Source of the DNA: a virus
Virus record (IMG/VR): IMGVR_UViG_3300024261_000039
Span: 1 to 55,339 of that record
DNA: 55,339 bases
Direction: 5' to 3' (one strand)
Each line of letters starts with the position of its first letter. Position 1 is the first letter of the stretch. The notes below the pieces were generated by a model that worked only from the letters and a program-made list of their open reading frames with translations, did not search any database and was not told the origin of the DNA. The position numbers and the translations under genes were made by a program. Shown here piece after piece: positions 1 through 55,339 of the stretch.

Positions 1-1036
1 GCAGATTTCTGAGTTAACTGCTAGTATTAATACTCAGCAGGGTCTATATGATCAAGGTGTCATTGACCTAGAGACCGCAAACAATAACATCTCTAATTTA
101 GATTCTGAGATCAAGTACCTTGAGGGTAAGTTGTACATTTACTCTGATGACCCCTACTCTACCGACCCTATACAGGATGCTATAAAAGACGGAACTTATT
201 TACCTATCGAAGATATAAACGATATGGGTGAGTACGTCGGCAGTGACCCGAAGTTTTTAAGCAATGATTTAAGTACGGTCTATAACGTAGAGGGTTTTAA
301 CCCAAGTGGTCTGAACTCAGACGGGAAATCTCAAGAGGATTTAGATGCCGTATCGGTTGCTAAGAAGTTAGCAACCCAAAACGATGAGTTATCGGCTGAA
401 CTAACTAATGTGAAAACTGGGAATTATTACGGTAGTGCTGGTTTTAACATACTTGGGTACGATATTAGGGGGTATGATAGGGATCACCTAGACACAGCTG
501 GTAACTACGATCCAGAGGCTAGAACTGATGTAGATGAACTGGTGTCTTCCGATAAGTTAGGAGAGATTGCCCCAATAACCAAAGGTCTCCCAGCGATCAA
601 CACAGGTGAGAATGAGTCCACAGGCGATGGGTTCTTCTATAACCGAGGAACTGGAGTTCACAATGATCAGTTCTGGGTTGGTGGTTCGCACATTGCAAGT
701 GATGTAAACACCCCAGATTACAACCCATCAGTCTCTGGTTTTAATTTTAACGAGGATGCGCCTGAGATGATTGCCAACACTACCTCTCCACGGTACAACG
801 CTGACCCATACGCCACGCTTGGCACGAACACAGATGCTTTCAAAGTTGATAAAATAAGTAGATACCAGCCTACTAAAACAGCGACTACTCCAACGGCAAC
901 GAGTAACTTTTCAGGCACAACATTTAATGCTGGTAATAGTGCTGGTCGTTATAACATTGACGCAACAAAAGCCGCAACTGCTGGAGTAAAAGCTGAACAA
1001 CGAAACGGACAGTTTGACTTTGACGAAGCTATCTAG
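1..1036 (+). CDS. C-terminal part of repeat-rich virion protein (cut by window edge)
   Basis: The frame is open from base 2 to the TAG at 1034-1036, giving 344 residues with no start in the window. It begins with a coiled-coil-like stretch (Q/E/N/L rich). Two modules follow that also occur in the gene at the right end. One is DPYSTDPIQDAI...GTYLP.EDI...GEY.GSDP (about 150-265), matching 50758-50873. The other is GFNPSGLNSDGKSQEDL (about 293-345), matching 55212-55262. It is therefore very probably the C-terminus of the protein starting at 50579, with the circle closed across the window ends. The C-terminal half is Gly/Asn/Thr rich without a recognisable enzyme fold. The position just before internal virion genes suggests a structural role (inference). 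Confidence 0.75.
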   Translation, partial: QISELTASINTQQGLYDQGVIDLETANNNISNLDSEIKYLEGKLYIYSDDPYSTDPIQDAIKDGTYLPIEDINDMGEYVGSDPKFLSNDLSTVYNVEGFNPSGLNSDGKSQEDLDAVSVAKKLATQNDELSAELTNVKTGNYYGSAGFNILGYDIRGYDRDHLDTAGNYDPEARTDVDELVSSDKLGEIAPITKGLPAINTGENESTGDGFFYNRGTGVHNDQFWVGGSHIASDVNTPDYNPSVSGFNFNEDAPEMIANTTSPRYNADPYATLGTNTDAFKVDKISRYQPTKTATTPTATSNFSGTTFNAGNSAGRYNIDATKAATAGVKAEQRNGQFDFDEAI

Positions 1037-1451
1037 ACCAGCAACCTTAAAAGACTTATCAGCCATAGTAACCCTAGCACTAACCGAGGCTGAGAAGTTT
1101 CCTGTCAGACCAGACAAGAAGAAGATTAAGCAGTTAGTTACGGAGTCAATCTCCACGAAGTCAAACTTCTGTTGGGTCTCTGAGGAAGAGGGTAAGGTGA
1201 CAGGTGCTTTGGTGGCTATCTCCCATCAAGGTCTTTGGTTTGAGCGAAAACATTTATCAATTTTATTATTAACCACCACGACAAAAGGCGCGGGAATCTC
1301 GATGCTGAGAGAGATGCTTGCGTGGGTGAAATCAAGTGGGGCGATTAAGGTAGTCACGACTGACTTCATTGTCCCTCCACGCATGGCAGTTTTATTAACA
1401 CGACTTGGGCTAAGTCCCACAACCACACATACATTTTTTAAAGGACAGTAA
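1014..1451 (+). CDS. GNAT-like N-acetyltransferase
   Basis: The 145-residue product has the size and pattern of a small GNAT acyltransferase: an N-terminal strand and helix (RPATLKDLSAIVTLAL), a central strand FCWVSEEEGKVTGALVAI, then the acetyl-CoA-loop region TTTKGAGISMLREMLAWVK and a C-terminal strand before RLGLSPTTTHTFFK. The usual Q/RxxGxG/A loop is reduced to TKGAGIS. The start is a TTG (1014, or the second TTG at 1020); no ATG precedes the fold. It overlaps the upstream virion gene by 23 bases, so translation is probably coupled. GNAT-like genes are common among structural genes of marine podoviruses (family knowledge); the substrate is unknown. Confidence 0.6.
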   Translation: MTLTKLSRPATLKDLSAIVTLALTEAEKFPVRPDKKKIKQLVTESISTKSNFCWVSEEEGKVTGALVAISHQGLWFERKHLSILLLTTTTKGAGISMLREMLAWVKSSGAIKVVTTDFIVPPRMAVLLTRLGLSPTTTHTFFKGQ

Positions 1452-1453
1452 TC

Positions 1454-2440
1454 ATGGGATTTTTCGGCAAGTTATGGAAAGGGGTTAAGAACATCTTTTC
1501 TGGGATCGGCAACTTTGTAAAGTCTGCCGTCAGCGGCAAGAACTGGTGGAAGACTGCCATCGTTGGGGCAACAGCCTATTTTGGTGGCGCGGCTCTGGGG
1601 TATTGGAAGTCTCCAGTAGTCTCCAGCATCAACGGTGCTTGGGCTGGAGACATACAGGACGGTGGTGGCCGTAAGGGTGGTTGGTTTGGTGAGATGTTTG
1701 GGGCTAACAGAAATGACACTAGGGCAGAGACTTTTGGTTTGGGTGAGGATGAACCCCCAATGGCAGAAGAGTGGTTGGGAGGGTCTGGGGCCACAGCACC
1801 TTCCCCATCAATAGGCAACCCTAGTGGGGGGCTGATGGAGTATAACGCAGACAACTACAGAGACATAAACGGTAATTATGATGATATGCCTCCAGTTCCG
1901 AGGGGATCGTCTGCTTTCGCTGGGCAGATAGGTGATCGGGTCAATGACCCTGCATCTGGTGGAGCTAAGACCTTTGCACTAGGTGAAAGAAAACCTCTTC
2001 TTGGGGCAGAGAAAACGCCACTGGTCAACCTAGCCACTGGTGCGCCACCGCCCCCAAACCAAAGTTCAGAAGGTCTCTTATCTTCCGCATGGGAAACCAC
2101 GAAAGGGGCCGCTGGGGCCGTGTCTGATTGGACGGCAAAACACGACAGAGTAGCGGCAGTTGGGCTGTCGGCATTAGGTGGCGCGTTTGAAGATAAGCAA
2201 CAAGATGCTTACGAGACCGCACAAGGAACTTTACAGGCAAATCAAGACATGAACAAGATTGGGGGAGTTCCTAAAGGAAGTCGCTTTGGCGCAAAGGCCA
2301 CAGCATCCGCGAGACAAACAAAACCTTCCTCCGAGGCTGAGATGGAGAAGTTGCGGCAGAGTATGACACCACAACAATGGGCTGAGTACGTGAAGCAAAT
2401 GGAACTGGAAGGACAAAAGACTCCTTCAAGAGTAGTTTAA
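1454..2440 (+). CDS. Putative internal virion or ejection protein, Gly-rich
   Basis: The 328-residue protein is not recognised by family. Its first 55 residues are amphipathic and hydrophobic (FFGKLWKGVKNIFSGIGNFV, then WWKTAIVGATAYFGGAALGYW), as expected of a membrane-inserting segment. The middle is a Gly/Pro/Asp/Asn-rich linker. A C-terminal helical region (about 245-320) is Gln/Lys/Glu rich. The start ATG follows the previous stop by two bases. Its place between the repeat-rich virion protein and the giant muramidase protein, and its membrane-active N-terminus, suggest a core protein that leaves with the DNA (inference). Confidence 0.55.
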   Translation: MGFFGKLWKGVKNIFSGIGNFVKSAVSGKNWWKTAIVGATAYFGGAALGYWKSPVVSSINGAWAGDIQDGGGRKGGWFGEMFGANRNDTRAETFGLGEDEPPMAEEWLGGSGATAPSPSIGNPSGGLMEYNADNYRDINGNYDDMPPVPRGSSAFAGQIGDRVNDPASGGAKTFALGERKPLLGAEKTPLVNLATGAPPPPNQSSEGLLSSAWETTKGAAGAVSDWTAKHDRVAAVGLSALGGAFEDKQQDAYETAQGTLQANQDMNKIGGVPKGSRFGAKATASARQTKPSSEAEMEKLRQSMTPQQWAEYVKQMELEGQKTPSRVV

Positions 2441-2453
2441 CAAGGAGACTAAG

Positions 2454-3032
2454 ATGCCAGAAGTAAATGGAAAGCAATTCCCGTATGACAAGCAAGGACT
2501 TATCGCGGCAGAACAAGAACGTCAGGGATCACCTCAACCTCCTCAACAAGGGGGTGGCGGGTTAGAGCAGTATGTTGAGTTAGCCAAGCAGTTACTCCAG
2601 ACCCCAGAGGTCTCTCAAAGTCTGTTGAAACTGGGGGGTAACAACTCAGACTCTGTTGAGGGTATGGCGGATATGATTAGCATGACTGTCATTAAGGTTG
2701 ATGAGAAGACAGGGGATGCTATCCCAGAAGAGATGATCTTACCACTCACAGAACAAGTAGTCATTATTATTGAGGGTATGATTGCTCAAGCATCTGGCAA
2801 ACCTATCCCTGAGAAAGCGGTCATCAAAGCAAGTCAAATGGCGGTGGCAAAGTTGATGGAACATTACGGTGTTAGTGAAGAGCATATTGCTAATGCACTT
2901 CAAGGTGAAGACCCTGAGAAAGTACGTGCTGTCAAAGACGAGACTGAGAAATCCATGGCCTCAAAACCTCAAGGTCAACCACCTCAAGGTCAACCACCTC
3001 AAGGTCAACCACCTCAAGGAGTTCGGAGATGA
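2454..3032 (+). CDS. Putative internal virion protein with PQGQP repeats
   Basis: The 192-residue protein has a clear AAGGAGAC ribosome site upstream. A Pro/Gln/Gly-rich N-terminal segment (about 20-35) leads into a mostly helical core (40-165). The tail holds about 3.5 copies of PQGQP, encoded by a 15-bp tandem repeat at 2966-3020. The tail ends in VRR, and the stop overlaps the next gene as ATGA. No known domain is seen. It belongs to the set of four genes between the GNAT-like gene and the giant protein, probably core or ejection components. The tandem repeat could vary in copy number. Confidence 0.55.
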   Translation: MPEVNGKQFPYDKQGLIAAEQERQGSPQPPQQGGGGLEQYVELAKQLLQTPEVSQSLLKLGGNNSDSVEGMADMISMTVIKVDEKTGDAIPEEMILPLTEQVVIIIEGMIAQASGKPIPEKAVIKASQMAVAKLMEHYGVSEEHIANALQGEDPEKVRAVKDETEKSMASKPQGQPPQGQPPQGQPPQGVRR

Positions 3033-3697
3033 GTTGGCGAGGCGCGGTAAAAGCAGGGACAGATACTGCGGTAGACATCCTCAAAGAGGATGCGAAGGCT
3101 ACCCGTGCCGCAGAGTTGTACCAAACCAAGCGTCAGAACTCTATGACAGACGCTATGGAAACCTTCAAGCAGAAGGCAAAGTTTACAGCAGATGCCGCAA
3201 CGGGAGTACTTGACTCTAACTACGGGTACAAAAACCTCAAGGAGTTCGACACTCAGATAAACGCTCAGGCTAAGGCGGCCATAGGTCAGGCGGCTGTGGG
3301 GGGATATGGCAAGATAAAAGATAAAGATGTGGCAAAGAATGCGTGGGATAAGTCTGCCCATGCGGCAGAACTGTCTAAGGTCTACAAGGCGGCTTACTCC
3401 AACGGTATGAAGAATCTTACCCTACCTACGCTTAGTAATAAGATGCTTGAGGAGGTGAGGACTAATTATGAACGTAAGATGAAGAATAAATGGGTGACGG
3501 ATATTCTGAAGGAGTACAAAGACCCAACCCTAGAAGGTCTGCGGGGCAACATTCCTATGGAGTGGGTAAGCGGCAAGATTGCCTTACAGCAAAGGATAGA
3601 CGGTATTATCTCAGGCACTGCAACCCTTGGGCAGAAGCAAGCGCAGATTCGCAATATAAAAGACCGCTGGGAATCTGGTACAAAAACAAGCTGGTAA
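3029..3697 (+). CDS. Putative internal virion protein, helical and Lys-rich
   Basis: This 222-residue product is basic and almost wholly alpha-helical by composition (Ala, Lys, Glu, Gln; few Gly or Pro after residue 60), without membrane segments or recognised motifs. The start ATG overlaps the stop of the PQGQP gene as ATGA, so translation is coupled. The length, charge and position immediately before the giant muramidase/polyvalent gene fit a small internal core protein of podoviruses (inference). A tape-measure-like or DNA-binding role cannot be excluded. Confidence 0.55.
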   Translation: MSWRGAVKAGTDTAVDILKEDAKATRAAELYQTKRQNSMTDAMETFKQKAKFTADAATGVLDSNYGYKNLKEFDTQINAQAKAAIGQAAVGGYGKIKDKDVAKNAWDKSAHAAELSKVYKAAYSNGMKNLTLPTLSNKMLEEVRTNYERKMKNKWVTDILKEYKDPTLEGLRGNIPMEWVSGKIALQQRIDGIISGTATLGQKQAQIRNIKDRWESGTKTSW

Positions 3698-3724
3698 CAA
3701 CACTAAATATGTATTGGAGTTTAT

Positions 3725-6700
3725 ATGGAAAGTAAATTCGGCAATCAACAGGAAGTTGATTTTGATGCCATGTTATCAGACATTGATGCCATGCTTGGGG
3801 AAACCTCAGAACCTTCTACAGTAGAGGCGTCTGGTGGTACAGTTGATTTTGATACCATGCTGTCGGACATTGACGCCATGCTTGCTGAACCTACAACAGC
3901 CACATCTATTGAGCCAAGGACTGAAGATCGAACATGGGTGGGGGACATGATTGACGATAAGTCCTCTGTCTATAACCAGTTCAACGATGCTATCAGTAAC
4001 GACTTCACTAAGCAAATTACGATGGGGGCAAACGCTGGGTTTGAGGGGATGTTGCGTACCGCAGATACCTTATTCAGTGATGGTGTGGACGGGGAGTATA
4101 TAAACAGGCTCAAGCAAAACTCCAGAGACGTAGAAGATAGCCTGTCAGAAGAACAGAAGACTGCAAACCGAAAAGAATTTTTCACAGATAACCCAGACGG
4201 CAGTTGGTCTGTAAACTCCGATGCTTTCCTTGACTTTGACAAAGTGACGGGCGTCATGGCGCAGGGGGTTGGGTCATTGATCCCAACAATGATGGGCGGT
4301 GGGGCCATCAGGGGTGCAGGTGCGATTCAAGTTGGTGGAAAATCTATCAATAAAGGGATTAACTTCTTAGCGGGTAAGGTGGGGGCAACTAAAACACTGA
4401 CCTCCAGACCTAAGCTTAGAGAGTTTTTAAAGAAGGCGGGAAGTAAGGGTCTTGGGTTTGGCGCGTCATCTACATCCATGGTTGTTGGTGGGGTGTCAGG
4501 TGACATACAAGACCATGTTCGATCCATGCCCATTGAGATTCTTAGTAAAGCACCCATCTACCTAGAGAAGAGAGATGAGTTGCTTGATCAGGGAATTCCA
4601 TTAGCAAAAGCAGAAATTCAGGCTAGGGAAGAGGTGGCTTTAGAACTAGGTCACTGGGGTATGGCGAAGTCTGCACCTCTGGCTATGTTGCTAGGGACTT
4701 ATGCTGGACGGTATATAGAGGATGCGTTCACATCTAAGGTGACAGGAGGCTTACTCAAGAAGTCTCTAATAGGTCTGGTTGTAGAGTCAGGTACTGAGGC
4801 TGGGGAGGGGGCGCAAGAGCAACTCGTCAAAAACATACAGACACAGAAAGTTGACCCGTCAGTAAAAACTTGGCAGGGGGTTGGTGAGTCTTCCGTGGCA
4901 GAAGGACTTGGTGGGTTCGGGGTCGCTGGTGGTATGAGTGTCGCTGGTGGTGCAGTAAGAAAGTTAGGAATGAAGGGTGCTGACCTAAGACAACGGGAAG
5001 AGTTGTTATCCCAACAGCTTAACCAAGATGGGTCTACCCGTGTACAAGACCATCTGGATGAGCAACTACGTCAACCGCAAGAGCAAGAACAACAGTCTGA
5101 AGAACAAGTCATCTTCACAGAAGAAGACATGGCTGAACTCCAAAGGCTAGAGGCAATAGTCCTTGAAGAAGAGCGGGCAGAGTTGGCCCTTTCCAGACAT
5201 AGAGAAAGTAAGAGGCGTCAACAAGAAATCCTCAATAGATCAGTATCAAACTTAGGGGGAGAGGTAGTATCCTCCGAGATAGATTCCGCGTACCAACAAG
5301 TAGACACACAGAACCAAGAACAGGTAGAAGCGGCATACGCACAACAAGAAAGACAAGGGGCAGGGTCACCCGATAGTCTAGAAGACCTTAATACTGGGGC
5401 TACCCTAGCTACGACCCTGTCAGATAGGGCTGTAAACAGATTTAATTCTGGGATACAACAAGCTGAAGAACACGCAATAGCGGAAGACGAGAAGTCTGAA
5501 AGACTGTTGTCTGCCATAGCGAAACGTGACGCTATTCTCTCCAAGCACCCTGACTTCCACGGGGAGACCTTAGTATTCCTTGACGAGATTCAAGAGTCTG
5601 TACAAGGTGAGGCGGTAGTCAAGAAGATTGCGGAGAGAGAAATCACAGCACTTAATAATGCTGTTGACTCACTAGAGGCTTTACCTAAGATGACCGAGCA
5701 ACAAGGTCGGTTATACGAGGACGCAGTTGAACTCCTAGACATGGGTGGTATGGGGGTTGACATTGCCAACACATTAACTCAACGCATCCAACGGACGTTG
5801 CCAACAACAGAGACAGTTGTTGAAGAGACTGAGCAGGTTACTGAGCAAGTAGCTGAAACCCCACACGTAGGGAAAGTGACCCGTAGATTTGAGGGAGAGT
5901 CCTCAGACGGAATCCACCCACCTACCGTTTACACTGGGGCGATTGACGGTATAGACGTTGAGATTTACCAAGACGAGTTGTCTGGCGTCTGGGGATATGA
6001 AGACCCTAGCACTGGCAACCTGATTGACCTTTCCGAGAATGAGAAGTACAACTACCCTAAAGAGGCAATCAAGAAACTGACCACCATAGTTGGTGACCCA
6101 ACTGTTGATGTTGATACCCTGCGGAAAGCAGACGTTAAGATTCCAAGTTCTAAAAGCAAGGGATTTGAGGTTGATGAAGACCCTAATGATCTAGACGATC
6201 TCAGTTTTTCCACGGGTGAAGGTCAGGTAAGCGGAGAGACTACGGAGACAATCTCCTCGCTACTTTCCTCAACATATCGTAAGGCTAAGGCATTACTAAA
6301 GAATAAAGAGATTGTCGTAGTGCAGTCTGTCGCTGATCTACCACAGGCTATGCAAGAACGTGGCCGTGCTAATGCAAGTTTGGATGTGACTAAGCGGGTT
6401 GAGGGTTTATATGACCCACAGACCAAGACCACGTTCATCGTTGCGGATCAAGTCAGTAAGGAAACTATCAACAAGGTTTTCCTCCACGAAATGCTACACA
6501 AAGCACTCGCGGAAAACCCAAAACTTAAAGCGAAACTAGAGGGCAACATTGGTGGCCTGAAGAAAGTCTTTGAGCAAGTTGAGTCTGGGGAGTTCTCAGG
6601 AGCAAACAAGAAGATATATGAAGCGGCAATGTCTCGCGTGGATAAAGCCAACACTTCTCCCGAACAGCGGTTTGAAGAATTCCTAGCGTACATCGTGACG

Positions 6701-9700
6701 GAATATAATAACAACCCTAATAGTCTTCCTGAGCATATACAGAAGTTTGTTAAAGACCTGATCGCTCAAGTACGTCAGGCACTTATGGGCATGGGAGTTG
6801 AGTTGAAAAACTTATCCCCTGCTGACTTAAACGCCATGGCTATCGCGGCTATCAAGACACAAGGTGTTGAGACACAAGGCGATGGGGTTCTGGGTAGCAA
6901 CGAGTACCAAGGTAATGACCCGAAAGAGCGGGAAGAGTGGTTGGCATCTGAGGCTAAAGGCTTAGATATGTCTACACCTGCGAGAATGGCACGGGCTATC
7001 AAGATGGGGTACGACATTACCAAGCGTTGGTATCACGGTACTCCTGTTGTGTTTAACACCACTGATCCTAACAATCCCATTGGTATACATACGAAACACA
7101 CTACCGACCTAGCGGGTACTAAGTACACCGCTACTTATACTGAGGCTAGTCACCCCACCAATCCTGCGGGGCTAGAGACCTACGATCAGAATGGGTTAAC
7201 ATTCGCCTCCCCTGACCCAAGGCTTGCTCAAATCTTTGCCAAAGAGGATAGGGAAAACCCAAACATAATTCCTCTGTTCGTTAAGGCAGAGAAAACTTTT
7301 GATGGTAGGGATAAAGCCCAGAGAGAGGAACTATTCGCCCAACTGGTACTCGATCTACATGACACTGACTCTATCCAGTTTGCAAACTTTAAACGTGCTG
7401 GCAGATCAAATGAGCATCGTGGTTTGGGTGATCTTAGTGACAAGCACAACTGGTGGGGTGATGGTAGCCACAATGAGAAACTACAGGAAATCCTTGACGA
7501 TACTAACCACGAAAAGTATGCGTACCTTGTAGGTCGTATAGAGGGCTACCTTAAAAAGCAGATCGCAGGTATCCAAAACGGAGACTTTGTTCAGTTAGAG
7601 CAAGTATCTACCGTGGAGGCACTGAAGGAATTGGGGTATGACTCTCTGTATGTGTCTGAGGAACCAAACGTCAATATAGACCAACACGAATACACCACAG
7701 AGTACAAGAGTTTTGATACTAAAAACGAGGCAGACACATTCCTAGAAGAGCAACTGAAGGTATGGGAAGTCACCAAAGATAACCTAGTAGCTATAGCGGA
7801 TAGCTACAATTATATGTACCCCCACACATCTACTCAAAGTAGGATGGATGAGGCTCTTAGTGAGGCAGAGGAACTTAAACCAATACGTTTAGATAGCGGT
7901 GGGGAGTTTGAAGTCTCTTACCGTAAGAGATTGGAGGCGGAGCGTTCTGACCCACAATCCTCCCGCAACATTGCTGTCTTTGACCCGTCACAACTACGCT
8001 CACCTCATGCGGCTTTTGATACCGAGCGAGCGCAGAGTAATGACTTACTAGCAAGTCAAGCACCTATATCCACCTCAGAGGAATACCGCATGGAGCATAC
8101 CTCTTCAGCTAGGGGGGAGGGCAGATCAGCGGATGACCTGAGTAATGTATACCCTGATGATTTGTATACGCACGGGGTGCAGTATTACGGAACTGGGGAT
8201 GTAGGGGATCAAAATGCCATAGATATTTTGGCAGACTTGAAGGATAACCCTAATGGTATCGTGACAATCTACAGGGCTGTACCTCCTGACGTAGATGAAA
8301 TCAACCACGGGGATTGGGTAACTATAACTGAGAGTTATGCCCAAGAACATGGGGAGCGGCACATGGAACGAGAAGGATTCCATGTCATTAGCGAAGAGGT
8401 CAGAGCAAAAGACATCTTCACTGATGGGGATTCCTTACATGAGTGGGGATATCACCCCGCAACATTTGCCCCTATGGAGTCTGTGAAAGGTGATACAGAG
8501 TCAACGTCAGAGAAGAGTCAAGATGACTTCTTATTCTCTATCGCGCAGACTAACGACCCAGACGCTAATTCCGCAATGGGGAAGATGGGGCCAACCAATA
8601 CTCCAAAGAGTCCTAAAGACAGGTTAGAGAAGACTGCTAAGAACGTCAGAGGTTTCTTTACACGGCAGAATCTTGCTGATCAATACGACTCATTCAGACG
8701 TATAGGTGACAAGAAGACAAGTTGGATGTTGGCGCGGATGAGTAACCTTGGCTCTAACATTGTCGAGGGTGCTATCAAGATCGGGTCTCCTATCTTCCAC
8801 GAAGACGGCAGTGGTGGGATGACCTACAAAGCAGGGTCTAGAAGTCTGACTGACATACTCGCTCCACTACAGGGAGAGATAGATTACTTCTTAGCTTTCC
8901 GTGCTGGACACCGTGCTGAAGATTTTCTTAGGTCGGCAGAGGTTGGGAATGTTCAGGTTAATGACCTGACGTACACTATGAAGTTGGCGAAGAAGCGCAG
9001 AACCGCAATACGAAATGCTATCAAGAACCGAGTTAACCTGACACGGGCAGAGCGTAAATCCCTTATCGCAGAGGAAAAAGAAATAAACGCTCACCTCAAA
9101 GTTAAAAAAGCGGAACTCAAAGTAGCGAGGGAAAAAGCTAAATCAAAAGAGAAGTTATTCACCCCTGCTGAAGTACAGGCACTCAAGAATCTACCTGACA
9201 CATTGGAAGGTGACATAGGCGGTCGGTCAAGACGCGAGGTCTATGAAGAAGTAGCTAAAGAATTCGATGCCATGCATGAGGACTTTGTCCAACTTGGCGT
9301 TGACACAGGGTTGTTCAGTGAGCAACAGGCTCAAGAGTGGAGAGATGGTGGGGTGTACATCCCATTCCACAGGTTGAACGATGATGACGAGCAGACCAGT
9401 ATGCACTCACCGTCTGGGTTAACGAAGTTAACTGAGCAAGATGGGACACATACACTTAAAGGGTCTGAGAAAAATCTCGATGATCTGCTGACCAACGTGC
9501 TTATGAACTGGGCGCACATTACAGATGCGGCACTGCACAATCAAGCCGCAACATCTGTTACCCGCGATCTACATCAAGACGGTGGTATCGCCAAGGCTGA
9601 GATATTCCAAGGCAACAAGACACAATACGAAGAGGCTCAGAAAGACGAGAATAGATACGTGTACTGGGTACGGATGGGGGGTGAAAAGGTCTTAATTGAA

Positions 9701-12196
9701 CTGACTCCAAATCCAGATGACGATACTCAAGACAGTCTAGAAAAGGCTATGTTTGAAGTGGAAATGTTACACCAATCTCTAACAGGAATGGCCCATCTGG
9801 GGTACGCTGATCTCCTCACAAGCGTTGGTGGGGCGGCTAAACAATTACTCTCTAAGGGTGTCACCCTCAACCCAGCATTCAAAATACGAAATGTTATTAG
9901 GGATACCTTGACTGCGGTGGCTGTGGCTCCCATGAATCTCAACATCTTCAAGAATGCTTGGGCTGGGTACATGATTGCGAGAGATGCTGATAGCGAAACC
10001 AGAAAAGAAATGCAGTTTGGTGGAGGGGCTTTCTCCCACGGGTTCACCCGTGGCTCAGATGTGGAGGCTACAAAAGCCCTGATTGCGCGAGGTGTACCAC
10101 AAGAGAATATTCTGGACTCCCCGCAAAAAGTATTCGATAGGTTTAAGCAAGGTGCTGTTAACTTATATGAATGGTATGAGGAAGTGGGGTACAACTTAGA
10201 GAATGCCAACAGAGCCGCACAGTTTAAACAGTCGAAAGATAGGGGTGCTAATGCCTTAGAAAGAAACTTTGAAGCAAGAGATCATTTAGATTTTGGATCG
10301 CACGGTGCTAGTAAATTATTACGAGGCTTGACGCAAACGACAGCATTTTTGAACGCTAGGATACAAGGTCTCGACAAGTTAGCCAGAGCCTCTAGAGATA
10401 AGACTACAATCGAAGGCCGTCAGGTTCTTGACACTCAGCAGAAACAATTTTTTGCAATGGCCTCCGCGTATGTTGGCGTGTCCCTAGCCATGTGGTTCAT
10501 GATGAAAGATGACGAGGAGTACCAAAAACTCACGACTCATGAGAGAGCCACTTACCACGTTTTACGAGTTGGAGACTCTATGGTGTACATACCAAGAGCC
10601 TTTGAACTGGGGGCGGTCGCGGAGAGTGTTGAGCGGTTAACCGAGCAGGTATTCAAAGCACTAGAAGGTGAGGGGTTTGACGCTAAGTTTGTGGGTGAGC
10701 GGTTCTTACACCACCTAACCAGCACATTCAATTTTAATTTACCAACCGCCCTTGTGCCAGTGGTAGAAGTCGGGATTAACAAGAACTTCTTCACGGGTGG
10801 GGTGGTGGATAATACATCAGGGTTACGCGAAGACAGGACTAAGAGTACAACATCTAACTTAGCTAAGGCGGCTAGTTGGTTGTTCTCTCCAACGGGGGCT
10901 TTAGGACTTCCTCAAATGACGCCAATACAAGCAGACCACTTTATCCGTGGTTACACTGCTTGGTTTGGTACTACTGTAGCTGGGGTGGTGGACGCGGCAG
11001 TCAACCCAATGATGGAAGGTGCAGAGCCTGAGCCTTTTGATATACTCGACACTCCTGTTCTTAAAGATTTCATTAAAGAGATTGACGGGAAGTCTAGTAA
11101 CTTCTTTGTTGAGGAGTTCTACAAGCGTAGAGAACCTGCTAGGGAAATTGAAGGATCGCTACGGACAGTCCCAGAAGGTGACACTGAGCGTACAGAGGAG
11201 TTGCGCAAACTCGCAGAAGAGAAGGGGGTTGAGTTGTTCTCTGATGTAGGCAGGTCTATGGGTGAGATCAGAAAGGCTCTGAAAGAAAACAGAGCAGACA
11301 GGACTATCTCAGGAGAAGAAAGAGAGCGGGTACGGAAGGAATTGATTAACGAACGGAATCAAATAGCCAGAGAAATCTTTGAGGAAATTAAAGCGGTAGG
11401 TGAGGAAGACGAGGGGGAGGAAGAGAGTGAGAGCAGTGACTCATCTCTTCTTAACCTCATAGGTATAGGTGACGCCCACGCTGATGAAACGAAGGCCACG
11501 GGGGGTAGTGGTAAGTACATTGACCTGTCTCCAGAACCACTAACCCAAAAAGAACTACATGGTAAGAAAGGTAAAGGTCACGTTTTCTATGGGGCAGACG
11601 CTGTGGCTAAGGTTGAAGAGTTTGAAGGTGAGTTGCCACTAGCGGCCAGACGAGTTGTCGAACTTGAGGGTTTCGTAGATGTTCCTTATAAAGACCAGAA
11701 GGGTGTGGTGACCGCAGGTGTGGGGCAGACGGGAGACTTCATCCATCAGTCTTTTATGGACTCCTTTGAAGACCACGTTGACAGAGCGGAAGACAAAATT
11801 CCAAAGCTTAGAAAACTACCCGAAGCGTTACAAGCTGAACTTATCCAAGCTGAGTATCGGGGTGATCTTGGTCAGAGTCCTACGTTTGTGAAGTTGTTCA
11901 ACAACGGACAGTATAAACAGGCGGCCAAGGAATTCTTAGCCAACGATGAATATAAAGGGTACGTGGACGAGAGAGATAGTGGTGGTAAGACTAGTGGGAT
12001 CATCGCTAGGATGGAGGCCGTAAGCAAAGCTGTTAGTGACTACGCTGATAATAGTGGTAGTACCTATATCGTTAAGAAAGGAGATACCTTATTTAAAGTG
12101 GCTAAGAAATACAACCTATCAGTCCCTGAGTTGAAGAAGATGAACAACATCAAAGACGTATCTAAAATCAGGGTTGGTAAAAAGTTGAAAGTTTAA
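3725..12196 (+). CDS. Giant polyvalent virion protein: metallopeptidase, two ART-like domains, muramidase, LysM
   Basis: The 2823-residue protein is probably ejected with the DNA. The N-terminus carries two copies of DFD.MLSDIDAML (residues ~12-54), then a hydrophobic glycine-rich segment (~170-260) and long coiled coils. An HEMLH zinc-peptidase motif lies at 921-925. A first ADP-ribosyltransferase-like domain starts at WYHGT (1102-1106), followed by the strand FASPDPRLAQIFA. A second ART-like module contains IYRAVP (~1515) and later GDW and EWGY. A region like the large-polyvalent-protein domain LPD38 has NPAFKIRNVIRD at 2049. The C-terminus is a GH24-type muramidase with catalytic Glu 2648 and the pattern E-GF-PY-D-G-T-G-G. 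A LysM domain ends it (2781-2823). The start follows TTGGAGTTTAT. Cell-wall drilling is well supported; the effector functions are inferred from motifs. Confidence 0.85.
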   Translation: MESKFGNQQEVDFDAMLSDIDAMLGETSEPSTVEASGGTVDFDTMLSDIDAMLAEPTTATSIEPRTEDRTWVGDMIDDKSSVYNQFNDAISNDFTKQITMGANAGFEGMLRTADTLFSDGVDGEYINRLKQNSRDVEDSLSEEQKTANRKEFFTDNPDGSWSVNSDAFLDFDKVTGVMAQGVGSLIPTMMGGGAIRGAGAIQVGGKSINKGINFLAGKVGATKTLTSRPKLREFLKKAGSKGLGFGASSTSMVVGGVSGDIQDHVRSMPIEILSKAPIYLEKRDELLDQGIPLAKAEIQAREEVALELGHWGMAKSAPLAMLLGTYAGRYIEDAFTSKVTGGLLKKSLIGLVVESGTEAGEGAQEQLVKNIQTQKVDPSVKTWQGVGESSVAEGLGGFGVAGGMSVAGGAVRKLGMKGADLRQREELLSQQLNQDGSTRVQDHLDEQLRQPQEQEQQSEEQVIFTEEDMAELQRLEAIVLEEERAELALSRHRESKRRQQEILNRSVSNLGGEVVSSEIDSAYQQVDTQNQEQVEAAYAQQERQGAGSPDSLEDLNTGATLATTLSDRAVNRFNSGIQQAEEHAIAEDEKSERLLSAIAKRDAILSKHPDFHGETLVFLDEIQESVQGEAVVKKIAEREITALNNAVDSLEALPKMTEQQGRLYEDAVELLDMGGMGVDIANTLTQRIQRTLPTTETVVEETEQVTEQVAETPHVGKVTRRFEGESSDGIHPPTVYTGAIDGIDVEIYQDELSGVWGYEDPSTGNLIDLSENEKYNYPKEAIKKLTTIVGDPTVDVDTLRKADVKIPSSKSKGFEVDEDPNDLDDLSFSTGEGQVSGETTETISSLLSSTYRKAKALLKNKEIVVVQSVADLPQAMQERGRANASLDVTKRVEGLYDPQTKTTFIVADQVSKETINKVFLHEMLHKALAENPKLKAKLEGNIGGLKKVFEQVESGEFSGANKKIYEAAMSRVDKANTSPEQRFEEFLAYIVTEYNNNPNSLPEHIQKFVKDLIAQVRQALMGMGVELKNLSPADLNAMAIAAIKTQGVETQGDGVLGSNEYQGNDPKEREEWLASEAKGLDMSTPARMARAIKMGYDITKRWYHGTPVVFNTTDPNNPIGIHTKHTTDLAGTKYTATYTEASHPTNPAGLETYDQNGLTFASPDPRLAQIFAKEDRENPNIIPLFVKAEKTFDGRDKAQREELFAQLVLDLHDTDSIQFANFKRAGRSNEHRGLGDLSDKHNWWGDGSHNEKLQEILDDTNHEKYAYLVGRIEGYLKKQIAGIQNGDFVQLEQVSTVEALKELGYDSLYVSEEPNVNIDQHEYTTEYKSFDTKNEADTFLEEQLKVWEVTKDNLVAIADSYNYMYPHTSTQSRMDEALSEAEELKPIRLDSGGEFEVSYRKRLEAERSDPQSSRNIAVFDPSQLRSPHAAFDTERAQSNDLLASQAPISTSEEYRMEHTSSARGEGRSADDLSNVYPDDLYTHGVQYYGTGDVGDQNAIDILADLKDNPNGIVTIYRAVPPDVDEINHGDWVTITESYAQEHGERHMEREGFHVISEEVRAKDIFTDGDSLHEWGYHPATFAPMESVKGDTESTSEKSQDDFLFSIAQTNDPDANSAMGKMGPTNTPKSPKDRLEKTAKNVRGFFTRQNLADQYDSFRRIGDKKTSWMLARMSNLGSNIVEGAIKIGSPIFHEDGSGGMTYKAGSRSLTDILAPLQGEIDYFLAFRAGHRAEDFLRSAEVGNVQVNDLTYTMKLAKKRRTAIRNAIKNRVNLTRAERKSLIAEEKEINAHLKVKKAELKVAREKAKSKEKLFTPAEVQALKNLPDTLEGDIGGRSRREVYEEVAKEFDAMHEDFVQLGVDTGLFSEQQAQEWRDGGVYIPFHRLNDDDEQTSMHSPSGLTKLTEQDGTHTLKGSEKNLDDLLTNVLMNWAHITDAALHNQAATSVTRDLHQDGGIAKAEIFQGNKTQYEEAQKDENRYVYWVRMGGEKVLIELTPNPDDDTQDSLEKAMFEVEMLHQSLTGMAHLGYADLLTSVGGAAKQLLSKGVTLNPAFKIRNVIRDTLTAVAVAPMNLNIFKNAWAGYMIARDADSETRKEMQFGGGAFSHGFTRGSDVEATKALIARGVPQENILDSPQKVFDRFKQGAVNLYEWYEEVGYNLENANRAAQFKQSKDRGANALERNFEARDHLDFGSHGASKLLRGLTQTTAFLNARIQGLDKLARASRDKTTIEGRQVLDTQQKQFFAMASAYVGVSLAMWFMMKDDEEYQKLTTHERATYHVLRVGDSMVYIPRAFELGAVAESVERLTEQVFKALEGEGFDAKFVGERFLHHLTSTFNFNLPTALVPVVEVGINKNFFTGGVVDNTSGLREDRTKSTTSNLAKAASWLFSPTGALGLPQMTPIQADHFIRGYTAWFGTTVAGVVDAAVNPMMEGAEPEPFDILDTPVLKDFIKEIDGKSSNFFVEEFYKRREPAREIEGSLRTVPEGDTERTEELRKLAEEKGVELFSDVGRSMGEIRKALKENRADRTISGEERERVRKELINERNQIAREIFEEIKAVGEEDEGEEESESSDSSLLNLIGIGDAHADETKATGGSGKYIDLSPEPLTQKELHGKKGKGHVFYGADAVAKVEEFEGELPLAARRVVELEGFVDVPYKDQKGVVTAGVGQTGDFIHQSFMDSFEDHVDRAEDKIPKLRKLPEALQAELIQAEYRGDLGQSPTFVKLFNNGQYKQAAKEFLANDEYKGYVDERDSGGKTSGIIARMEAVSKAVSDYADNSGSTYIVKKGDTLFKVAKKYNLSVPELKKMNNIKDVSKIRVGKKLKV

Positions 12197-12202
12197 TATA
12201 CT
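12174..12202 (+). promoter_or_regulatory. Candidate sigma70 promoter at the end of the giant gene
   Basis: TTGGTA (12174-12179), a 17-base spacer and TATACT (12197-12202). The -10 directly follows the TAA stop of the giant gene. The predicted start near 12209 falls three bases before the closing stem of the structured RNA candidate. The -35 is weak. Confidence 0.35.
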
Positions 12203-12208
12203 GAAGAT

Positions 12209-12266
12209 GAGAGGCAGAAGGTAGTGCGAAAGCACAAGGGACTCCATCCCTGTTGGCCTTCTGCCT
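12209..12266 (+). ncRNA. Candidate three-way-junction RNA
   Basis: A 10-bp outer stem (AGGCAGAAGG 12212-12221 with CCTTCTGCCT 12257-12266) encloses two perfect hairpins: GTGC-GAAA-GCAC with a GNRA tetraloop (12224-12235) and AGGGA-CTCCA-TCCCT (12237-12251). A promoter-like pair lies immediately upstream. No good U-run follows, so it could be a processed 3' end of the late mRNA, an independent small RNA, or a pause or termination structure between the convergent late and integrase transcripts. Confidence 0.4.
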
Positions 12267-12315
12267 TTCACCCTTGACAGCATTTAGACAGCACGACTCC
12301 TAAGTTATTGATATA

Positions 12316-12368
12316 TATAAGAGTCATAAGTATCATTGTAAACTTAAATGGTACATATGACTCTTATA
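12316..12368. repeat. Inverted repeat beside the integrase gene, possible attP or terminator
   Basis: Perfect 13-bp arms TATAAGAGTCATA (12316-12328) and its complement (12356-12368) flank a 27-base AT-rich centre. Imperfect TTGAT/ATCAA extensions lie outside. It sits 50 bases beyond the integrase stop codon, a usual place for attP and integrase arm or core sites. No tRNA-like sequence is seen here. A bidirectional terminator is the alternative. The rest of 12197-12417 holds no gene. Confidence 0.4.
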
Positions 12369-12417
12369 AATCAAGGGCTTAGGGTGTGGTAATTCAAACA
12401 TATACGCTCACTATACG

Positions 12418-13611
12418 CTAGGTATACTCTCCATTCGACAACATTCGGACAGCCTCCAATCGCTCCATCATCTTACCACCATTATCCCCCGCCTCTGTAG
12501 GAATAAACTTGCTGTACGTCTTTGCTGTAAATGCCCAATTACTATGACCCATCTGTTGAGATACCCACATAGGATGCTCTCCCGCACTTAGCATTTGGGA
12601 GCAGTAAGTATGTCGCATCTGGTAAGGTCTTCTATAACGAACCCCCGCCTTCTTCAAGATGGTCACCCACCGTCTATACAAATCATTTGAATTCTTCCAA
12701 CGAGTCGGTGCTGTCTTAGTCGCATCCCACCCAGTTGAGCCTATCGGTTCTTGGAAAACTTCCTCTCCCTTTAAATAGGTTAATGCCTTCTGAGACTTCA
12801 AGACTGCGAGAGCAGGGGGCAGTAGTTCAACTGTCCGTGTACCTGCCGATGTCTTCGTGTCCTGTAAGTCTTCAGAGTGGTGGGTCAGAGAATGACAAAC
12901 GTGGACAGTACCCGTGACCAAGTCAACATCACGCCACGAAAGCGCAAACAACTCCGATGGCCTCAAGCCTGTCCAGAACCCAAATTCAATCAAGGCTTTA
13001 ATCTGTCCAGTTGCTGTGTTAACTATGGCGTTGATCTCTGCAATGGAGAATGGGTCGATACTTTCCTTGGTAACTTTCTTTTCAAAGAAACTACGGCCTA
13101 ACTTTCTCCCGTATATCGGGTTGCTAGGAATCACATCGTCATCCACGGCCTCATTCAAAGTCTGCCTCAACACTGTGAGCATGGAGTTTGCTCTGGATCG
13201 GGTTGGGTTAAACGAGCGAATGCACTTCTTGATGTCTGACCACGTTAACTCATGTATCTGAATCTTACCCAACGTGGGTGACAACTCATTGTTGACGATA
13301 CGTGTGTAGTTGTAGACCGTCACGGGCGCGAGGTCTGTCCTCTCCAGAAATCTAGACAGATAGAAATCTAGGACGGAAGTCTTAGTCTCTGCTATGGCGC
13401 GTTTGGAATTAGGAAAGAAGTCTGCATACGCAAACGTCCCTCGCTCAATTGCATCTAACACACTCGCTCTTCTGAGTACTGCTTTCTTGAACCCCGCCTT
13501 GGTTGGTGGGATTGCGAGTCGTTCACGGCAACGCTGACCGTTAAACGTGAACGATATTTCTACTGACGATTCGGACGCCTTACGACATCCTTTGTACTTT
13601 GGCTCACCCAT
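12418..13611 (-). CDS. int: Tyrosine integrase
   Basis: The 397-residue protein is a site-specific recombinase of the lambda/P4 integrase family. An N-terminal arm-binding region (1-75) precedes the SAM-like core-binding domain (~78-160) and the catalytic domain (~185-390). Catalytic residues visible are Arg217 (GLRPSE), Arg333 in YQMRHTY (the first His of HxxR is replaced by Tyr, as in some P4-type enzymes), His356 (MGHSN) and nucleophile Tyr366. The ATG at 13611 lies inside the preceding xis-like gene (52-base overlap). It is the last gene of the leftward early operon, so its expression should follow the promoter at 19133-19161. It integrates and, with Xis, excises the prophage. Confidence 0.92.
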   Translation of the reverse strand: MGEPKYKGCRKASESSVEISFTFNGQRCRERLAIPPTKAGFKKAVLRRASVLDAIERGTFAYADFFPNSKRAIAETKTSVLDFYLSRFLERTDLAPVTVYNYTRIVNNELSPTLGKIQIHELTWSDIKKCIRSFNPTRSRANSMLTVLRQTLNEAVDDDVIPSNPIYGRKLGRSFFEKKVTKESIDPFSIAEINAIVNTATGQIKALIEFGFWTGLRPSELFALSWRDVDLVTGTVHVCHSLTHHSEDLQDTKTSAGTRTVELLPPALAVLKSQKALTYLKGEEVFQEPIGSTGWDATKTAPTRWKNSNDLYRRWVTILKKAGVRYRRPYQMRHTYCSQMLSAGEHPMWVSQQMGHSNWAFTAKTYSKFIPTEAGDNGGKMMERLEAVRMLSNGEYT

Positions 13612-13760
13612 GCCTCATACCCCTCTATATCAATGTGTACCCGCCCATCAGGTGACTTAACAGTGAACTGCCAAGCACCCGTGGACACCTTTTCTCTGAT
13701 GGCACGTTCTGAATACCCCGTAAGGTCTGCCATCTTCTTGATTAAAACATATCGGGTCAC
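13560..13760 (-). CDS. Excisionase-like winged-helix DNA-binding protein
   Basis: The 66-residue product matches the AlpA/Xis-like MerR-type helix-turn-helix pattern: YVLIKKMADLTGYSERAIREKV, a wing with GRVHIDIEGYEAWV, and a basic tail. I chose the GTG at 13760, one base after the upstream stop, because a longer ATG-initiated frame (from 13868) would overlap the upstream gene by more than 100 bases with unrelated sequence. No strong ribosome site is visible, so expression probably depends on coupling. It overlaps int by 52 bases, the usual xis-int arrangement, and likely steers integrase toward excision. Confidence 0.6.
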   Translation of the reverse strand: MTRYVLIKKMADLTGYSERAIREKVSTGAWQFTVKSPDGRVHIDIEGYEAWVSQSTKDVVRRPNRQ

Positions 13761-13761
13761 G

Positions 13762-14256
13762 TTAACCGTGGAGATAAGCTGAAGAAAATGTGTGGGTTGA
13801 GGGGTTAATGCCCCGCAGTCCACCTGTATTGTTAAAAAGGAGTGGCGGTTCTTCTGACTCTGCCACACCTGCCATTAGAATGTTAATACAATCCATGTAC
13901 ATATCGCGTTTGTTCCATATCCACCCACCCTTCTCATTCTTTTGGTAGTTTGCGAAAGTTGCCCCGCTGATGGACTTCTCTCGCTCTGGCCCATCGTTGG
14001 TGTCAAGGTTGAGGGCATACGTGACAATACCTTCTCCCGTAGCGTTGAACACCATACCGTCCATACAGTCTAGGTGACATCCCGATTCAAACACCACGAC
14101 TTCTCTGCCCCAATAGATGTTCAAATCTCTGATACATCTGGTTAAATATTTCCTGAGAAACCTACACTCCGCATCTTCTGGCAACTTAGCTATCTTTGCC
14201 TCAAGTGTCAGGCCACGAATGCCCCGCACTTTACCTCTCCCTGTTGTGCTACTCAT
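13762..14256 (-). CDS. Hypothetical protein of early operon
   Basis: A 164-residue soluble protein of no recognised family, with a basic N-terminus (TTGRGKVRGIRGLTLEAKI), a central hydrophobic strand pair around REVVVFESGCHLDCMDGMVF, and several Cys residues. The start ATG overlaps the stop of the upstream 98-residue gene as ATGA. It lies between DUF3310/replication genes and xis-int. The strict operon context supports a real gene; function unknown. Confidence 0.5.
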   Translation of the reverse strand: MSSTTGRGKVRGIRGLTLEAKIAKLPEDAECRFLRKYLTRCIRDLNIYWGREVVVFESGCHLDCMDGMVFNATGEGIVTYALNLDTNDGPEREKSISGATFANYQKNEKGGWIWNKRDMYMDCINILMAGVAESEEPPLLFNNTGGLRGINPSTHTFSSAYLHG

Positions 14257-14549
14257 AGGTATAGCATCTCCTTGATATAAGAAACCCTCGCGCCTTGAGC
14301 CTTGGCCTCTTTGCGAATCTCAACCTCAGTCATACGCTGACCACCATGCAGTGCATATGTCGGTTTCCAATCGCCAATCTCAGTCGGTATGAGTGAGTAA
14401 CTAAATCCACTCTGGTGCTTGATCCTCAAACTGGTTACAGGTCTGCGAGTACCTGCTTCATACGATGGGGAGGGCTTGCTCTCATCGTCTTTGTACACGG
14501 GAGTCTTCGGCACTCCTTTCGTTCCCGCCTTGCGTCCCGCCTTAGCCAT
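14253..14549 (-). CDS. Hypothetical small basic protein
   Basis: A 98-residue protein with a Lys/Arg/Gly-rich N-terminus (AKAGRKAGTKGVPKTP) and a C-terminal helix rich in Glu and Arg. The ALHGGQRMTEVEIRKEAKAQG segment resembles a small DNA-binding helix pair, but no named family is recognised. The start overlaps the end of the DUF3310 gene by 8 bases and its stop overlaps the next start as ATGA, so it is translationally coupled on both sides. Confidence 0.5.
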   Translation of the reverse strand: MAKAGRKAGTKGVPKTPVYKDDESKPSPSYEAGTRRPVTSLRIKHQSGFSYSLIPTEIGDWKPTYALHGGQRMTEVEIRKEAKAQGARVSYIKEMLYL

Positions 14550-14892
14550 TCACAACCCCCGATACTTTAGGTTTAGGGTTCCGCTGAGAGTAGGTGCTAC
14601 TGTGATGTTTCTCACGCTTAGTCAAGTACGCGATCATCCGTAACAAATAGAAACTTCCCTTCAACAGAGAGGACAACCCGCCCTTGCCCCTGTAACGCAA
14701 CACGTACTTGAGAACCTGAGATAAATAGAATGCCTCTTTGCCATCACGGATATCTGCGACAGCAGTCTCAATGATGTCAATCACCTCTAGCCCAGTGTCA
14801 CCAAATTTATAGTGCGATGGGTTATTTACTTCTCGATCTCTAGCCTCGTCCAACAACCGCCCATTGTGTGCGACATGATCTACCTCAGACAT
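14542..14892 (-). CDS. DUF3310 family protein
   Basis: The 116-residue protein shows the DUF3310 signature: VNNPSHYKFGDTGLEVIDIIE, then FYLSQVLKYVLRYRGKGG and a helix ending in YLLRMIAYL. The family is widespread in phages and often annotated as a nucleotide-kinase-like protein, without a proven function. It lies between the SNF2-type helicase and xis-int in the leftward operon. Its first bases overlap the tiny membrane ORF upstream. Confidence 0.75.
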   Translation of the reverse strand: MSEVDHVAHNGRLLDEARDREVNNPSHYKFGDTGLEVIDIIETAVADIRDGKEAFYLSQVLKYVLRYRGKGGLSSLLKGSFYLLRMIAYLTKREKHHSSTYSQRNPKPKVSGVVNG

Positions 14893-14999
14893 TTACAACT
14901 CTCCATAACTAATAATAACTTCCCGAATAAAAAACTTGATACCCCTACAATTGCAATGATGGGGGCAATGAATAATAGGTACACCCCCAACACAACCAT
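14880..14999 (-). CDS. Tiny membrane protein (39 aa)
   Basis: A 39-codon frame fills the gap between the helicase and DUF3310. It encodes a single hydrophobic segment (VVLGVYLLFIAPIIAIVGV, then SSFLFGKLLLV) and a short Cys-rich tail. The ATG lies 11 bases past the helicase stop, and the end overlaps the DUF3310 start by 13 bases. The ribosome site is weak, so it may be chance coding. It is kept because the flanking gaps are otherwise closed and a similar tiny membrane ORF heads the operon. Confidence 0.35.
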   Translation of the reverse strand: MVVLGVYLLFIAPIIAIVGVSSFLFGKLLLVMESCKCLR

Positions 15000-15010
15000 G
15001 TATAAGTAAC

Positions 15011-16360
15011 TCACGCTAACCCCTCTAGTAATGACTTCTGCACATCTTGTTTATGCACCAATGCACGGACAACCTTCTCGTCAATAGTGTCAGTAGTGAC
15101 TAGGTGATGTGCAGTCACCGTGCCTGATACCCCTTGTCTGTAGAGTCTCCCAATGGCTTGTTGGAACTGCTCATTACTCCACGTTGGGGAGAAGAAACAC
15201 ATTCGCGTGGCTCCACCTTTCTGAAGGTTGAGTCCGTGGGCCATGGAGCCATAGTGACCGCACAGCACTGGCAACTTAACCTTTGGGTTATTCCACCGAT
15301 CAACAACACCCTCATCTTTTATATGTTCAACCGTGGGGAATCTCGCCTTGATCCGTTCCCAATCTGATTTAAATTCGTAGAAGACTAGTAAGGGTTTGTC
15401 ATCCCCCTCAATCAACTCACCCAAGGCATACAGCTTGGCATCGTGGATGATGTGAGAAAACCCATCCTCGTCATACACAAACCCATTCGCACATTGCCGC
15501 AACTTTCCTGACAACACAGCGGCATTGACAGCAGTGATAGGAGTTTGATTCAGTTCCAGATAAAAATCTCGCTCCAACTCCGTATAAACTTTCTTAGCGT
15601 TGTGGTTCTGAGTAACGCGGATGGTGTTGTGGATCAGGGGCGGGAGGTCTAAGTAATCCTCTGCCGATAATCTCAGCGTGATGTCTGATATAGCTTGGGT
15701 GATGCGCGTCACGGAACCGTCCTTCGGCTCCCATGTATATTCCATGTAGTCGGTAGGGTAGAAGTACCTCTTTTTAAAAATCCTAAACGACTTACCTAAC
15801 CTCTCACCCCCATCGATTAAAAAATATTGGGGCCATAAAGACAGGAGAGTGTCTGCCGATGGTGTGGCTGACATCATGTAAACCCTTTCAACTTTCTTGC
15901 GAATCTTCTTCATGATCTTGACCCGCTTAGAGTTGTGAGTCTTCAAGGCACTGGCCTCGTCACAGATCACAGTGTCGAAAGGAAACTCCTTACCCTCATA
16001 AAATTTGTACAGCCACTCCAACAAGTTATAACTAACCACAACAATCTGCGGTAACTCACCGTTCAAGATATCTGATCGTTGGGTTGGCGTCCCTGTCAGC
16101 ACGGTCATGGTCATATGACGTAAGTGATCCCAACCCTGTAACTCCTGTAGCCACACATCCTTCGCTACCCGTGGGGGAGCAACAACCAAGGTGTTCTTTG
16201 TTCTTCCAAGCACCATGAGGTCAAGGATTAAGGTCAGGGCAGAGACTGTCTTCCCAAGACCACAGTCCTCTGCGACATAGCACCCGCCCTTATCTGATAA
16301 CTCAAGCCCTACCGCCACCACGCGGTTTTGGTAGGGGTGCATTTGATTACGAGTGAGCAT
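15011..16360 (-). CDS. SNF2/DEAD-type superfamily 2 helicase
   Basis: The 449-residue ATPase has motif I GLGKT (34-38), motif II DEAS (134-137), motif III SAT (164-166) and motif VI QAIGRLYRQG (401-410), spanning two RecA-like lobes without extra domains. Such compact SNF2-like helicases occur in phage replication cassettes with VRR-NUC nucleases, as here (16773-17048). The ATG at 16360 is preferred over the adjacent TTG at 16363 because GAAGG stands five bases upstream. It probably remodels or unwinds DNA during replication or recombination. Confidence 0.85.
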   Translation of the reverse strand: MLTRNQMHPYQNRVVAVGLELSDKGGCYVAEDCGLGKTVSALTLILDLMVLGRTKNTLVVAPPRVAKDVWLQELQGWDHLRHMTMTVLTGTPTQRSDILNGELPQIVVVSYNLLEWLYKFYEGKEFPFDTVICDEASALKTHNSKRVKIMKKIRKKVERVYMMSATPSADTLLSLWPQYFLIDGGERLGKSFRIFKKRYFYPTDYMEYTWEPKDGSVTRITQAISDITLRLSAEDYLDLPPLIHNTIRVTQNHNAKKVYTELERDFYLELNQTPITAVNAAVLSGKLRQCANGFVYDEDGFSHIIHDAKLYALGELIEGDDKPLLVFYEFKSDWERIKARFPTVEHIKDEGVVDRWNNPKVKLPVLCGHYGSMAHGLNLQKGGATRMCFFSPTWSNEQFQQAIGRLYRQGVSGTVTAHHLVTTDTIDEKVVRALVHKQDVQKSLLEGLA

Positions 16361-16643
16361 CAAGACCTTCGATTGAGATGATGGGCCTTCCCTTCAACAA
16401 GACCTCAGCGTCATTCTCTAACGTGACTAACCTAGCATTGAGATCATCGAGAGCGTGTCTCGTAGATGTCCGTAGGTGTAGGTACTCTTCTGATGGCATC
16501 ACGGTGAGTTGTTCAACCGTGGACACCTCAACTGCCAACTCAGCTACAGTGTTACTGACGCGGTTTATCTCTGACAAACCAAAGGCCGAGAGGCCACACG
16601 CTATCCCAAGTAAGAGGATTAGACACGCTTCAAACCTCGTCAT
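16347..16643 (-). CDS. Membrane-anchored coiled-coil protein
   Basis: A 98-residue protein with one N-terminal membrane segment (ACLILLLGIACGLSAFGL) followed by a predicted coiled coil (residues 25-85). An AAGGAGAC ribosome site precedes the ATG. It overlaps the 48-residue frame upstream by 14 bases and the helicase downstream by 14. The topology resembles small phage spanin or Rz-like proteins, but its position among replication genes argues against lysis; function unknown. Confidence 0.55.
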   Translation of the reverse strand: MTRFEACLILLLGIACGLSAFGLSEINRVSNTVAELAVEVSTVEQLTVMPSEEYLHLRTSTRHALDDLNARLVTLENDAEVLLKGRPIISIEGLDAHS

Positions 16644-16776
16644 TGTCTGTCTCCTTACATAATTTTATCAGGTACTCCTCAACCCCCGTGGGTTGTTTTT
16701 CTTCCATATAAACATCACCAATCACAGGTTGTGGGGGCAATACCCACTCGATAATCCTGCACCAAATATTACTCAT
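16630..16776 (-). CDS. Small hypothetical protein (48 aa)
   Basis: The ATG overlaps the stop of the VRR-NUC gene as ATGA and the frame closes the gap to the membrane coiled-coil gene. The product is acidic at its C-terminus, with aromatic and Pro residues in the middle (IIEWVLPPQPVIGDVYMEEKQ). No family is recognised. Tight packing and coupled start are the evidence that it is real. Confidence 0.5.
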   Translation of the reverse strand: MSNIWCRIIEWVLPPQPVIGDVYMEEKQPTGVEEYLIKLCKETDNDEV

Positions 16777-17048
16777 TTTGCATACTCCTTAATTAAGTTA
16801 TCCACCCCGTCCTTAGAATCAACCACCTTAACCGTCATGCCCAGACACCGCAGTACACGATGCTCATGAGCCTGTAGTTCAGTGGGCTTTTTCCCCAGTG
16901 CCTTAACCTCAACTGCGAGGATGACATTGGGGAAAAGTACTAGTCGATCAGGGACGCCACGGTGCGATGGTGAAGACCATTTATATGATCTTCCACCGTG
17001 GCGTTTAACCTGATCAGCTAGATACTTCTCGATATCCCTTTCACGCAA
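16773..17048 (-). CDS. VRR-NUC domain nuclease
   Basis: The 91-residue protein is a stand-alone VRR-NUC module of the PD-(D/E)XK superfamily: GVPDRLVLF with Asp34, VEVKA with Glu47 and Lys49, and Gln59 in KKPTELQAHEH. Family members cut branched or structured DNA, and phage versions usually sit next to SNF2-type helicases, as here. The only start before the fold is a TTG (17048), five bases after the upstream stop and without a strong ribosome site. It is likely a resolvase-like or replication nuclease. Confidence 0.85.
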   Translation of the reverse strand: MRERDIEKYLADQVKRHGGRSYKWSSPSHRGVPDRLVLFPNVILAVEVKALGKKPTELQAHEHRVLRCLGMTVKVVDSKDGVDNLIKEYAK

Positions 17049-17052
17049 AGGG

Positions 17053-17763
17053 TTACTTCGTTCCCGCTAAAAACTCCTGTTCAAGCTTTGCTTTGTTTGG
17101 CGGGATGCCGATCTTCGATTGCTTCACTGCATCTTCATGCGTGTCAAACCAACCTAGTATGTCGAACTGTGGCGCGGCACTCCCTCTTGGATTGTACTTA
17201 TTCGGCATCATGTACGATGTCATGGAGATCATCGGCATCTGATACTTGCCCGTTGATCTGGCATTAGCGATATATGCCTTTGCCATTGAACCCAGTGCGC
17301 GTTTACCACCCACCGTACTGGTAGAGAATTTAAACTTCTCACCGTTACGGGAGTCCTCAGTTGACGGATCGTCAACCAAAGAAAAGGTGACGCCCATGGA
17401 CTCAGTCCACCCATCAGTGTTGCCATCCACGTAGGGATACTCAGGTGCGAGGGTTGCCAAGTCTGATGGAAGAATAAAGTTCTGTGTACCCTTCTCAACG
17501 TCAGAGAAGAGGACAGACAACTCTGCTACTGGGGGTTGCTTAGGCACACTTCCCCAACACAAAAACCCTTTTGCCATTGTGCCTTGGATATCTGCTAAAA
17601 AGATTTCATCAGGCATGATGAGTTCTTCTTCATCTTTCTTGCCGAAAAGAAAATCTCCCCCTGAGAATTTCAAGAAATGGGTACGGTCTTCTGGTGATGA
17701 TGGTGCGTCAAGTGCGTCAAATACTGACGCGCCTTGTGCGGCTATAGTTGCTAATTCGCTCAT
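17053..17763 (-). CDS. Putative ssDNA-binding or recombination protein
   Basis: A 236-residue protein lying between a Cas4-like exonuclease (4-base overlap) and a VRR-NUC nuclease. In related phage cassettes that position is held by an ssDNA-binding protein (DUF2815 type). Visible features are a beta-rich core, a basic conserved stretch GKRALGSMAKAYIANARSTG and aromatic-rich DILGWFDTHEDA. No certain family match can be made by eye; assignment rests on position and general composition. Confidence 0.4.
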   Translation of the reverse strand: MSELATIAAQGASVFDALDAPSSPEDRTHFLKFSGGDFLFGKKDEEELIMPDEIFLADIQGTMAKGFLCWGSVPKQPPVAELSVLFSDVEKGTQNFILPSDLATLAPEYPYVDGNTDGWTESMGVTFSLVDDPSTEDSRNGEKFKFSTSTVGGKRALGSMAKAYIANARSTGKYQMPMISMTSYMMPNKYNPRGSAAPQFDILGWFDTHEDAVKQSKIGIPPNKAKLEQEFLAGTK

Positions 17764-18782
17764 TTTATTTCCTTGATTTTTAATTGATCTGATGGTTTTC
17801 CAATCGAGTAACAGTCTGATAGGTCGATGCCCTTATCACTCACCAAGTCTTTGTCAAGAGATCGTCTGCCCGCAACTTCATGGTATGTGATTAGGTAATC
17901 GTCTGATGCCCCAGACTTGATACCTTCTGTTCTCATATATGCTTTAATGTCTTCTATGATTTCTCCTTGTTCTCGTTTCTTCGCTTTGATTTCCTTATCA
18001 AGAGTTAACTTGCTCTTGATCAGAGGGTTGATAAAATCTGCTTGGTGATTTGAAAGTCCCGTCTTTGTGGGCATGGAGTCTGAGATGTGCTGACCGCAAC
18101 GCTGTGCGTATGGACACCACTTACAACAGCCTGACAACTTACCTTCGGTTGGCAGGTCTTCAGGTTTCTTTTCAAACGCATCACGCGCACGATTGAGTGC
18201 GTGGGTGAATACCGCTTGATCCCTCTCAACTCTGTGGAGAGTCATCTTTGAGTAGTTAGACGCTTCAACATAGATGATCCACGCCTCATCAATCGACTTG
18301 CCTAGTTGATGATTCGCTAACCCCATCTGTACCTGTACTTGCATCTTATGTGCAGGCTTAGGCAACTCACTTTGATATCGTGGGTCGATTGATTTGATTT
18401 CAAAGATCACCTCGACACGGTTGTTTTCAATGTCGTAGAAAAAGATGAAACCGTCTGGAGTTGCAGATAGGTACTGCCACTGGATCGTGGCCTGACCCTT
18501 CCCCGCATCCGTGAGAACACCTTTTCCACCCAGTGCCTCTTTCACTAAGGCAACAGTCCAATCTTCCATGGTGTTTCCACGCTCTAAGAACCCCCAACCC
18601 TGAACGAAGTCAGGGTCTTCGGGGGTCTTGTGCTTGTGATAACTCAACTGCTTGATGCAACTGAACACTTCAGATGCCCCCACCGTGGAAGATCGATCAT
18701 GCACCTTCCCCTCGTCTGTCACAAAGACTGTCTTGCGAGACGAGGCGGCTGTGTTCATCCACCCTAAGAGGTCATCAAACAT
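17760..18782 (-). CDS. Cas4/RecB-like PD-(D/E)XK exonuclease with probable Fe-S cluster
   Basis: The 340-residue protein shows the RecB-nuclease core: Asp110 in SATPDGF, Glu128 and Lys130 in FEIKS, and Gln148/150 in HKMQVQVQMG. Cys42 together with the cluster GCCKWCPYAQRC (219-229) fits the four-cysteine iron-sulfur arrangement of Cas4/AddB-type nucleases. It resembles DUF2800-like phage proteins. The ATG overlaps the upstream 83-residue gene. It probably makes single-stranded ends for recombination or replication, working with the next gene. Confidence 0.8.
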   Translation of the reverse strand: MFDDLLGWMNTAASSRKTVFVTDEGKVHDRSSTVGASEVFSCIKQLSYHKHKTPEDPDFVQGWGFLERGNTMEDWTVALVKEALGGKGVLTDAGKGQATIQWQYLSATPDGFIFFYDIENNRVEVIFEIKSIDPRYQSELPKPAHKMQVQVQMGLANHQLGKSIDEAWIIYVEASNYSKMTLHRVERDQAVFTHALNRARDAFEKKPEDLPTEGKLSGCCKWCPYAQRCGQHISDSMPTKTGLSNHQADFINPLIKSKLTLDKEIKAKKREQGEIIEDIKAYMRTEGIKSGASDDYLITYHEVAGRRSLDKDLVSDKGIDLSDCYSIGKPSDQLKIKEIK

Positions 18783-19026
18783 CGGGTGCGTTCTCTCTCT
18801 TTAAGTAAAAGATAGGGTCTTCAGCGAGGTAATCGCTAGTCACCTCAATAGCTATCGTCCTCATGTGTTCGTTTGGCATGGCCTCTAAGGCCGCTGACCA
18901 TCTGACTAAAGCTGACCCAAAACCTTTACGAGTGTTGGCCGCTTTGATTAGGGCGTCCATGGCCTTAAGGACTGGAGTCCAAGCTGACTCAGGGTGAATT
19001 CCAATTGGTAAAATGTCTGCACTCAT
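18775..19026 (-). CDS. Hypothetical early protein
   Basis: An 83-residue helical protein without recognised motifs (WTPVLKAMDALIKAANTRKGFGSALVRWSAAL). It overlaps the Cas4-like gene by 8 bases, and its start overlaps the stop of the tiny membrane ORF as ATGA. It is the first full-size gene of the leftward early operon. Function unknown. Confidence 0.55.
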   Translation of the reverse strand: MSADILPIGIHPESAWTPVLKAMDALIKAANTRKGFGSALVRWSAALEAMPNEHMRTIAIEVTSDYLAEDPIFYLKRENAPDV

Positions 19027-19103
19027 GATGATATCCCCACAAATATTCCAATAATAAATAAGTAAATGGCAAAGATTGCCACTGATTCAAGTACGTCTCG
19101 CAT
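19023..19103 (-). CDS. Tiny membrane protein (26 aa), first gene of leftward operon
   Basis: Twenty-six codons encode an acidic start followed by one hydrophobic helix (AIFAIYLFIIGIFVGISS). A strong GGGGAGGT ribosome site stands four bases before the ATG, and the stop overlaps the next start as ATGA. The ORF begins 23 bases after the predicted transcription start. These signals make it credible despite its size. It may act only as a leader that couples translation, or as a membrane peptide. Confidence 0.55.
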   Translation of the reverse strand: MRDVLESVAIFAIYLFIIGIFVGISS

Positions 19104-19132
19104 TCTACCTCCCCGCTTGTAATGTTGTGGTT

Positions 19133-19161
19133 ATAATAGCAAATGCTTATGGGTTGCACAA
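19133..19161 (-). promoter_or_regulatory. Leftward early promoter with operator
   Basis: On the minus strand: TTGTGC (19161-19156), 17 bases, TATTAT (19138-19133). The spacer ends in CATAAGCATTTGC, identical to the spacer end of the rightward promoter at 20509-20537. It contains the operator-like 10-mer AGCAAATGCT (plus strand 19138-19147). It should drive the operon 19103-12418. Confidence 0.65.
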
Positions 19162-19195
19162 GGAGTGTTTTAAATTTATTACAGACTACTTGCTA

Positions 19196-19225
19196 TTGAT
19201 CTTGGGCGAATTGGTGTGATATGCT
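19196..19225 (+). promoter_or_regulatory. Candidate promoter for the 78-residue gene
   Basis: TTGATC (19196-19201), 18 bases, TATGCT (19220-19225) preceded by TGTGA. It lies about 30 bases before the ATG at 19255. Confidence 0.4.
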
Positions 19226-19254
19226 GACCGCACAATAAAAAGGGAGAACATGGG

Positions 19255-19491
19255 ATGCTAACGAAGCTGGATGTACTGAATGCGCTTGAGGCGAAAGGAT
19301 ACAAAGGAGTAAAGCTGTATAGAATGGGAGATGGAGACAAAGCGATTTGGGTATTCCAGTACCCGAAGATTCACGTAATGTACGCGAGGGTGCTTACTCC
19401 TTATATAAGTGATCTGACTTTAGAAGTCTGGTTAAACGAGTTTGATATGATGTTGGAAGAAACTTCAATGATGAAGATCGGTGCGCTTTGA
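19255..19491 (+). CDS. Small hypothetical protein near the switch
   Basis: A 78-residue protein (mixed alpha/beta: LDVLNALEAKGYKGVKLYRMG, then AIWVFQYPKIHVMYARVL) with a GGGAG ribosome site eight bases before the ATG. An earlier ATG at 19250 is out of frame and stops at once. It is transcribed toward the repressor gene on the opposite strand. No family recognised. Confidence 0.6.
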   Translation: MLTKLDVLNALEAKGYKGVKLYRMGDGDKAIWVFQYPKIHVMYARVLTPYISDLTLEVWLNEFDMMLEETSMMKIGAL

Positions 19492-19637
19492 AGGGGTGTA
19501 CATTATGCCTCGCCAAGTTTAGTGAAGACGAGGGTTTACTGGAAGGTTATATTGGTATGTTACCCGTGTGCTTTTGTCCAACGTGCCTGTCTGGCTTGTT
19601 GGACATGGCGGATCAGATGAGAGAGGGTGAAGAATAA
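19488..19637 (+). CDS. Small zinc-ribbon-like protein (49 aa)
   Basis: A TTG start overlaps the TGA of the preceding gene (TTTGA), and the frame encodes CTLC near the start and CFCPTC in the middle, a plausible four-cysteine zinc site. The tail is acidic (DMADQMREGEE). Coupled translation is inferred from the overlap; no independent ribosome site is strong. It could be a non-coding 3' region, but the paired CxxC motifs favour a gene. Confidence 0.45.
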   Translation: MKGCTLCLAKFSEDEGLLEGYIGMLPVCFCPTCLSGLLDMADQMREGEE

Positions 19638-19684
19638 CATGGCGAATGTTGGGGGTTTTTCCCCTAACATTTACAAGGTATGTT

Positions 19685-19710
19685 TAAACGTACGTTTAAA
19701 CGTACGTTTA
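19685..19710. repeat. 26-bp perfect palindrome at the repressor stop codon
   Basis: Two GTTTAAACGTAC units and a partial third make a tandem array whose core 19685-19710 reads the same on both strands. It includes the TAA of the CI-like gene (19710-19708). Just upstream, 19652-19676 holds a GGGG/CCCC hairpin flanked by ATGTT/AACAT. Possible roles are terminator, protein-binding site or cruciform. Confidence 0.6.
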
Positions 19711-20331
19711 CTTCCCCTTAACGAACTGCCGCTGATAGAACATGACTGTTCCAAGAATGTCTTGATCAGTCTTCTGGACTAAAGGGAACTGGATGTTTGA
19801 AGGTTGGAAATACTGAACTCCCCCTTCAGTGACGAGGCGTCTGACCGTGGCTGTTGGGGCATCGGCCTCACGATACACAACAATGTCTCCATTCTCTGGT
19901 CGATGTCGTGGAGATACAGTGATGTACCCACCAACGGGAAGTTCGGGAGACATCACCTCACTTAGAATCTCCAAAGCAAAACAGGTCTTAGCGCAATCCC
20001 ATGCCGCAGGTATCAAGGTGAGTGGCCTGTCCATTCCAAGCGGGGCGTCTTCCCACGAAACCACAGGTATATAATGTTGTGATGCGACAGGGGGAGCATC
20101 TCTGATTGCAGGGTGGTCTTCGGGTAGCGTGGATAACCAACCTTCTGGCAAATTTAACCGCGCCTCAAACTTACTGGCTGATCTCTCGCCCATGTTTCTC
20201 AGTCCATTGACCAACTGGTAGACGTACCCTGTCGATACCCCCATGGCCTTGGCTATCTGTCCTTGACTACCGTACTTGTTAACAACTTCTATGAAGTTCA
20301 ACTTACGAATTTCTGCTACATCTACTGACAT
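19708..20331 (-). CDS. CI-like repressor with degenerate S24 peptidase domain
   Basis: The 207-residue protein has an N-terminal helix-turn-helix (about 20-45: GSQGQIAKAMGVSTGYVYQLV) and a C-terminal LexA/CI-type S24 fold (about 118-200: LEILSEVMSPELPVGGYITVS, GDIVVYR, QYFQPSN). The Ser that precedes Met in active proteins (lambda GNSM) is Val126, and the catalytic Lys (lambda FKKL) is Arg164. Self-cleavage is therefore not expected, although the dimerisation fold should remain. I chose the ATG at 20331 over an upstream TTG at 20346. The gene lies opposite the Cro-like gene and likely maintains lysogeny and represses its own promoter. Confidence 0.85.
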   Translation of the reverse strand: MSVDVAEIRKLNFIEVVNKYGSQGQIAKAMGVSTGYVYQLVNGLRNMGERSASKFEARLNLPEGWLSTLPEDHPAIRDAPPVASQHYIPVVSWEDAPLGMDRPLTLIPAAWDCAKTCFALEILSEVMSPELPVGGYITVSPRHRPENGDIVVYREADAPTATVRRLVTEGGVQYFQPSNIQFPLVQKTDQDILGTVMFYQRQFVKGK

Positions 20332-20363
20332 TGCTCGTCCCACCAACCAAGAAAAAAATCTGG

Positions 20364-20392
20364 ATTATATATGAAGTTACGGGGTGTGTCAT
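20364..20392 (-). promoter_or_regulatory. Repressor (CI) promoter
   Basis: On the minus strand: ATGACA (20392-20387), 17 bases, TATAAT (20369-20364), start near 20357, 26 bases before the ATG. The -35 lies inside the left arm of the inverted repeat 20382-20426, which suggests autoregulation. Confidence 0.65.
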
Positions 20393-20426
20393 ATAACACA
20401 AGTACAGTCGGGCATATGCCACACCC
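20382..20426. promoter_or_regulatory. Candidate operator dyad in the switch region
   Basis: The arms GGGTGTGTCATAT (20382-20394) and the complement of GGGTGTGGCATAT (20414-20426) match at 12 of 13 bases around a 19-base centre. The 10-bp palindrome GGCATATGCC (20411-20420) overlaps the right arm. A weaker TAGCTTATGCTA lies at 20436-20447. The left arm covers the -35 of the CI promoter. Confidence 0.5.
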
Positions 20427-20508
20427 TGCTATCTATAGCTTATGCTAAGTTATACCCCCCTCAACAACAGCAGTCAACCCTGATTGTGAGATAAATGTGA
20501 CAAATAAC

Positions 20509-20537
20509 TTGTGAGAGTCATAAGCATTTGCTATGAT
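20509..20537 (+). promoter_or_regulatory. Rightward early promoter with operator
   Basis: TTGTGA (20509-20514), 17 bases, TATGAT (20532-20537). The spacer contains CATAAGCATTTGC as in the leftward promoter, with operator AGCATTTGCT at 20523-20532. The predicted start (20543-20545) coincides with the ATG of the Cro-like gene, so its mRNA would be leaderless. Confidence 0.7.
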
Positions 20538-20543
20538 TAGAGC

Positions 20544-20765
20544 ATGGAATATAAAAAATACTATGCGACCCTCGGCAGGGAGCAGAAGAAACAACTAGCC
20601 GACAAGTTACACACATCCCCTGAATACCTAGCCCAATTGAATAGTGGTATGAGGTACGCAGGTTTGAAAATTGTGCGGGCCATCGAACCCGCCACAGACG
20701 GGGTCGTGGAAATGCATGAACTACCTCTCAAGCCACTACCTTCTTCAATGGTCGTGTCGTTCTAA
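20544..20765 (+). CDS. Cro-like small DNA-binding protein
   Basis: A 73-residue protein with a YdaS/Cro-like helix-turn-helix: GREQKKQLADKLHTSPEYLAQLNSGMRYAGLKIVRAIEPAT. It is divergent from the CI-like gene, as in lambdoid switches. The ATG stands at the predicted transcription start with no ribosome site upstream, and no later start would keep the fold, so leaderless translation is likely. The C-terminal 20 residues are non-conserved in appearance. A strong terminator follows. It probably binds the shared operators and blocks repressor synthesis. Confidence 0.75.
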   Translation: MEYKKYYATLGREQKKQLADKLHTSPEYLAQLNSGMRYAGLKIVRAIEPATDGVVEMHELPLKPLPSSMVVSF

Positions 20766-20791
20766 CTCAAGTGCTGATTGAGTCCCTATAA

Positions 20792-20817
20792 GCCTCCCTT
20801 GCGGAGGCTCTTTTTTT
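20792..20817 (+). terminator. Intrinsic terminator between cro-like and replication genes
   Basis: GCCTCC (20792-20797), a 5-base loop, GGAGGC (20803-20808), then TC and seven T residues. It lies 27 bases after the Cro-like stop and 29 before the primase-helicase ATG. Confidence 0.8.
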
Positions 20818-20845
20818 GACGGCATGACTAACGGAGGCGTCATCT

Positions 20846-23215
20846 ATGTCTGAGAATAACGTAGCAGTATTGAACAATCTAGCAAGCCTTGCCCACCAAC
20901 TCGATGATGCTCCTGAGAAAGAGGGTGACTCATTCTTAGTTCATTGTGTTGCCCATGAAGACACGCACCGCAGTCTTCTGCTCAGTGAGGGGGCAACGGG
21001 CAAGACGATTGTGTATTGCAGGGCAGGGTGTACTCAAACTAAGGTAATCGCAGAACTTAGAGACCGTGGATTGTGGAGAGCGTCACCTCGTCCCGTGGTG
21101 GTGTCGGTTCTATACCATTATATAGACGAGTATGGACGAGAGTTCATGACTAAACGCAAGACTCCCAAGACTACGGTGAACGGTAAGAATAACTACGCCA
21201 TTGGCGTAGTGGATGATGGTAAGTTTAAACCCAGTGGTAAGCCAGAAGGTACACCCCCTCTCTATGGGTTGGTCAGTCTTCTTGAGGGGGGAAGGGAGTC
21301 TGAATTTGTTTGTGTCGTGGAAGGTGAGAAGGATGTTGACACGATTGTTGACCGTGGTGGCGTTGCAGTTTGCAACTATGACGGGGCGGGCAAATGGAGC
21401 GATGAGTATACTAATGTCCTGAGAGGCCATCGGGTTCTGATCATCCCTGACAACGACAGAGCAGGTCGAGACCACGCTAACATGGTTGGTAAGAAGTTAG
21501 ATGAGGCGGGTATTGATGTCAAAGTCTGGTATATCGAGGATATCGAAGAGAAGGGTGATGTAACAGATTGGTTTGAGAATCATAGTGGTACTTGGGAAAA
21601 GCTGAGAGAGGCTTATAGACTCTGTAGTTCTTTTGATGCATCGGACGATGGGTCACCGTGGACAGATCGGATGTTGGTCACGGAGCGAGGTGGGTTTGAG
21701 CGTGTGTTGTATAACGTAAAGCTGATGCTTGAGAATTCTCCTAAGACCAAGGGTGTCCTGAAGTATAACGAATTCCAACAGCGGTCTGAGGTAGCGAACT
21801 CTGTGCCATGGAGACGGGCAGATCATGACTTAGCGATCACAGACTACGATACGTTAGAGATGACGTCCTATATGAATGAAGGTGGCCTGATGGTCAGCAA
21901 GGCCATGGTGGATCAGGGTGCTGAAGTCATTTCTAAAAAAAGAGATAACCGCTATGACCCCTTAAAAGACTATTTATCGGTCTTAAATTGGGACGGTGTG
22001 GGTCGTGTCGATAGGTGGCTCAAGGAAATTGGGGCAACGTCTGACGAGGAATATTGCAAGCGTGTCGGTGCGGCATGGTTAATTGCAGGCGTGGCCCGTG
22101 GATTAAACAGTGATGGTGTGAAGGCCGATCAGATGTTAATTCTTGAGGGCGATCAAGGCATCAGGAAATCAACGTGTGCCAAGGCTCTGTGTCCCGTAGA
22201 TGAGTGGTTTACGGACAGCGTTAACACCTTTGAAGACAACGATACGATACTGAAGATGCAGGGCAAATGGATCATCGAGATTCCAGAACTTGCGGCATTT
22301 AGTAAGACTCAAATCAACCAACAGAAAGCATTCCTCAGTCGTACACACGACACAATGCGTCTGGCCTACGCTCGGTTTGATTCGACATTCCCTAGACGCT
22401 GTATTTTTATCGGCTCTCATAACCCTGAAGGTGATGGGGGCTATCTGAATGACTCGTCAGGAAGTCGTAGAGTTCTGCCAGTGAGCATGGGCGGTGACAT
22501 CAACATCGAGTGGTTGGAAAAGAACAGGGATCAGCTATGGGCAGAGGCTTGTGTTCGCTACAAATCAGGAGAGAAATGGTGGTTCGATGCAGACGATGCA
22601 ATCAATCAGCAGGTTCTGGACGAGCAGACTGCGAGGTATAAAGAGCATGAGATCATGGAAGAAGTGAGGCACTTCTTGACACACAGACCTGTGAACATTG
22701 GTGGTGTTATAGAGTGGACGGAACGTGATGAACCTGACTTAGTATTCTTCCCTAAAGTCTTTTGGGAATCTATGTACGGGGAAGATTATGCGACTAAATG
22801 TCCGAAGCATACTAAGGATGGTATGGCTAGGGGGATGCGTATTCGTAAGTGGAAGAAGGGCAAATACTACTGCAAAATCACCAAGACTACGAAGGGTGGG
22901 TGGCGTGAGACTGATGATTCTGAGGGGTTTGAAAATGTAAAAGGTGAGGTTTCCAATAAACCCACAGCAAATGCTAGTGAAAAAGATGGCAAAAACCCTC
23001 ACTCTGCTTTTTCGGAAAATAGGGGTGAGGTCGATTTACCCACAGCAAATGCTAGGGGTGATGGTGGTCGTGGTAGTACACCTCCCCCTAAAGTCGAGGT
23101 GAGGTCGGAGAAAGGTGAGGAAAATGGGGAGGTCGTGGAGTCAGTAATGGCGGGGTCTGTAGAGGTATCTCCCCTTTCTCACCCTACTACTACAAAGAGT
23201 ATATTTGACAGGTAA
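20846..23215 (+). CDS. TOPRIM primase / VapE-type helicase
   Basis: The 789-residue replication protein starts with a CHC2-like zinc site (Cys34, His37, Cys58, Cys62), then a TOPRIM domain with EGEKD (159-163) and PDNDRAG (201-207). A virulence-associated-E (VapE) P-loop domain follows, with Walker A EGDQGIRKST (434-443, Arg in place of the usual second Gly), EIPELAAFSK and FIGSHN plus SGSRRVLPV. The C-terminal ~90 residues are low-complexity and contain PTANA twice. Between ATGAC and GTCAT, which could pair, lies GGAGG, 8 bases before the ATG. It probably primes and unwinds for the polymerase gene immediately downstream. Confidence 0.85.
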   Translation: MSENNVAVLNNLASLAHQLDDAPEKEGDSFLVHCVAHEDTHRSLLLSEGATGKTIVYCRAGCTQTKVIAELRDRGLWRASPRPVVVSVLYHYIDEYGREFMTKRKTPKTTVNGKNNYAIGVVDDGKFKPSGKPEGTPPLYGLVSLLEGGRESEFVCVVEGEKDVDTIVDRGGVAVCNYDGAGKWSDEYTNVLRGHRVLIIPDNDRAGRDHANMVGKKLDEAGIDVKVWYIEDIEEKGDVTDWFENHSGTWEKLREAYRLCSSFDASDDGSPWTDRMLVTERGGFERVLYNVKLMLENSPKTKGVLKYNEFQQRSEVANSVPWRRADHDLAITDYDTLEMTSYMNEGGLMVSKAMVDQGAEVISKKRDNRYDPLKDYLSVLNWDGVGRVDRWLKEIGATSDEEYCKRVGAAWLIAGVARGLNSDGVKADQMLILEGDQGIRKSTCAKALCPVDEWFTDSVNTFEDNDTILKMQGKWIIEIPELAAFSKTQINQQKAFLSRTHDTMRLAYARFDSTFPRRCIFIGSHNPEGDGGYLNDSSGSRRVLPVSMGGDINIEWLEKNRDQLWAEACVRYKSGEKWWFDADDAINQQVLDEQTARYKEHEIMEEVRHFLTHRPVNIGGVIEWTERDEPDLVFFPKVFWESMYGEDYATKCPKHTKDGMARGMRIRKWKKGKYYCKITKTTKGGWRETDDSEGFENVKGEVSNKPTANASEKDGKNPHSAFSENRGEVDLPTANARGDGGRGSTPPPKVEVRSEKGEENGEVVESVMAGSVEVSPLSHPTTTKSIFDR

Positions 23216-23284
23216 AGATGACCAATAATAAAAAGCGTAGTATGGAGAAGAGTGTTGCCACTTTTGGAGTGAGAAAGGTGAGGT
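22943..23284. repeat. GGTGAGG repeat cluster, possible replication origin
   Basis: GGTGAGG occurs at 22943, 23034, 23099, 23114 and 23278, with complementary CTTTCTCACC at 23173-23182 and 23312-23321. The operator-like AGCAAATGCT lies at 22966-22975 and 23044-23053 inside an 18-base repeat. The cluster covers the low-complexity end of the helicase gene and the start of the polymerase gene. Confidence 0.4.
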
Positions 23285-25059
23285 CTTGGATCGGGTCAAA
23301 AAATGTACCTCCCCTTTCTCACCTTGTTTCTGGCGAAACTTTACTTCGGGATTTGGGTGAGTGGATGAGGGGTTTTGAGGGGGTCTTTGGACTCGACCTT
23401 GAGACCACGGATTTGAGTGGTCGATGGGCATCAGGTGGTCGGGTTCGACTGCTTCAGATTTACCGTGGGGATATCGATCAGGGTATTGTTATTGATGTTG
23501 GTGAGTGCGGTCTTGAACCTTTTAAAGAGGTCATGGAAGGTCATGTGTATGTTGCTCACAATGCAGTGTTTGAGCAGACATGGTTCGTAGATGCTGATAT
23601 ACACATAGAAGTTCACGACACAATGCTTGCGTACTCGGCTATGGTGGGTGGTGTCATGAGTTTGAATGATATGAGTAAGCGACTACTCGGTGTCGAACTT
23701 GATAAGTCATTTCAGAAAGGTGGGTGGAGCCGCGAGGAATTATCTGATGGGCAAATTGGTTATGCCTTTACCGATGCATGGGTGGTGTCAGAGATATGGG
23801 ATTTAGTTTCCACGGAGATGGATCAGAAAGATTGTCGGTCAGGATATGAGGTTTTACTCGGTGCTGTACCCATGGTGGTTGAAATGCAACTCCACGGATT
23901 TACTTTCGATGTTGACTCCCACGCCCAGTTCATAGCGAAGTTTCAGAAAGGGTATGAGACTGCTGAATCCTACCTCAGATGGAAGGTCGGTGACGATGTT
24001 GAGAATTGGGGATCGGTGCGTCAGATTGACGTATGGTTTGAGCAGAAATTAGCTGATCTTCCACGGGAAGAAAGACGGAAAGTTTATCGTTGGCCCAAGA
24101 CCCCCAAAGGTATGCGTTCCTATGGCTCAGTGGCCCTCAGTGAGGCGATAAGCAAGGGACTAGTGCCACAGTCTTTGGTCAAGATTTTCAGGGCTTATAC
24201 GGTACGACAGAAGAGGGCAAAAATCATCAGTTCTTTTGGTGAATCTCTGCTTGGAAGAGTATATGACGGCAGGATCAAAGGGAACTTCTCAATCTCACGT
24301 GCCAAGACAGGACGTATGTCTAGCGACAAGCCCAACTTCCAGAACTTTCCTAATGGGAAATTTCGTGATCTGTTTGTTGCATCGAAAGGCCATCAGCTTG
24401 TCATCTGTGACTACTCTCAGATAGAGGTGAGATGCCTTGGTGAGATGGCAGATGAGGATGTGTTCCGTGAAATCTTTAAGTCTGGTGGTGATTTCCATTA
24501 CAACACAGCATCGGCAATGTTTAATAAGAGGGTCGAAAATGTAACGAAAGAGGAAAGGCGTAGTGCAAAGGCGTTATCTTTTGGCATTCAATATGGAATG
24601 GGTTCTGCGTCCATAGCTAGAGCATTGGGTGTTGGTATAACAGAGGCTGAAGAGTACTTACAAGCTTGGCTAGATAAGTACCCAAAGGTAAGAGTATGGC
24701 GAGAGAAGGCCATGACTCTGAACCAGACGGGTCAACCAATCAGGACAGCAGGGGGAAGGTTGATATCTGGTACGTCTAAGTTTGTCCCTGCTCAGTTAGT
24801 GAATTTCCCAGTTCAGGGATCGGCAGGGGATGTGCTTTACAACGCTATGAGACGAGTGATGGTGGACAAAGACGCAGATGTGAAAGCGTTATCTGTTGTC
24901 CACGATGAGATAATTTTAGAGTGTCCCACCGATCAGGTCGAGGACACAAAGAAGATGTTAGAAAGTGCGATGGCACAGGGGTATCTTGATGTATTCCCTG
25001 ACGCTGACATAACGGGCATCGTTGATGCAGAATCTGGTGATAATTGGGGAGCGAAGTAA
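23218..25059 (+). CDS. Family A DNA polymerase with 3'-5' exonuclease
   Basis: The 613-residue protein has an N-terminal DnaQ-like proofreading domain (GLDLETTDL with Asp60 and Glu62; DTMLAYS; AFTDAWV) and a PolA polymerase domain. That domain shows RAKTGRMSSDKPNFQNFP (361-378), motif A DYSQIEVR with Asp398, motif B RRSAKALSFGIQYG and motif C VHDE (561-564). There is no 5' nuclease domain and no DnaJ-type insertion. It begins two bases after the helicase stop, with AGG in that stop region as a ribosome site. It is the replicative polymerase. Confidence 0.93.
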   Translation: MTNNKKRSMEKSVATFGVRKVRSWIGSKNVPPLSHLVSGETLLRDLGEWMRGFEGVFGLDLETTDLSGRWASGGRVRLLQIYRGDIDQGIVIDVGECGLEPFKEVMEGHVYVAHNAVFEQTWFVDADIHIEVHDTMLAYSAMVGGVMSLNDMSKRLLGVELDKSFQKGGWSREELSDGQIGYAFTDAWVVSEIWDLVSTEMDQKDCRSGYEVLLGAVPMVVEMQLHGFTFDVDSHAQFIAKFQKGYETAESYLRWKVGDDVENWGSVRQIDVWFEQKLADLPREERRKVYRWPKTPKGMRSYGSVALSEAISKGLVPQSLVKIFRAYTVRQKRAKIISSFGESLLGRVYDGRIKGNFSISRAKTGRMSSDKPNFQNFPNGKFRDLFVASKGHQLVICDYSQIEVRCLGEMADEDVFREIFKSGGDFHYNTASAMFNKRVENVTKEERRSAKALSFGIQYGMGSASIARALGVGITEAEEYLQAWLDKYPKVRVWREKAMTLNQTGQPIRTAGGRLISGTSKFVPAQLVNFPVQGSAGDVLYNAMRRVMVDKDADVKALSVVHDEIILECPTDQVEDTKKMLESAMAQGYLDVFPDADITGIVDAESGDNWGAK

Positions 25060-25547
25060 TGAATAATATGGTTGAGAGAGTGGTCGATTGGAACCTTATA
25101 GCAGGTAATTACAGAGGTGATCTTGAACATCCACCGTGGACATCAGTCTGGCGTCAGTACGGGTTACTCCGTGAAGAGTTCAACGAGACAGGTGTCGCAT
25201 TAGACGAGCGTGATATATCAGAGGTTGTAGATGGGGCCGTTGATTGCATGGTCGTGTGTATCGGACTCATGAATAGACTAGGTTTGAGCAAAGACCAAGT
25301 GAACTCCGCCATTGACGAGGTGCTGAGTTCAAATGAAAGTAAATTCACAACAGACAAACGGGTTGCTCTTGAATCTGCTGATCGCTATATCAGGGCAGGG
25401 GTGGCAGTCGAGGTTAGTAAGTCCTCGCCTTATATTCTAAAAGTTTCGGGTGGTTCTAATCCTGAGTATCCCATAGGTAAAATTCTGAAGGTGGATTCTT
25501 ACGTCAAACCTGACCTTGAGTCTGCCCTTAGTGAGGAAAGCTATTGA
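25059..25547 (+). CDS. MazG-like nucleotide pyrophosphohydrolase
   Basis: The 162-residue protein shows the all-alpha NTP-pyrophosphohydrolase pattern in WRQYGLLREEFNETGVAL (Glu39, Glu40, Glu43) and ISEVVDGAVDCMVVCIGLMNRLG (Asp58, Asp62). The C-terminal ~60 residues are not part of the family core. The ATG overlaps the polymerase stop (TAATG) with GGAG seven bases before the overlap, so it is preferred to upstream in-frame starts. Phage MazG-like enzymes hydrolyse nucleotides or alarmones (family knowledge); the substrate here is not known. Confidence 0.65.
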   Translation: MNNMVERVVDWNLIAGNYRGDLEHPPWTSVWRQYGLLREEFNETGVALDERDISEVVDGAVDCMVVCIGLMNRLGLSKDQVNSAIDEVLSSNESKFTTDKRVALESADRYIRAGVAVEVSKSSPYILKVSGGSNPEYPIGKILKVDSYVKPDLESALSEESY

Positions 25548-25744
25548 GGATCAAGACAGGTGATTACGAGATTAAATTTTACGACAGGTACGGGGCCAAA
25601 GTGAAAACCACACGTAAAGCATCAGCGTCCAGTTACACATCAGCGATTTTGAAAGGTAGAAAATTCATTGGTATCCACGGCCTTAACTCTTTTAGAGTAG
25701 ATCGCCTGATCTATAACTCGTTAGATAAGAGAGGGTTCTTTTGA
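25544..25744 (+). CDS. Small hypothetical protein
   Basis: A 66-residue basic beta-rich protein (DYEIKFYDRYGAKVKTTRKA) beginning at a TTG that overlaps the previous stop (TTGA), with GAGG seven bases upstream. Its own stop overlaps the next TTG in the same way. No family recognised. The repeated TTGA coupling suggests all three genes are co-translated. Confidence 0.55.
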   Translation: MRIKTGDYEIKFYDRYGAKVKTTRKASASSYTSAILKGRKFIGIHGLNSFRVDRLIYNSLDKRGFF

Positions 25745-25875
25745 AAGAGTGGCTGAACAAGTGGATAGGTTGGGGTCGTGATGACCATCGATGTCAGGGG
25801 TTTATCGTCTCCCCACGGGAAGGTATTAAAACTTGCACAACTTGTGGCAAGATGACGCCCCTATCTCAAGTGTAA
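25741..25875 (+). CDS. Small zinc-binding protein (44 aa)
   Basis: The frame starts at a TTG overlapping the previous TGA, with GAGAGGG six bases upstream. It encodes HRC...CTTC, a likely single zinc site, after a Trp-rich start (EWLNKWIGWGRDDH). It ends the rightward early operon. Its last 10 bases overlap the end of the convergent minus-strand zinc-finger gene. Confidence 0.55.
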   Translation: MKEWLNKWIGWGRDDHRCQGFIVSPREGIKTCTTCGKMTPLSQV

Positions 25876-26027
25876 TTATCGTAGAGTGCAAGGTACTCAA
25901 GATATTGAAGATACTCGTTTAACTTGTCTTGGTGCAGTCGTTTGAATCCTAAACACCACTCACACTGATATTTGTGGGTAGTGTCACGGGCTAGGCCCGT
26001 GCCTTTGCAGGGTGGGCAGGGCGTCAT
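25866..26027 (-). CDS. Small DnaJ-like zinc-finger protein (53 aa)
   Basis: The ATG overlaps the upstream stop (TGATG). The product starts CPPCKGTG, like a DnaJ CxxCxGxG half-site, with CEWC 16 residues later, followed by a Leu/Tyr-rich helix. It is the last gene of the minus-strand accessory block and overlaps the convergent rightward operon by 10 bases. Role unknown; such knuckles bind zinc and often nucleic acid or partners. Confidence 0.55.
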   Translation of the reverse strand: MTPCPPCKGTGLARDTTHKYQCEWCLGFKRLHQDKLNEYLQYLEYLALYDNYT

Positions 26028-26350
26028 CAATGGACTGTCCTGTACGGATTTGAGTTTATAAACTCAAAGTTTACATTCAACTCCTCATCACTAAAGTCAT
26101 ACGCTATCTTCTCGACAAGAGTCTCGACAATCTCTGACCATTGGCCTACATCAGCTTCAGCGGTCAGTAGGCTAAACAATCCACAACCTACCAACACCTC
26201 ACTCAACTTAGACACAGTGACATCATCGTCACCATGCCGTTGCGATAGTAACCTCAACGCTCTGAGAAATGTGTTGACCGCATCTTCCCTGAGTTGAGTG
26301 TCCTTATCTCTAAGGGTATTCAACTCTTCCTGAGTTAATTTTTTATCCAT
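26027..26350 (-). CDS. Hypothetical helical protein
   Basis: A 107-residue protein (DKKLTQEELNTLRDKDTQLREDAVNTFLRALRLL), acidic and mostly helical. The ATG at 26350 overlaps the end of the upstream gene by 8 bases; a GTG at 26365 is an alternative with GGGGTG upstream. No family recognised; part of the minus-strand accessory operon. Confidence 0.5.
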   Translation of the reverse strand: MDKKLTQEELNTLRDKDTQLREDAVNTFLRALRLLSQRHGDDDVTVSKLSEVLVGCGLFSLLTAEADVGQWSEIVETLVEKIAYDFSDEELNVNFEFINSNPYRTVH

Positions 26351-26567
26351 GGCTAAGTTTACCACCGAACACCCCAGAATAAATGTTGAGAGTGTAGCGA
26401 GGTTCCCGATGGTTCACTATCCTAAACTCTCGTATGTCTGCATCCACAACCCCCCTCAGAAACTTAGTTGCTTTCCGATGACTGTTGAACTCAGCCAACC
26501 CCATCCATCTGTTGCCCACTTTTTCTTCCACGATCAACCATCGCTTAAACGAATGTAGTCTGCTCAT
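26343..26567 (-). CDS. Small hypothetical protein
   Basis: A 74-residue basic protein (SRLHSFKRWLIVEEKVGNRWMGLAEF). The ATG at 26567 is chosen because GGGAGAGTGAG stands directly before it, the recurrent ribosome site of this block; an in-frame upstream ATG (26642) lies inside the preceding gene. Function unknown. Confidence 0.55.
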   Translation of the reverse strand: MSRLHSFKRWLIVEEKVGNRWMGLAEFNSHRKATKFLRGVVDADIREFRIVNHREPRYTLNIYSGVFGGKLSHG

Positions 26568-26568
26568 C

Positions 26569-26988
26569 TCACTCTCCCTCTGCCAACTCAAAGTTAATCT
26601 CAACACGACCCACGCCCGTGTAGTCCCGATTCGATGATCCATCTAGGGGGTAGCTAATGTCGTAAGTGCCTCCCTGATCACAAGCCAGAACTACAGGTAC
26701 TTCAGGGTCGAACTGTTGTAGTTCTTTGATTAAGTCTTTCACTTTAAAATAGGGGTACGGTGATAAACCTACTAAGCGTCTCACCTCTGCCAATTTGTCA
26801 TCAGGGTAACCCTTAACTTTGGCTAGTAATTTCTCCATACCCTCAACCCCACTACCACAAGCACCACCACTAAGGGTTGCTTCAAAATCCCATCGGGCCA
26901 TTTCCATAACCTCGTTTAGAGGGACTTGCTTGACGTACTCGTCAGCAAAGTCCTTAAAGCATTTATGTGTTCTTTCTTTTTCAGTCAT
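26569..26988 (-). CDS. Hypothetical protein with conserved C-terminal regulatory-like module
   Basis: A 139-residue protein. The N-terminal half is helical. The C-terminal half has VKDLIKELQQFDPEVPVVLACDQGGTYDIS, a small module often seen in phage and plasmid proteins of unknown function. The ATG overlaps the upstream stop as ATGA, so translation is coupled. Confidence 0.55.
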   Translation of the reverse strand: MTEKERTHKCFKDFADEYVKQVPLNEVMEMARWDFEATLSGGACGSGVEGMEKLLAKVKGYPDDKLAEVRRLVGLSPYPYFKVKDLIKELQQFDPEVPVVLACDQGGTYDISYPLDGSSNRDYTGVGRVEINFELAEGE

Positions 26989-27596
26989 GACTTAACCCCT
27001 CTCGGTGTAGGTCTTACCTCATTGATATAGTTGCGTAACGCACGTTGTGCGTCCTTAACCCCATACTCAGAGGGGATAGTCTCTCTGAGAATTTCTTGCA
27101 CGATAAATATTTTCATATCTTCATGGTTCTCAGGCCCACCACCCATCACAGGGTAGACAGTACACTCAAGCCAACCGTATATAAAATCCTTCAAAGTTTC
27201 GATGGTATTCTTTTCCCAATTGCAGTCTGACCACATGTCAGACGCCTCGTCTTCAACGTGTTCAAGGGTTTCCCAGAACGTGTGAGGTTCAGTCCATACC
27301 AGTGGAATTTCAGCATCGCTACCCTCCACGATAGATGAGATGCCCACGCCTGTAATTTCAATCTTGCGGCTCGGTGTGAACGACAGGGGGTTGTAGATGC
27401 TATCCCTTCGGGGTAGGTCTTCACCACTAGTCACCCAACTACCCATGTCGTTCAGTTGGAACTGCACGGAGATGTTCACCCCAACACCGGCCTTGTACAC
27501 TGCACGATAGAATTCATAGGGGGATTCGTAATCTTTCATGAGTTCCTTGAAACTACTCACGGGTTTCTCTTCCATTACTCTATTTGTTCTGCTCAT
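26985..27596 (-). CDS. Hypothetical protein of accessory block
   Basis: A 203-residue acidic protein with several Trp residues (MWSDCNWEKN, FIYGWLECTVYPVMGGG). The ATG at 27596 follows GGAGAGTAAT. An in-frame ATG at 27608 is part of that ribosome site, and the longest frame (27707) would overlap the upstream gene. No family recognised. Confidence 0.55.
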   Translation of the reverse strand: MSRTNRVMEEKPVSSFKELMKDYESPYEFYRAVYKAGVGVNISVQFQLNDMGSWVTSGEDLPRRDSIYNPLSFTPSRKIEITGVGISSIVEGSDAEIPLVWTEPHTFWETLEHVEDEASDMWSDCNWEKNTIETLKDFIYGWLECTVYPVMGGGPENHEDMKIFIVQEILRETIPSEYGVKDAQRALRNYINEVRPTPRGVKS

Positions 27597-27684
27597 ATTA
27601 CTCTCCATTTTTGATTGACTCATTGCTATGCCAACTGTCACAGTTGATATAGAAATGAGTGACCCAACACAGGGCCACCAATTC

Positions 27685-27927
27685 TCAGTATTTAAAATCA
27701 ACTTCAATAACTTCGGGGTATTCCTTTTGTATGCAGTCTGCTAGTCTATGCAATGCAGGGTCAGACACATCACCATGAATCTCGGTGACTGTTGCGAAGC
27801 CATTTACGATTTTGCAATTGATAGTCCACGTTAGTGACACCCCCACCAAACCTATGTCAGTAAGTCTCCAGTTCTTAATGGTCTTACTCTTTGGCATATC
27901 GAAAACAATCTTTGCTGTTGTACTCAT
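27685..27927 (-). CDS. Small hypothetical protein
   Basis: An 80-residue protein of predicted alternating strands and one helix (RLTDIGLVGVSLTWTINCKIVNG, ALHRLADCIQKEYPEV). GGGGTGAG precedes the ATG, which overlaps the upstream stop as ATGA. About 88 bases follow before the next gene. Function unknown. Confidence 0.5.
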   Translation of the reverse strand: MSTTAKIVFDMPKSKTIKNWRLTDIGLVGVSLTWTINCKIVNGFATVTEIHGDVSDPALHRLADCIQKEYPEVIEVDFKY

Positions 27928-28139
27928 AACTCACCCCTGATGATTAAAATTTCTCTTATTAATTTATCTAGCTTTTCATTCTGGTCTTTCACAAATTCAT
28001 GTGCGACCTCGACATAAGGACTGTCTAAAAACTTCAAAGCTACCGCTAGTGATTGCCCTTTATCAATCTCCTTCTCAACTTGTCTGCGTTGCTCGACAAG
28101 GGCAGTAACCCTTTCCGTTTTGTATTCAATGACATCCAT
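27924..28139 (-). CDS. Small coiled-coil protein
   Basis: A 71-residue protein rich in Glu, Lys and Leu with a heptad-like pattern (VTALVEQRRQVEKEIDKG; DQNEKLDKLIREILII). The ATG at 28139 directly follows GGAGAGTGAG; the earlier ATG (28151) is in the same frame and gives a MESE prefix. An AT-rich promoter-like region (TATTAT near 28160) precedes it. Confidence 0.5.
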   Translation of the reverse strand: MDVIEYKTERVTALVEQRRQVEKEIDKGQSLAVALKFLDSPYVEVAHEFVKDQNEKLDKLIREILIIRGEL

Positions 28140-28190
28140 CTCACTCTCCATTTTTGTTATAATATATTTGCCTTGTGGATCAGGTAAAAC

Positions 28191-28232
28191 TTGCGGCTAG
28201 GAATTTCTTTTGCGATAGGTTCCTAGCCGCAA
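28191..28232. terminator. Bidirectional intrinsic terminator
   Basis: Perfect 13-bp stem TTGCGGCTAGGAA (28191-28203) with its complement (28220-28232), followed by T-rich sequence on both strands. It lies just after the stop of the DUF932-like gene. Confidence 0.75.
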
Positions 28233-28237
28233 ACTTT

Positions 28238-29014
28238 TTATGCGGCCTCAAGTTTGTACAATTCTTCATCTAAGATTCTTGTTTGAATCGCTGTACGTTT
28301 AGCAATCAACTGCGGATTACATTCTCGTGCCGTGCGTGAAGGCTTTATCGCTTCGGTGCAACTCTGTTGCAATCGCCACAATGACCATCCGTTTGAAGCG
28401 TGTTCTTTGTACTTTGGTGCATCCCATTGCTGAATCGCACCCCCAAGTTGTGAGGGTGATAATCCACCTGCTCTGAAGATGTTCCCCAAGACGCTTGTGC
28501 CACGGTCTTGACTCAACTCGACATCCTTGTACGCTTTGATGAACTCCACCTGACGTTCCAGAATCTCAGGTACTCGCTCAAAGATTCCATCAATAATTGA
28601 TCCCATTCTTGAATTCAGATGGGTCGTTTGCTTGGTCGAGATGGCATCGCCCAAGTCACCCGAAAAACAGAGATTTGAGCAAACCGTCACTCGGTTACCA
28701 ATGACCAATGACCTCGGTAAAGTTTGATTAGTGCTTGCCCTTAATCCGATGATCGGTGACCACGATTTATCACCATTAGGGTTCGCTAATTTCAACGCAC
28801 CAAAGAACTGACGGTGCTTTTGAGTTGTCACGAATTCACTTTGAGTTACTGTGATTCCGTGCTTGTCAATTCCTTCCATCACCTGTTCAGCAAAGGTGCT
28901 GAACTCAACAGGGTTGTGAACAGTTCCCATCGCAGATACGGATGGGATATTTTTCAAGCCTTCCAATGTGTGATGGACGTTAGCGGCAGATGGATATAAG
29001 AGTGCTGTTGTCAT
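28238..29014 (-). CDS. DUF932-like protein
   Basis: The 258-residue protein resembles the DUF932 family of phages and plasmids: QFFGALKLAN, then PIIGLRASTNQTLPRSLVIGNRVTVCSNLCFSGD and a helical C-terminal half. The family has no proven biochemical function. It is a single-gene unit, with a promoter plus operator at 29048-29099 and a terminator at 28191-28232. GGAG stands seven bases before the ATG. Confidence 0.65.
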   Translation of the reverse strand: MTTALLYPSAANVHHTLEGLKNIPSVSAMGTVHNPVEFSTFAEQVMEGIDKHGITVTQSEFVTTQKHRQFFGALKLANPNGDKSWSPIIGLRASTNQTLPRSLVIGNRVTVCSNLCFSGDLGDAISTKQTTHLNSRMGSIIDGIFERVPEILERQVEFIKAYKDVELSQDRGTSVLGNIFRAGGLSPSQLGGAIQQWDAPKYKEHASNGWSLWRLQQSCTEAIKPSRTARECNPQLIAKRTAIQTRILDEELYKLEAA

Positions 29015-29047
29015 TTTATTTCTCCAGTTGTGTTGTTTAAAATTTTT

Positions 29048-29099
29048 AGCATTTGCTAAAAGTTAAGTTAATCTTATTCCTATGCGTTAGCTATGTCAA
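29048..29099 (-). promoter_or_regulatory. Promoter-operator unit for DUF932-like gene
   Basis: On the minus strand: TTGACA (29099-29094), 17 bases, TAAGAT (29076-29071). The operator TAGCATTTGCTA lies just after the predicted start (core 29048-29057). The leader TTTTAAACAACACAAC also occurs before the gene starting at 32080. Confidence 0.7.
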
Positions 29100-29112
29100 C
29101 AGCTAATGCTAT

Positions 29113-29496
29113 TTATTTTTCAGTATTTTTAATTTTAGGATCATTACTATGGTAGTAACACACCAACGTACCGTTCCATAGTTCATTGTGAGGGGTGACT
29201 TTTCCGCATTGATTACAATGACCTTCGTGAGTCGCTCGGATTTTACTGGCCGCCCAGTAATGGCATTTGAGACACCTTTTTACACCAAAGAGAGATTTCC
29301 ATGGGGTAATCCCCTCGACTCCAAGACTCTCTTTTGAGATTGGATCATTACACTCAGTACAATGTGCTATATCGTGCTTGTCTCTAAGTTCTAGTGAGTG
29401 TTTGCACAATTGATCAAACTCGTTTTTCAGATCGGTTATATCTTCGACGCTGTACAAGTGGATGTTACCCACCCCCTCAAAATTACATTGTTTCAT
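29113..29496 (-). CDS. Protein with three CxxC zinc knuckles
   Basis: The 127-residue protein carries HCTEC, RCLKCHYW and HCNQC pairs, enough for one or two zinc sites, separated by a helical region (VEDITDLKNEFDQLCKHSLELRD). The ATG at 29496 directly follows GGAGAGTGAA. It lies downstream of the terminator at 29560-29586, so it needs its own promoter or read-through. Probably a nucleic-acid-binding or adaptor protein (inference). Confidence 0.55.
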   Translation of the reverse strand: MKQCNFEGVGNIHLYSVEDITDLKNEFDQLCKHSLELRDKHDIAHCTECNDPISKESLGVEGITPWKSLFGVKRCLKCHYWAASKIRATHEGHCNQCGKVTPHNELWNGTLVCYYHSNDPKIKNTEK

Positions 29497-29559
29497 TTCA
29501 CTCTCCATTTTAGTTGCCCTCATTGTTAAGATAACTATCACTAATTACCTTAAAAATGA

Positions 29560-29586
29560 GAGGGGTTTTCACCCCTCGGTTTTTTA
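29560..29586. terminator. Intrinsic terminator
   Basis: Stem GAGGGG (29560-29565), loop TTTTCA, CCCCTC (29572-29577), followed by a T-run on the plus strand and T-rich sequence on the minus strand. It ends the minus unit 30080-29584. Confidence 0.7.
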
Positions 29587-29898
29587 AATGAATGGGAAAC
29601 CACCCATTCCCAACGGACTTTGTGACAGTTCCTTTGCCCACTTGACTGATGCATCGTTACGAGCATCGGTATAGTCCTTCATTCCATGTACCTCAATGGT
29701 TTTCAACAATGCCCCCATGAAACATTGCTGTAATGTTGGATGCTGAAAGGTCAATGATTTACCCATCATTTCACCCACCTCAGTGCTGTCACCCATGTTA
29801 ATTTCTTTTATCAACGCATCCATCGCATTTTTAATGCGTTGTTCTTTGTCAGTTTTTGCTATGTGACGGTTTAATGCTATCGCTAATTCATCAGTCAT
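29584..29898 (-). CDS. Hypothetical helical protein
   Basis: A 104-residue protein, mostly helical, with Met-rich segments (NAMDALIKEINMGDSTEVGEMMGK). The start overlaps the stop of the upstream zinc-ribbon gene as ATGA. It is the second gene of a two-gene unit that ends at the terminator 29560-29586. No family recognised. Confidence 0.5.
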   Translation of the reverse strand: MTDELAIALNRHIAKTDKEQRIKNAMDALIKEINMGDSTEVGEMMGKSLTFQHPTLQQCFMGALLKTIEVHGMKDYTDARNDASVKWAKELSQSPLGMGGFPFI

Positions 29899-30080
29899 CT
29901 GATACCCCCTTCAACTATGTATAAGTGTGTGCTGTGACAGATAGGGCAGAACACGCCCCGTTCCCCATCCCTGTGTTTGATTCGGGGATTTTCTGCATGA
30001 TCTTTGCCCCGATATTTACACCTCAAACATTCAGATATTTCCCCACCCTTGATAATTTCCCACATTTTTTTAGTCTCCAT
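29895..30080 (-). CDS. Small zinc-ribbon protein
   Basis: A 61-residue protein with CLRC and CPIC separated by a charged loop, the layout of a zinc ribbon. The ATG at 30080 follows GGAGAGTAAA; the ATG inside that site would add a MESK prefix. It is the first gene after the promoter-operator repeat 30095-30161. Confidence 0.55.
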   Translation of the reverse strand: METKKMWEIIKGGEISECLRCKYRGKDHAENPRIKHRDGERGVFCPICHSTHLYIVEGGIR

Positions 30081-30094
30081 TTTACTCTCCATTT

Positions 30095-30161
30095 TTGTTA
30101 AAAGTTCCTAGCAATTGCTAAGGCTTAACTAATGCTAAACCTTAGCAAATGATATGTCAAT
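30095..30161 (-). promoter_or_regulatory. Promoter-operator repeat, copy 1 (67 bp)
   Basis: On the minus strand: TTGACA (30160-30155), 17 bases, TAGCAT (30137-30132), then operator TAGCAATTGCTA (30120-30109) right after the predicted start. The whole 67-base block is identical to 30745-30811. Confidence 0.65.
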
Positions 30162-30726
30162 GGCTATTGCTATCAATCATAACTTTTGTTGGTCTTTGCA
30201 CTATGGTCTGTTCTGTTCCATCACGTAGGCCATGCTCTTTGACCTTTGCCCAGAAATTAATCGTGTCACCTTTTTCTGCTGACGCCATGGCACCTGATCC
30301 TTTCCAGATAATAACGTCATCGCCTTGTTTCATAATTTTGACGTAGGTTGTGCCATAATCCGTCTCATAATATGCGGTTCCAAAAACAACACACGTGAAT
30401 TGCTCTCGCCCACCCACAACACCAGTATGTCGTGATAGGGCATTTTGTTCTTTAAATTTGGCCTTGCGTTCAGCCTTTTTAGCAATTATTTTTTCAACTG
30501 CTTTTACTTGATTAGCAGTAAGGCCACCGTATTCCAACCATGCTGAATACATTTTATCGACAAAGTTTTGATCTAAAGTAGTTCCATTTTCATTCAAAAA
30601 ATCCACAATTTCTGGGTGTTCTGAATTGAATTTTTTTGATCTGGTTTTACAAGCATTTTCCATTTTATACCGCTCGATGGCAGGGAAATAATTTGCCGCA
30701 CCCACGTGTTCATCGTTATAAGCCAT
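30157..30726 (-). CDS. Putative OB-fold nucleic-acid-binding protein
   Basis: A 189-residue protein with a helical N-terminal half and a basic helix (KAVEKIIAKKAERKAKFKEQNALSRHTG). The C-terminal beta-rich module TYVKIMKQGDDVIIWKGSG...GDTINFWAKVKEHG looks like an OB fold found at the end of many phage proteins. GGAG stands eight bases before the ATG. A single-gene unit under promoter copy 2. ssDNA or RNA binding is inferred. Confidence 0.5.
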   Translation of the reverse strand: MAYNDEHVGAANYFPAIERYKMENACKTRSKKFNSEHPEIVDFLNENGTTLDQNFVDKMYSAWLEYGGLTANQVKAVEKIIAKKAERKAKFKEQNALSRHTGVVGGREQFTCVVFGTAYYETDYGTTYVKIMKQGDDVIIWKGSGAMASAEKGDTINFWAKVKEHGLRDGTEQTIVQRPTKVMIDSNSH

Positions 30727-30744
30727 AATAATATCTCCACTTAG

Positions 30745-30811
30745 TTGTTAAAAGTTCCTAGCAATTGCTAAGGCTTAACTAATGCTAAACCTTAGCAAAT
30801 GATATGTCAAT
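30745..30811 (-). promoter_or_regulatory. Promoter-operator repeat, copy 2 (67 bp)
   Basis: Perfect copy of 30095-30161: TTGACA (30810-30805), TAGCAT (30787-30782), operator TAGCAATTGCTA (30770-30759). It drives the gene starting at 30726. Confidence 0.65.
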
Positions 30812-30820
30812 AGCTAATAG

Positions 30821-31063
30821 CTACGCTTTACACCATACACTTATAATTATTGCGTAAGGGCCATCATTGTCGGTTCTACGCTCCACGTATGCGGCCAACA
30901 TAGTTTCTTTGTCATCTGATAAGTCTCTGACATCGGCCTTATCTATGTGTTTTTGCTCACTACCCAACCATTTATATTTACCACTACAATATTTGCAGGT
31001 GTATGTATTAAAAGGTAATGCTTTAATCATTTTTTTAGCTTGGGATTTTTTGATAAGTTTCAT
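30821..31063 (-). CDS. Small basic protein with CxxC
   Basis: An 80-residue protein, very Lys-rich at the start (KLIKKSQAKKMIKALPF), then CKYC and a strand pair ending in SVWCKA. GGAGTGG stands before the ATG at 31063; a GTG at 31072 is a weaker alternative. It sits between the terminator 31133-31150 and promoter copy 2, so its own promoter should lie in the AT-rich 31064-31130. Role unknown. Confidence 0.5.
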   Translation of the reverse strand: MKLIKKSQAKKMIKALPFNTYTCKYCSGKYKWLGSEQKHIDKADVRDLSDDKETMLAAYVERRTDNDGPYAIIISVWCKA

Positions 31064-31122
31064 TTTTACCACTCCATTTTTTGTGATTGTTTTATTTTTA
31101 AATTAACTTTGATAAATTGACT

Positions 31123-31150
31123 TAAAAATAAACGGGCCATTTCTGGCCCG
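31123..31150 (-). terminator. Intrinsic terminator
   Basis: Stem CGGGCCA (31133-31139), loop of four, TGGCCCG (31144-31150), followed on the minus strand by TTTATTTTTAAG. It is six bases beyond the stop of the 307-residue gene. Confidence 0.75.
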
Positions 31151-31156
31151 ATGTTT

Positions 31157-32080
31157 TTATGCTATTGCGGCTAATTCTAAAGCTTGTTTTTCAGTCCAGA
31201 AAAAATCTTGATCTTGGGACTTTTCAAGGTTATTTCTATCGCTTTGTTTACCGCCCTTCATACGTAAGAATTTAAGCTTTATAGTATCGGCTGATCTATC
31301 ATCGTGCTTGTCGGCGTCCATAAACTTTGAGCGTATTTGATCGCTTACTTTCCATTCCTTTTTACATTCCTTTGTATTAAGGGCAATAACTACGTGGTGG
31401 CCGTCTTTGATCGCTTTAATGGTTCTATTTCTAACTGTTTCGTTAGCGTTTGAACCACTGAAAACCCTTGTAACATTACTAAGCCCTAATTTTTTGTCTT
31501 TTTCAAAATAGGCTAAACCCTTGGAATATTCGACAAAGGAAATAAAAGAAAACATCTCATAGATACTTTTGAATTGTTTGAATAAATCTTGAGTACCATT
31601 CAAACGAATAATTAATAAATCCTTGTACTTTTGGTGCAAAAAACTTAATTCGTCGGCTATTCTTTGAATAAATGCTTCAAAATGAAATATCATTAAAATT
31701 GTACGTTTTATTTTGGCGTTATCTGCTACCTCCATGCCCAATTGGCCTGACCACGCTAAACAAGTTAAAAAGCACCCGTTTTGTTCTGCCCATGGGCATA
31801 AGGTTTTTTTGCTTACTTTGTTATGCGGTGACAAGAAAAGTACATATTGAATTTTCCCTGTCTCTTTTTTTGTCTTTTCTGTTTTTGCTGATTTACTTAA
31901 CAAAAAATCCATGGGCTTGTTTAAGTAGCCGTAATTGCTTACGCCTTGTGTTTCACTTTTTAGCCACGTTTTAGCGTAGTCCGTCAATTTATTGCTATTT
32001 AATAATGTTTCTAAGGCTAGTGGTTTAAATGTGAAGGGTTTTAATCGCTTAACACCTTGATAATCTTTTTTTAATATCAT
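31157..32080 (-). CDS. Conserved phage protein with Cys cluster, unknown function
   Basis: A 307-residue protein in an AT-rich single-gene unit. It has the ordered motifs LSPHNKV, LCPWAEQNGCFLTCLAWSGQLG (three Cys), RTILMIFHFEAFIQ, IIRLNGTQDL, SFVEYSKGLAYF and SGSNANE. That order matches a widespread uncharacterised phage family; GP88-like is the nearest name I recall, unverified. The ATG at 32080 has GGAGA eight bases upstream. The Cys cluster could hold a metal centre (inference). Promoter-operator 32114-32166 and terminator 31123-31150 bracket it. Confidence 0.6.
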   Translation of the reverse strand: MILKKDYQGVKRLKPFTFKPLALETLLNSNKLTDYAKTWLKSETQGVSNYGYLNKPMDFLLSKSAKTEKTKKETGKIQYVLFLSPHNKVSKKTLCPWAEQNGCFLTCLAWSGQLGMEVADNAKIKRTILMIFHFEAFIQRIADELSFLHQKYKDLLIIRLNGTQDLFKQFKSIYEMFSFISFVEYSKGLAYFEKDKKLGLSNVTRVFSGSNANETVRNRTIKAIKDGHHVVIALNTKECKKEWKVSDQIRSKFMDADKHDDRSADTIKLKFLRMKGGKQSDRNNLEKSQDQDFFWTEKQALELAAIA

Positions 32081-32113
32081 TATTAAAGTCTCCGTTGTGT
32101 TGTTTAAAATCAA

Positions 32114-32166
32114 TTAGCAATTGCTAACTCACCTTTAGATTATCATTTTACTAAGTGATACGTCAA
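32114..32166 (-). promoter_or_regulatory. Promoter-operator unit for the 307-residue gene
   Basis: On the minus strand: TTGACG (32166-32161), 16 bases, GATAAT (32144-32139), then the 14-bp perfect palindrome TTAGCAATTGCTAA (32114-32127) right after the predicted start. Same architecture as 29048-29099 and the 67-bp repeats. Confidence 0.7.
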
Positions 32167-32602
32167 TAGCATAAGGCTAAAACATGGCCTTAAAAATCCC
32201 TTATATAAGGTATAAACCTTGATTTCTATACAGTATTCAACCCTTGTTGAATAATTTAAAAATCAAGGACTTATGCTAGAATTGATTTTTAACTGGTAGG
32301 TTATATAGGCCATTATTCATAAAGTTAAAATAATACTATTAGCTTAATCAATAGCTTAGGGTGAATGATGGCAAAATGGTGGCAAACGGGGCGGGATTAA
32401 AAAGGTAAAAAATAAAAAGAGGGGCGGCCGTTTTCAGACCCTAGAGACCCCCTGTGGGGGTCGTGGCCCCCCACCCTCATATACATACAATAATGACGGT
32501 GAATTAGTAGTAAAAATAAAATCGGGATTTTTATATTAAGGGGGTGGGACTCGCGACCCCACCCTTTAACACAGTACGAGGGGTGGCTCATGGAAGGGCC
32601 GT
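32167..32602. other. Non-coding cis-acting region before terL
   Basis: No supported gene. AT-rich left half: palindrome CCTTATATAAGG (32199-32210), then a nested structure with outer arms CCTTGATTT (32217-32225) and AAATCAAGG (32260-32268) around hairpin TATTCAAC-CCTT-GTTGAATA (32234-32253). A weak plus promoter may be TTGATT/TATAGG (32282-32309). The GC-rich right half has hairpin GACCCCC-TGT-GGGGGTC (32446-32462) and GGGTGGG/CCCACCC (32542-32564). Possible origin, packaging site or leader of terL. Confidence 0.5.
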
Positions 32603-33916
32603 ATGAACCAAGTAGAAATACCGTACCACCCAAGACCTCTTCAGAGGCATCTCCACGATAGCGTCCGTAGATGGACAGTAGTTGTAGCCCACAGACGATT
32701 TGGCAAGACATTCTGGGCAATTAATCACCTGCTCCGTGACGCCTTGACGATGCGTAAGAAAAACGTGCGTCTGGCCTACATAGCCCCCACGTACAGACAA
32801 GCCAAGGTGATCGCATGGGACATCTTGAAGAATATGTCCCGTGTCATCCCAGACATATCGATCAACGAAACGGAACTCCGCATAGATTACCCAACTGGGG
32901 CTAGGATTCGGTTATATGGAGCAGGGGATGACCCCGATGCCCTCCGTGGTCAGTACTTCCACGGGGTCGTGATGGACGAGTATGCTCAGATGCCAGCAAA
33001 TCTCTTTGGGGAGATTTTGAGACCCGCCTTATCTGATAAGAAAGGCTATGCCATCTGGATCGGGACGCCCATGGGACAGGACGCTTTCCACGATCTGTAC
33101 CAACAAGCCAAGATCAAAGAAGAGGCAGACCCAAAGTCCCCGTGGATGACCGCTCTCTTCCGCGCCTCTGAGACTAATGTCATCGATTCTGACGAACTCG
33201 CAGACGCTAAAGACATCATGACTGATGCCGAGTTTAATCAGGAGTACGAATGCTCTTTCCAAGCGGCCATCGAGGGCAGTTACTACGGGTCTTTCATGGA
33301 CAGAGCAGAGAACGAGGGCAGGTTAATCTCTGTACCTCATGACCCCATGCTACCTGTCCACACGGCATGGGATTTAGGGATTTCGGATTCCACCTGCATA
33401 CTAATGTATCAGGTTGCTGGGAACGAAATACGCATCATAGATGTGTATGAAATGGACGGGGAGGGGTTAGCGCACTACATCTCATACCTTTCCACGAAAC
33501 CTTACACTTGGGGTAGTCACACAGCCCCCCATGACATACAGGTCAGGGAGTTAGGGACAGGGAGATCGCGTCTGGAACAGGCCGCCTCGCTAGGTATTAA
33601 CTTCCAAATAGCCCCCCAGATTGGCGTCCAAGATGGTATCAACGCAGTGAGAACTATCTTTCCACGTATCTGGATCGACAAGGTGAACTGTAAGTTAGTT
33701 GTCGAGGCTCTTCGGAATTACCGCAGGGAGAAGAACAAGAGGACAGGGGAGTTCAAACCAAGACCACTCCACGATTGGAGTTCTCATATTTGTGACGCTG
33801 TACGCTACATGGCCGTCAATTTCAACGAGCAGTCCAAGCTTATCCACGCAGGTAGGGAGCGGAAGAAGATGTCCCAATCCCAGTGGATGTCTGGTGACTC
33901 TACAGCGGGGGACTAA
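32603..33916 (+). CDS. terL: Terminase large subunit
   Basis: The 437-residue packaging motor has an ATPase domain with Walker A AHRRFGKT (29-36), Walker B VVMDEY (123-128) and coupling motif IWIGTP. An RNase H-like nuclease domain follows, with Asp256 in TAWDLGISD and the late acidic motif HDWSSHICDAVRYMA. GGAAGGG stands four bases before the ATG. The gene follows a 490-base non-coding region and is followed directly by the Q-like gene. Confidence 0.93.
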   Translation: MNQVEIPYHPRPLQRHLHDSVRRWTVVVAHRRFGKTFWAINHLLRDALTMRKKNVRLAYIAPTYRQAKVIAWDILKNMSRVIPDISINETELRIDYPTGARIRLYGAGDDPDALRGQYFHGVVMDEYAQMPANLFGEILRPALSDKKGYAIWIGTPMGQDAFHDLYQQAKIKEEADPKSPWMTALFRASETNVIDSDELADAKDIMTDAEFNQEYECSFQAAIEGSYYGSFMDRAENEGRLISVPHDPMLPVHTAWDLGISDSTCILMYQVAGNEIRIIDVYEMDGEGLAHYISYLSTKPYTWGSHTAPHDIQVRELGTGRSRLEQAASLGINFQIAPQIGVQDGINAVRTIFPRIWIDKVNCKLVVEALRNYRREKNKRTGEFKPRPLHDWSSHICDAVRYMAVNFNEQSKLIHAGRERKKMSQSQWMSGDSTAGD

Positions 33917-34288
33917 ATGGCACGAAGATCATCAATACCTGTGGTCGTGGAAGACCGTATATACGAGTGGGTTAACTGGGAGAGGTCTATGTTGGAAACC
34001 TCTGCAATTGGATACCCCCACGAAACCATGGAGTCCAAGCTATCCCGTGGGGTTGCCACGGAGTCTGGCCCCTCCTCGTCACGAACCCCTGAAGTCTTGG
34101 TGCCACGACACCTCCAAGTCATTGATCACGTAATGACAAGGATGCCACCTAAGTTACAGGACGCCCTTATATCCCACTACTCCTTAGACCCACGGGCCAA
34201 GGTCAGTAAGCACCACCTGACCAAGGCTCAGTATTGGTTATTAGGGGCATTAGAACACGCAGTCACTGATATTAATACCAGAGTGTAA
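33917..34288 (+). CDS. Antiterminator Q-like protein
   Basis: The 123-residue protein matches the layout of small phage Q/ArpU-like late regulators: an N-terminal YEWVNWERSM...GYP helix, a Ser/Pro-rich linker, then IDHVMTRMPPKLQDALISHYSLD and a sigma-region-4-like helix pair HHLTKAQYWLLGALEHAV. The ATG immediately follows the terL stop. Directly downstream are two promoter-terminator pairs and the late operon, the context expected of Q. A packaging accessory role is an alternative, since it is co-transcribed with terL. Confidence 0.5.
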   Translation: MARRSSIPVVVEDRIYEWVNWERSMLETSAIGYPHETMESKLSRGVATESGPSSSRTPEVLVPRHLQVIDHVMTRMPPKLQDALISHYSLDPRAKVSKHHLTKAQYWLLGALEHAVTDINTRV

Positions 34289-34293
34289 ACTAT

Positions 34294-34321
34294 TAGCTAT
34301 TGTGTAAGCAATAGCTATAAT
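34294..34321 (+). promoter_or_regulatory. Candidate small-RNA promoter with inverted repeat
   Basis: A consensus TATAAT (34316-34321) ends an inverted repeat with perfect 9-bp arms TAGCTATTG (34294-34302) and CAATAGCTA (34309-34317). The right arm resembles the AGCAAWTGCT operator. The -35 (TTAGCT region) is weak, so an activator or the arms may matter. The predicted start is 34325-34328. Confidence 0.45.
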
Positions 34322-34324
34322 AGT

Positions 34325-34390
34325 AGTGTGGCTAGGTTACAAGCGTATCCGAACCGAGCAATCCCACCCACTGCTCTTGCCACACTTTTT
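34325..34390 (+). ncRNA. Candidate small RNA with three-way junction and terminator
   Basis: Closing stem AGTGTGGC/GCCACACT (34325-34332 with 34379-34386) encloses hairpins GGTT/AACC (34335-34338 with 34352-34355) and GAGCA/TGCTC (34356-34360 with 34372-34376). Five T residues follow (34386-34390). A TATAAT lies just upstream. About 65 bases in all, in the gap between the Q-like and HNH genes. Confidence 0.45.
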
Positions 34391-34410
34391 AACTACCTGT
34401 GCGTGATAAT

Positions 34411-34941
34411 ATGTCAGTTACTTCTCCAAAGAGACTAACCCTAGCCGATGTTTTAGTACTCCCCATCCAGTGGGACGTTGACTTATCAGAATTTGTCTGG
34501 TCTAGGGATGTAGCCAGACGGTGTAAAAGGGGGGATGTGGTTGGTGGTATTTGCACAAAGACGGGTTATCGAAGAATGAAGTACCAAGGTAAATACTACT
34601 ATATCCATAGATTAGCCTACGTGTGGCACACAGGGCAGACCTTGACTCAGTGTATTGACCATATAAACGGTGACCGTAGTGATAACAGACGAGAGAATTT
34701 ACGTCAGGTAACCCACAGGGTCAATAACCAGAATAAGAGAAGGTACACAAACAACACCACGGGCGTCACAGGGGTAAGGATGATGTCCACGGGGAGGTTC
34801 AACTCCTTCATCTGGAAGAATGGAAGAAGATTACACATAGGATGCCACGACACTTTAGTGGAGGCGTCCAGAGCAAGGCGCGGGGCAGAGATAGACTTGG
34901 GTTACCACGCTAATCATGGAAATGTGATGATTCCTACATAA
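34411..34941 (+). CDS. HNH homing endonuclease
   Basis: The 176-residue protein has the HNH_3/NUMOD-type core YYIHRLAYVWHTG...CIDHINGDRSDNRRENLRQVTHRVNNQN, followed by an AP2-like module beginning TGVTGVRMMSTGRFNSFIWKNG. Such free-standing enzymes cut cognate DNA lacking the gene and spread by repair. It sits alone between two promoter-terminator units. The start is the ATG at 34411 (GTG at 34399 possible); no good ribosome site is seen. It is probably a selfish insertion in the late control region. Confidence 0.85.
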   Translation: MSVTSPKRLTLADVLVLPIQWDVDLSEFVWSRDVARRCKRGDVVGGICTKTGYRRMKYQGKYYYIHRLAYVWHTGQTLTQCIDHINGDRSDNRRENLRQVTHRVNNQNKRRYTNNTTGVTGVRMMSTGRFNSFIWKNGRRLHIGCHDTLVEASRARRGAEIDLGYHANHGNVMIPT

Positions 34942-34942
34942 G

Positions 34943-34980
34943 AGCAATTGCTTGCAATTAATCATTTTTATTGTTATAAT
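34943..34980 (+). promoter_or_regulatory. Late promoter with operator on the -35
   Basis: TTGCAA (34952-34957), exactly 17 bases, TATAAT (34975-34980): the best promoter match in the window. The operator palindrome AGCAATTGCT (34943-34952) abuts and shares a base with the -35. Confidence 0.75.
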
Positions 34981-34986
34981 ATTACT

Positions 34987-35063
34987 CATACTGGTGGTTT
35001 TTAACTCTCCGTTTACCCACTTGTTGTTACCCCCTACCTGCTCCTTCAGATAGGGGGTTTTTT
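34987..35063 (+). terminator. Short leader RNA ending in an intrinsic terminator before the late operon
   Basis: From the predicted start near 34987 the transcript meets stem ACCCCCTA/TAGGGGGT (35029-35036 with 35051-35058) and six T residues within about 75 bases, before the first late gene (35081). This resembles lambda pR'-tR', where Q lets polymerase pass. Confidence 0.65.
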
Positions 35064-35080
35064 ATACCCAGAGAGAACAT

Positions 35081-35509
35081 ATGACTGACGTTGACCTTGA
35101 AGCAATCGTTGACCTCGACATAGAGACAGACGAGTTACCCGTAGAAATGACGCGGGCAATGACGCCCCGCAAGCCCAAGCGTAAGAAGACCGCTGGGTCT
35201 GGTCGCAAGAAGGGTACTAAGAATAAAGAGAAACAGTTCGGTGAGAGATACATAGCCGATGCCTTAACTACTATGGGGTGTTGTCCTCTCAGGTCTTTAG
35301 TCCGTGTGGGCAGAAAGGCCGAGAAACAAGGGCAGTACTCATCCGCGATCAAGGCGTATAGCGACATTTTAGGTTACATCCAAGCAAAACCCCGCGCACC
35401 TCTTGTGGCGATTGAATCTAAAGGGAACTTAGTATTCAAGTGGCAAGACGAGGCTGAGACTAAAGAAGAGAATTTTATAATAGACCAGACATCTGGTGAC
35501 AGGGAATAG
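35081..35509 (+). CDS. Putative terminase small subunit
   Basis: The 142-residue protein has an acidic N-terminus, a basic GRKKGTKNKEKQ hinge (a common TerS start) and a helical core ALTTMGCCPLRSLVRVGRKAEKQGQYSSAIKAYSDILGYIQAKPRAP. That core resembles small subunits of the GRPKG-type. GAGAG stands five bases before the ATG. First gene of the late operon, three bases before the portal gene. Unusually, terL lies upstream, separated by the HNH region. Confidence 0.5.
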   Translation: MTDVDLEAIVDLDIETDELPVEMTRAMTPRKPKRKKTAGSGRKKGTKNKEKQFGERYIADALTTMGCCPLRSLVRVGRKAEKQGQYSSAIKAYSDILGYIQAKPRAPLVAIESKGNLVFKWQDEAETKEENFIIDQTSGDRE

Positions 35510-35511
35510 TA

Positions 35512-37701
35512 ATGGAAGAAGAGTTGAACCAGATTATAGACGATGAGTTCGATAATCTACCAGACATGGAAGACCTAGAAGACCCTGCGGTGGAGGATAT
35601 TGACGCTCTATTAGACGGTGACCGAGAGATGTCAGAGAGGTTATCCGCGCTAGGTGTCAGCTTGCAGTTGAAGGCCGATGAGTCAGTTGCCCAACGCGCT
35701 GAGATCGAAGGTAACTGGATGGACGATCTCAAGCAGTTCAACGGGGAGTATTCCGATGTTGAGAAGTCCAGACTCAAAGCATCTGGGGGTTCAATGTTGT
35801 TCGCCAACATTACCCGTCCTAAAGTCAACGCGGCTGAGGCGAGAATAAGCGACATCTTATTTCCCACGGACGATAGGAACTGGGACATAAGACCAACCCC
35901 AGTACCTGAGTTACAAGACTTTCAAGAATCTGAAACCCCAGTGGGCATGACGCCAGAGGGCAATGAGGTTCAAGAACGTGACGTTGCCGCAGGTCTTGTT
36001 GAAGAGGCCACCGTCAGAGCAAAGAAGATGAAAGACGAGATGGACGATCAGCTTATCGAGGCTAATTGGTCATCTGTCTGTAGAGAGATTATCCACGATG
36101 CCGTGCTGACGGGAACAGGCATCTTGAAGGGAGTGACTGTCTATGACAGGGTCTCCAAGAGATGGAACTCCATCCAAGACGAGAACGGTAACACCGCTAG
36201 GGTTTTGGAAATGACCATGGATAAGCGACCAACGTGTGAGCGTGTCGATCCATGGGATTTCTTTCCCGATATGTCGGCTAGGAAGATTGATGAGGCTGAA
36301 TTTGTCCTTCAACGTCATGTCATGTCGCGCAAAGACTTACGTGGCCTTGCCAAGCAAGAGGGTTACTTAGCGGGTCAGATCAACGACATCTTGATGGGGG
36401 AGGGTGAAGAGACGCCAACCGCTACACATCTTGAAGAGATGCGGAGCATGGCGGGCATATCACTATCTAAACCAACTCGTTACGAGGTTTGGGAATACCA
36501 CGGTGAACTTGACAAGAAAGACCTTGAGGCTTGTGGTTGTGATGTTGACACGGAAGATGAGTTAGACGTTGTCAGTGGCGTAGTGTGGTTTGTTGACGGT
36601 AAGGTCATTAGAGCAACCGTGAACATCCTAGACACAGAGGATATGCCTTATTCCGTGTTTACATGGGAGCAATCAGGAACGTCCATCTTTGGTATAGGTG
36701 TTCCACGATTAATGAATAACAGTCAGAGGGCAATGAATGCCAGTTGGCGAATGGCAATGGACAACGCGGGACTGTCCACTGCACCACAGATTGTCATCAA
36801 CGAGGGTTCGGTTGAGCCAGTTGATGGGGATTGGGCAATACGCCCAAGAAAGATTTGGAGGGCAAAGGGGTTGACAGCGAATGTTCAACAAGCCTTTGGC
36901 ACGTTTGAGATTAACGGGCATCTACAGGAGTTGCTTGCCTTGTTTAATGTTGCGCGTGAACTAGCCGATGAAGAGGCTGGGTTACCTTCAGTAGCACAGG
37001 GAGAGGCGGGCGCACAGCCTGTCAACACTGCGACAGGGATGTCCATTCTTATGAATTCCGCAAACACTGTTTTGCGGAGAGCAATCAAAGCTTGGGATGA
37101 TGGTATAACCTTACCGTTCATCCAACGCTTATATGATTGGAATATGCAGTTCTCTGAGAACGAAGAGGCCAAGGGGGACATGAAGATTCATGCCCGTGGC
37201 TCTTCTCATCTAATTGTCAAAGAGATGCAAGCACAGAATGCTATGGCGTTGATCAACATAGCTGGAAGTCCTCTGCTCCAACCTCTGACTGACGTACCTG
37301 CACTTTATAGACGGGTAGTTACATCCATGCAGATCGATCCAAACGAAGTGGTCAAGACGGACGCTGAGATTGAGCAAGAAATGCAGATGCAACAGCAGAT
37401 GATGCAACAACAACAGCAACCTCCTGTTGACCCACTAGGGCAAGCACACCTTGAGTTGAAACAGCAACAGATTCAGCAAGATGGTCAGTTGAAGCAAGCC
37501 CAGTTACAACAAGACGGTCAGGTTGCAATGGCTAAGTTACAGCAAGCTGACATGGCGTCACAAAGAGCCTCTGAGGCAAAAGCACTTGGAGAGAATTATC
37601 GTGGTGAAGTTGCAGACAAGAAGATTGGGGTTGACATGATGCGGGAAAATAACCGCAGATTAGAGATGGCAATGAAAGAGAAAATGGGTAGTGGCATCTA
37701 A
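35512..37701 (+). CDS. Portal protein
   Basis: The 729-residue protein has the size and features of podoviral portals: an early WMDDLKQFNGEY segment, the wing/stem region around QSGTSIFGIGVPRLMNNSQRAMNASWRMAMDNAG, and GLPSVAQGEAGAQPVNTATGMSILMNSAN. The C-terminal barrel/crown is Gln-rich (MQMQQQMMQQQQQP and a long coiled coil, about 620-725). AGGG stands seven bases before the ATG. It is followed at once by scaffold and capsid genes. Confidence 0.85.
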   Translation: MEEELNQIIDDEFDNLPDMEDLEDPAVEDIDALLDGDREMSERLSALGVSLQLKADESVAQRAEIEGNWMDDLKQFNGEYSDVEKSRLKASGGSMLFANITRPKVNAAEARISDILFPTDDRNWDIRPTPVPELQDFQESETPVGMTPEGNEVQERDVAAGLVEEATVRAKKMKDEMDDQLIEANWSSVCREIIHDAVLTGTGILKGVTVYDRVSKRWNSIQDENGNTARVLEMTMDKRPTCERVDPWDFFPDMSARKIDEAEFVLQRHVMSRKDLRGLAKQEGYLAGQINDILMGEGEETPTATHLEEMRSMAGISLSKPTRYEVWEYHGELDKKDLEACGCDVDTEDELDVVSGVVWFVDGKVIRATVNILDTEDMPYSVFTWEQSGTSIFGIGVPRLMNNSQRAMNASWRMAMDNAGLSTAPQIVINEGSVEPVDGDWAIRPRKIWRAKGLTANVQQAFGTFEINGHLQELLALFNVARELADEEAGLPSVAQGEAGAQPVNTATGMSILMNSANTVLRRAIKAWDDGITLPFIQRLYDWNMQFSENEEAKGDMKIHARGSSHLIVKEMQAQNAMALINIAGSPLLQPLTDVPALYRRVVTSMQIDPNEVVKTDAEIEQEMQMQQQMMQQQQQPPVDPLGQAHLELKQQQIQQDGQLKQAQLQQDGQVAMAKLQQADMASQRASEAKALGENYRGEVADKKIGVDMMRENNRRLEMAMKEKMGSGI

Positions 37702-37916
37702 TGGAGATTGATCCACGGTCACCCACATGGTTTGCAGTCAAGGATTTCTGCATCAAGGAATTAGATACCGCTACTTCTGCTTTAGAGTCGGCATCTATGA
37801 GCCACGAAGAGACTCAGTTTACCCGTGGATATATTAAAGCATTTAGGGAACTTTCAAAACTACCGATGGACTCTCAGTCTGGAATCCGTAGTGTTGGAAG
37901 TGTTGATTATGGATAA
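37701..37916 (+). CDS. Small late protein
   Basis: A 71-residue helical protein (WFAVKDFCIKELDTATSALESASMSHEETQF). The ATG overlaps the portal stop (TAATGG), giving translational coupling. Small genes between portal and scaffold are usual in this phage type; no function can be assigned. A TAGCCGCT direct repeat follows in the 37-base gap. Confidence 0.6.
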   Translation: MEIDPRSPTWFAVKDFCIKELDTATSALESASMSHEETQFTRGYIKAFRELSKLPMDSQSGIRSVGSVDYG

Positions 37917-37953
37917 ATAGCCGCTTTAATTAGCCGCTACACAAGGAAGTGTT

Positions 37954-38874
37954 ATGGAACTAAAGGAAGGTCAGGTTGACGAGGCAGAATTAGACGCCAT
38001 TTTTAATGAGGATTCTGAGGATAAAGTTGAGGCTGTCACAGAGGTGACCGCTGAAGCAGAGACTTCGGGGGGTATTGTTGAAGAGGTGGCTACAGAGATT
38101 GTTGCTGATAGTGCCGAGAAAGAAAGTGTTGAGGTTGTTGAAGAAACTCCAGACCCATTAAGTGATTTTGATGCGTTAAAGAAGGAATTCGATAGTCTTA
38201 ATCATAAGTACAAATCGGACGAAGGCAGAGTGTCTGCTCTACAACGTCAAATAAATGAACTTCAGAAAGTTAATAACACGCTGAAGGCGCGTCAGGTTGC
38301 TCCTAGACCTGTTGCCAAACCCTCTCGACTAGACTCTGGAAAGATCGTGGATGATCTTTACTCTGGAGATGAAGAGAAGGCAAAAGCCGCAGTTGAGGCT
38401 CTAGTGAGTCATAGGCCAGCGGCAGTCGGAAATGGAAATGTAGAACAAACTGTAAATAAGATGGTGCAACCCCTTTTTGCGGCTGAAAAAGCCAGAGCCA
38501 AGGCTCAACAAGAACAGGTGTTAGAGTCAACTTATCCAGATTGGAGAGAGCAGGTCAACTCAGAGGAATTCTCTTCTTGGGTTTCTGGTCTTGCCGCACC
38601 TATCCGACAATTAGTTAACTCAGATGATGCACAAGATGCAATACAACTTCTCAAGTACTTTAACAGTACTAAGGGTGTATCTACATCTGTCGGGTCTGGG
38701 AAATCAGAGGTCGAGAAACTCAAGGAAAAACGAGGAAAGCAATTATCAGGGGGAACTGCGCCTTCATCGAAACACAACGCGAGTGTTTCTGGTGGTATGC
38801 CTAGTGATCCAGACGCTCTTTTCGATTACCTTGAACGAAATGACCCTGACTTAAAAACAGCGTATGGACGTTAA
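37954..38874 (+). CDS. Capsid scaffolding protein
   Basis: The 306-residue protein is acidic in its first 70 residues (Glu/Val/Asp runs), has a central coiled coil (DALKKEFDSLNHKYKSDEGRVSALQRQINELQKV) and a C-terminal region with a Lys/Arg patch (VEKLKEKRGKQL). That composition and the place just before the capsid gene are typical of scaffolds. GGAAG precedes the ATG. Confidence 0.75.
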   Translation: MELKEGQVDEAELDAIFNEDSEDKVEAVTEVTAEAETSGGIVEEVATEIVADSAEKESVEVVEETPDPLSDFDALKKEFDSLNHKYKSDEGRVSALQRQINELQKVNNTLKARQVAPRPVAKPSRLDSGKIVDDLYSGDEEKAKAAVEALVSHRPAAVGNGNVEQTVNKMVQPLFAAEKARAKAQQEQVLESTYPDWREQVNSEEFSSWVSGLAAPIRQLVNSDDAQDAIQLLKYFNSTKGVSTSVGSGKSEVEKLKEKRGKQLSGGTAPSSKHNASVSGGMPSDPDALFDYLERNDPDLKTAYGR

Positions 38875-38902
38875 TTAATTTTTTGAATAAGGACATTTAA
38901 AA

Positions 38903-39886
38903 ATGGCTAATACTGAATATGGGGATATCACCCCACGTACTGCGGCATTCGCAGAAAGAGAGTTACTGAAGCGGGCATTGCCTCATTTGGTAATTGAGAA
39001 GTTTGGACAGGCGAAACCTATCCCGACTAAATCGTCAAAGACTATTAAGTTTCGTAGATACGATAACTTAGCTTTGGCAACAACAGCATTGACAGAGGGT
39101 GTTACACCTAGTTCTAAGCAACTATCTGCAACTGATGTCACTGCGACATTGGCACAGTATGGTGATCTGGTTACGATCACAGACGTTGTACAGGACACCC
39201 ATGAAGACCCTGTTCTACAGGAGTCAGTTGAGATTTTGGGTGAACAGGCCGCACAAACAATTGAAACTTTACGTTTCAATGTTTTGAAAGCGGGTTCTTC
39301 TGTCCGTTACAACAACGGGTCAGCTAGAAGTTCTGTGAACACTGCTATAACGCTTGAGCAACAACGCAAAGTCACCCGTGACTTGAAACGTCAGAACGCT
39401 CGACCAATCTCTAAGATTGTACGTTCTACGCCAAGCTATGGAACTCAGGCTGTCGCACCTTCTTTTATCGCACTAGTTCATCCTGACATGGAATCAGATA
39501 TCCGAACTATGACAGGGTTTACACCTACTGAGAAGTATGGACAGTTAACCCCGTATGACTCTGAGATCGGCAAGGTCGAAGATGTTCGCTACCTAACCTC
39601 TACCGTGTTTACTCCATGGACAGACGCAGGTGGTGCTAAAGGTACTATGATTTCAACTACGGGTACATCTGCTGATGTTTATCCTGTGTTGTTCTTAGCG
39701 CGTGATGCATACGGCCTGATTCCGCTAAAAGGAAGAAGTTCAATCACCCCATCTGTAGTTAATCCATCACCAAGTGAGTCTGACCCTCTAGGTCAACGTG
39801 GTCACATTGGTTGGAAAAGCTACTCTGCCACTGTTATTTTAAACGATGCCTACATGGTGCGTTTAGAGTGCGGTGTAACTGACTAG
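38903..39886 (+). CDS. Major capsid protein, N4-gp56 family
   Basis: The 327-residue HK97-fold protein matches the N4-gp56 family pattern: an N-terminal YGDITPRTAAFAERELLKRALPHLV, GQAKPIPTKSSKTIKFRRY, ALTEGVTPSS, YGDLVTITDVV and a C-terminal ARDAYGLIPLKG. A terminator follows at 39909. The family occurs in N4-like and many marine podoviruses. Confidence 0.88.
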   Translation: MANTEYGDITPRTAAFAERELLKRALPHLVIEKFGQAKPIPTKSSKTIKFRRYDNLALATTALTEGVTPSSKQLSATDVTATLAQYGDLVTITDVVQDTHEDPVLQESVEILGEQAAQTIETLRFNVLKAGSSVRYNNGSARSSVNTAITLEQQRKVTRDLKRQNARPISKIVRSTPSYGTQAVAPSFIALVHPDMESDIRTMTGFTPTEKYGQLTPYDSEIGKVEDVRYLTSTVFTPWTDAGGAKGTMISTTGTSADVYPVLFLARDAYGLIPLKGRSSITPSVVNPSPSESDPLGQRGHIGWKSYSATVILNDAYMVRLECGVTD

Positions 39887-39908
39887 TAGTCAGTATCAAG
39901 TAGGTATT

Positions 39909-39940
39909 AGAGCCGTCCATAGTGGCGGCTCTTTTATTTG
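39909..39940 (+). terminator. Terminator after the capsid gene
   Basis: AGAGCCG (39909-39915) pairs with CGGCTCT (39926-39932), then TTTATTTG. It probably reduces transcription of tail genes relative to capsid. Confidence 0.65.
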
Positions 39941-39966
39941 TTTATTCATTTTAAGAAAGGATTCTC

Positions 39967-40236
39967 ATGGAAACTAAAAAACCTCTAGTTAAAGAAAGAG
40001 CCGAAAGGTCTAGACGTTCAAAAGTTATTTTTCATAACACACAAGAAGACACAGGGGACGTATTTGCCCAGATTAACGGTGTCGCATACCAGATTCAGCG
40101 GGAGAAGGAAGTGAACCTTCCCAGCGAAGTTCTAGCCACGCTAGACAATTGCATCATAACGAAGTTTGAGCGGGGGGCAGATGGTTCTGAGATTGAACGT
40201 GACATCAAACGCTTTCCATATACAAAGGTAGCTTAA
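39967..40236 (+). CDS. Small protein after capsid
   Basis: An 89-residue basic protein with a charged start (KERAERSRRSKVIFHN) and a beta-rich remainder (DVFAQINGVAYQIQREKEVNLPSEVL). GAAAGGA precedes the ATG. The position after the capsid gene suggests a head-completion or decoration protein (inference); no family recognised. Confidence 0.55.
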   Translation: METKKPLVKERAERSRRSKVIFHNTQEDTGDVFAQINGVAYQIQREKEVNLPSEVLATLDNCIITKFERGADGSEIERDIKRFPYTKVA

Positions 40237-40896
40237 ATGAATTATCTCACCCTATGTGACACACTCATCAAGGAGGCTGGGCTTGCGGAAGAGGGAATAC
40301 TCTCCGTAACTGGTCAAAAAGGCATTAAGAAAAAGGTAGTGGCATGGGTATCAAACGCATGGGTTGAGATACAAAATAAGCGAGATTGGAACTTCCTCTG
40401 GAGTGAGTCTAGTTTCGCAACTATTGTCGATAAACAATCCTATCACCCTGTTGATGACTTAGCACTAGACCCTGTGCTGAGAAGGTGGAGTCCCTACTCC
40501 TTAATTCACTCCACCCCGACAGGGGATAATAAGTTTTATTTGAAGTATGTCCTCTGGGAGAATTTTGACAATACATTGTCCAGTTCTGGGACACCCACAC
40601 AATTCACAATTCGACCTGACAACAGCATTAAATTTAATAGTGTTCCTGACGTAATTGGGAAAGTGAGTTTCGAGTATACCCGAACCCCACAGGTGTTGAC
40701 TTTAGGTACTGACATTCCAATTTTACCAATTGCACACACGGAAGTAATTTTATATCAAGCCATGTTGTACCTTGCCGCAGAGCAAGATGCTCCAGAATTA
40801 TACCAAGACGCAAGTAGGCAGTTGGCTACGCGGATGGCAGATTTAGCCGCTGAGTCTATGCCAAATCCTTCAGTTGCTAATGTTCCTCTAGCATGA
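40237..40896 (+). CDS. Head-tail adaptor protein
   Basis: The 219-residue protein follows the pattern of podoviral adaptor (tail tubular A-like) proteins: a helical start with VVAWVSNAWVEIQNKRDWNFLW, a beta-rich centre and a helical C-terminus with EVILYQAMLYLAAEQDAPELYQDA. It starts directly after the previous stop. It should bind under the portal. Confidence 0.65.
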   Translation: MNYLTLCDTLIKEAGLAEEGILSVTGQKGIKKKVVAWVSNAWVEIQNKRDWNFLWSESSFATIVDKQSYHPVDDLALDPVLRRWSPYSLIHSTPTGDNKFYLKYVLWENFDNTLSSSGTPTQFTIRPDNSIKFNSVPDVIGKVSFEYTRTPQVLTLGTDIPILPIAHTEVILYQAMLYLAAEQDAPELYQDASRQLATRMADLAAESMPNPSVANVPLA

Positions 40897-42365
40897 CCGT
40901 TCGTACTGAGACTTGGGCGTTAAAGGGAGGTTTGGATTTAGAATCTCCCGCGATGTCCATCCCTGCTGGCAGGGCTATCGTTGCTCAGAATTATGAAGCG
41001 GCAATGTCTGGTGGTTACAGGCGCATGGATGGGTACGAACTTTTCGATGGGTCAGCGACACCCTCCGTTGTCTCTGGGTCAGGGGATATTCTGGGTGTTT
41101 GGGAGTATGGTGGGGATGTTTACGCTTTCAGAAACAATACACTAGGAACTGCTTGTGTTATGCACAGGTCAACCTCAACTGGGTGGGTTGTTGTACCCAC
41201 TGGTCTTTTCCCTGTTCCTTCTGGTAAATTTGAATTTGTAAACCACAACTTTGCGGGGTCTTCTTCTACGGAGAAGATGTATGGGGTTGATGGGAAGAAT
41301 AACTGCTTTGAGTGGAATGGTACAGTATTCGCCAACATTTCCACGGGGATGACTACGGACACCCCCACTCATATAGGTGTTCATAAAAATCATTTATTTC
41401 TATCTTTTGAGGGTGGATCAATTCAACATTCTGGTGTTGGCGCACCCGCGTCTTGGACTCTAAATACTGGGGCTGGGGAGATAGGTATTGGTACTGAGAT
41501 TACCAACATTGACTCTATGCGAGGAAATGCCTTAGTCATAACTGGTTCTGACAGAATTAACATCCTGTACGGCACATCTTCTGCGGATTGGGACTTAAAA
41601 TCCTTCTCAACAGAGTTGGGAGTTGTTGCAAACACAACAGAGATTATTGACGCTGGGTTAGTGTGGTTCAACGGTAGAAATGTTACCCACATGAGTACAA
41701 CGCAATCATTTGGTGATTTTAATACCGCCTCTCTTTCCACTCGAGTCACTAAACTATTAAGTGTCCGACTCGATAAAGTTGTCGGGTCATCCGTTAATTA
41801 TAAGAAAAACCAATACCGATTATTTTTCAATGATAAGACAGTTGCCGTTGCGACAATCGTAAACAATAAGTTGTTGGGTTGGACTTCGTGGTTAATTCCT
41901 CATGTTCCGACTGCGGTGTCATCAGGATACATGGGTTGTACTGATGGTTCTGTCATGGCTCTGGACACGGGTACGTCTTTCAATGGTGCGACCATAGACT
42001 CATTTCTCCGTTTGGTGTTTAACTCATTTAAAACACCGCACAGACAGAAGCGATTTAGAAAACTACTTCTTGAAATGGAAGTTGGTAGTCAAGCGACTAT
42101 GCAAATGGTAGCTGATTATGGGTATGGTGTTGAGACCTCCTCGATTTCAGATCCTCTGACGGTTGCTGGTTCTGGGGGGTATTGGGATACCGTAGATTGG
42201 GCAGACTTCAACTGGTCTGCCACGATTGTCTCGCAGATGGAGGCTGTGCTTAATGGCTCTGGGAGAAATATGTCTGCTCTTATTTACCATACAAGTTCTA
42301 GTGATCCTTCCTTCACCGTTCAAGGAATTTCAGTTAATTATTCCATAAGGGGTTTAATTCGATGA
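40893..42365 (+). CDS. Tail nozzle-like protein
   Basis: A 490-residue beta-rich protein starting TETWALKGGLDLESPAMSIPAGRAIVAQNYE, a signature of a nozzle-type tail protein conserved in phages with N4-gp56 capsids, followed by repeated beta-propeller-like strands. The ATG overlaps the adaptor stop (ATGA), and its own stop overlaps the fibre start. It probably forms the tip of the short tail. Confidence 0.65.
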   Translation: MTVRTETWALKGGLDLESPAMSIPAGRAIVAQNYEAAMSGGYRRMDGYELFDGSATPSVVSGSGDILGVWEYGGDVYAFRNNTLGTACVMHRSTSTGWVVVPTGLFPVPSGKFEFVNHNFAGSSSTEKMYGVDGKNNCFEWNGTVFANISTGMTTDTPTHIGVHKNHLFLSFEGGSIQHSGVGAPASWTLNTGAGEIGIGTEITNIDSMRGNALVITGSDRINILYGTSSADWDLKSFSTELGVVANTTEIIDAGLVWFNGRNVTHMSTTQSFGDFNTASLSTRVTKLLSVRLDKVVGSSVNYKKNQYRLFFNDKTVAVATIVNNKLLGWTSWLIPHVPTAVSSGYMGCTDGSVMALDTGTSFNGATIDSFLRLVFNSFKTPHRQKRFRKLLLEMEVGSQATMQMVADYGYGVETSSISDPLTVAGSGGYWDTVDWADFNWSATIVSQMEAVLNGSGRNMSALIYHTSSSDPSFTVQGISVNYSIRGLIR

Positions 42366-45300
42366 GTAATTTTTATACCAAACCAACAGACCTCGTATCG
42401 GGTACTACGGCTAGGGCAAGTGATATAAATGACCGTGTAGATTCTGTTGAGTCTGGGTTTGATAGCGCGGAGTTAGTGACCATACGGTCAATAAAACTCC
42501 CTGTTGGAACGACAGCAGATCAGCTTATCACTGAGTCATCGGCTAATAGAGCAAGTAAAACTATTGGGTTCGATACATCTGGTGACTTGGTTCTTTACTC
42601 ACCGTATAACTGGCAGGGCGATTGGACAACTACCACTGAGTATGCTCTCCACGACACTGTTCGGGATGCCTCCACCAAGAATTTATATTTCTGTATGGTG
42701 GTTCACACCTCTGGTACTTTTGCCACAGACTTAGCGGCAAGTAAGTGGTCATTGGCAATCAATGTAGCTGATGTTGAGACTGCAAAAACTGCGGCAGAAA
42801 CTGCTCAAACAGCGGCAGAACTTGCAGAGACAAACGCAGAAACTGCTCAAACAGCGGCAGAACTTGCAGAGACAAACGCAGAAACTGCTCAAACAGCGGC
42901 AGAACTTGCAGAGACAAACGCCTCAACTTCTGCGTCAACAGCCACTACCCAAGCAACCACAGCCACTACCCAAGCAACAAACGCGGCAACTAGCGCAACT
43001 GCGGCATCGACTTCAGCAACAAATGCGGCAACTAGCGCAACTGCGGCATCGACTTCAGCAACAAATGCGGCAACTTCTGCGTCAACAGCAACTACCCAAG
43101 CAACAAATGCGGCAACTTCTGCGTCAACAGCAACTACCCAAGCAACAAATGCGGCAACTTCAGAGACAAACGCGGCAACTTCAGAGACAAACGCGGCAAC
43201 TTCAGCAACCACAGCTACTACCCAAGCAACAAACGCGGCAACTTCAGCAACCACAGCTACTACCCAAGCAACAAACGCCTCAACTAGCGCAACAAACGCC
43301 TCAACTAGCGCAACAAACGCCTCAACTTCAGAGACAAACGCCTCAACTGCAAAGACAGCGGCAGAAACCGCTCAAACAGCGGCAGAAACCGCAGAGACAA
43401 ATGCGGCAACTAGCGCAACTGCGGCATCGACTTCAGCAACTAACTCAGCAACTAGCGCAACTGCGTCATTAACTGCTCAAACAGCGGCAGAACTTGCAGA
43501 GACAAACGCAGAAACCGCAGAAACAAATGCGGCAACTTCAGCAACCAATGCCAACACAGCTAAATTAGCGGCAGAGGCGGCTCAGACTGCGGCAGAATTA
43601 GCGTCAGATACTTTTGAGGATACTTATCTAGGTGCTAAAGCCTCTAATCCAACTGTTGATAATGACGGTGACGCATTAACCACAGGCGATCTGTATTTCA
43701 ACACCACATCTGATGAGATGAGGGTGTACAACGGTACATCTTGGCAGACTGCCGCAGTATCTACTGCTTCCATGTTAGCACTGACAGGTGGTGCAATGAC
43801 GGGAGCGATAACAACTTCTTCCACGTTTGATGGTCGTGATGTTTCCGTAGATGGGACGAAGTTAGACGGTATAGAGACAAGCGCAACGGCAGACCAGACA
43901 GCAAGTGAAATAAAAACTGCTTATGAATCAAACGCAGATACTAATGAATTTAGCGATACAGAGCAAACTAAGTTAGCAGGCATAGCAACAAACGCAAATA
44001 ATTATTCACTTCCGTCATCGGTTGTCCATGACACTGAAAAAGGAGCATTACACGCAACAGACGCATTAAGAATTTCAGGTCACAGTGTACAATTACACAA
44101 AGGAGATGGTTCTTATGAATCCGTAACTGTACCTGATAATAACACCACTTACTCAAACGCCACTACAAGTTCTAGTGGGTTAATGTCCAATACGGATAAG
44201 AGTAAATTAGATGGTGTAGCAACAAACGCAAATAATTATTCACTGCCGTCATCGGTTGTTCACGACACTGAGAAAGGTGCATTACACGCAACAGACGCAT
44301 TAAGAATTTCTGGGCATACTGTACAGTTATATAAAGGGGATGGTAGTTCAGAATCAGTAACCGTACCTGATAATAACACCACTTACTCAAATGCCACTAC
44401 AAGTTCTAGTGGGCTAATGTCCAATACGGATAAGAGTAAGTTAGATGGTGTAGCAACAAGTGCAAACAACTACACCCACCCCGCTAATAATCATCTACCT
44501 TCAGGTGGTACTGTCGGACAAGTCCTGACGAATGTTTCTTCTGGTAACGGTAGTTGGGCAGACGCATCTGGTGGAGGGGGTATACTTTCTGGTATTGCCG
44601 CTGGTGGCATAACTGCGGGTGATCCAGTAGTTGTTAATGGTGCATCTCCGCAAGGCATCCACCCAGCGGGTACAGTTTCTTCAGCAATACCAACGGTATA
44701 CGCTAGGGATATGATGAGCGTTTTGGATCAGAATATAGACCCCAATTATATGCAATCCCACTACGTCACGTTATGCCCTCAAATAGACGCAGTAACCAAC
44801 CTACCTAATACCGTATTAATAGCCCACGCGGCTAGTAGTTATGGGATTGGTACTAGGTTTGTCGCGCGGGAGGGTGCAACCACTGGCACAGCGCAGGCGG
44901 GTGTTACTTACTCAACTAATGCTATGCTTATTGGGGATATGAAGTTCGTAAATACCAGCAAGTTTCCCAGTGATATTTCCTATTTCTTTTTCGTATATGG
45001 TGACTCTGGTAATAGCAACAAGCTGACGTTGAATTGGGGGAAAGTACAGGAGGTGTCAGGGTCAGGGACTGCTGACGCTATTTCGTTTGGGCAGACACCC
45101 GTTGTCGTAGATTCTACTTCGTTAGGTAATGAGACACGATTCGCTAGACTAATCCCCATGGCAGAACACGAACAGTCAAACGGACAGCCGCTAGTTCAAG
45201 TAGTAATTGCTTATTCGGTCAGTGGTCAAGCAAGATTTGTTAAAGCTGGTTTTTCCCTGTCAAACTACAACGAAATAAGCACCAGTACACAACCCACTAT

Positions 45301-47977
45301 ATCTACCTACTCCACAGGAAGTCATACTTTATACTCCCCCTACTATGGAGACAACTGGAATAGTATGACCTCTGTTGAGGGGGATGCCAGCAAGTTTATA
45401 GTAGGGTATACGGACAGCAGTTATGTATCGCGAGTTGTTTGCGGTTACTTAGGCGCGTCAGGCTCACCTGACCCACAGTCTTCGGTTATAACTATGGGAA
45501 CTCCTACCTTAGTCCAAGACCCAGCACCTTACTCAGGTAGTGCGTACCAATCAATCGCCCCGTCCATATCCAAGTGGCGGAGCGACCCTAATAAATTTCA
45601 CATGGGGTATGGGTCACCGTATCTACATTCTAACGGTAGCACTTACTGGGGTGGTATTAACATAGCTACACTAACTCTGACAGGGGTTTCAACACTAACA
45701 ATTTCTAATATAACTGACCTGTACGTGACACAAGGGACGGCTATTTCCTCTACCTACTCTATAGCAACTTTACCGTTTGATGATGATCGTCTTTTGATAG
45801 AGTACACAACTTCCGCTCACCAATCTTCTGGGTATATATTTCTCTCTCTGAGTGCGGGTGTATACACTGGTGAAACTCCCTATGTTATATCTACAGGATA
45901 CCCCGGTGCTAGATCAAACAATGCCAACGCCCCCCACGTTTTTTTAAAATCCCCAAACCACAGGATCGCTCAAGTGTGGGTTCGGGCAAACAATAGCACA
46001 CACTTCAGACTTCACGGAATGGACGTTGACCATCAACCTCTATCGGATGCTGGGGTCGTTGGTGTAGCGGCAGATACCAAGCTGAATGGGGAAGAGGTAG
46101 ACGTAGTTACTACCTCTGGCGTGGCTAGTGGATTAACTGGATTGGTTGCGGGATCAGATTACTACACCACTTTATCTGGAGTATTGTCAACGTCACCAGA
46201 CCCAGACAAAGAAATGTACACGGGTGTTGCTATGACTGCTACAGATTTGGCAGTCAGGGTTAACGCACCCCTACCAACCACCAATATGGTTAAAGATGTT
46301 GACTCGTCTTCGCTCCCTGTCTTGGGAGGCTCACCGTTATTTATTAACTCTAGCGGTACAGTGTCGGCAGTCGGGCTAACTACGAACACAACTACAAACA
46401 TTACTCAGGACGAGTATGTAGATAATGCGGCTTCAGTCTATAGTGATACGTATGCTCACGGAGCATCGTCTGTTGATGGTACATTTGCTGTGACTGTTAG
46501 TCTTGATAGTACCAACAATTTAATGTTGTATCTTTGGGAAATAGCTGGGGATAACCTCGTATCTCAAGGTTCTGTGGTGTTGGACTCCACTCCAACTACT
46601 AATCAGGTATTCCCAAGTCCAGCTATTTATGAAGATGACCCTACCAACACCTCCATCCAGAAGACCGTTTTAGTTTTGTGGGGTGGGTCTGGGGTTAGCT
46701 ATAAAATGTATGGTATGGCTCTTCGGATAGATACGAGTACCTATACGGTGGATGTTACAGGTGCAAAGACCTACCTAGATGGGGGGAGTTGGCATCGCGG
46801 GGCTTCAAACCTTGAGTTTGCTCCCACTACTGGCTTATTTGTATCCCAGAGTATTAGATACTCTGGTAGTTATCAAGACGCCCATTTAGTATGTGAGGTG
46901 AGTAATCACCAAACACTAGCTTTAACTAAGTTAAGTGTTACAAACTCTCCTGAACCAAGTGTCGATAGTTGGTGGTATACCCACACTCTAAAGTTCCTTC
47001 CTAACGACCCTACTAGATACATAGCATCGTGGAAAGAAATGACGCAAGGGGGTCATGTCCCATCAGTATTCCAACCCACAGCAGTTTGCACAGTAAACCA
47101 CACAACTGGAGTGGTTACTTTCGGGACTCTCTTGCCTATATCTGAGGGGAATACTATCCCACCTCTATCCCCATATAGCCAAACCTTCTTTGAGCATTAT
47201 GCTAAACATCCTCAAATCTCTTTCATCACGGACACTAAGTTCGTTATGACGTACACAGCAACCACAAGTTCTGGAACTCTCTATGGTCAGGTAACAGTTG
47301 TTGTAGGAGAGGTCAGCGGTACGTCTTGGACTTCACTTTCTAGGAAGGTGGTTAATTATATGGATGGTTCAAATACTAGTGTGTACGGCAATAACGCTCA
47401 AAATACTGAACACATGATTAACCCTAACCCTACAACTGACAAAGAACTCCTTGTGTCTTTCTATACCTCCAGTGGTACGTGCTACCACGCTAGACGGGTG
47501 ACTATAGACTCATCAAATAACATTACAACTTACACTGATAATAACGTGGACACCTATAGCGTAGGGGTTGGCGATTGGCACTCTCACGCTGGGTGGAAAA
47601 TGAAAGATACCTATGTAAGTTCTTCCGAGTTAAATTACTGGAGTAGCAAACGCTATGTAAATTCCAGTACGAGCAGATTGGTTTTTCAACAGTATAATCC
47701 TAGTAGTGGGGATTACAAATGGAAATCCTTTCTTTGGGGTGAGCAGACAACTAATCTGACCGCATCCACACCTATAGTTGGTACAGCACTCAAACCTCCA
47801 GTTTCTGGTAGGGTGGAGATACTGACTTCTGGCTCTGAAGACAAGAATCAATCTGGGCTAACTACGGGGTCACTGGTTTACCCAACTGCTACTGGGAGCG
47901 TTTCACACAACAACCCACTTAGTGTTTCATCTTTAGGTCTAGCTACTTCATCAACTTCAATTTTATTAAAAGGTTAA
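42362..47977 (+). CDS. Long tail fibre protein
   Basis: The 1871-residue protein starts with a virion-attachment-like domain (1-135). A long Ala/Thr/Asn/Glu coiled or triple-helical shaft (about 137-420) follows. Then come typical fibre motifs (TKLDGIETSA, SKLDGVATNANNY), with a 78-residue unit duplicated in tandem (543-698). The C-terminal ~1150 residues are beta-rich receptor-binding domains. The ATG overlaps the nozzle stop as ATGA. No chaperone domain is recognised at the C-terminus. Confidence 0.85.
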   Translation: MSNFYTKPTDLVSGTTARASDINDRVDSVESGFDSAELVTIRSIKLPVGTTADQLITESSANRASKTIGFDTSGDLVLYSPYNWQGDWTTTTEYALHDTVRDASTKNLYFCMVVHTSGTFATDLAASKWSLAINVADVETAKTAAETAQTAAELAETNAETAQTAAELAETNAETAQTAAELAETNASTSASTATTQATTATTQATNAATSATAASTSATNAATSATAASTSATNAATSASTATTQATNAATSASTATTQATNAATSETNAATSETNAATSATTATTQATNAATSATTATTQATNASTSATNASTSATNASTSETNASTAKTAAETAQTAAETAETNAATSATAASTSATNSATSATASLTAQTAAELAETNAETAETNAATSATNANTAKLAAEAAQTAAELASDTFEDTYLGAKASNPTVDNDGDALTTGDLYFNTTSDEMRVYNGTSWQTAAVSTASMLALTGGAMTGAITTSSTFDGRDVSVDGTKLDGIETSATADQTASEIKTAYESNADTNEFSDTEQTKLAGIATNANNYSLPSSVVHDTEKGALHATDALRISGHSVQLHKGDGSYESVTVPDNNTTYSNATTSSSGLMSNTDKSKLDGVATNANNYSLPSSVVHDTEKGALHATDALRISGHTVQLYKGDGSSESVTVPDNNTTYSNATTSSSGLMSNTDKSKLDGVATSANNYTHPANNHLPSGGTVGQVLTNVSSGNGSWADASGGGGILSGIAAGGITAGDPVVVNGASPQGIHPAGTVSSAIPTVYARDMMSVLDQNIDPNYMQSHYVTLCPQIDAVTNLPNTVLIAHAASSYGIGTRFVAREGATTGTAQAGVTYSTNAMLIGDMKFVNTSKFPSDISYFFFVYGDSGNSNKLTLNWGKVQEVSGSGTADAISFGQTPVVVDSTSLGNETRFARLIPMAEHEQSNGQPLVQVVIAYSVSGQARFVKAGFSLSNYNEISTSTQPTISTYSTGSHTLYSPYYGDNWNSMTSVEGDASKFIVGYTDSSYVSRVVCGYLGASGSPDPQSSVITMGTPTLVQDPAPYSGSAYQSIAPSISKWRSDPNKFHMGYGSPYLHSNGSTYWGGINIATLTLTGVSTLTISNITDLYVTQGTAISSTYSIATLPFDDDRLLIEYTTSAHQSSGYIFLSLSAGVYTGETPYVISTGYPGARSNNANAPHVFLKSPNHRIAQVWVRANNSTHFRLHGMDVDHQPLSDAGVVGVAADTKLNGEEVDVVTTSGVASGLTGLVAGSDYYTTLSGVLSTSPDPDKEMYTGVAMTATDLAVRVNAPLPTTNMVKDVDSSSLPVLGGSPLFINSSGTVSAVGLTTNTTTNITQDEYVDNAASVYSDTYAHGASSVDGTFAVTVSLDSTNNLMLYLWEIAGDNLVSQGSVVLDSTPTTNQVFPSPAIYEDDPTNTSIQKTVLVLWGGSGVSYKMYGMALRIDTSTYTVDVTGAKTYLDGGSWHRGASNLEFAPTTGLFVSQSIRYSGSYQDAHLVCEVSNHQTLALTKLSVTNSPEPSVDSWWYTHTLKFLPNDPTRYIASWKEMTQGGHVPSVFQPTAVCTVNHTTGVVTFGTLLPISEGNTIPPLSPYSQTFFEHYAKHPQISFITDTKFVMTYTATTSSGTLYGQVTVVVGEVSGTSWTSLSRKVVNYMDGSNTSVYGNNAQNTEHMINPNPTTDKELLVSFYTSSGTCYHARRVTIDSSNNITTYTDNNVDTYSVGVGDWHSHAGWKMKDTYVSSSELNYWSSKRYVNSSTSRLVFQQYNPSSGDYKWKSFLWGEQTTNLTASTPIVGTALKPPVSGRVEILTSGSEDKNQSGLTTGSLVYPTATGSVSHNNPLSVSSLGLATSSTSILLKG
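42780..43620 (+). repeat. Degenerate tandem repeats of the fibre shaft
   Basis: About 840 bases of short repeats built from words such as GCAACAAACGCGGCAACT. A 42-base unit is repeated three times in a row near 42797-42920. They encode AxTxATNAATS-type shaft repeats. Confidence 0.85.
43991..44458 (+). repeat. 234-bp tandem duplication in fibre gene
   Basis: Two near-identical units start at 43991 and 44225; a diverged partial third begins at 44459. Each encodes 78 residues from NANNYSLPSS to KSKLDGVAT. Confidence 0.85.
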
Positions 47978-47979
47978 CT

Positions 47980-48267
47980 ATGAAAACAATTACGTTTAAC
48001 GACAACAACGAATCTGTCTATCTATTTAGTGATTCGGATGAAGTTATCTCCACCGAGAGCAATATCAAATGCCCTCGCTTTGTAATTGGCGATATGAACG
48101 CCAGCAACGCAACCATCCATGAGAATGTCACCCCCCCAGAAGATTGGCAAGGAGGCAGATACACTTTTGACGGTGTGTCTTGGGTAGCTATAGCGAGTTG
48201 GTCTGACCCAAAACTAGACCAGATAGCCCGTCTTGAAGAAGAGATCGCTAGGCTGAAAGCAGAATAA
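47980..48267 (+). CDS. Small tail-associated protein
   Basis: A 95-residue protein with a beta-rich start, WQGGRYTFDGVSWVAI and a C-terminal coiled coil (QIARLEEEIARLKAE). Small proteins of this shape often follow tail-fibre genes in phages and may help fibre assembly or attachment (inference). It starts two bases after the fibre stop. Confidence 0.6.
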   Translation: MKTITFNDNNESVYLFSDSDEVISTESNIKCPRFVIGDMNASNATIHENVTPPEDWQGGRYTFDGVSWVAIASWSDPKLDQIARLEEEIARLKAE

Positions 48268-48268
48268 A

Positions 48269-48712
48269 ATGCTGGCTGAACTTGCTATTGCCAATGCCGC
48301 GTTTGAGGTCATAAGAACCGCGGTATCTAACGGTAAGGAGATTTTTGAGTTAGGCGATCACCTAGCTAAGTTCTCAGACGCTGGTCGGGAAATTGACCAC
48401 AAAGCAAAGTTAGCTAAAAAGGGGTCGGAGCAAGAGTCTGACCTAGAAATATTCATGGCGCAAGAAGCCATGAGGAACAAACGAGAACAACTCAAAGAAC
48501 TGATGATACGGACTCGCCATCTCATGTGGGACGACTTCCTCCGGTTCGAAGGACAACAACAGAAAGCACGACTTAAAGCACAGCGTGATGAAGAGCGTCA
48601 GAAAGAAGAACGAACAGATTTCATTATGACTTGTGTTGCTTGGATTGTAGCCTTCTTTATCCTCGCAGGATCACTGGTTGGTGGGCTTAAATTAATTATT
48701 GGGATGAAGTAA
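48269..48712 (+). CDS. Membrane-anchored helical late protein
   Basis: A 147-residue protein: an N-terminal helical region (ELAIANAAFEVIRTAVSNGKEIFELGDHLAKF), a highly charged middle and a C-terminal membrane helix (FIMTCVAWIVAFFILAGSLVGGL). This pattern is common in marine podoviruses near lysis genes. It could be a holin or spanin component, or a virion protein. The next gene overlaps as TAATGG. Confidence 0.55.
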   Translation: MLAELAIANAAFEVIRTAVSNGKEIFELGDHLAKFSDAGREIDHKAKLAKKGSEQESDLEIFMAQEAMRNKREQLKELMIRTRHLMWDDFLRFEGQQQKARLKAQRDEERQKEERTDFIMTCVAWIVAFFILAGSLVGGLKLIIGMK

Positions 48713-48903
48713 TGGATGAGAGGTCTTGCAGTCAAATGGAAACCACAATTAAGATTCATAAACATCGAATCGATGAGTTGGAAAAGACTCTTGATGATAT
48801 ACATACCCAACTGACCCACATAAAGGGGTGTGCCTACGGGGCTTGCGGGTACGCACTAGCCTCGCAGTTGGGGTGGTTGGATGCTATTACTCTAGTGAAA
48901 TGA
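48712..48903 (+). CDS. Small coiled-coil protein
   Basis: A 63-residue protein with a coiled-coil centre (IKIHKHRIDELEKTLDDIHTQLTHIKG) and a hydrophobic Ala/Gly/Cys-containing end. The ATG overlaps the previous stop. It is probably part of the small membrane/lysis gene group; function unknown. Confidence 0.5.
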   Translation: MDERSCSQMETTIKIHKHRIDELEKTLDDIHTQLTHIKGCAYGACGYALASQLGWLDAITLVK

Positions 48904-49016
48904 AGGATTACTGGGAGATTGTCGTGACTATGTTCTGGATGATCTTCTTAGCGGCTCTTGGGAGTTCTTTAGCGGTGTTTATCTTACAAGAAATCATGGA
49001 GGTGTTTTATGTTTAA
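48900..49016 (+). CDS. Small single-span membrane protein, holin candidate
   Basis: A 38-residue protein that is almost one membrane helix (VVTMFWMIFLAALGSSLAVFIL) with charged ends. The ATG overlaps the previous TGA (ATGA), and the product ends inside the start region of the DUF1353 gene. Size and topology fit a pinholin- or holin-like peptide (inference). Confidence 0.5.
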   Translation: MKDYWEIVVTMFWMIFLAALGSSLAVFILQEIMEVFYV

Positions 49017-49377
49017 AGGTACATTGAATATTGAGGCTGTGGCGGGGGAAGATGCGTACATCCTCACATCCCCCATAACGTATTTGACAAATGATGGGGA
49101 TGAGGTGACGATCCCAAAGGGGTTCAAGACTAATTTCGCCTCAGTTCCTAACATAGCCAAGGTCTACGTTGATGACAACAGTCACTTCATCAGACTACCT
49201 TCAGTTGCCCACGATTTCTTATATTCAAAAGAGTCTGCGTATTTAGGGTTTACCCGTAAGCAAGCAGATTTTGTGCTTTTAACAGCAATGCAAGAACAGG
49301 GGATGAGACCGAGTAAGGCTCTCCTTATCTATTATATTTTAAGAGTCTTTGGAGGACGCAACTATGAAAAGCGTTAG
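49009..49377 (+). CDS. DUF1353 family protein
   Basis: The 122-residue protein shows the DUF1353 pattern: VTIPKGFKTNFASVP, AHDFLYSKE, RKQADFVLLTAMQEQGM and a C-terminal YYILRVFGG. GGAGG stands before the ATG. Family members lie in phage late or lysis regions and have no proven activity. It overlaps the lipoprotein gene by 14 bases. Confidence 0.75.
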   Translation: MFKGTLNIEAVAGEDAYILTSPITYLTNDGDEVTIPKGFKTNFASVPNIAKVYVDDNSHFIRLPSVAHDFLYSKESAYLGFTRKQADFVLLTAMQEQGMRPSKALLIYYILRVFGGRNYEKR

Positions 49378-49588
49378 TTTACTACTGTGCTTGGTTTTTT
49401 TAACGGGGTGTTCTGTCACACAATCTATTGCAGGGAAGGCCGCGAATTTCGCAGTTAGTTCTTATTGCAAAATCCCAAGTGGCACTCTTGGGAGAAAAGG
49501 AATTAGAAAGACTTTTAATGAGGCCACAGCCCCTAACACAGTTTTGATTGAATGTTCCTCAGACAAGGAGACCCAAGGTGGCAACTAG
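49364..49588 (+). CDS. Small lipoprotein, outer-spanin candidate
   Basis: A 74-residue protein starting KSVSLLLCLVFLTGCS, a lipoprotein signal with lipobox LTGC. GGAGG stands before the ATG at 49364, and the ATG 15 bases upstream is not supported by spacing. Small phage lipoproteins in the lysis area often are outer-membrane spanins (family knowledge); the mature part here is not Pro-rich, so the call is tentative. Confidence 0.6.
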   Translation: MKSVSLLLCLVFLTGCSVTQSIAGKAANFAVSSYCKIPSGTLGRKGIRKTFNEATAPNTVLIECSSDKETQGGN

Positions 49589-50561
49589 TACACAGTTAGA
49601 TTACGGGGTCGGCAACAACACTGGCGGCCTGATGAATTATACCCAACCAACAGAGATTAAACCGCTCCCAGCACTTGGGACGTTGCAAACGTCTGGCACA
49701 CAGGCGGCTACAGTTCAAGGTCAGATGGACAACCTGCTGAAGAACGACAGCCCTTTAATGCAGAGAGCAACTACCAGAGCATCCCAAGCGGCAAATAAGC
49801 GGGGGTTATTGAATTCAAGTATGGCAGTCCAATCTGGTCAAGAGGCGGCTTTATCTGCCGCGTTACCCATTGCACAAGCAGACGCGAAGGCATATCAGGC
49901 ACAGGGTCTTGCTAACCAAAATGCCATGAACACGTTTGGTACTGCGACACAGGCCCAAGATTACAAGACTGCCTCAGCAGACCAAGCCTACTCACAGCAA
50001 ATGGGAACGGGCAACTATGCTAACTTAGCTGATGGGGCCACAGCACCAGCCGACCACCTTGGTGGCGGGGGTATTTTACAAACCCAAGCAGATATAGCCA
50101 ATACTGCACGGGATCAGATTTATGAGCAAACTGTAGGTACTGGTGACTACGCATCTCAGGTAGTTGATTCGACAGGTGCGGTCACACAAGCCGCTGGGAA
50201 TATTGGCGGTGGCGGTACAATCACAGCCAAGAACGATGCGTTACTAACTACTCAGGATGACGCGCAACTTCATGACACTGCGATGAAAGGGTTAGATGAA
50301 AATATGCGTGGGAACTTACTGTCCCTTGAGTCAAACTTCAACTCATTAGCACAGACTTCACGATCTGCCTCCACTATCTATTCCTCGTTTCTGACATCTT
50401 TGGTCGCAATACAACAGGATGCCTCTTTAGGCGAAACTGCGAAAACGGAATTGATTGACCAAGTTTGGGGAAAAGCAGAAGACTCCATTGAGGTTCTCAT
50501 GGCATTTGACTCTGCGGCTCTGGGAGTACAACAGCAAGTTTCTGATCTACAACCTGTATAA
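49578..50561 (+). CDS. Virion structural protein, Ala/Gln-rich
   Basis: A 327-residue protein. The GTG at 49578 is preferred: AAGGAG lies seven bases upstream and the longer TTG start has no site. Helical Ala/Gln-rich segments (AANKRGLLNSSMAVQSGQEAAL, GLANQNAMNTFGTATQAQDYK) and GGGG motifs recur twice (HLGGGGILQTQADIANTARDQ and NIGGGGTITAKNDA). It overlaps the lipoprotein gene by 11 bases and precedes the giant repeat-rich gene; probably a tail or core protein. Confidence 0.55.
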   Translation: MATSTQLDYGVGNNTGGLMNYTQPTEIKPLPALGTLQTSGTQAATVQGQMDNLLKNDSPLMQRATTRASQAANKRGLLNSSMAVQSGQEAALSAALPIAQADAKAYQAQGLANQNAMNTFGTATQAQDYKTASADQAYSQQMGTGNYANLADGATAPADHLGGGGILQTQADIANTARDQIYEQTVGTGDYASQVVDSTGAVTQAAGNIGGGGTITAKNDALLTTQDDAQLHDTAMKGLDENMRGNLLSLESNFNSLAQTSRSASTIYSSFLTSLVAIQQDASLGETAKTELIDQVWGKAEDSIEVLMAFDSAALGVQQQVSDLQPV

Positions 50562-50578
50562 GTTATAAGGGATAGCGT

Positions 50579-53500
50579 ATGTCAATCTGGGATTGGGATT
50601 TGGATTTATCATTCGGATATTCAAGTGATGCCGATACTAACTCTGACACTTCTGATTGGAATTTCACCACCCTCACTGATTCTATTTATGAGGGTGCAAG
50701 TGACATTTACGATTATGTAACACCGTGGGAAAGTTCATACGATAGTCCAGAGTACGTTTATGACCCTTATACCACAGACCCTATACAAGATGCTATAGAC
50801 TCTGGGACATACATTCCTCCAGAAGATATATCCGCAGAGGGTGAATACATAGGTAGTGACCCTGTATTTATGGGTGAGGGGTACACACCGCCAGCGAAAT
50901 TCACGACAGGCATTGAAGGGATGGGGTATACCTTCCCAGAAGAGTACACCCCAGAACACCTAGCGGAGACTAATACCCTATGGAATTTCGACCCTCATGG
51001 GGATGATGTCACTGACTATCTTCTGCTAGATAAGATAAATACTTGGCAAGATGAGGGTAAGACTGCTAAAGAGATACTAGAGATTGCGAATGAGTATTGG
51101 ATTGAGGATGCTCGAATAGCTGATTTGTATGGTATTGAGACGTCTGAACTGGAGTCTTTTATGGACTCCAATGCCAGATTTTGGGAAAACGTAGACAAGG
51201 ATACAGGTCAGGCATTTCTTGGTAGTCAGGGAAATGTAACTTTTTTGAATGGAGTCTTTAAATTAAATTGGGATGACTCACTGTTTACTGGTGTTGATAC
51301 AGATGGAACAGTATATGTAGATGGTAAGTACAGCAACCAAGACAACAACCTCCTATCTGATAGGTGGTATGACATTTCTCAGAAGTTTGCAGGGGTGGAC
51401 ATACTAGCCTCTACTGCTGGGATTATCTACGATTCTGTTAACACCAATCAAAATGTTAATTTTGAATCTCTAGGGGATATTGTAGAGGATAACGATCTTC
51501 TGCGTAGTGTGTTAAACACTTTGCTTACAGCCGAGGCTGGCGTTGGAGTGGCTTTGGATGTAGCATCTATAGGTCTCTCTGGCGAGAAGGTCGCTGGTCA
51601 TTTAGCCGATATAATCTATAATGGTGATGACAATGTTAGAGCCAAGATAGCCGACCACTTAGACAACCTGACTTTGGGTGAGTTTTCAGAAGGTCTTATT
51701 AAGATAATTGATGCTGTGTCTGGAGTTCCATCCATGTCCTTGGCTTTAGATGCCAGTAAGACTGTCTCCAGTATGACTTATTATTGGATAACAGGGGCGC
51801 AGGATGAGGATGAGGGAGGACTTCCAAAGAATCCATTTACGTTTGTTCCTACCACTGTACTAAGCATTGAAGAGTCTAAGCATTTCTCTGAGTCAAATTT
51901 TGGGTTGTTACAGGAAGATGGTAGCACCCGCCCTTTTACACCTATACCAGATGAGCCTCCTATATCTGCTGAGTATGTTCCCGCAGAACCAGTTTATCCC
52001 GACCAACCCGCTATACCCTCTATACCACCTGTCCCAGTTGCGGATAAAACATTTGATGACCTACTCGTTGATTTTGAGTCTGCCCTTGCCGAAAAGGGCT
52101 TAACCGCTACAGACCCTACTGGAACTGCCATAGCGTTCGATAAGGATATTTTGAAAAACATATCCTTATATCAAGGAGCGCAAGCGACATATAAAGGTAA
52201 TGTTTATGATATGGGTATGGGTCAGAACCGTGTTAACGGCAATGTTGTATCTAACTATGTCTCTTCGTATCGTACTGCCGCTGACCCAGACACTTACCAT
52301 AAAACTATACTGAATGTTGGTAAGGTTGCTGGGGAAGTCTTTGGTCAATACTGGAAAGATTTAACAGGTATGGAATTAATGGTCAGTAAGGAAACCACAC
52401 CTGACTATTTTAGCTCTTCAATTTATTCTAACAACAATTATTACTTCACAGATAGTGCTAGGGATGGGTTGTTTGAAAAGTGGGAAGGGTACATAGGTGC
52501 TGGGGTTAATGGGTACACCCACGGCATGACCATGAATTGGGACGCGATTAATGCTGAACAGCAAACTTGGGACTATAATGGATACCCTGCCAGTATAGAT
52601 ACAAAAACTACCGAGTCCGAAGCTGAGTTTACCCAGTTGACAAAGGCGTTTGACGATGCTTTAGAGTATGAAAATAACTACCCTAGCTTGGTGGCGGAGC
52701 ATTCGGTTGCTGTTACTAATATAGACCTTGACTATGATGCATCCATACTTGAGGGAATTGACAATTGGCACTCAGACTCTCTGTACAGGGATTATACAAC
52801 TGAGGTAAGTGTGGCAAATGACCTCAACTCCAATGATATTGGGGTGTCAGAGTCAGCTATACCAGACTACACAACCAATGAGGAAGGTAGATTTGTCCTA
52901 GTACCGCCAATAGAAGGTGAGTCCCAGCCGCCCAACACGCTGATGGCAGTTCATAAAGGGGCTGATGGTAAATATTCTTACTCTTATGAGCCAGACACAC
53001 TTACCTCCCCAGATAGTAAGTGGGAAAGTTCTGACTTCCCTATGCTATCTACGATGGTGGGTGCGGATGTAACTCAGGTTGTTGTGGATGTGGCAAACAA
53101 TATTGCCCATTTAGTAAACTCAGCGGGGGAATTAGCAGGGACACTATTGACCCGTGATATGGGTCAATATTTCAAAGGGTTAGACCAGTATGTGTACCCC
53201 TCAGATATGAATAAAATAGACCCATCCTCTGACTCTATCCTAATGGTTAATTTGGAAGGTGGCGAAGCTACCGCTGATCTAGATCGGTGGAATGTTATTA
53301 TTGATCAGTTGAGTCTTGGGGAGTCAGTTATAGTAACCCCTAAAAGTATAGCGTCTTCCACAGTAGATGCAGAAAATAACGCGGCAACCACAGCCAAGAA
53401 TAACGCTAATGAGATAGTACAGGGTAAGGCACAAGATCGACTGGACGAGGCTATAGCCAAGAGAGAAGAGGATGTAGAGGCTGAGAAAGCCGAATATGAT

Positions 53501-55339
53501 AGGGTTGTAAAATCTGTTGATGAAACAAACGCGAGTAACACAGCGACATATAATAGCCGAAAAGCCGAGGTTGATAGTGCAAACGCGAGTAACACAGCGA
53601 CATACAACGCTGGTAAAGTCGCGGTTGACGCACATAACACTCAACAACAAACAAATCACAATAATAACAAACTCAATTACGATTATTGGTGGCGTGAGTA
53701 CGGCAGTAAATCTGAATATAGCCATATATCCCCGCCACTGCCCATTTCAACCTCTCCCTATCAAAGTTACCCAGCCGCACCTACCACAATAGCGTACCCA
53801 GCCGCACCTACCACAATAGCGTACTCACAAGAAATATTAGACAGGACAGATTCGGATGGCAACTTCAAAACTTCCGTTCCTAACGTCACTACTAACCTGT
53901 CTGCGTACACCTCTGGGGATGAGAAAACAGCGGAGTATATAGCCCAGCACTCTATAGAGATTGATGTAGAAGTGGGCAAAATTTTAGAGAACTCCTCCAG
54001 TGCTGTGTCACCTGATGCGGCTGACTTAGTATCGTCTGAGGCAACTATAAAATTCTTAGAGACTCAACTATCCCATGTGAATAGTGGTGCAACTATCGAA
54101 CAGTCGAAGTCCGAGATAGCTACGCTTGAGAAAGAGTTGAGTTATTTGAAGGGCGGGGAATTATATAAGCATGAGGACATTACCTATACCAAAACCCTAT
54201 TTGACGAAGATTTAAACTCGACCAAAACTACCGAGACTCTGCCAGCTAACCTTTATACTAAAGACGAACTTACAGCTAAGATAGCTGAGATCAACAACAG
54301 TCTTGGCGAGATGGGGTTTACAGACTTAATGAGGAAACTCCAAGACTCCAGAGTAACATCTACTGAGGCTGGGTTTGCACTCGATGGTAAGAATGTCTTT
54401 AATCGGACGGTTGAAGAAGAGAAAACCTACCAAGCTGACAAGTTAGTACAACAACGAGACCAATTTTTCGCTGGGCTAAAAAAAGACGAAGAAATAACCT
54501 CTCTATCTAGAGAGGTAGATTGGCTAGAAGATGACTTAGCTACGTTACCATCGTGGATGGACGGTACTTCATACAGACCAGACCCCTCTAAGCCTGTAAT
54601 CAGTAAATTTCGCATACAAGAAGAAGATAGACTGAGGGAATCTTTGTTAGACCCCGCCCTTACTGCGGAGGAAAGGAAAGCCCTAGAAGATCAGCTAGCT
54701 TGGGTGCAGACTACTACAATAGATAGTAATAGTGATGGGGTTATAGATGCTAGGGATGCACTAGCCATACTGCACTCAATATCCCCTTCATATAGTAGTA
54801 GTCTAACTCCTGAAGAGAGAGCGGAAGTATACAAAGAACTTCTCCGTACACGCGATTTTAACTATGATGGTAGGATTACCATTAACGATGCCCTTACAGC
54901 ACTCAGGCACTCTGCTGGACTAGAGCCTTTAGTATCTGACGATCAGTTATACAACATTAGGGGAGAAAATAAGGCGGGACTCCCACCATTGGCTGGGTCT
55001 CTAGCTGATACTTTATTAAAGAAGAATGAGGAACTAGCCAGTTTACAGGCTACGGTCGAGGCTGGGTTGTCTTCCGATGAAGACCTAGAAAAGATCAAGT
55101 CTCTTACTGCTTCAGTAGAGTACCTTGAGGGTAAGACCTTCAGGAATCCAGACGGTTCTATTCCTGACGCTACTGCTGAAGGTTATGACGCTAGTAAGAC
55201 CTATAACATACATGGCTTTAACCCAAGTGGTCTGAACTCAGAAGGCAAATCTCAAGAAGATTTAAATAAAGAGTCAGCAGACACACAATCAGGGATAATA
55301 AGTAGTGCAGTTTCAACTGCTACTGACCCACTAGACAAG
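50579..55339 (+). CDS. Repeat-rich giant virion protein, N-terminal 1587 codons (runs off window)
   Basis: The frame starts at an ATG after AAGGGA and remains open to the window end. It is highly acidic and Asp/Tyr/Ser/Thr-rich. The first 100 residues hold the DPYTTDPIQDAI...GEYIGSDP module also found at the left end of the window. A central coiled-coil area has 18-residue repeats (NASNTATYN, 53526-53630) and a 27-base tandem repeat (PAAPTTIAY, 53768-53821). Two dockerin-like calcium loops occur, DSNSDGVIDARDALAIL (from residue 1382) and DFNYDGRITINDALTAL (from 1426). The GFNPSGLNS module recurs at 55212. Joined to 2-1036 it would make 1931 residues. Probably a virion or adhesion protein. Confidence 0.75.
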   Translation, partial: MSIWDWDLDLSFGYSSDADTNSDTSDWNFTTLTDSIYEGASDIYDYVTPWESSYDSPEYVYDPYTTDPIQDAIDSGTYIPPEDISAEGEYIGSDPVFMGEGYTPPAKFTTGIEGMGYTFPEEYTPEHLAETNTLWNFDPHGDDVTDYLLLDKINTWQDEGKTAKEILEIANEYWIEDARIADLYGIETSELESFMDSNARFWENVDKDTGQAFLGSQGNVTFLNGVFKLNWDDSLFTGVDTDGTVYVDGKYSNQDNNLLSDRWYDISQKFAGVDILASTAGIIYDSVNTNQNVNFESLGDIVEDNDLLRSVLNTLLTAEAGVGVALDVASIGLSGEKVAGHLADIIYNGDDNVRAKIADHLDNLTLGEFSEGLIKIIDAVSGVPSMSLALDASKTVSSMTYYWITGAQDEDEGGLPKNPFTFVPTTVLSIEESKHFSESNFGLLQEDGSTRPFTPIPDEPPISAEYVPAEPVYPDQPAIPSIPPVPVADKTFDDLLVDFESALAEKGLTATDPTGTAIAFDKDILKNISLYQGAQATYKGNVYDMGMGQNRVNGNVVSNYVSSYRTAADPDTYHKTILNVGKVAGEVFGQYWKDLTGMELMVSKETTPDYFSSSIYSNNNYYFTDSARDGLFEKWEGYIGAGVNGYTHGMTMNWDAINAEQQTWDYNGYPASIDTKTTESEAEFTQLTKAFDDALEYENNYPSLVAEHSVAVTNIDLDYDASILEGIDNWHSDSLYRDYTTEVSVANDLNSNDIGVSESAIPDYTTNEEGRFVLVPPIEGESQPPNTLMAVHKGADGKYSYSYEPDTLTSPDSKWESSDFPMLSTMVGADVTQVVVDVANNIAHLVNSAGELAGTLLTRDMGQYFKGLDQYVYPSDMNKIDPSSDSILMVNLEGGEATADLDRWNVIIDQLSLGESVIVTPKSIASSTVDAENNAATTAKNNANEIVQGKAQDRLDEAIAKREEDVEAEKAEYDRVVKSVDETNASNTATYNSRKAEVDSANASNTATYNAGKVAVDAHNTQQQTNHNNNKLNYDYWWREYGSKSEYSHISPPLPISTSPYQSYPAAPTTIAYPAAPTTIAYSQEILDRTDSDGNFKTSVPNVTTNLSAYTSGDEKTAEYIAQHSIEIDVEVGKILENSSSAVSPDAADLVSSEATIKFLETQLSHVNSGATIEQSKSEIATLEKELSYLKGGELYKHEDITYTKTLFDEDLNSTKTTETLPANLYTKDELTAKIAEINNSLGEMGFTDLMRKLQDSRVTSTEAGFALDGKNVFNRTVEEEKTYQADKLVQQRDQFFAGLKKDEEITSLSREVDWLEDDLATLPSWMDGTSYRPDPSKPVISKFRIQEEDRLRESLLDPALTAEERKALEDQLAWVQTTTIDSNSDGVIDARDALAILHSISPSYSSSLTPEERAEVYKELLRTRDFNYDGRITINDALTALRHSAGLEPLVSDDQLYNIRGENKAGLPPLAGSLADTLLKKNEELASLQATVEAGLSSDEDLEKIKSLTASVEYLEGKTFRNPDGSIPDATAEGYDASKTYNIHGFNPSGLNSEGKSQEDLNKESADTQSGIISSAVSTATDPLDK

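Follow-up and report, generated by a model that had tools for sequence, protein, structure and literature searches.

A CI-like phage repressor that keeps the S24 fold and lacks the self-cleavage elements

The window is a viral record of 55 kb (55,339 nucleotides). It contains a CI-like repressor gene at 19708-20331. The original prediction gave these coordinates correctly and named no strand. Translation of the minus strand yields a single open reading frame (ORF) of 207 residues, and the plus strand there is full of stops. The only close relative of the repressor in IMG/VR, L002, is 78% identical over 206 residues. The repressor, its neighbors, and the integrase gene are as follows.

19708..20331, minus strand: CI-like repressor, 207 aa, ATG at 20331 and stop at 19708.
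20544..20765, plus strand: Cro-like helix-turn-helix (HTH) protein, 73 aa, first gene of the rightward operon.
20846..23215, plus strand: primase/helicase of the rightward operon.
19255..19491, plus strand: 78-aa protein with no family assigned, a candidate antirepressor, convergent to the repressor gene and 85% identical in L002.
19488..19637, plus strand: 49-aa protein with two CxxC motifs, sharing an operon with the 78-aa gene.
19023..19103, minus strand: 26-aa hydrophobic peptide, first ORF of the leftward operon, with a similar peptide in L002.
12418..13611, minus strand: tyrosine integrase, indicating a temperate lifestyle.

The integrase gene has a near-complete Pfam match. The window also encodes a family A DNA polymerase, terminase, portal, and major head protein. 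The head protein (38903-39883) is one of a large group found on uncultivated phage contigs (L093-L172), with 325 relatives in one scan. L173, one of 3 of 37 head-protein-related records with an S24 protein, carries an intact Ser/Lys repressor. Two giant ORFs lie at 3725-12196 (2,823 aa) and 42362-47977 (1,871 aa). The rightward operon contains the Cro-like gene, followed by the primase and polymerase, and diverges from the repressor gene. This divergence, with putative operators between the two genes, is a CI-type trait, with the Cro assignment itself being weak; the Cro-like protein gives only weak matches to PDB chains that carry the name antirepressor protein Cro (E value, 0.015). A terminator-like tandem palindromic repeat, TTTAAACGTACG, lies at 19678-19712, where the 3' ends of the repressor gene and the small operon converge.

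The repressor contains an HTH region (residues ~5-60), a linker, and an S24-fold C-domain (residues ~86-203). The C-domain matched Pfam Peptidase_S24 (PF00717) with an E value of 1.6e-10 and 41.1 bits against a cutoff of 23.3. The protein matched a PHROG transcriptional repressor (8.1e-17), and a PDB sequence search retrieved lambda CI and LexA. By Pfam and model match, it is a member of the S24/LexA-CI fold. It has an N-terminal HTH DNA-binding domain, as identified by PHROG and model HTH matches; the Pfam HTH_3 match was slightly below its cutoff.

The positions associated with self-cleavage were located in alignments.

19954..19956, minus strand: GTG, Val126, at the catalytic Ser position (lambda S149).
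19840..19842, minus strand: AGA, Arg164, at the catalytic Lys position (lambda K192).
20041..20046, minus strand: GCC-CCG, Ala96-Pro97, replacing the scissile Ala-Gly.

In an alignment with nine named-phage repressors, V126 lay under Ser and R164 under Lys in 9/9. The same 9/9 have the scissile Ala-Gly where the window repressor has Ala96-Pro97, and its loop following the cut site is about 8 residues shorter than theirs. The original prediction had assigned Val126 and Arg164 to the two catalytic positions, with the flanking fold motifs kept. The nine phage repressors and the viral-contig relatives confirm both positions, and the motifs are kept. The third loss, of Ala-Gly to A96-P97, and the shorter loop are additional to that prediction. 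S24 autoproteolysis involves a catalytic Ser, a catalytic Lys, and an Ala-Gly or Cys-Gly bond; judged from these alignments, the window repressor has none of the three.

The L002 repressor has the same V, R, and A-P. An assembly error was considered as the source of the dyad loss and rejected, as this independent, diverged contig has all three changes. In a first sample of 80 viral-contig loci, Ser, Lys, and Ala-Gly were present in 79/79 others, and V/R/A-P occurred only in the window and L002. The pattern used to fetch this sample contained the cleavage site, so a second sample was retrieved with a pattern that avoided both the cleavage region and the catalytic regions, leaving it unselected on these sites. 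There were 48 distinct C termini in the whole set. Ser, Lys, and Ala-Gly were present in 76/79 others, 2/79 had Ser and Lys with A-S or A-N, and 1/79 (L192) had lost the Ser and the cut site. L192 encodes an unrelated S24 phage repressor at 2001-2648, in which Ala replaces the catalytic Ser, Ala-Lys occupies the cut site, and the Lys is kept. It is probably an independent loss of autocleavage. The tree requires two losses, one in the window pair and one in L192; both are on long branches, and a single origin is formally possible. Loss is rare in this sequence neighborhood but probably not unique. L215 and L217 have an intact Ser/Lys pair, but the residues that align with the usual Ala-Gly are Ala-Ser or Ala-Asn. 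Scanning viral contigs with the primase retrieved the same contig and nothing else. Scans of genome contigs with the repressor and primase gave no relatives.

Strong purifying selection acts on the inactive C-domain. A comparison of the window with L002 gave a dN of 0.12 in the C-domain and 0.53 in the linker, with C-domain synonymous sites saturated. An AF2 model built from a 40-sequence alignment had a pLDDT of 87.7. Its C-domain matched the lambda CI C-domain (1f39) with a Z score of 13.9 and a root mean square deviation (RMSD) of 1.4 Å over 93 residues, and it matched lambda CI cleavage-site fragments with Z scores of 15.3 to 15.8. Lambda CI matches overall had Z scores of 13.9 to 15.8 and RMSDs of 1.4 to 2.9 Å. 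The model C-domain also matched that of phage 186 CI, with Z scores of 9.7 (2fkd) and 9.8 (2fjr). The model N-domain matched SPC32H Rep from the Rep-Ant complex (5d50) with a Z score of 12.9 over 75 residues. A structure-based alignment had been suggested as a check on the residue assignments. In it, model residues 113..206 span 136..236 of the 1f39 chain, and V126 falls on lambda S149 if the alignment is ungapped at that end. The S24 fold is retained with its cleavage chemistry lost, which would fit a kept function in dimerization and cooperativity.

RecA-stimulated autocleavage of the window repressor is very unlikely, because the nucleophile, general base, and cut site are lost together and the domain is kept under purifying selection in a diverged relative. 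This supports the earlier expectation that the phage would not be induced by that route.

The promoters and operator-like sites around the repressor and Cro-like genes are as follows.

20364..20392, minus strand: ATGACA-N17-TATAAT, a putative P_RM-like promoter of the repressor gene that is conserved in L002.
20386..20399: palindrome GTGTCATATAACAC over the -35 element of the repressor promoter, conserved in L002.
20410-20424: GGGCATATGCCACAC, the inverted partner of GTGTCATATAACAC, conserved in L002.
20435..20448: ATAGCTTATGCTAA, a weak palindrome resembling the operator, between the repressor and cro genes.
20509..20537, plus strand: rightward promoter (P_R-like), TTGTGA-N17-TATGAT, conserved in L002.
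20520-20534: putative operator ATAAGCATTTGCTAT, overlapping the rightward promoter.
19133..19161, minus strand: leftward promoter (P_L-like), TTGTGC-N17-TATTAT, read from the sequence.
19136-19150: the same putative operator ATAAGCATTTGCTAT, overlapping the leftward promoter.

ATAAGCATTTGCTAT is placed identically in both early promoters, between the -35 and -10 elements. A palindrome of a second type, GTGTCATATnACAC, lies at the repressor promoter. The GTGTCATATAACAC palindrome could act in autoregulation or as a site for Cro. Across the genome GTGTSATATNACAC shows no enrichment, and its weight therefore comes solely from where it lies and from its conservation at the repressor promoter.

The palindrome TTAGCAWWTGCTAA occurs at 11 sites with ≤2 mismatches, compared to 0.55 expected from shuffles. 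Six of the 11 are two copies of one duplicated promoter cassette, and the independent count is therefore lower. All 11 are intergenic when compared with the ORF lists. They lie at 19136, 20435, 20521, 29046, and 32114 and in triple arrays at 30108-30155 and 30758-30805. The sites beyond the early promoters are as follows.

29046..29059: TTAGCATTTGCTAA, a perfect palindrome in front of the leftward gene 28238-29014.
30108..30155: a set of three operator-like palindromes, spaced 17 bp from one another, inside and behind TTGACA-N17-TAGCAT in front of the leftward gene 29895-30092.
30758..30805: the triple-operator promoter again, as a second copy in front of the leftward gene 30157-30726.
32114..32127: TTAGCAATTGCTAA, a perfect palindrome in front of the leftward gene 31157-32113.

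The duplicated cassette is about 60 bp (30100-30165 and 30750-30815). Each copy contains TTGACA-N17-TAGCAT and three palindromes before a leftward gene. A translation-start leader, AAAATGGAGAGTRARATG, is repeated at several leftward gene starts (minus strand, 26565, 27594, 28137, 29494, and 30078), with 7 matches at ≤3 mismatches compared to 0.28 expected. We assign the TTAGCAWWTGCTAA sites to the repressor because they are on both early promoters; they could instead belong to the Cro-like protein.

The closest structure by model and profile is lambda CI. Lambda CI likewise has an HTH and an S24-fold C-domain, a divergent Cro gene, and operators over the early promoters, but it retains Ser149/Lys192 and Ala-Gly and undergoes cleavage with RecA, whereas the window repressor has V126/R164/A96-P97. 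Vibrio phage VP882 CI is among the best named phage matches (28.6% identity), but it keeps GDSM, TFKQL, and Ala-Gly and is autoproteolytic (PMC10432266). Coliphage 186 CI is an HTH repressor with a C-domain of the same fold and is induced by the antirepressor Tum without self-cleavage (PMC7708051). At 12 to 13% identity, it is not a close relative. Tum is LexA controlled, whereas LexA-type boxes in the window (CTGTN8ACAG, ≤1 mismatch, a consensus that may not be that of the host) were not above chance, with 18 found and 26.6 expected.

Other non-cleaved phage repressors relieved by antirepressors include those of the Gifsy phages (PMC3121763) and N15 (PMC10432266) and SPC32H Rep. The HTH of SPC32H Rep is a strong match to the window model. 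The Gifsy repressors are short (~136 aa) and, unlike the window repressor, do not contain the CI C-domain (PMC3121763). In a survey of telN/repA-type phage elements, 210 of 271 CI proteins were putatively nonautoproteolytic (PMC10432266). RogA, the Caulobacter gene transfer agent repressor, has an HTH and an S24 domain without key catalytic residues (PMC9632790). By this published description it resembles the window repressor, but it is a cellular regulator. Noncutting phage repressors and a catalytically dead S24 repressor are thus already known, and the window repressor is a clear new example. Its sequence suggests that it is not self-cleaving, as in the antirepressor-controlled type of 186, Gifsy, and N15.

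We infer a master-repressor role for this protein and the existence of an independent inducer. The gene is probably that of the lysogeny master repressor in a temperate phage, with the S24 fold used for contacts only and a separate factor relieving repression. The repressor HTH would bind palindromic operators that cover the early promoters in both directions, leftward and rightward, and probably additional early promoters. The C-domain would be retained solely for dimer or higher-order contacts. Self-cleavage would have been lost in this lineage through the changes of Ser to Val, Lys to Arg, and Ala-Gly to Ala-Pro. A separate inducing factor would be needed because of this loss. It could be an antirepressor, Cro competition, or a trans-acting protease, inactivating or outcompeting the intact repressor, as in 186, Gifsy, and N15.

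The candidate inducers conserved in L002 are the 78-aa ORF, the 49-aa ORF, the 26-aa peptide, and Cro itself. A PDB search with the 78-aa ORF gave no match, and a Pfam scan of the early genes found no antirepressor or protease domain among the proteins scanned. No antirepressor under LexA-box control emerged from these scans and the box search. An antirepressor, Cro competition, and a small early protein would appear alike at the sequence level.

Inactivation by proteolysis in trans, by a host or phage protease and with neither an antirepressor nor self-cleavage, is unlikely. ClpX was reported to be essential for CI repressor inactivation in Staphylococcus aureus (PMC10584840), and separate phage peptidases are noted for repressors that have no peptidase domain of their own (PMC10432266), but no ImmA-like or other dedicated protease gene was recognized among the proteins scanned in the window. 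It is quite unlikely that the phage is uncoupled from SOS, with the convergent 78-aa and 49-aa operon being a new antirepressor type that answers a non-SOS signal. It is highly unlikely that the protein is an accessory regulator of a virulent phage or of a decaying lysogeny module. The loss of the catalytic residues would fit, as would the recognizable S24 protein in only 3/37 related-capsid records, many of them fragments. However, the repressor gene is under purifying selection, the P_RM/P_R/P_L layout is conserved, and the integrase match is near complete. Self-cleavage by way of a displaced Ser/Lys pair or at another cut site is extremely improbable: Ser128 sits two residues past Val126 and the C-domain has further lysines (K115 and K187), but relatives with the normal Ser have S, T, E, or I at position 128, S124 is Thr in L002, and the cut site is Ala-Pro.

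For a probable lysogeny master repressor, the points of interest are the loss of all three cleavage elements with the domain still selected and the distributed operator layout. The whole S24 fold is kept and selected without autocleavage, and the survey contained a second, apparently separate case. Together these indicate that the C-domain is useful without its peptidase. An S24 annotation alone is a poor ground for predicting SOS induction. The small conserved immunity region is a place to seek the alternative inducer.
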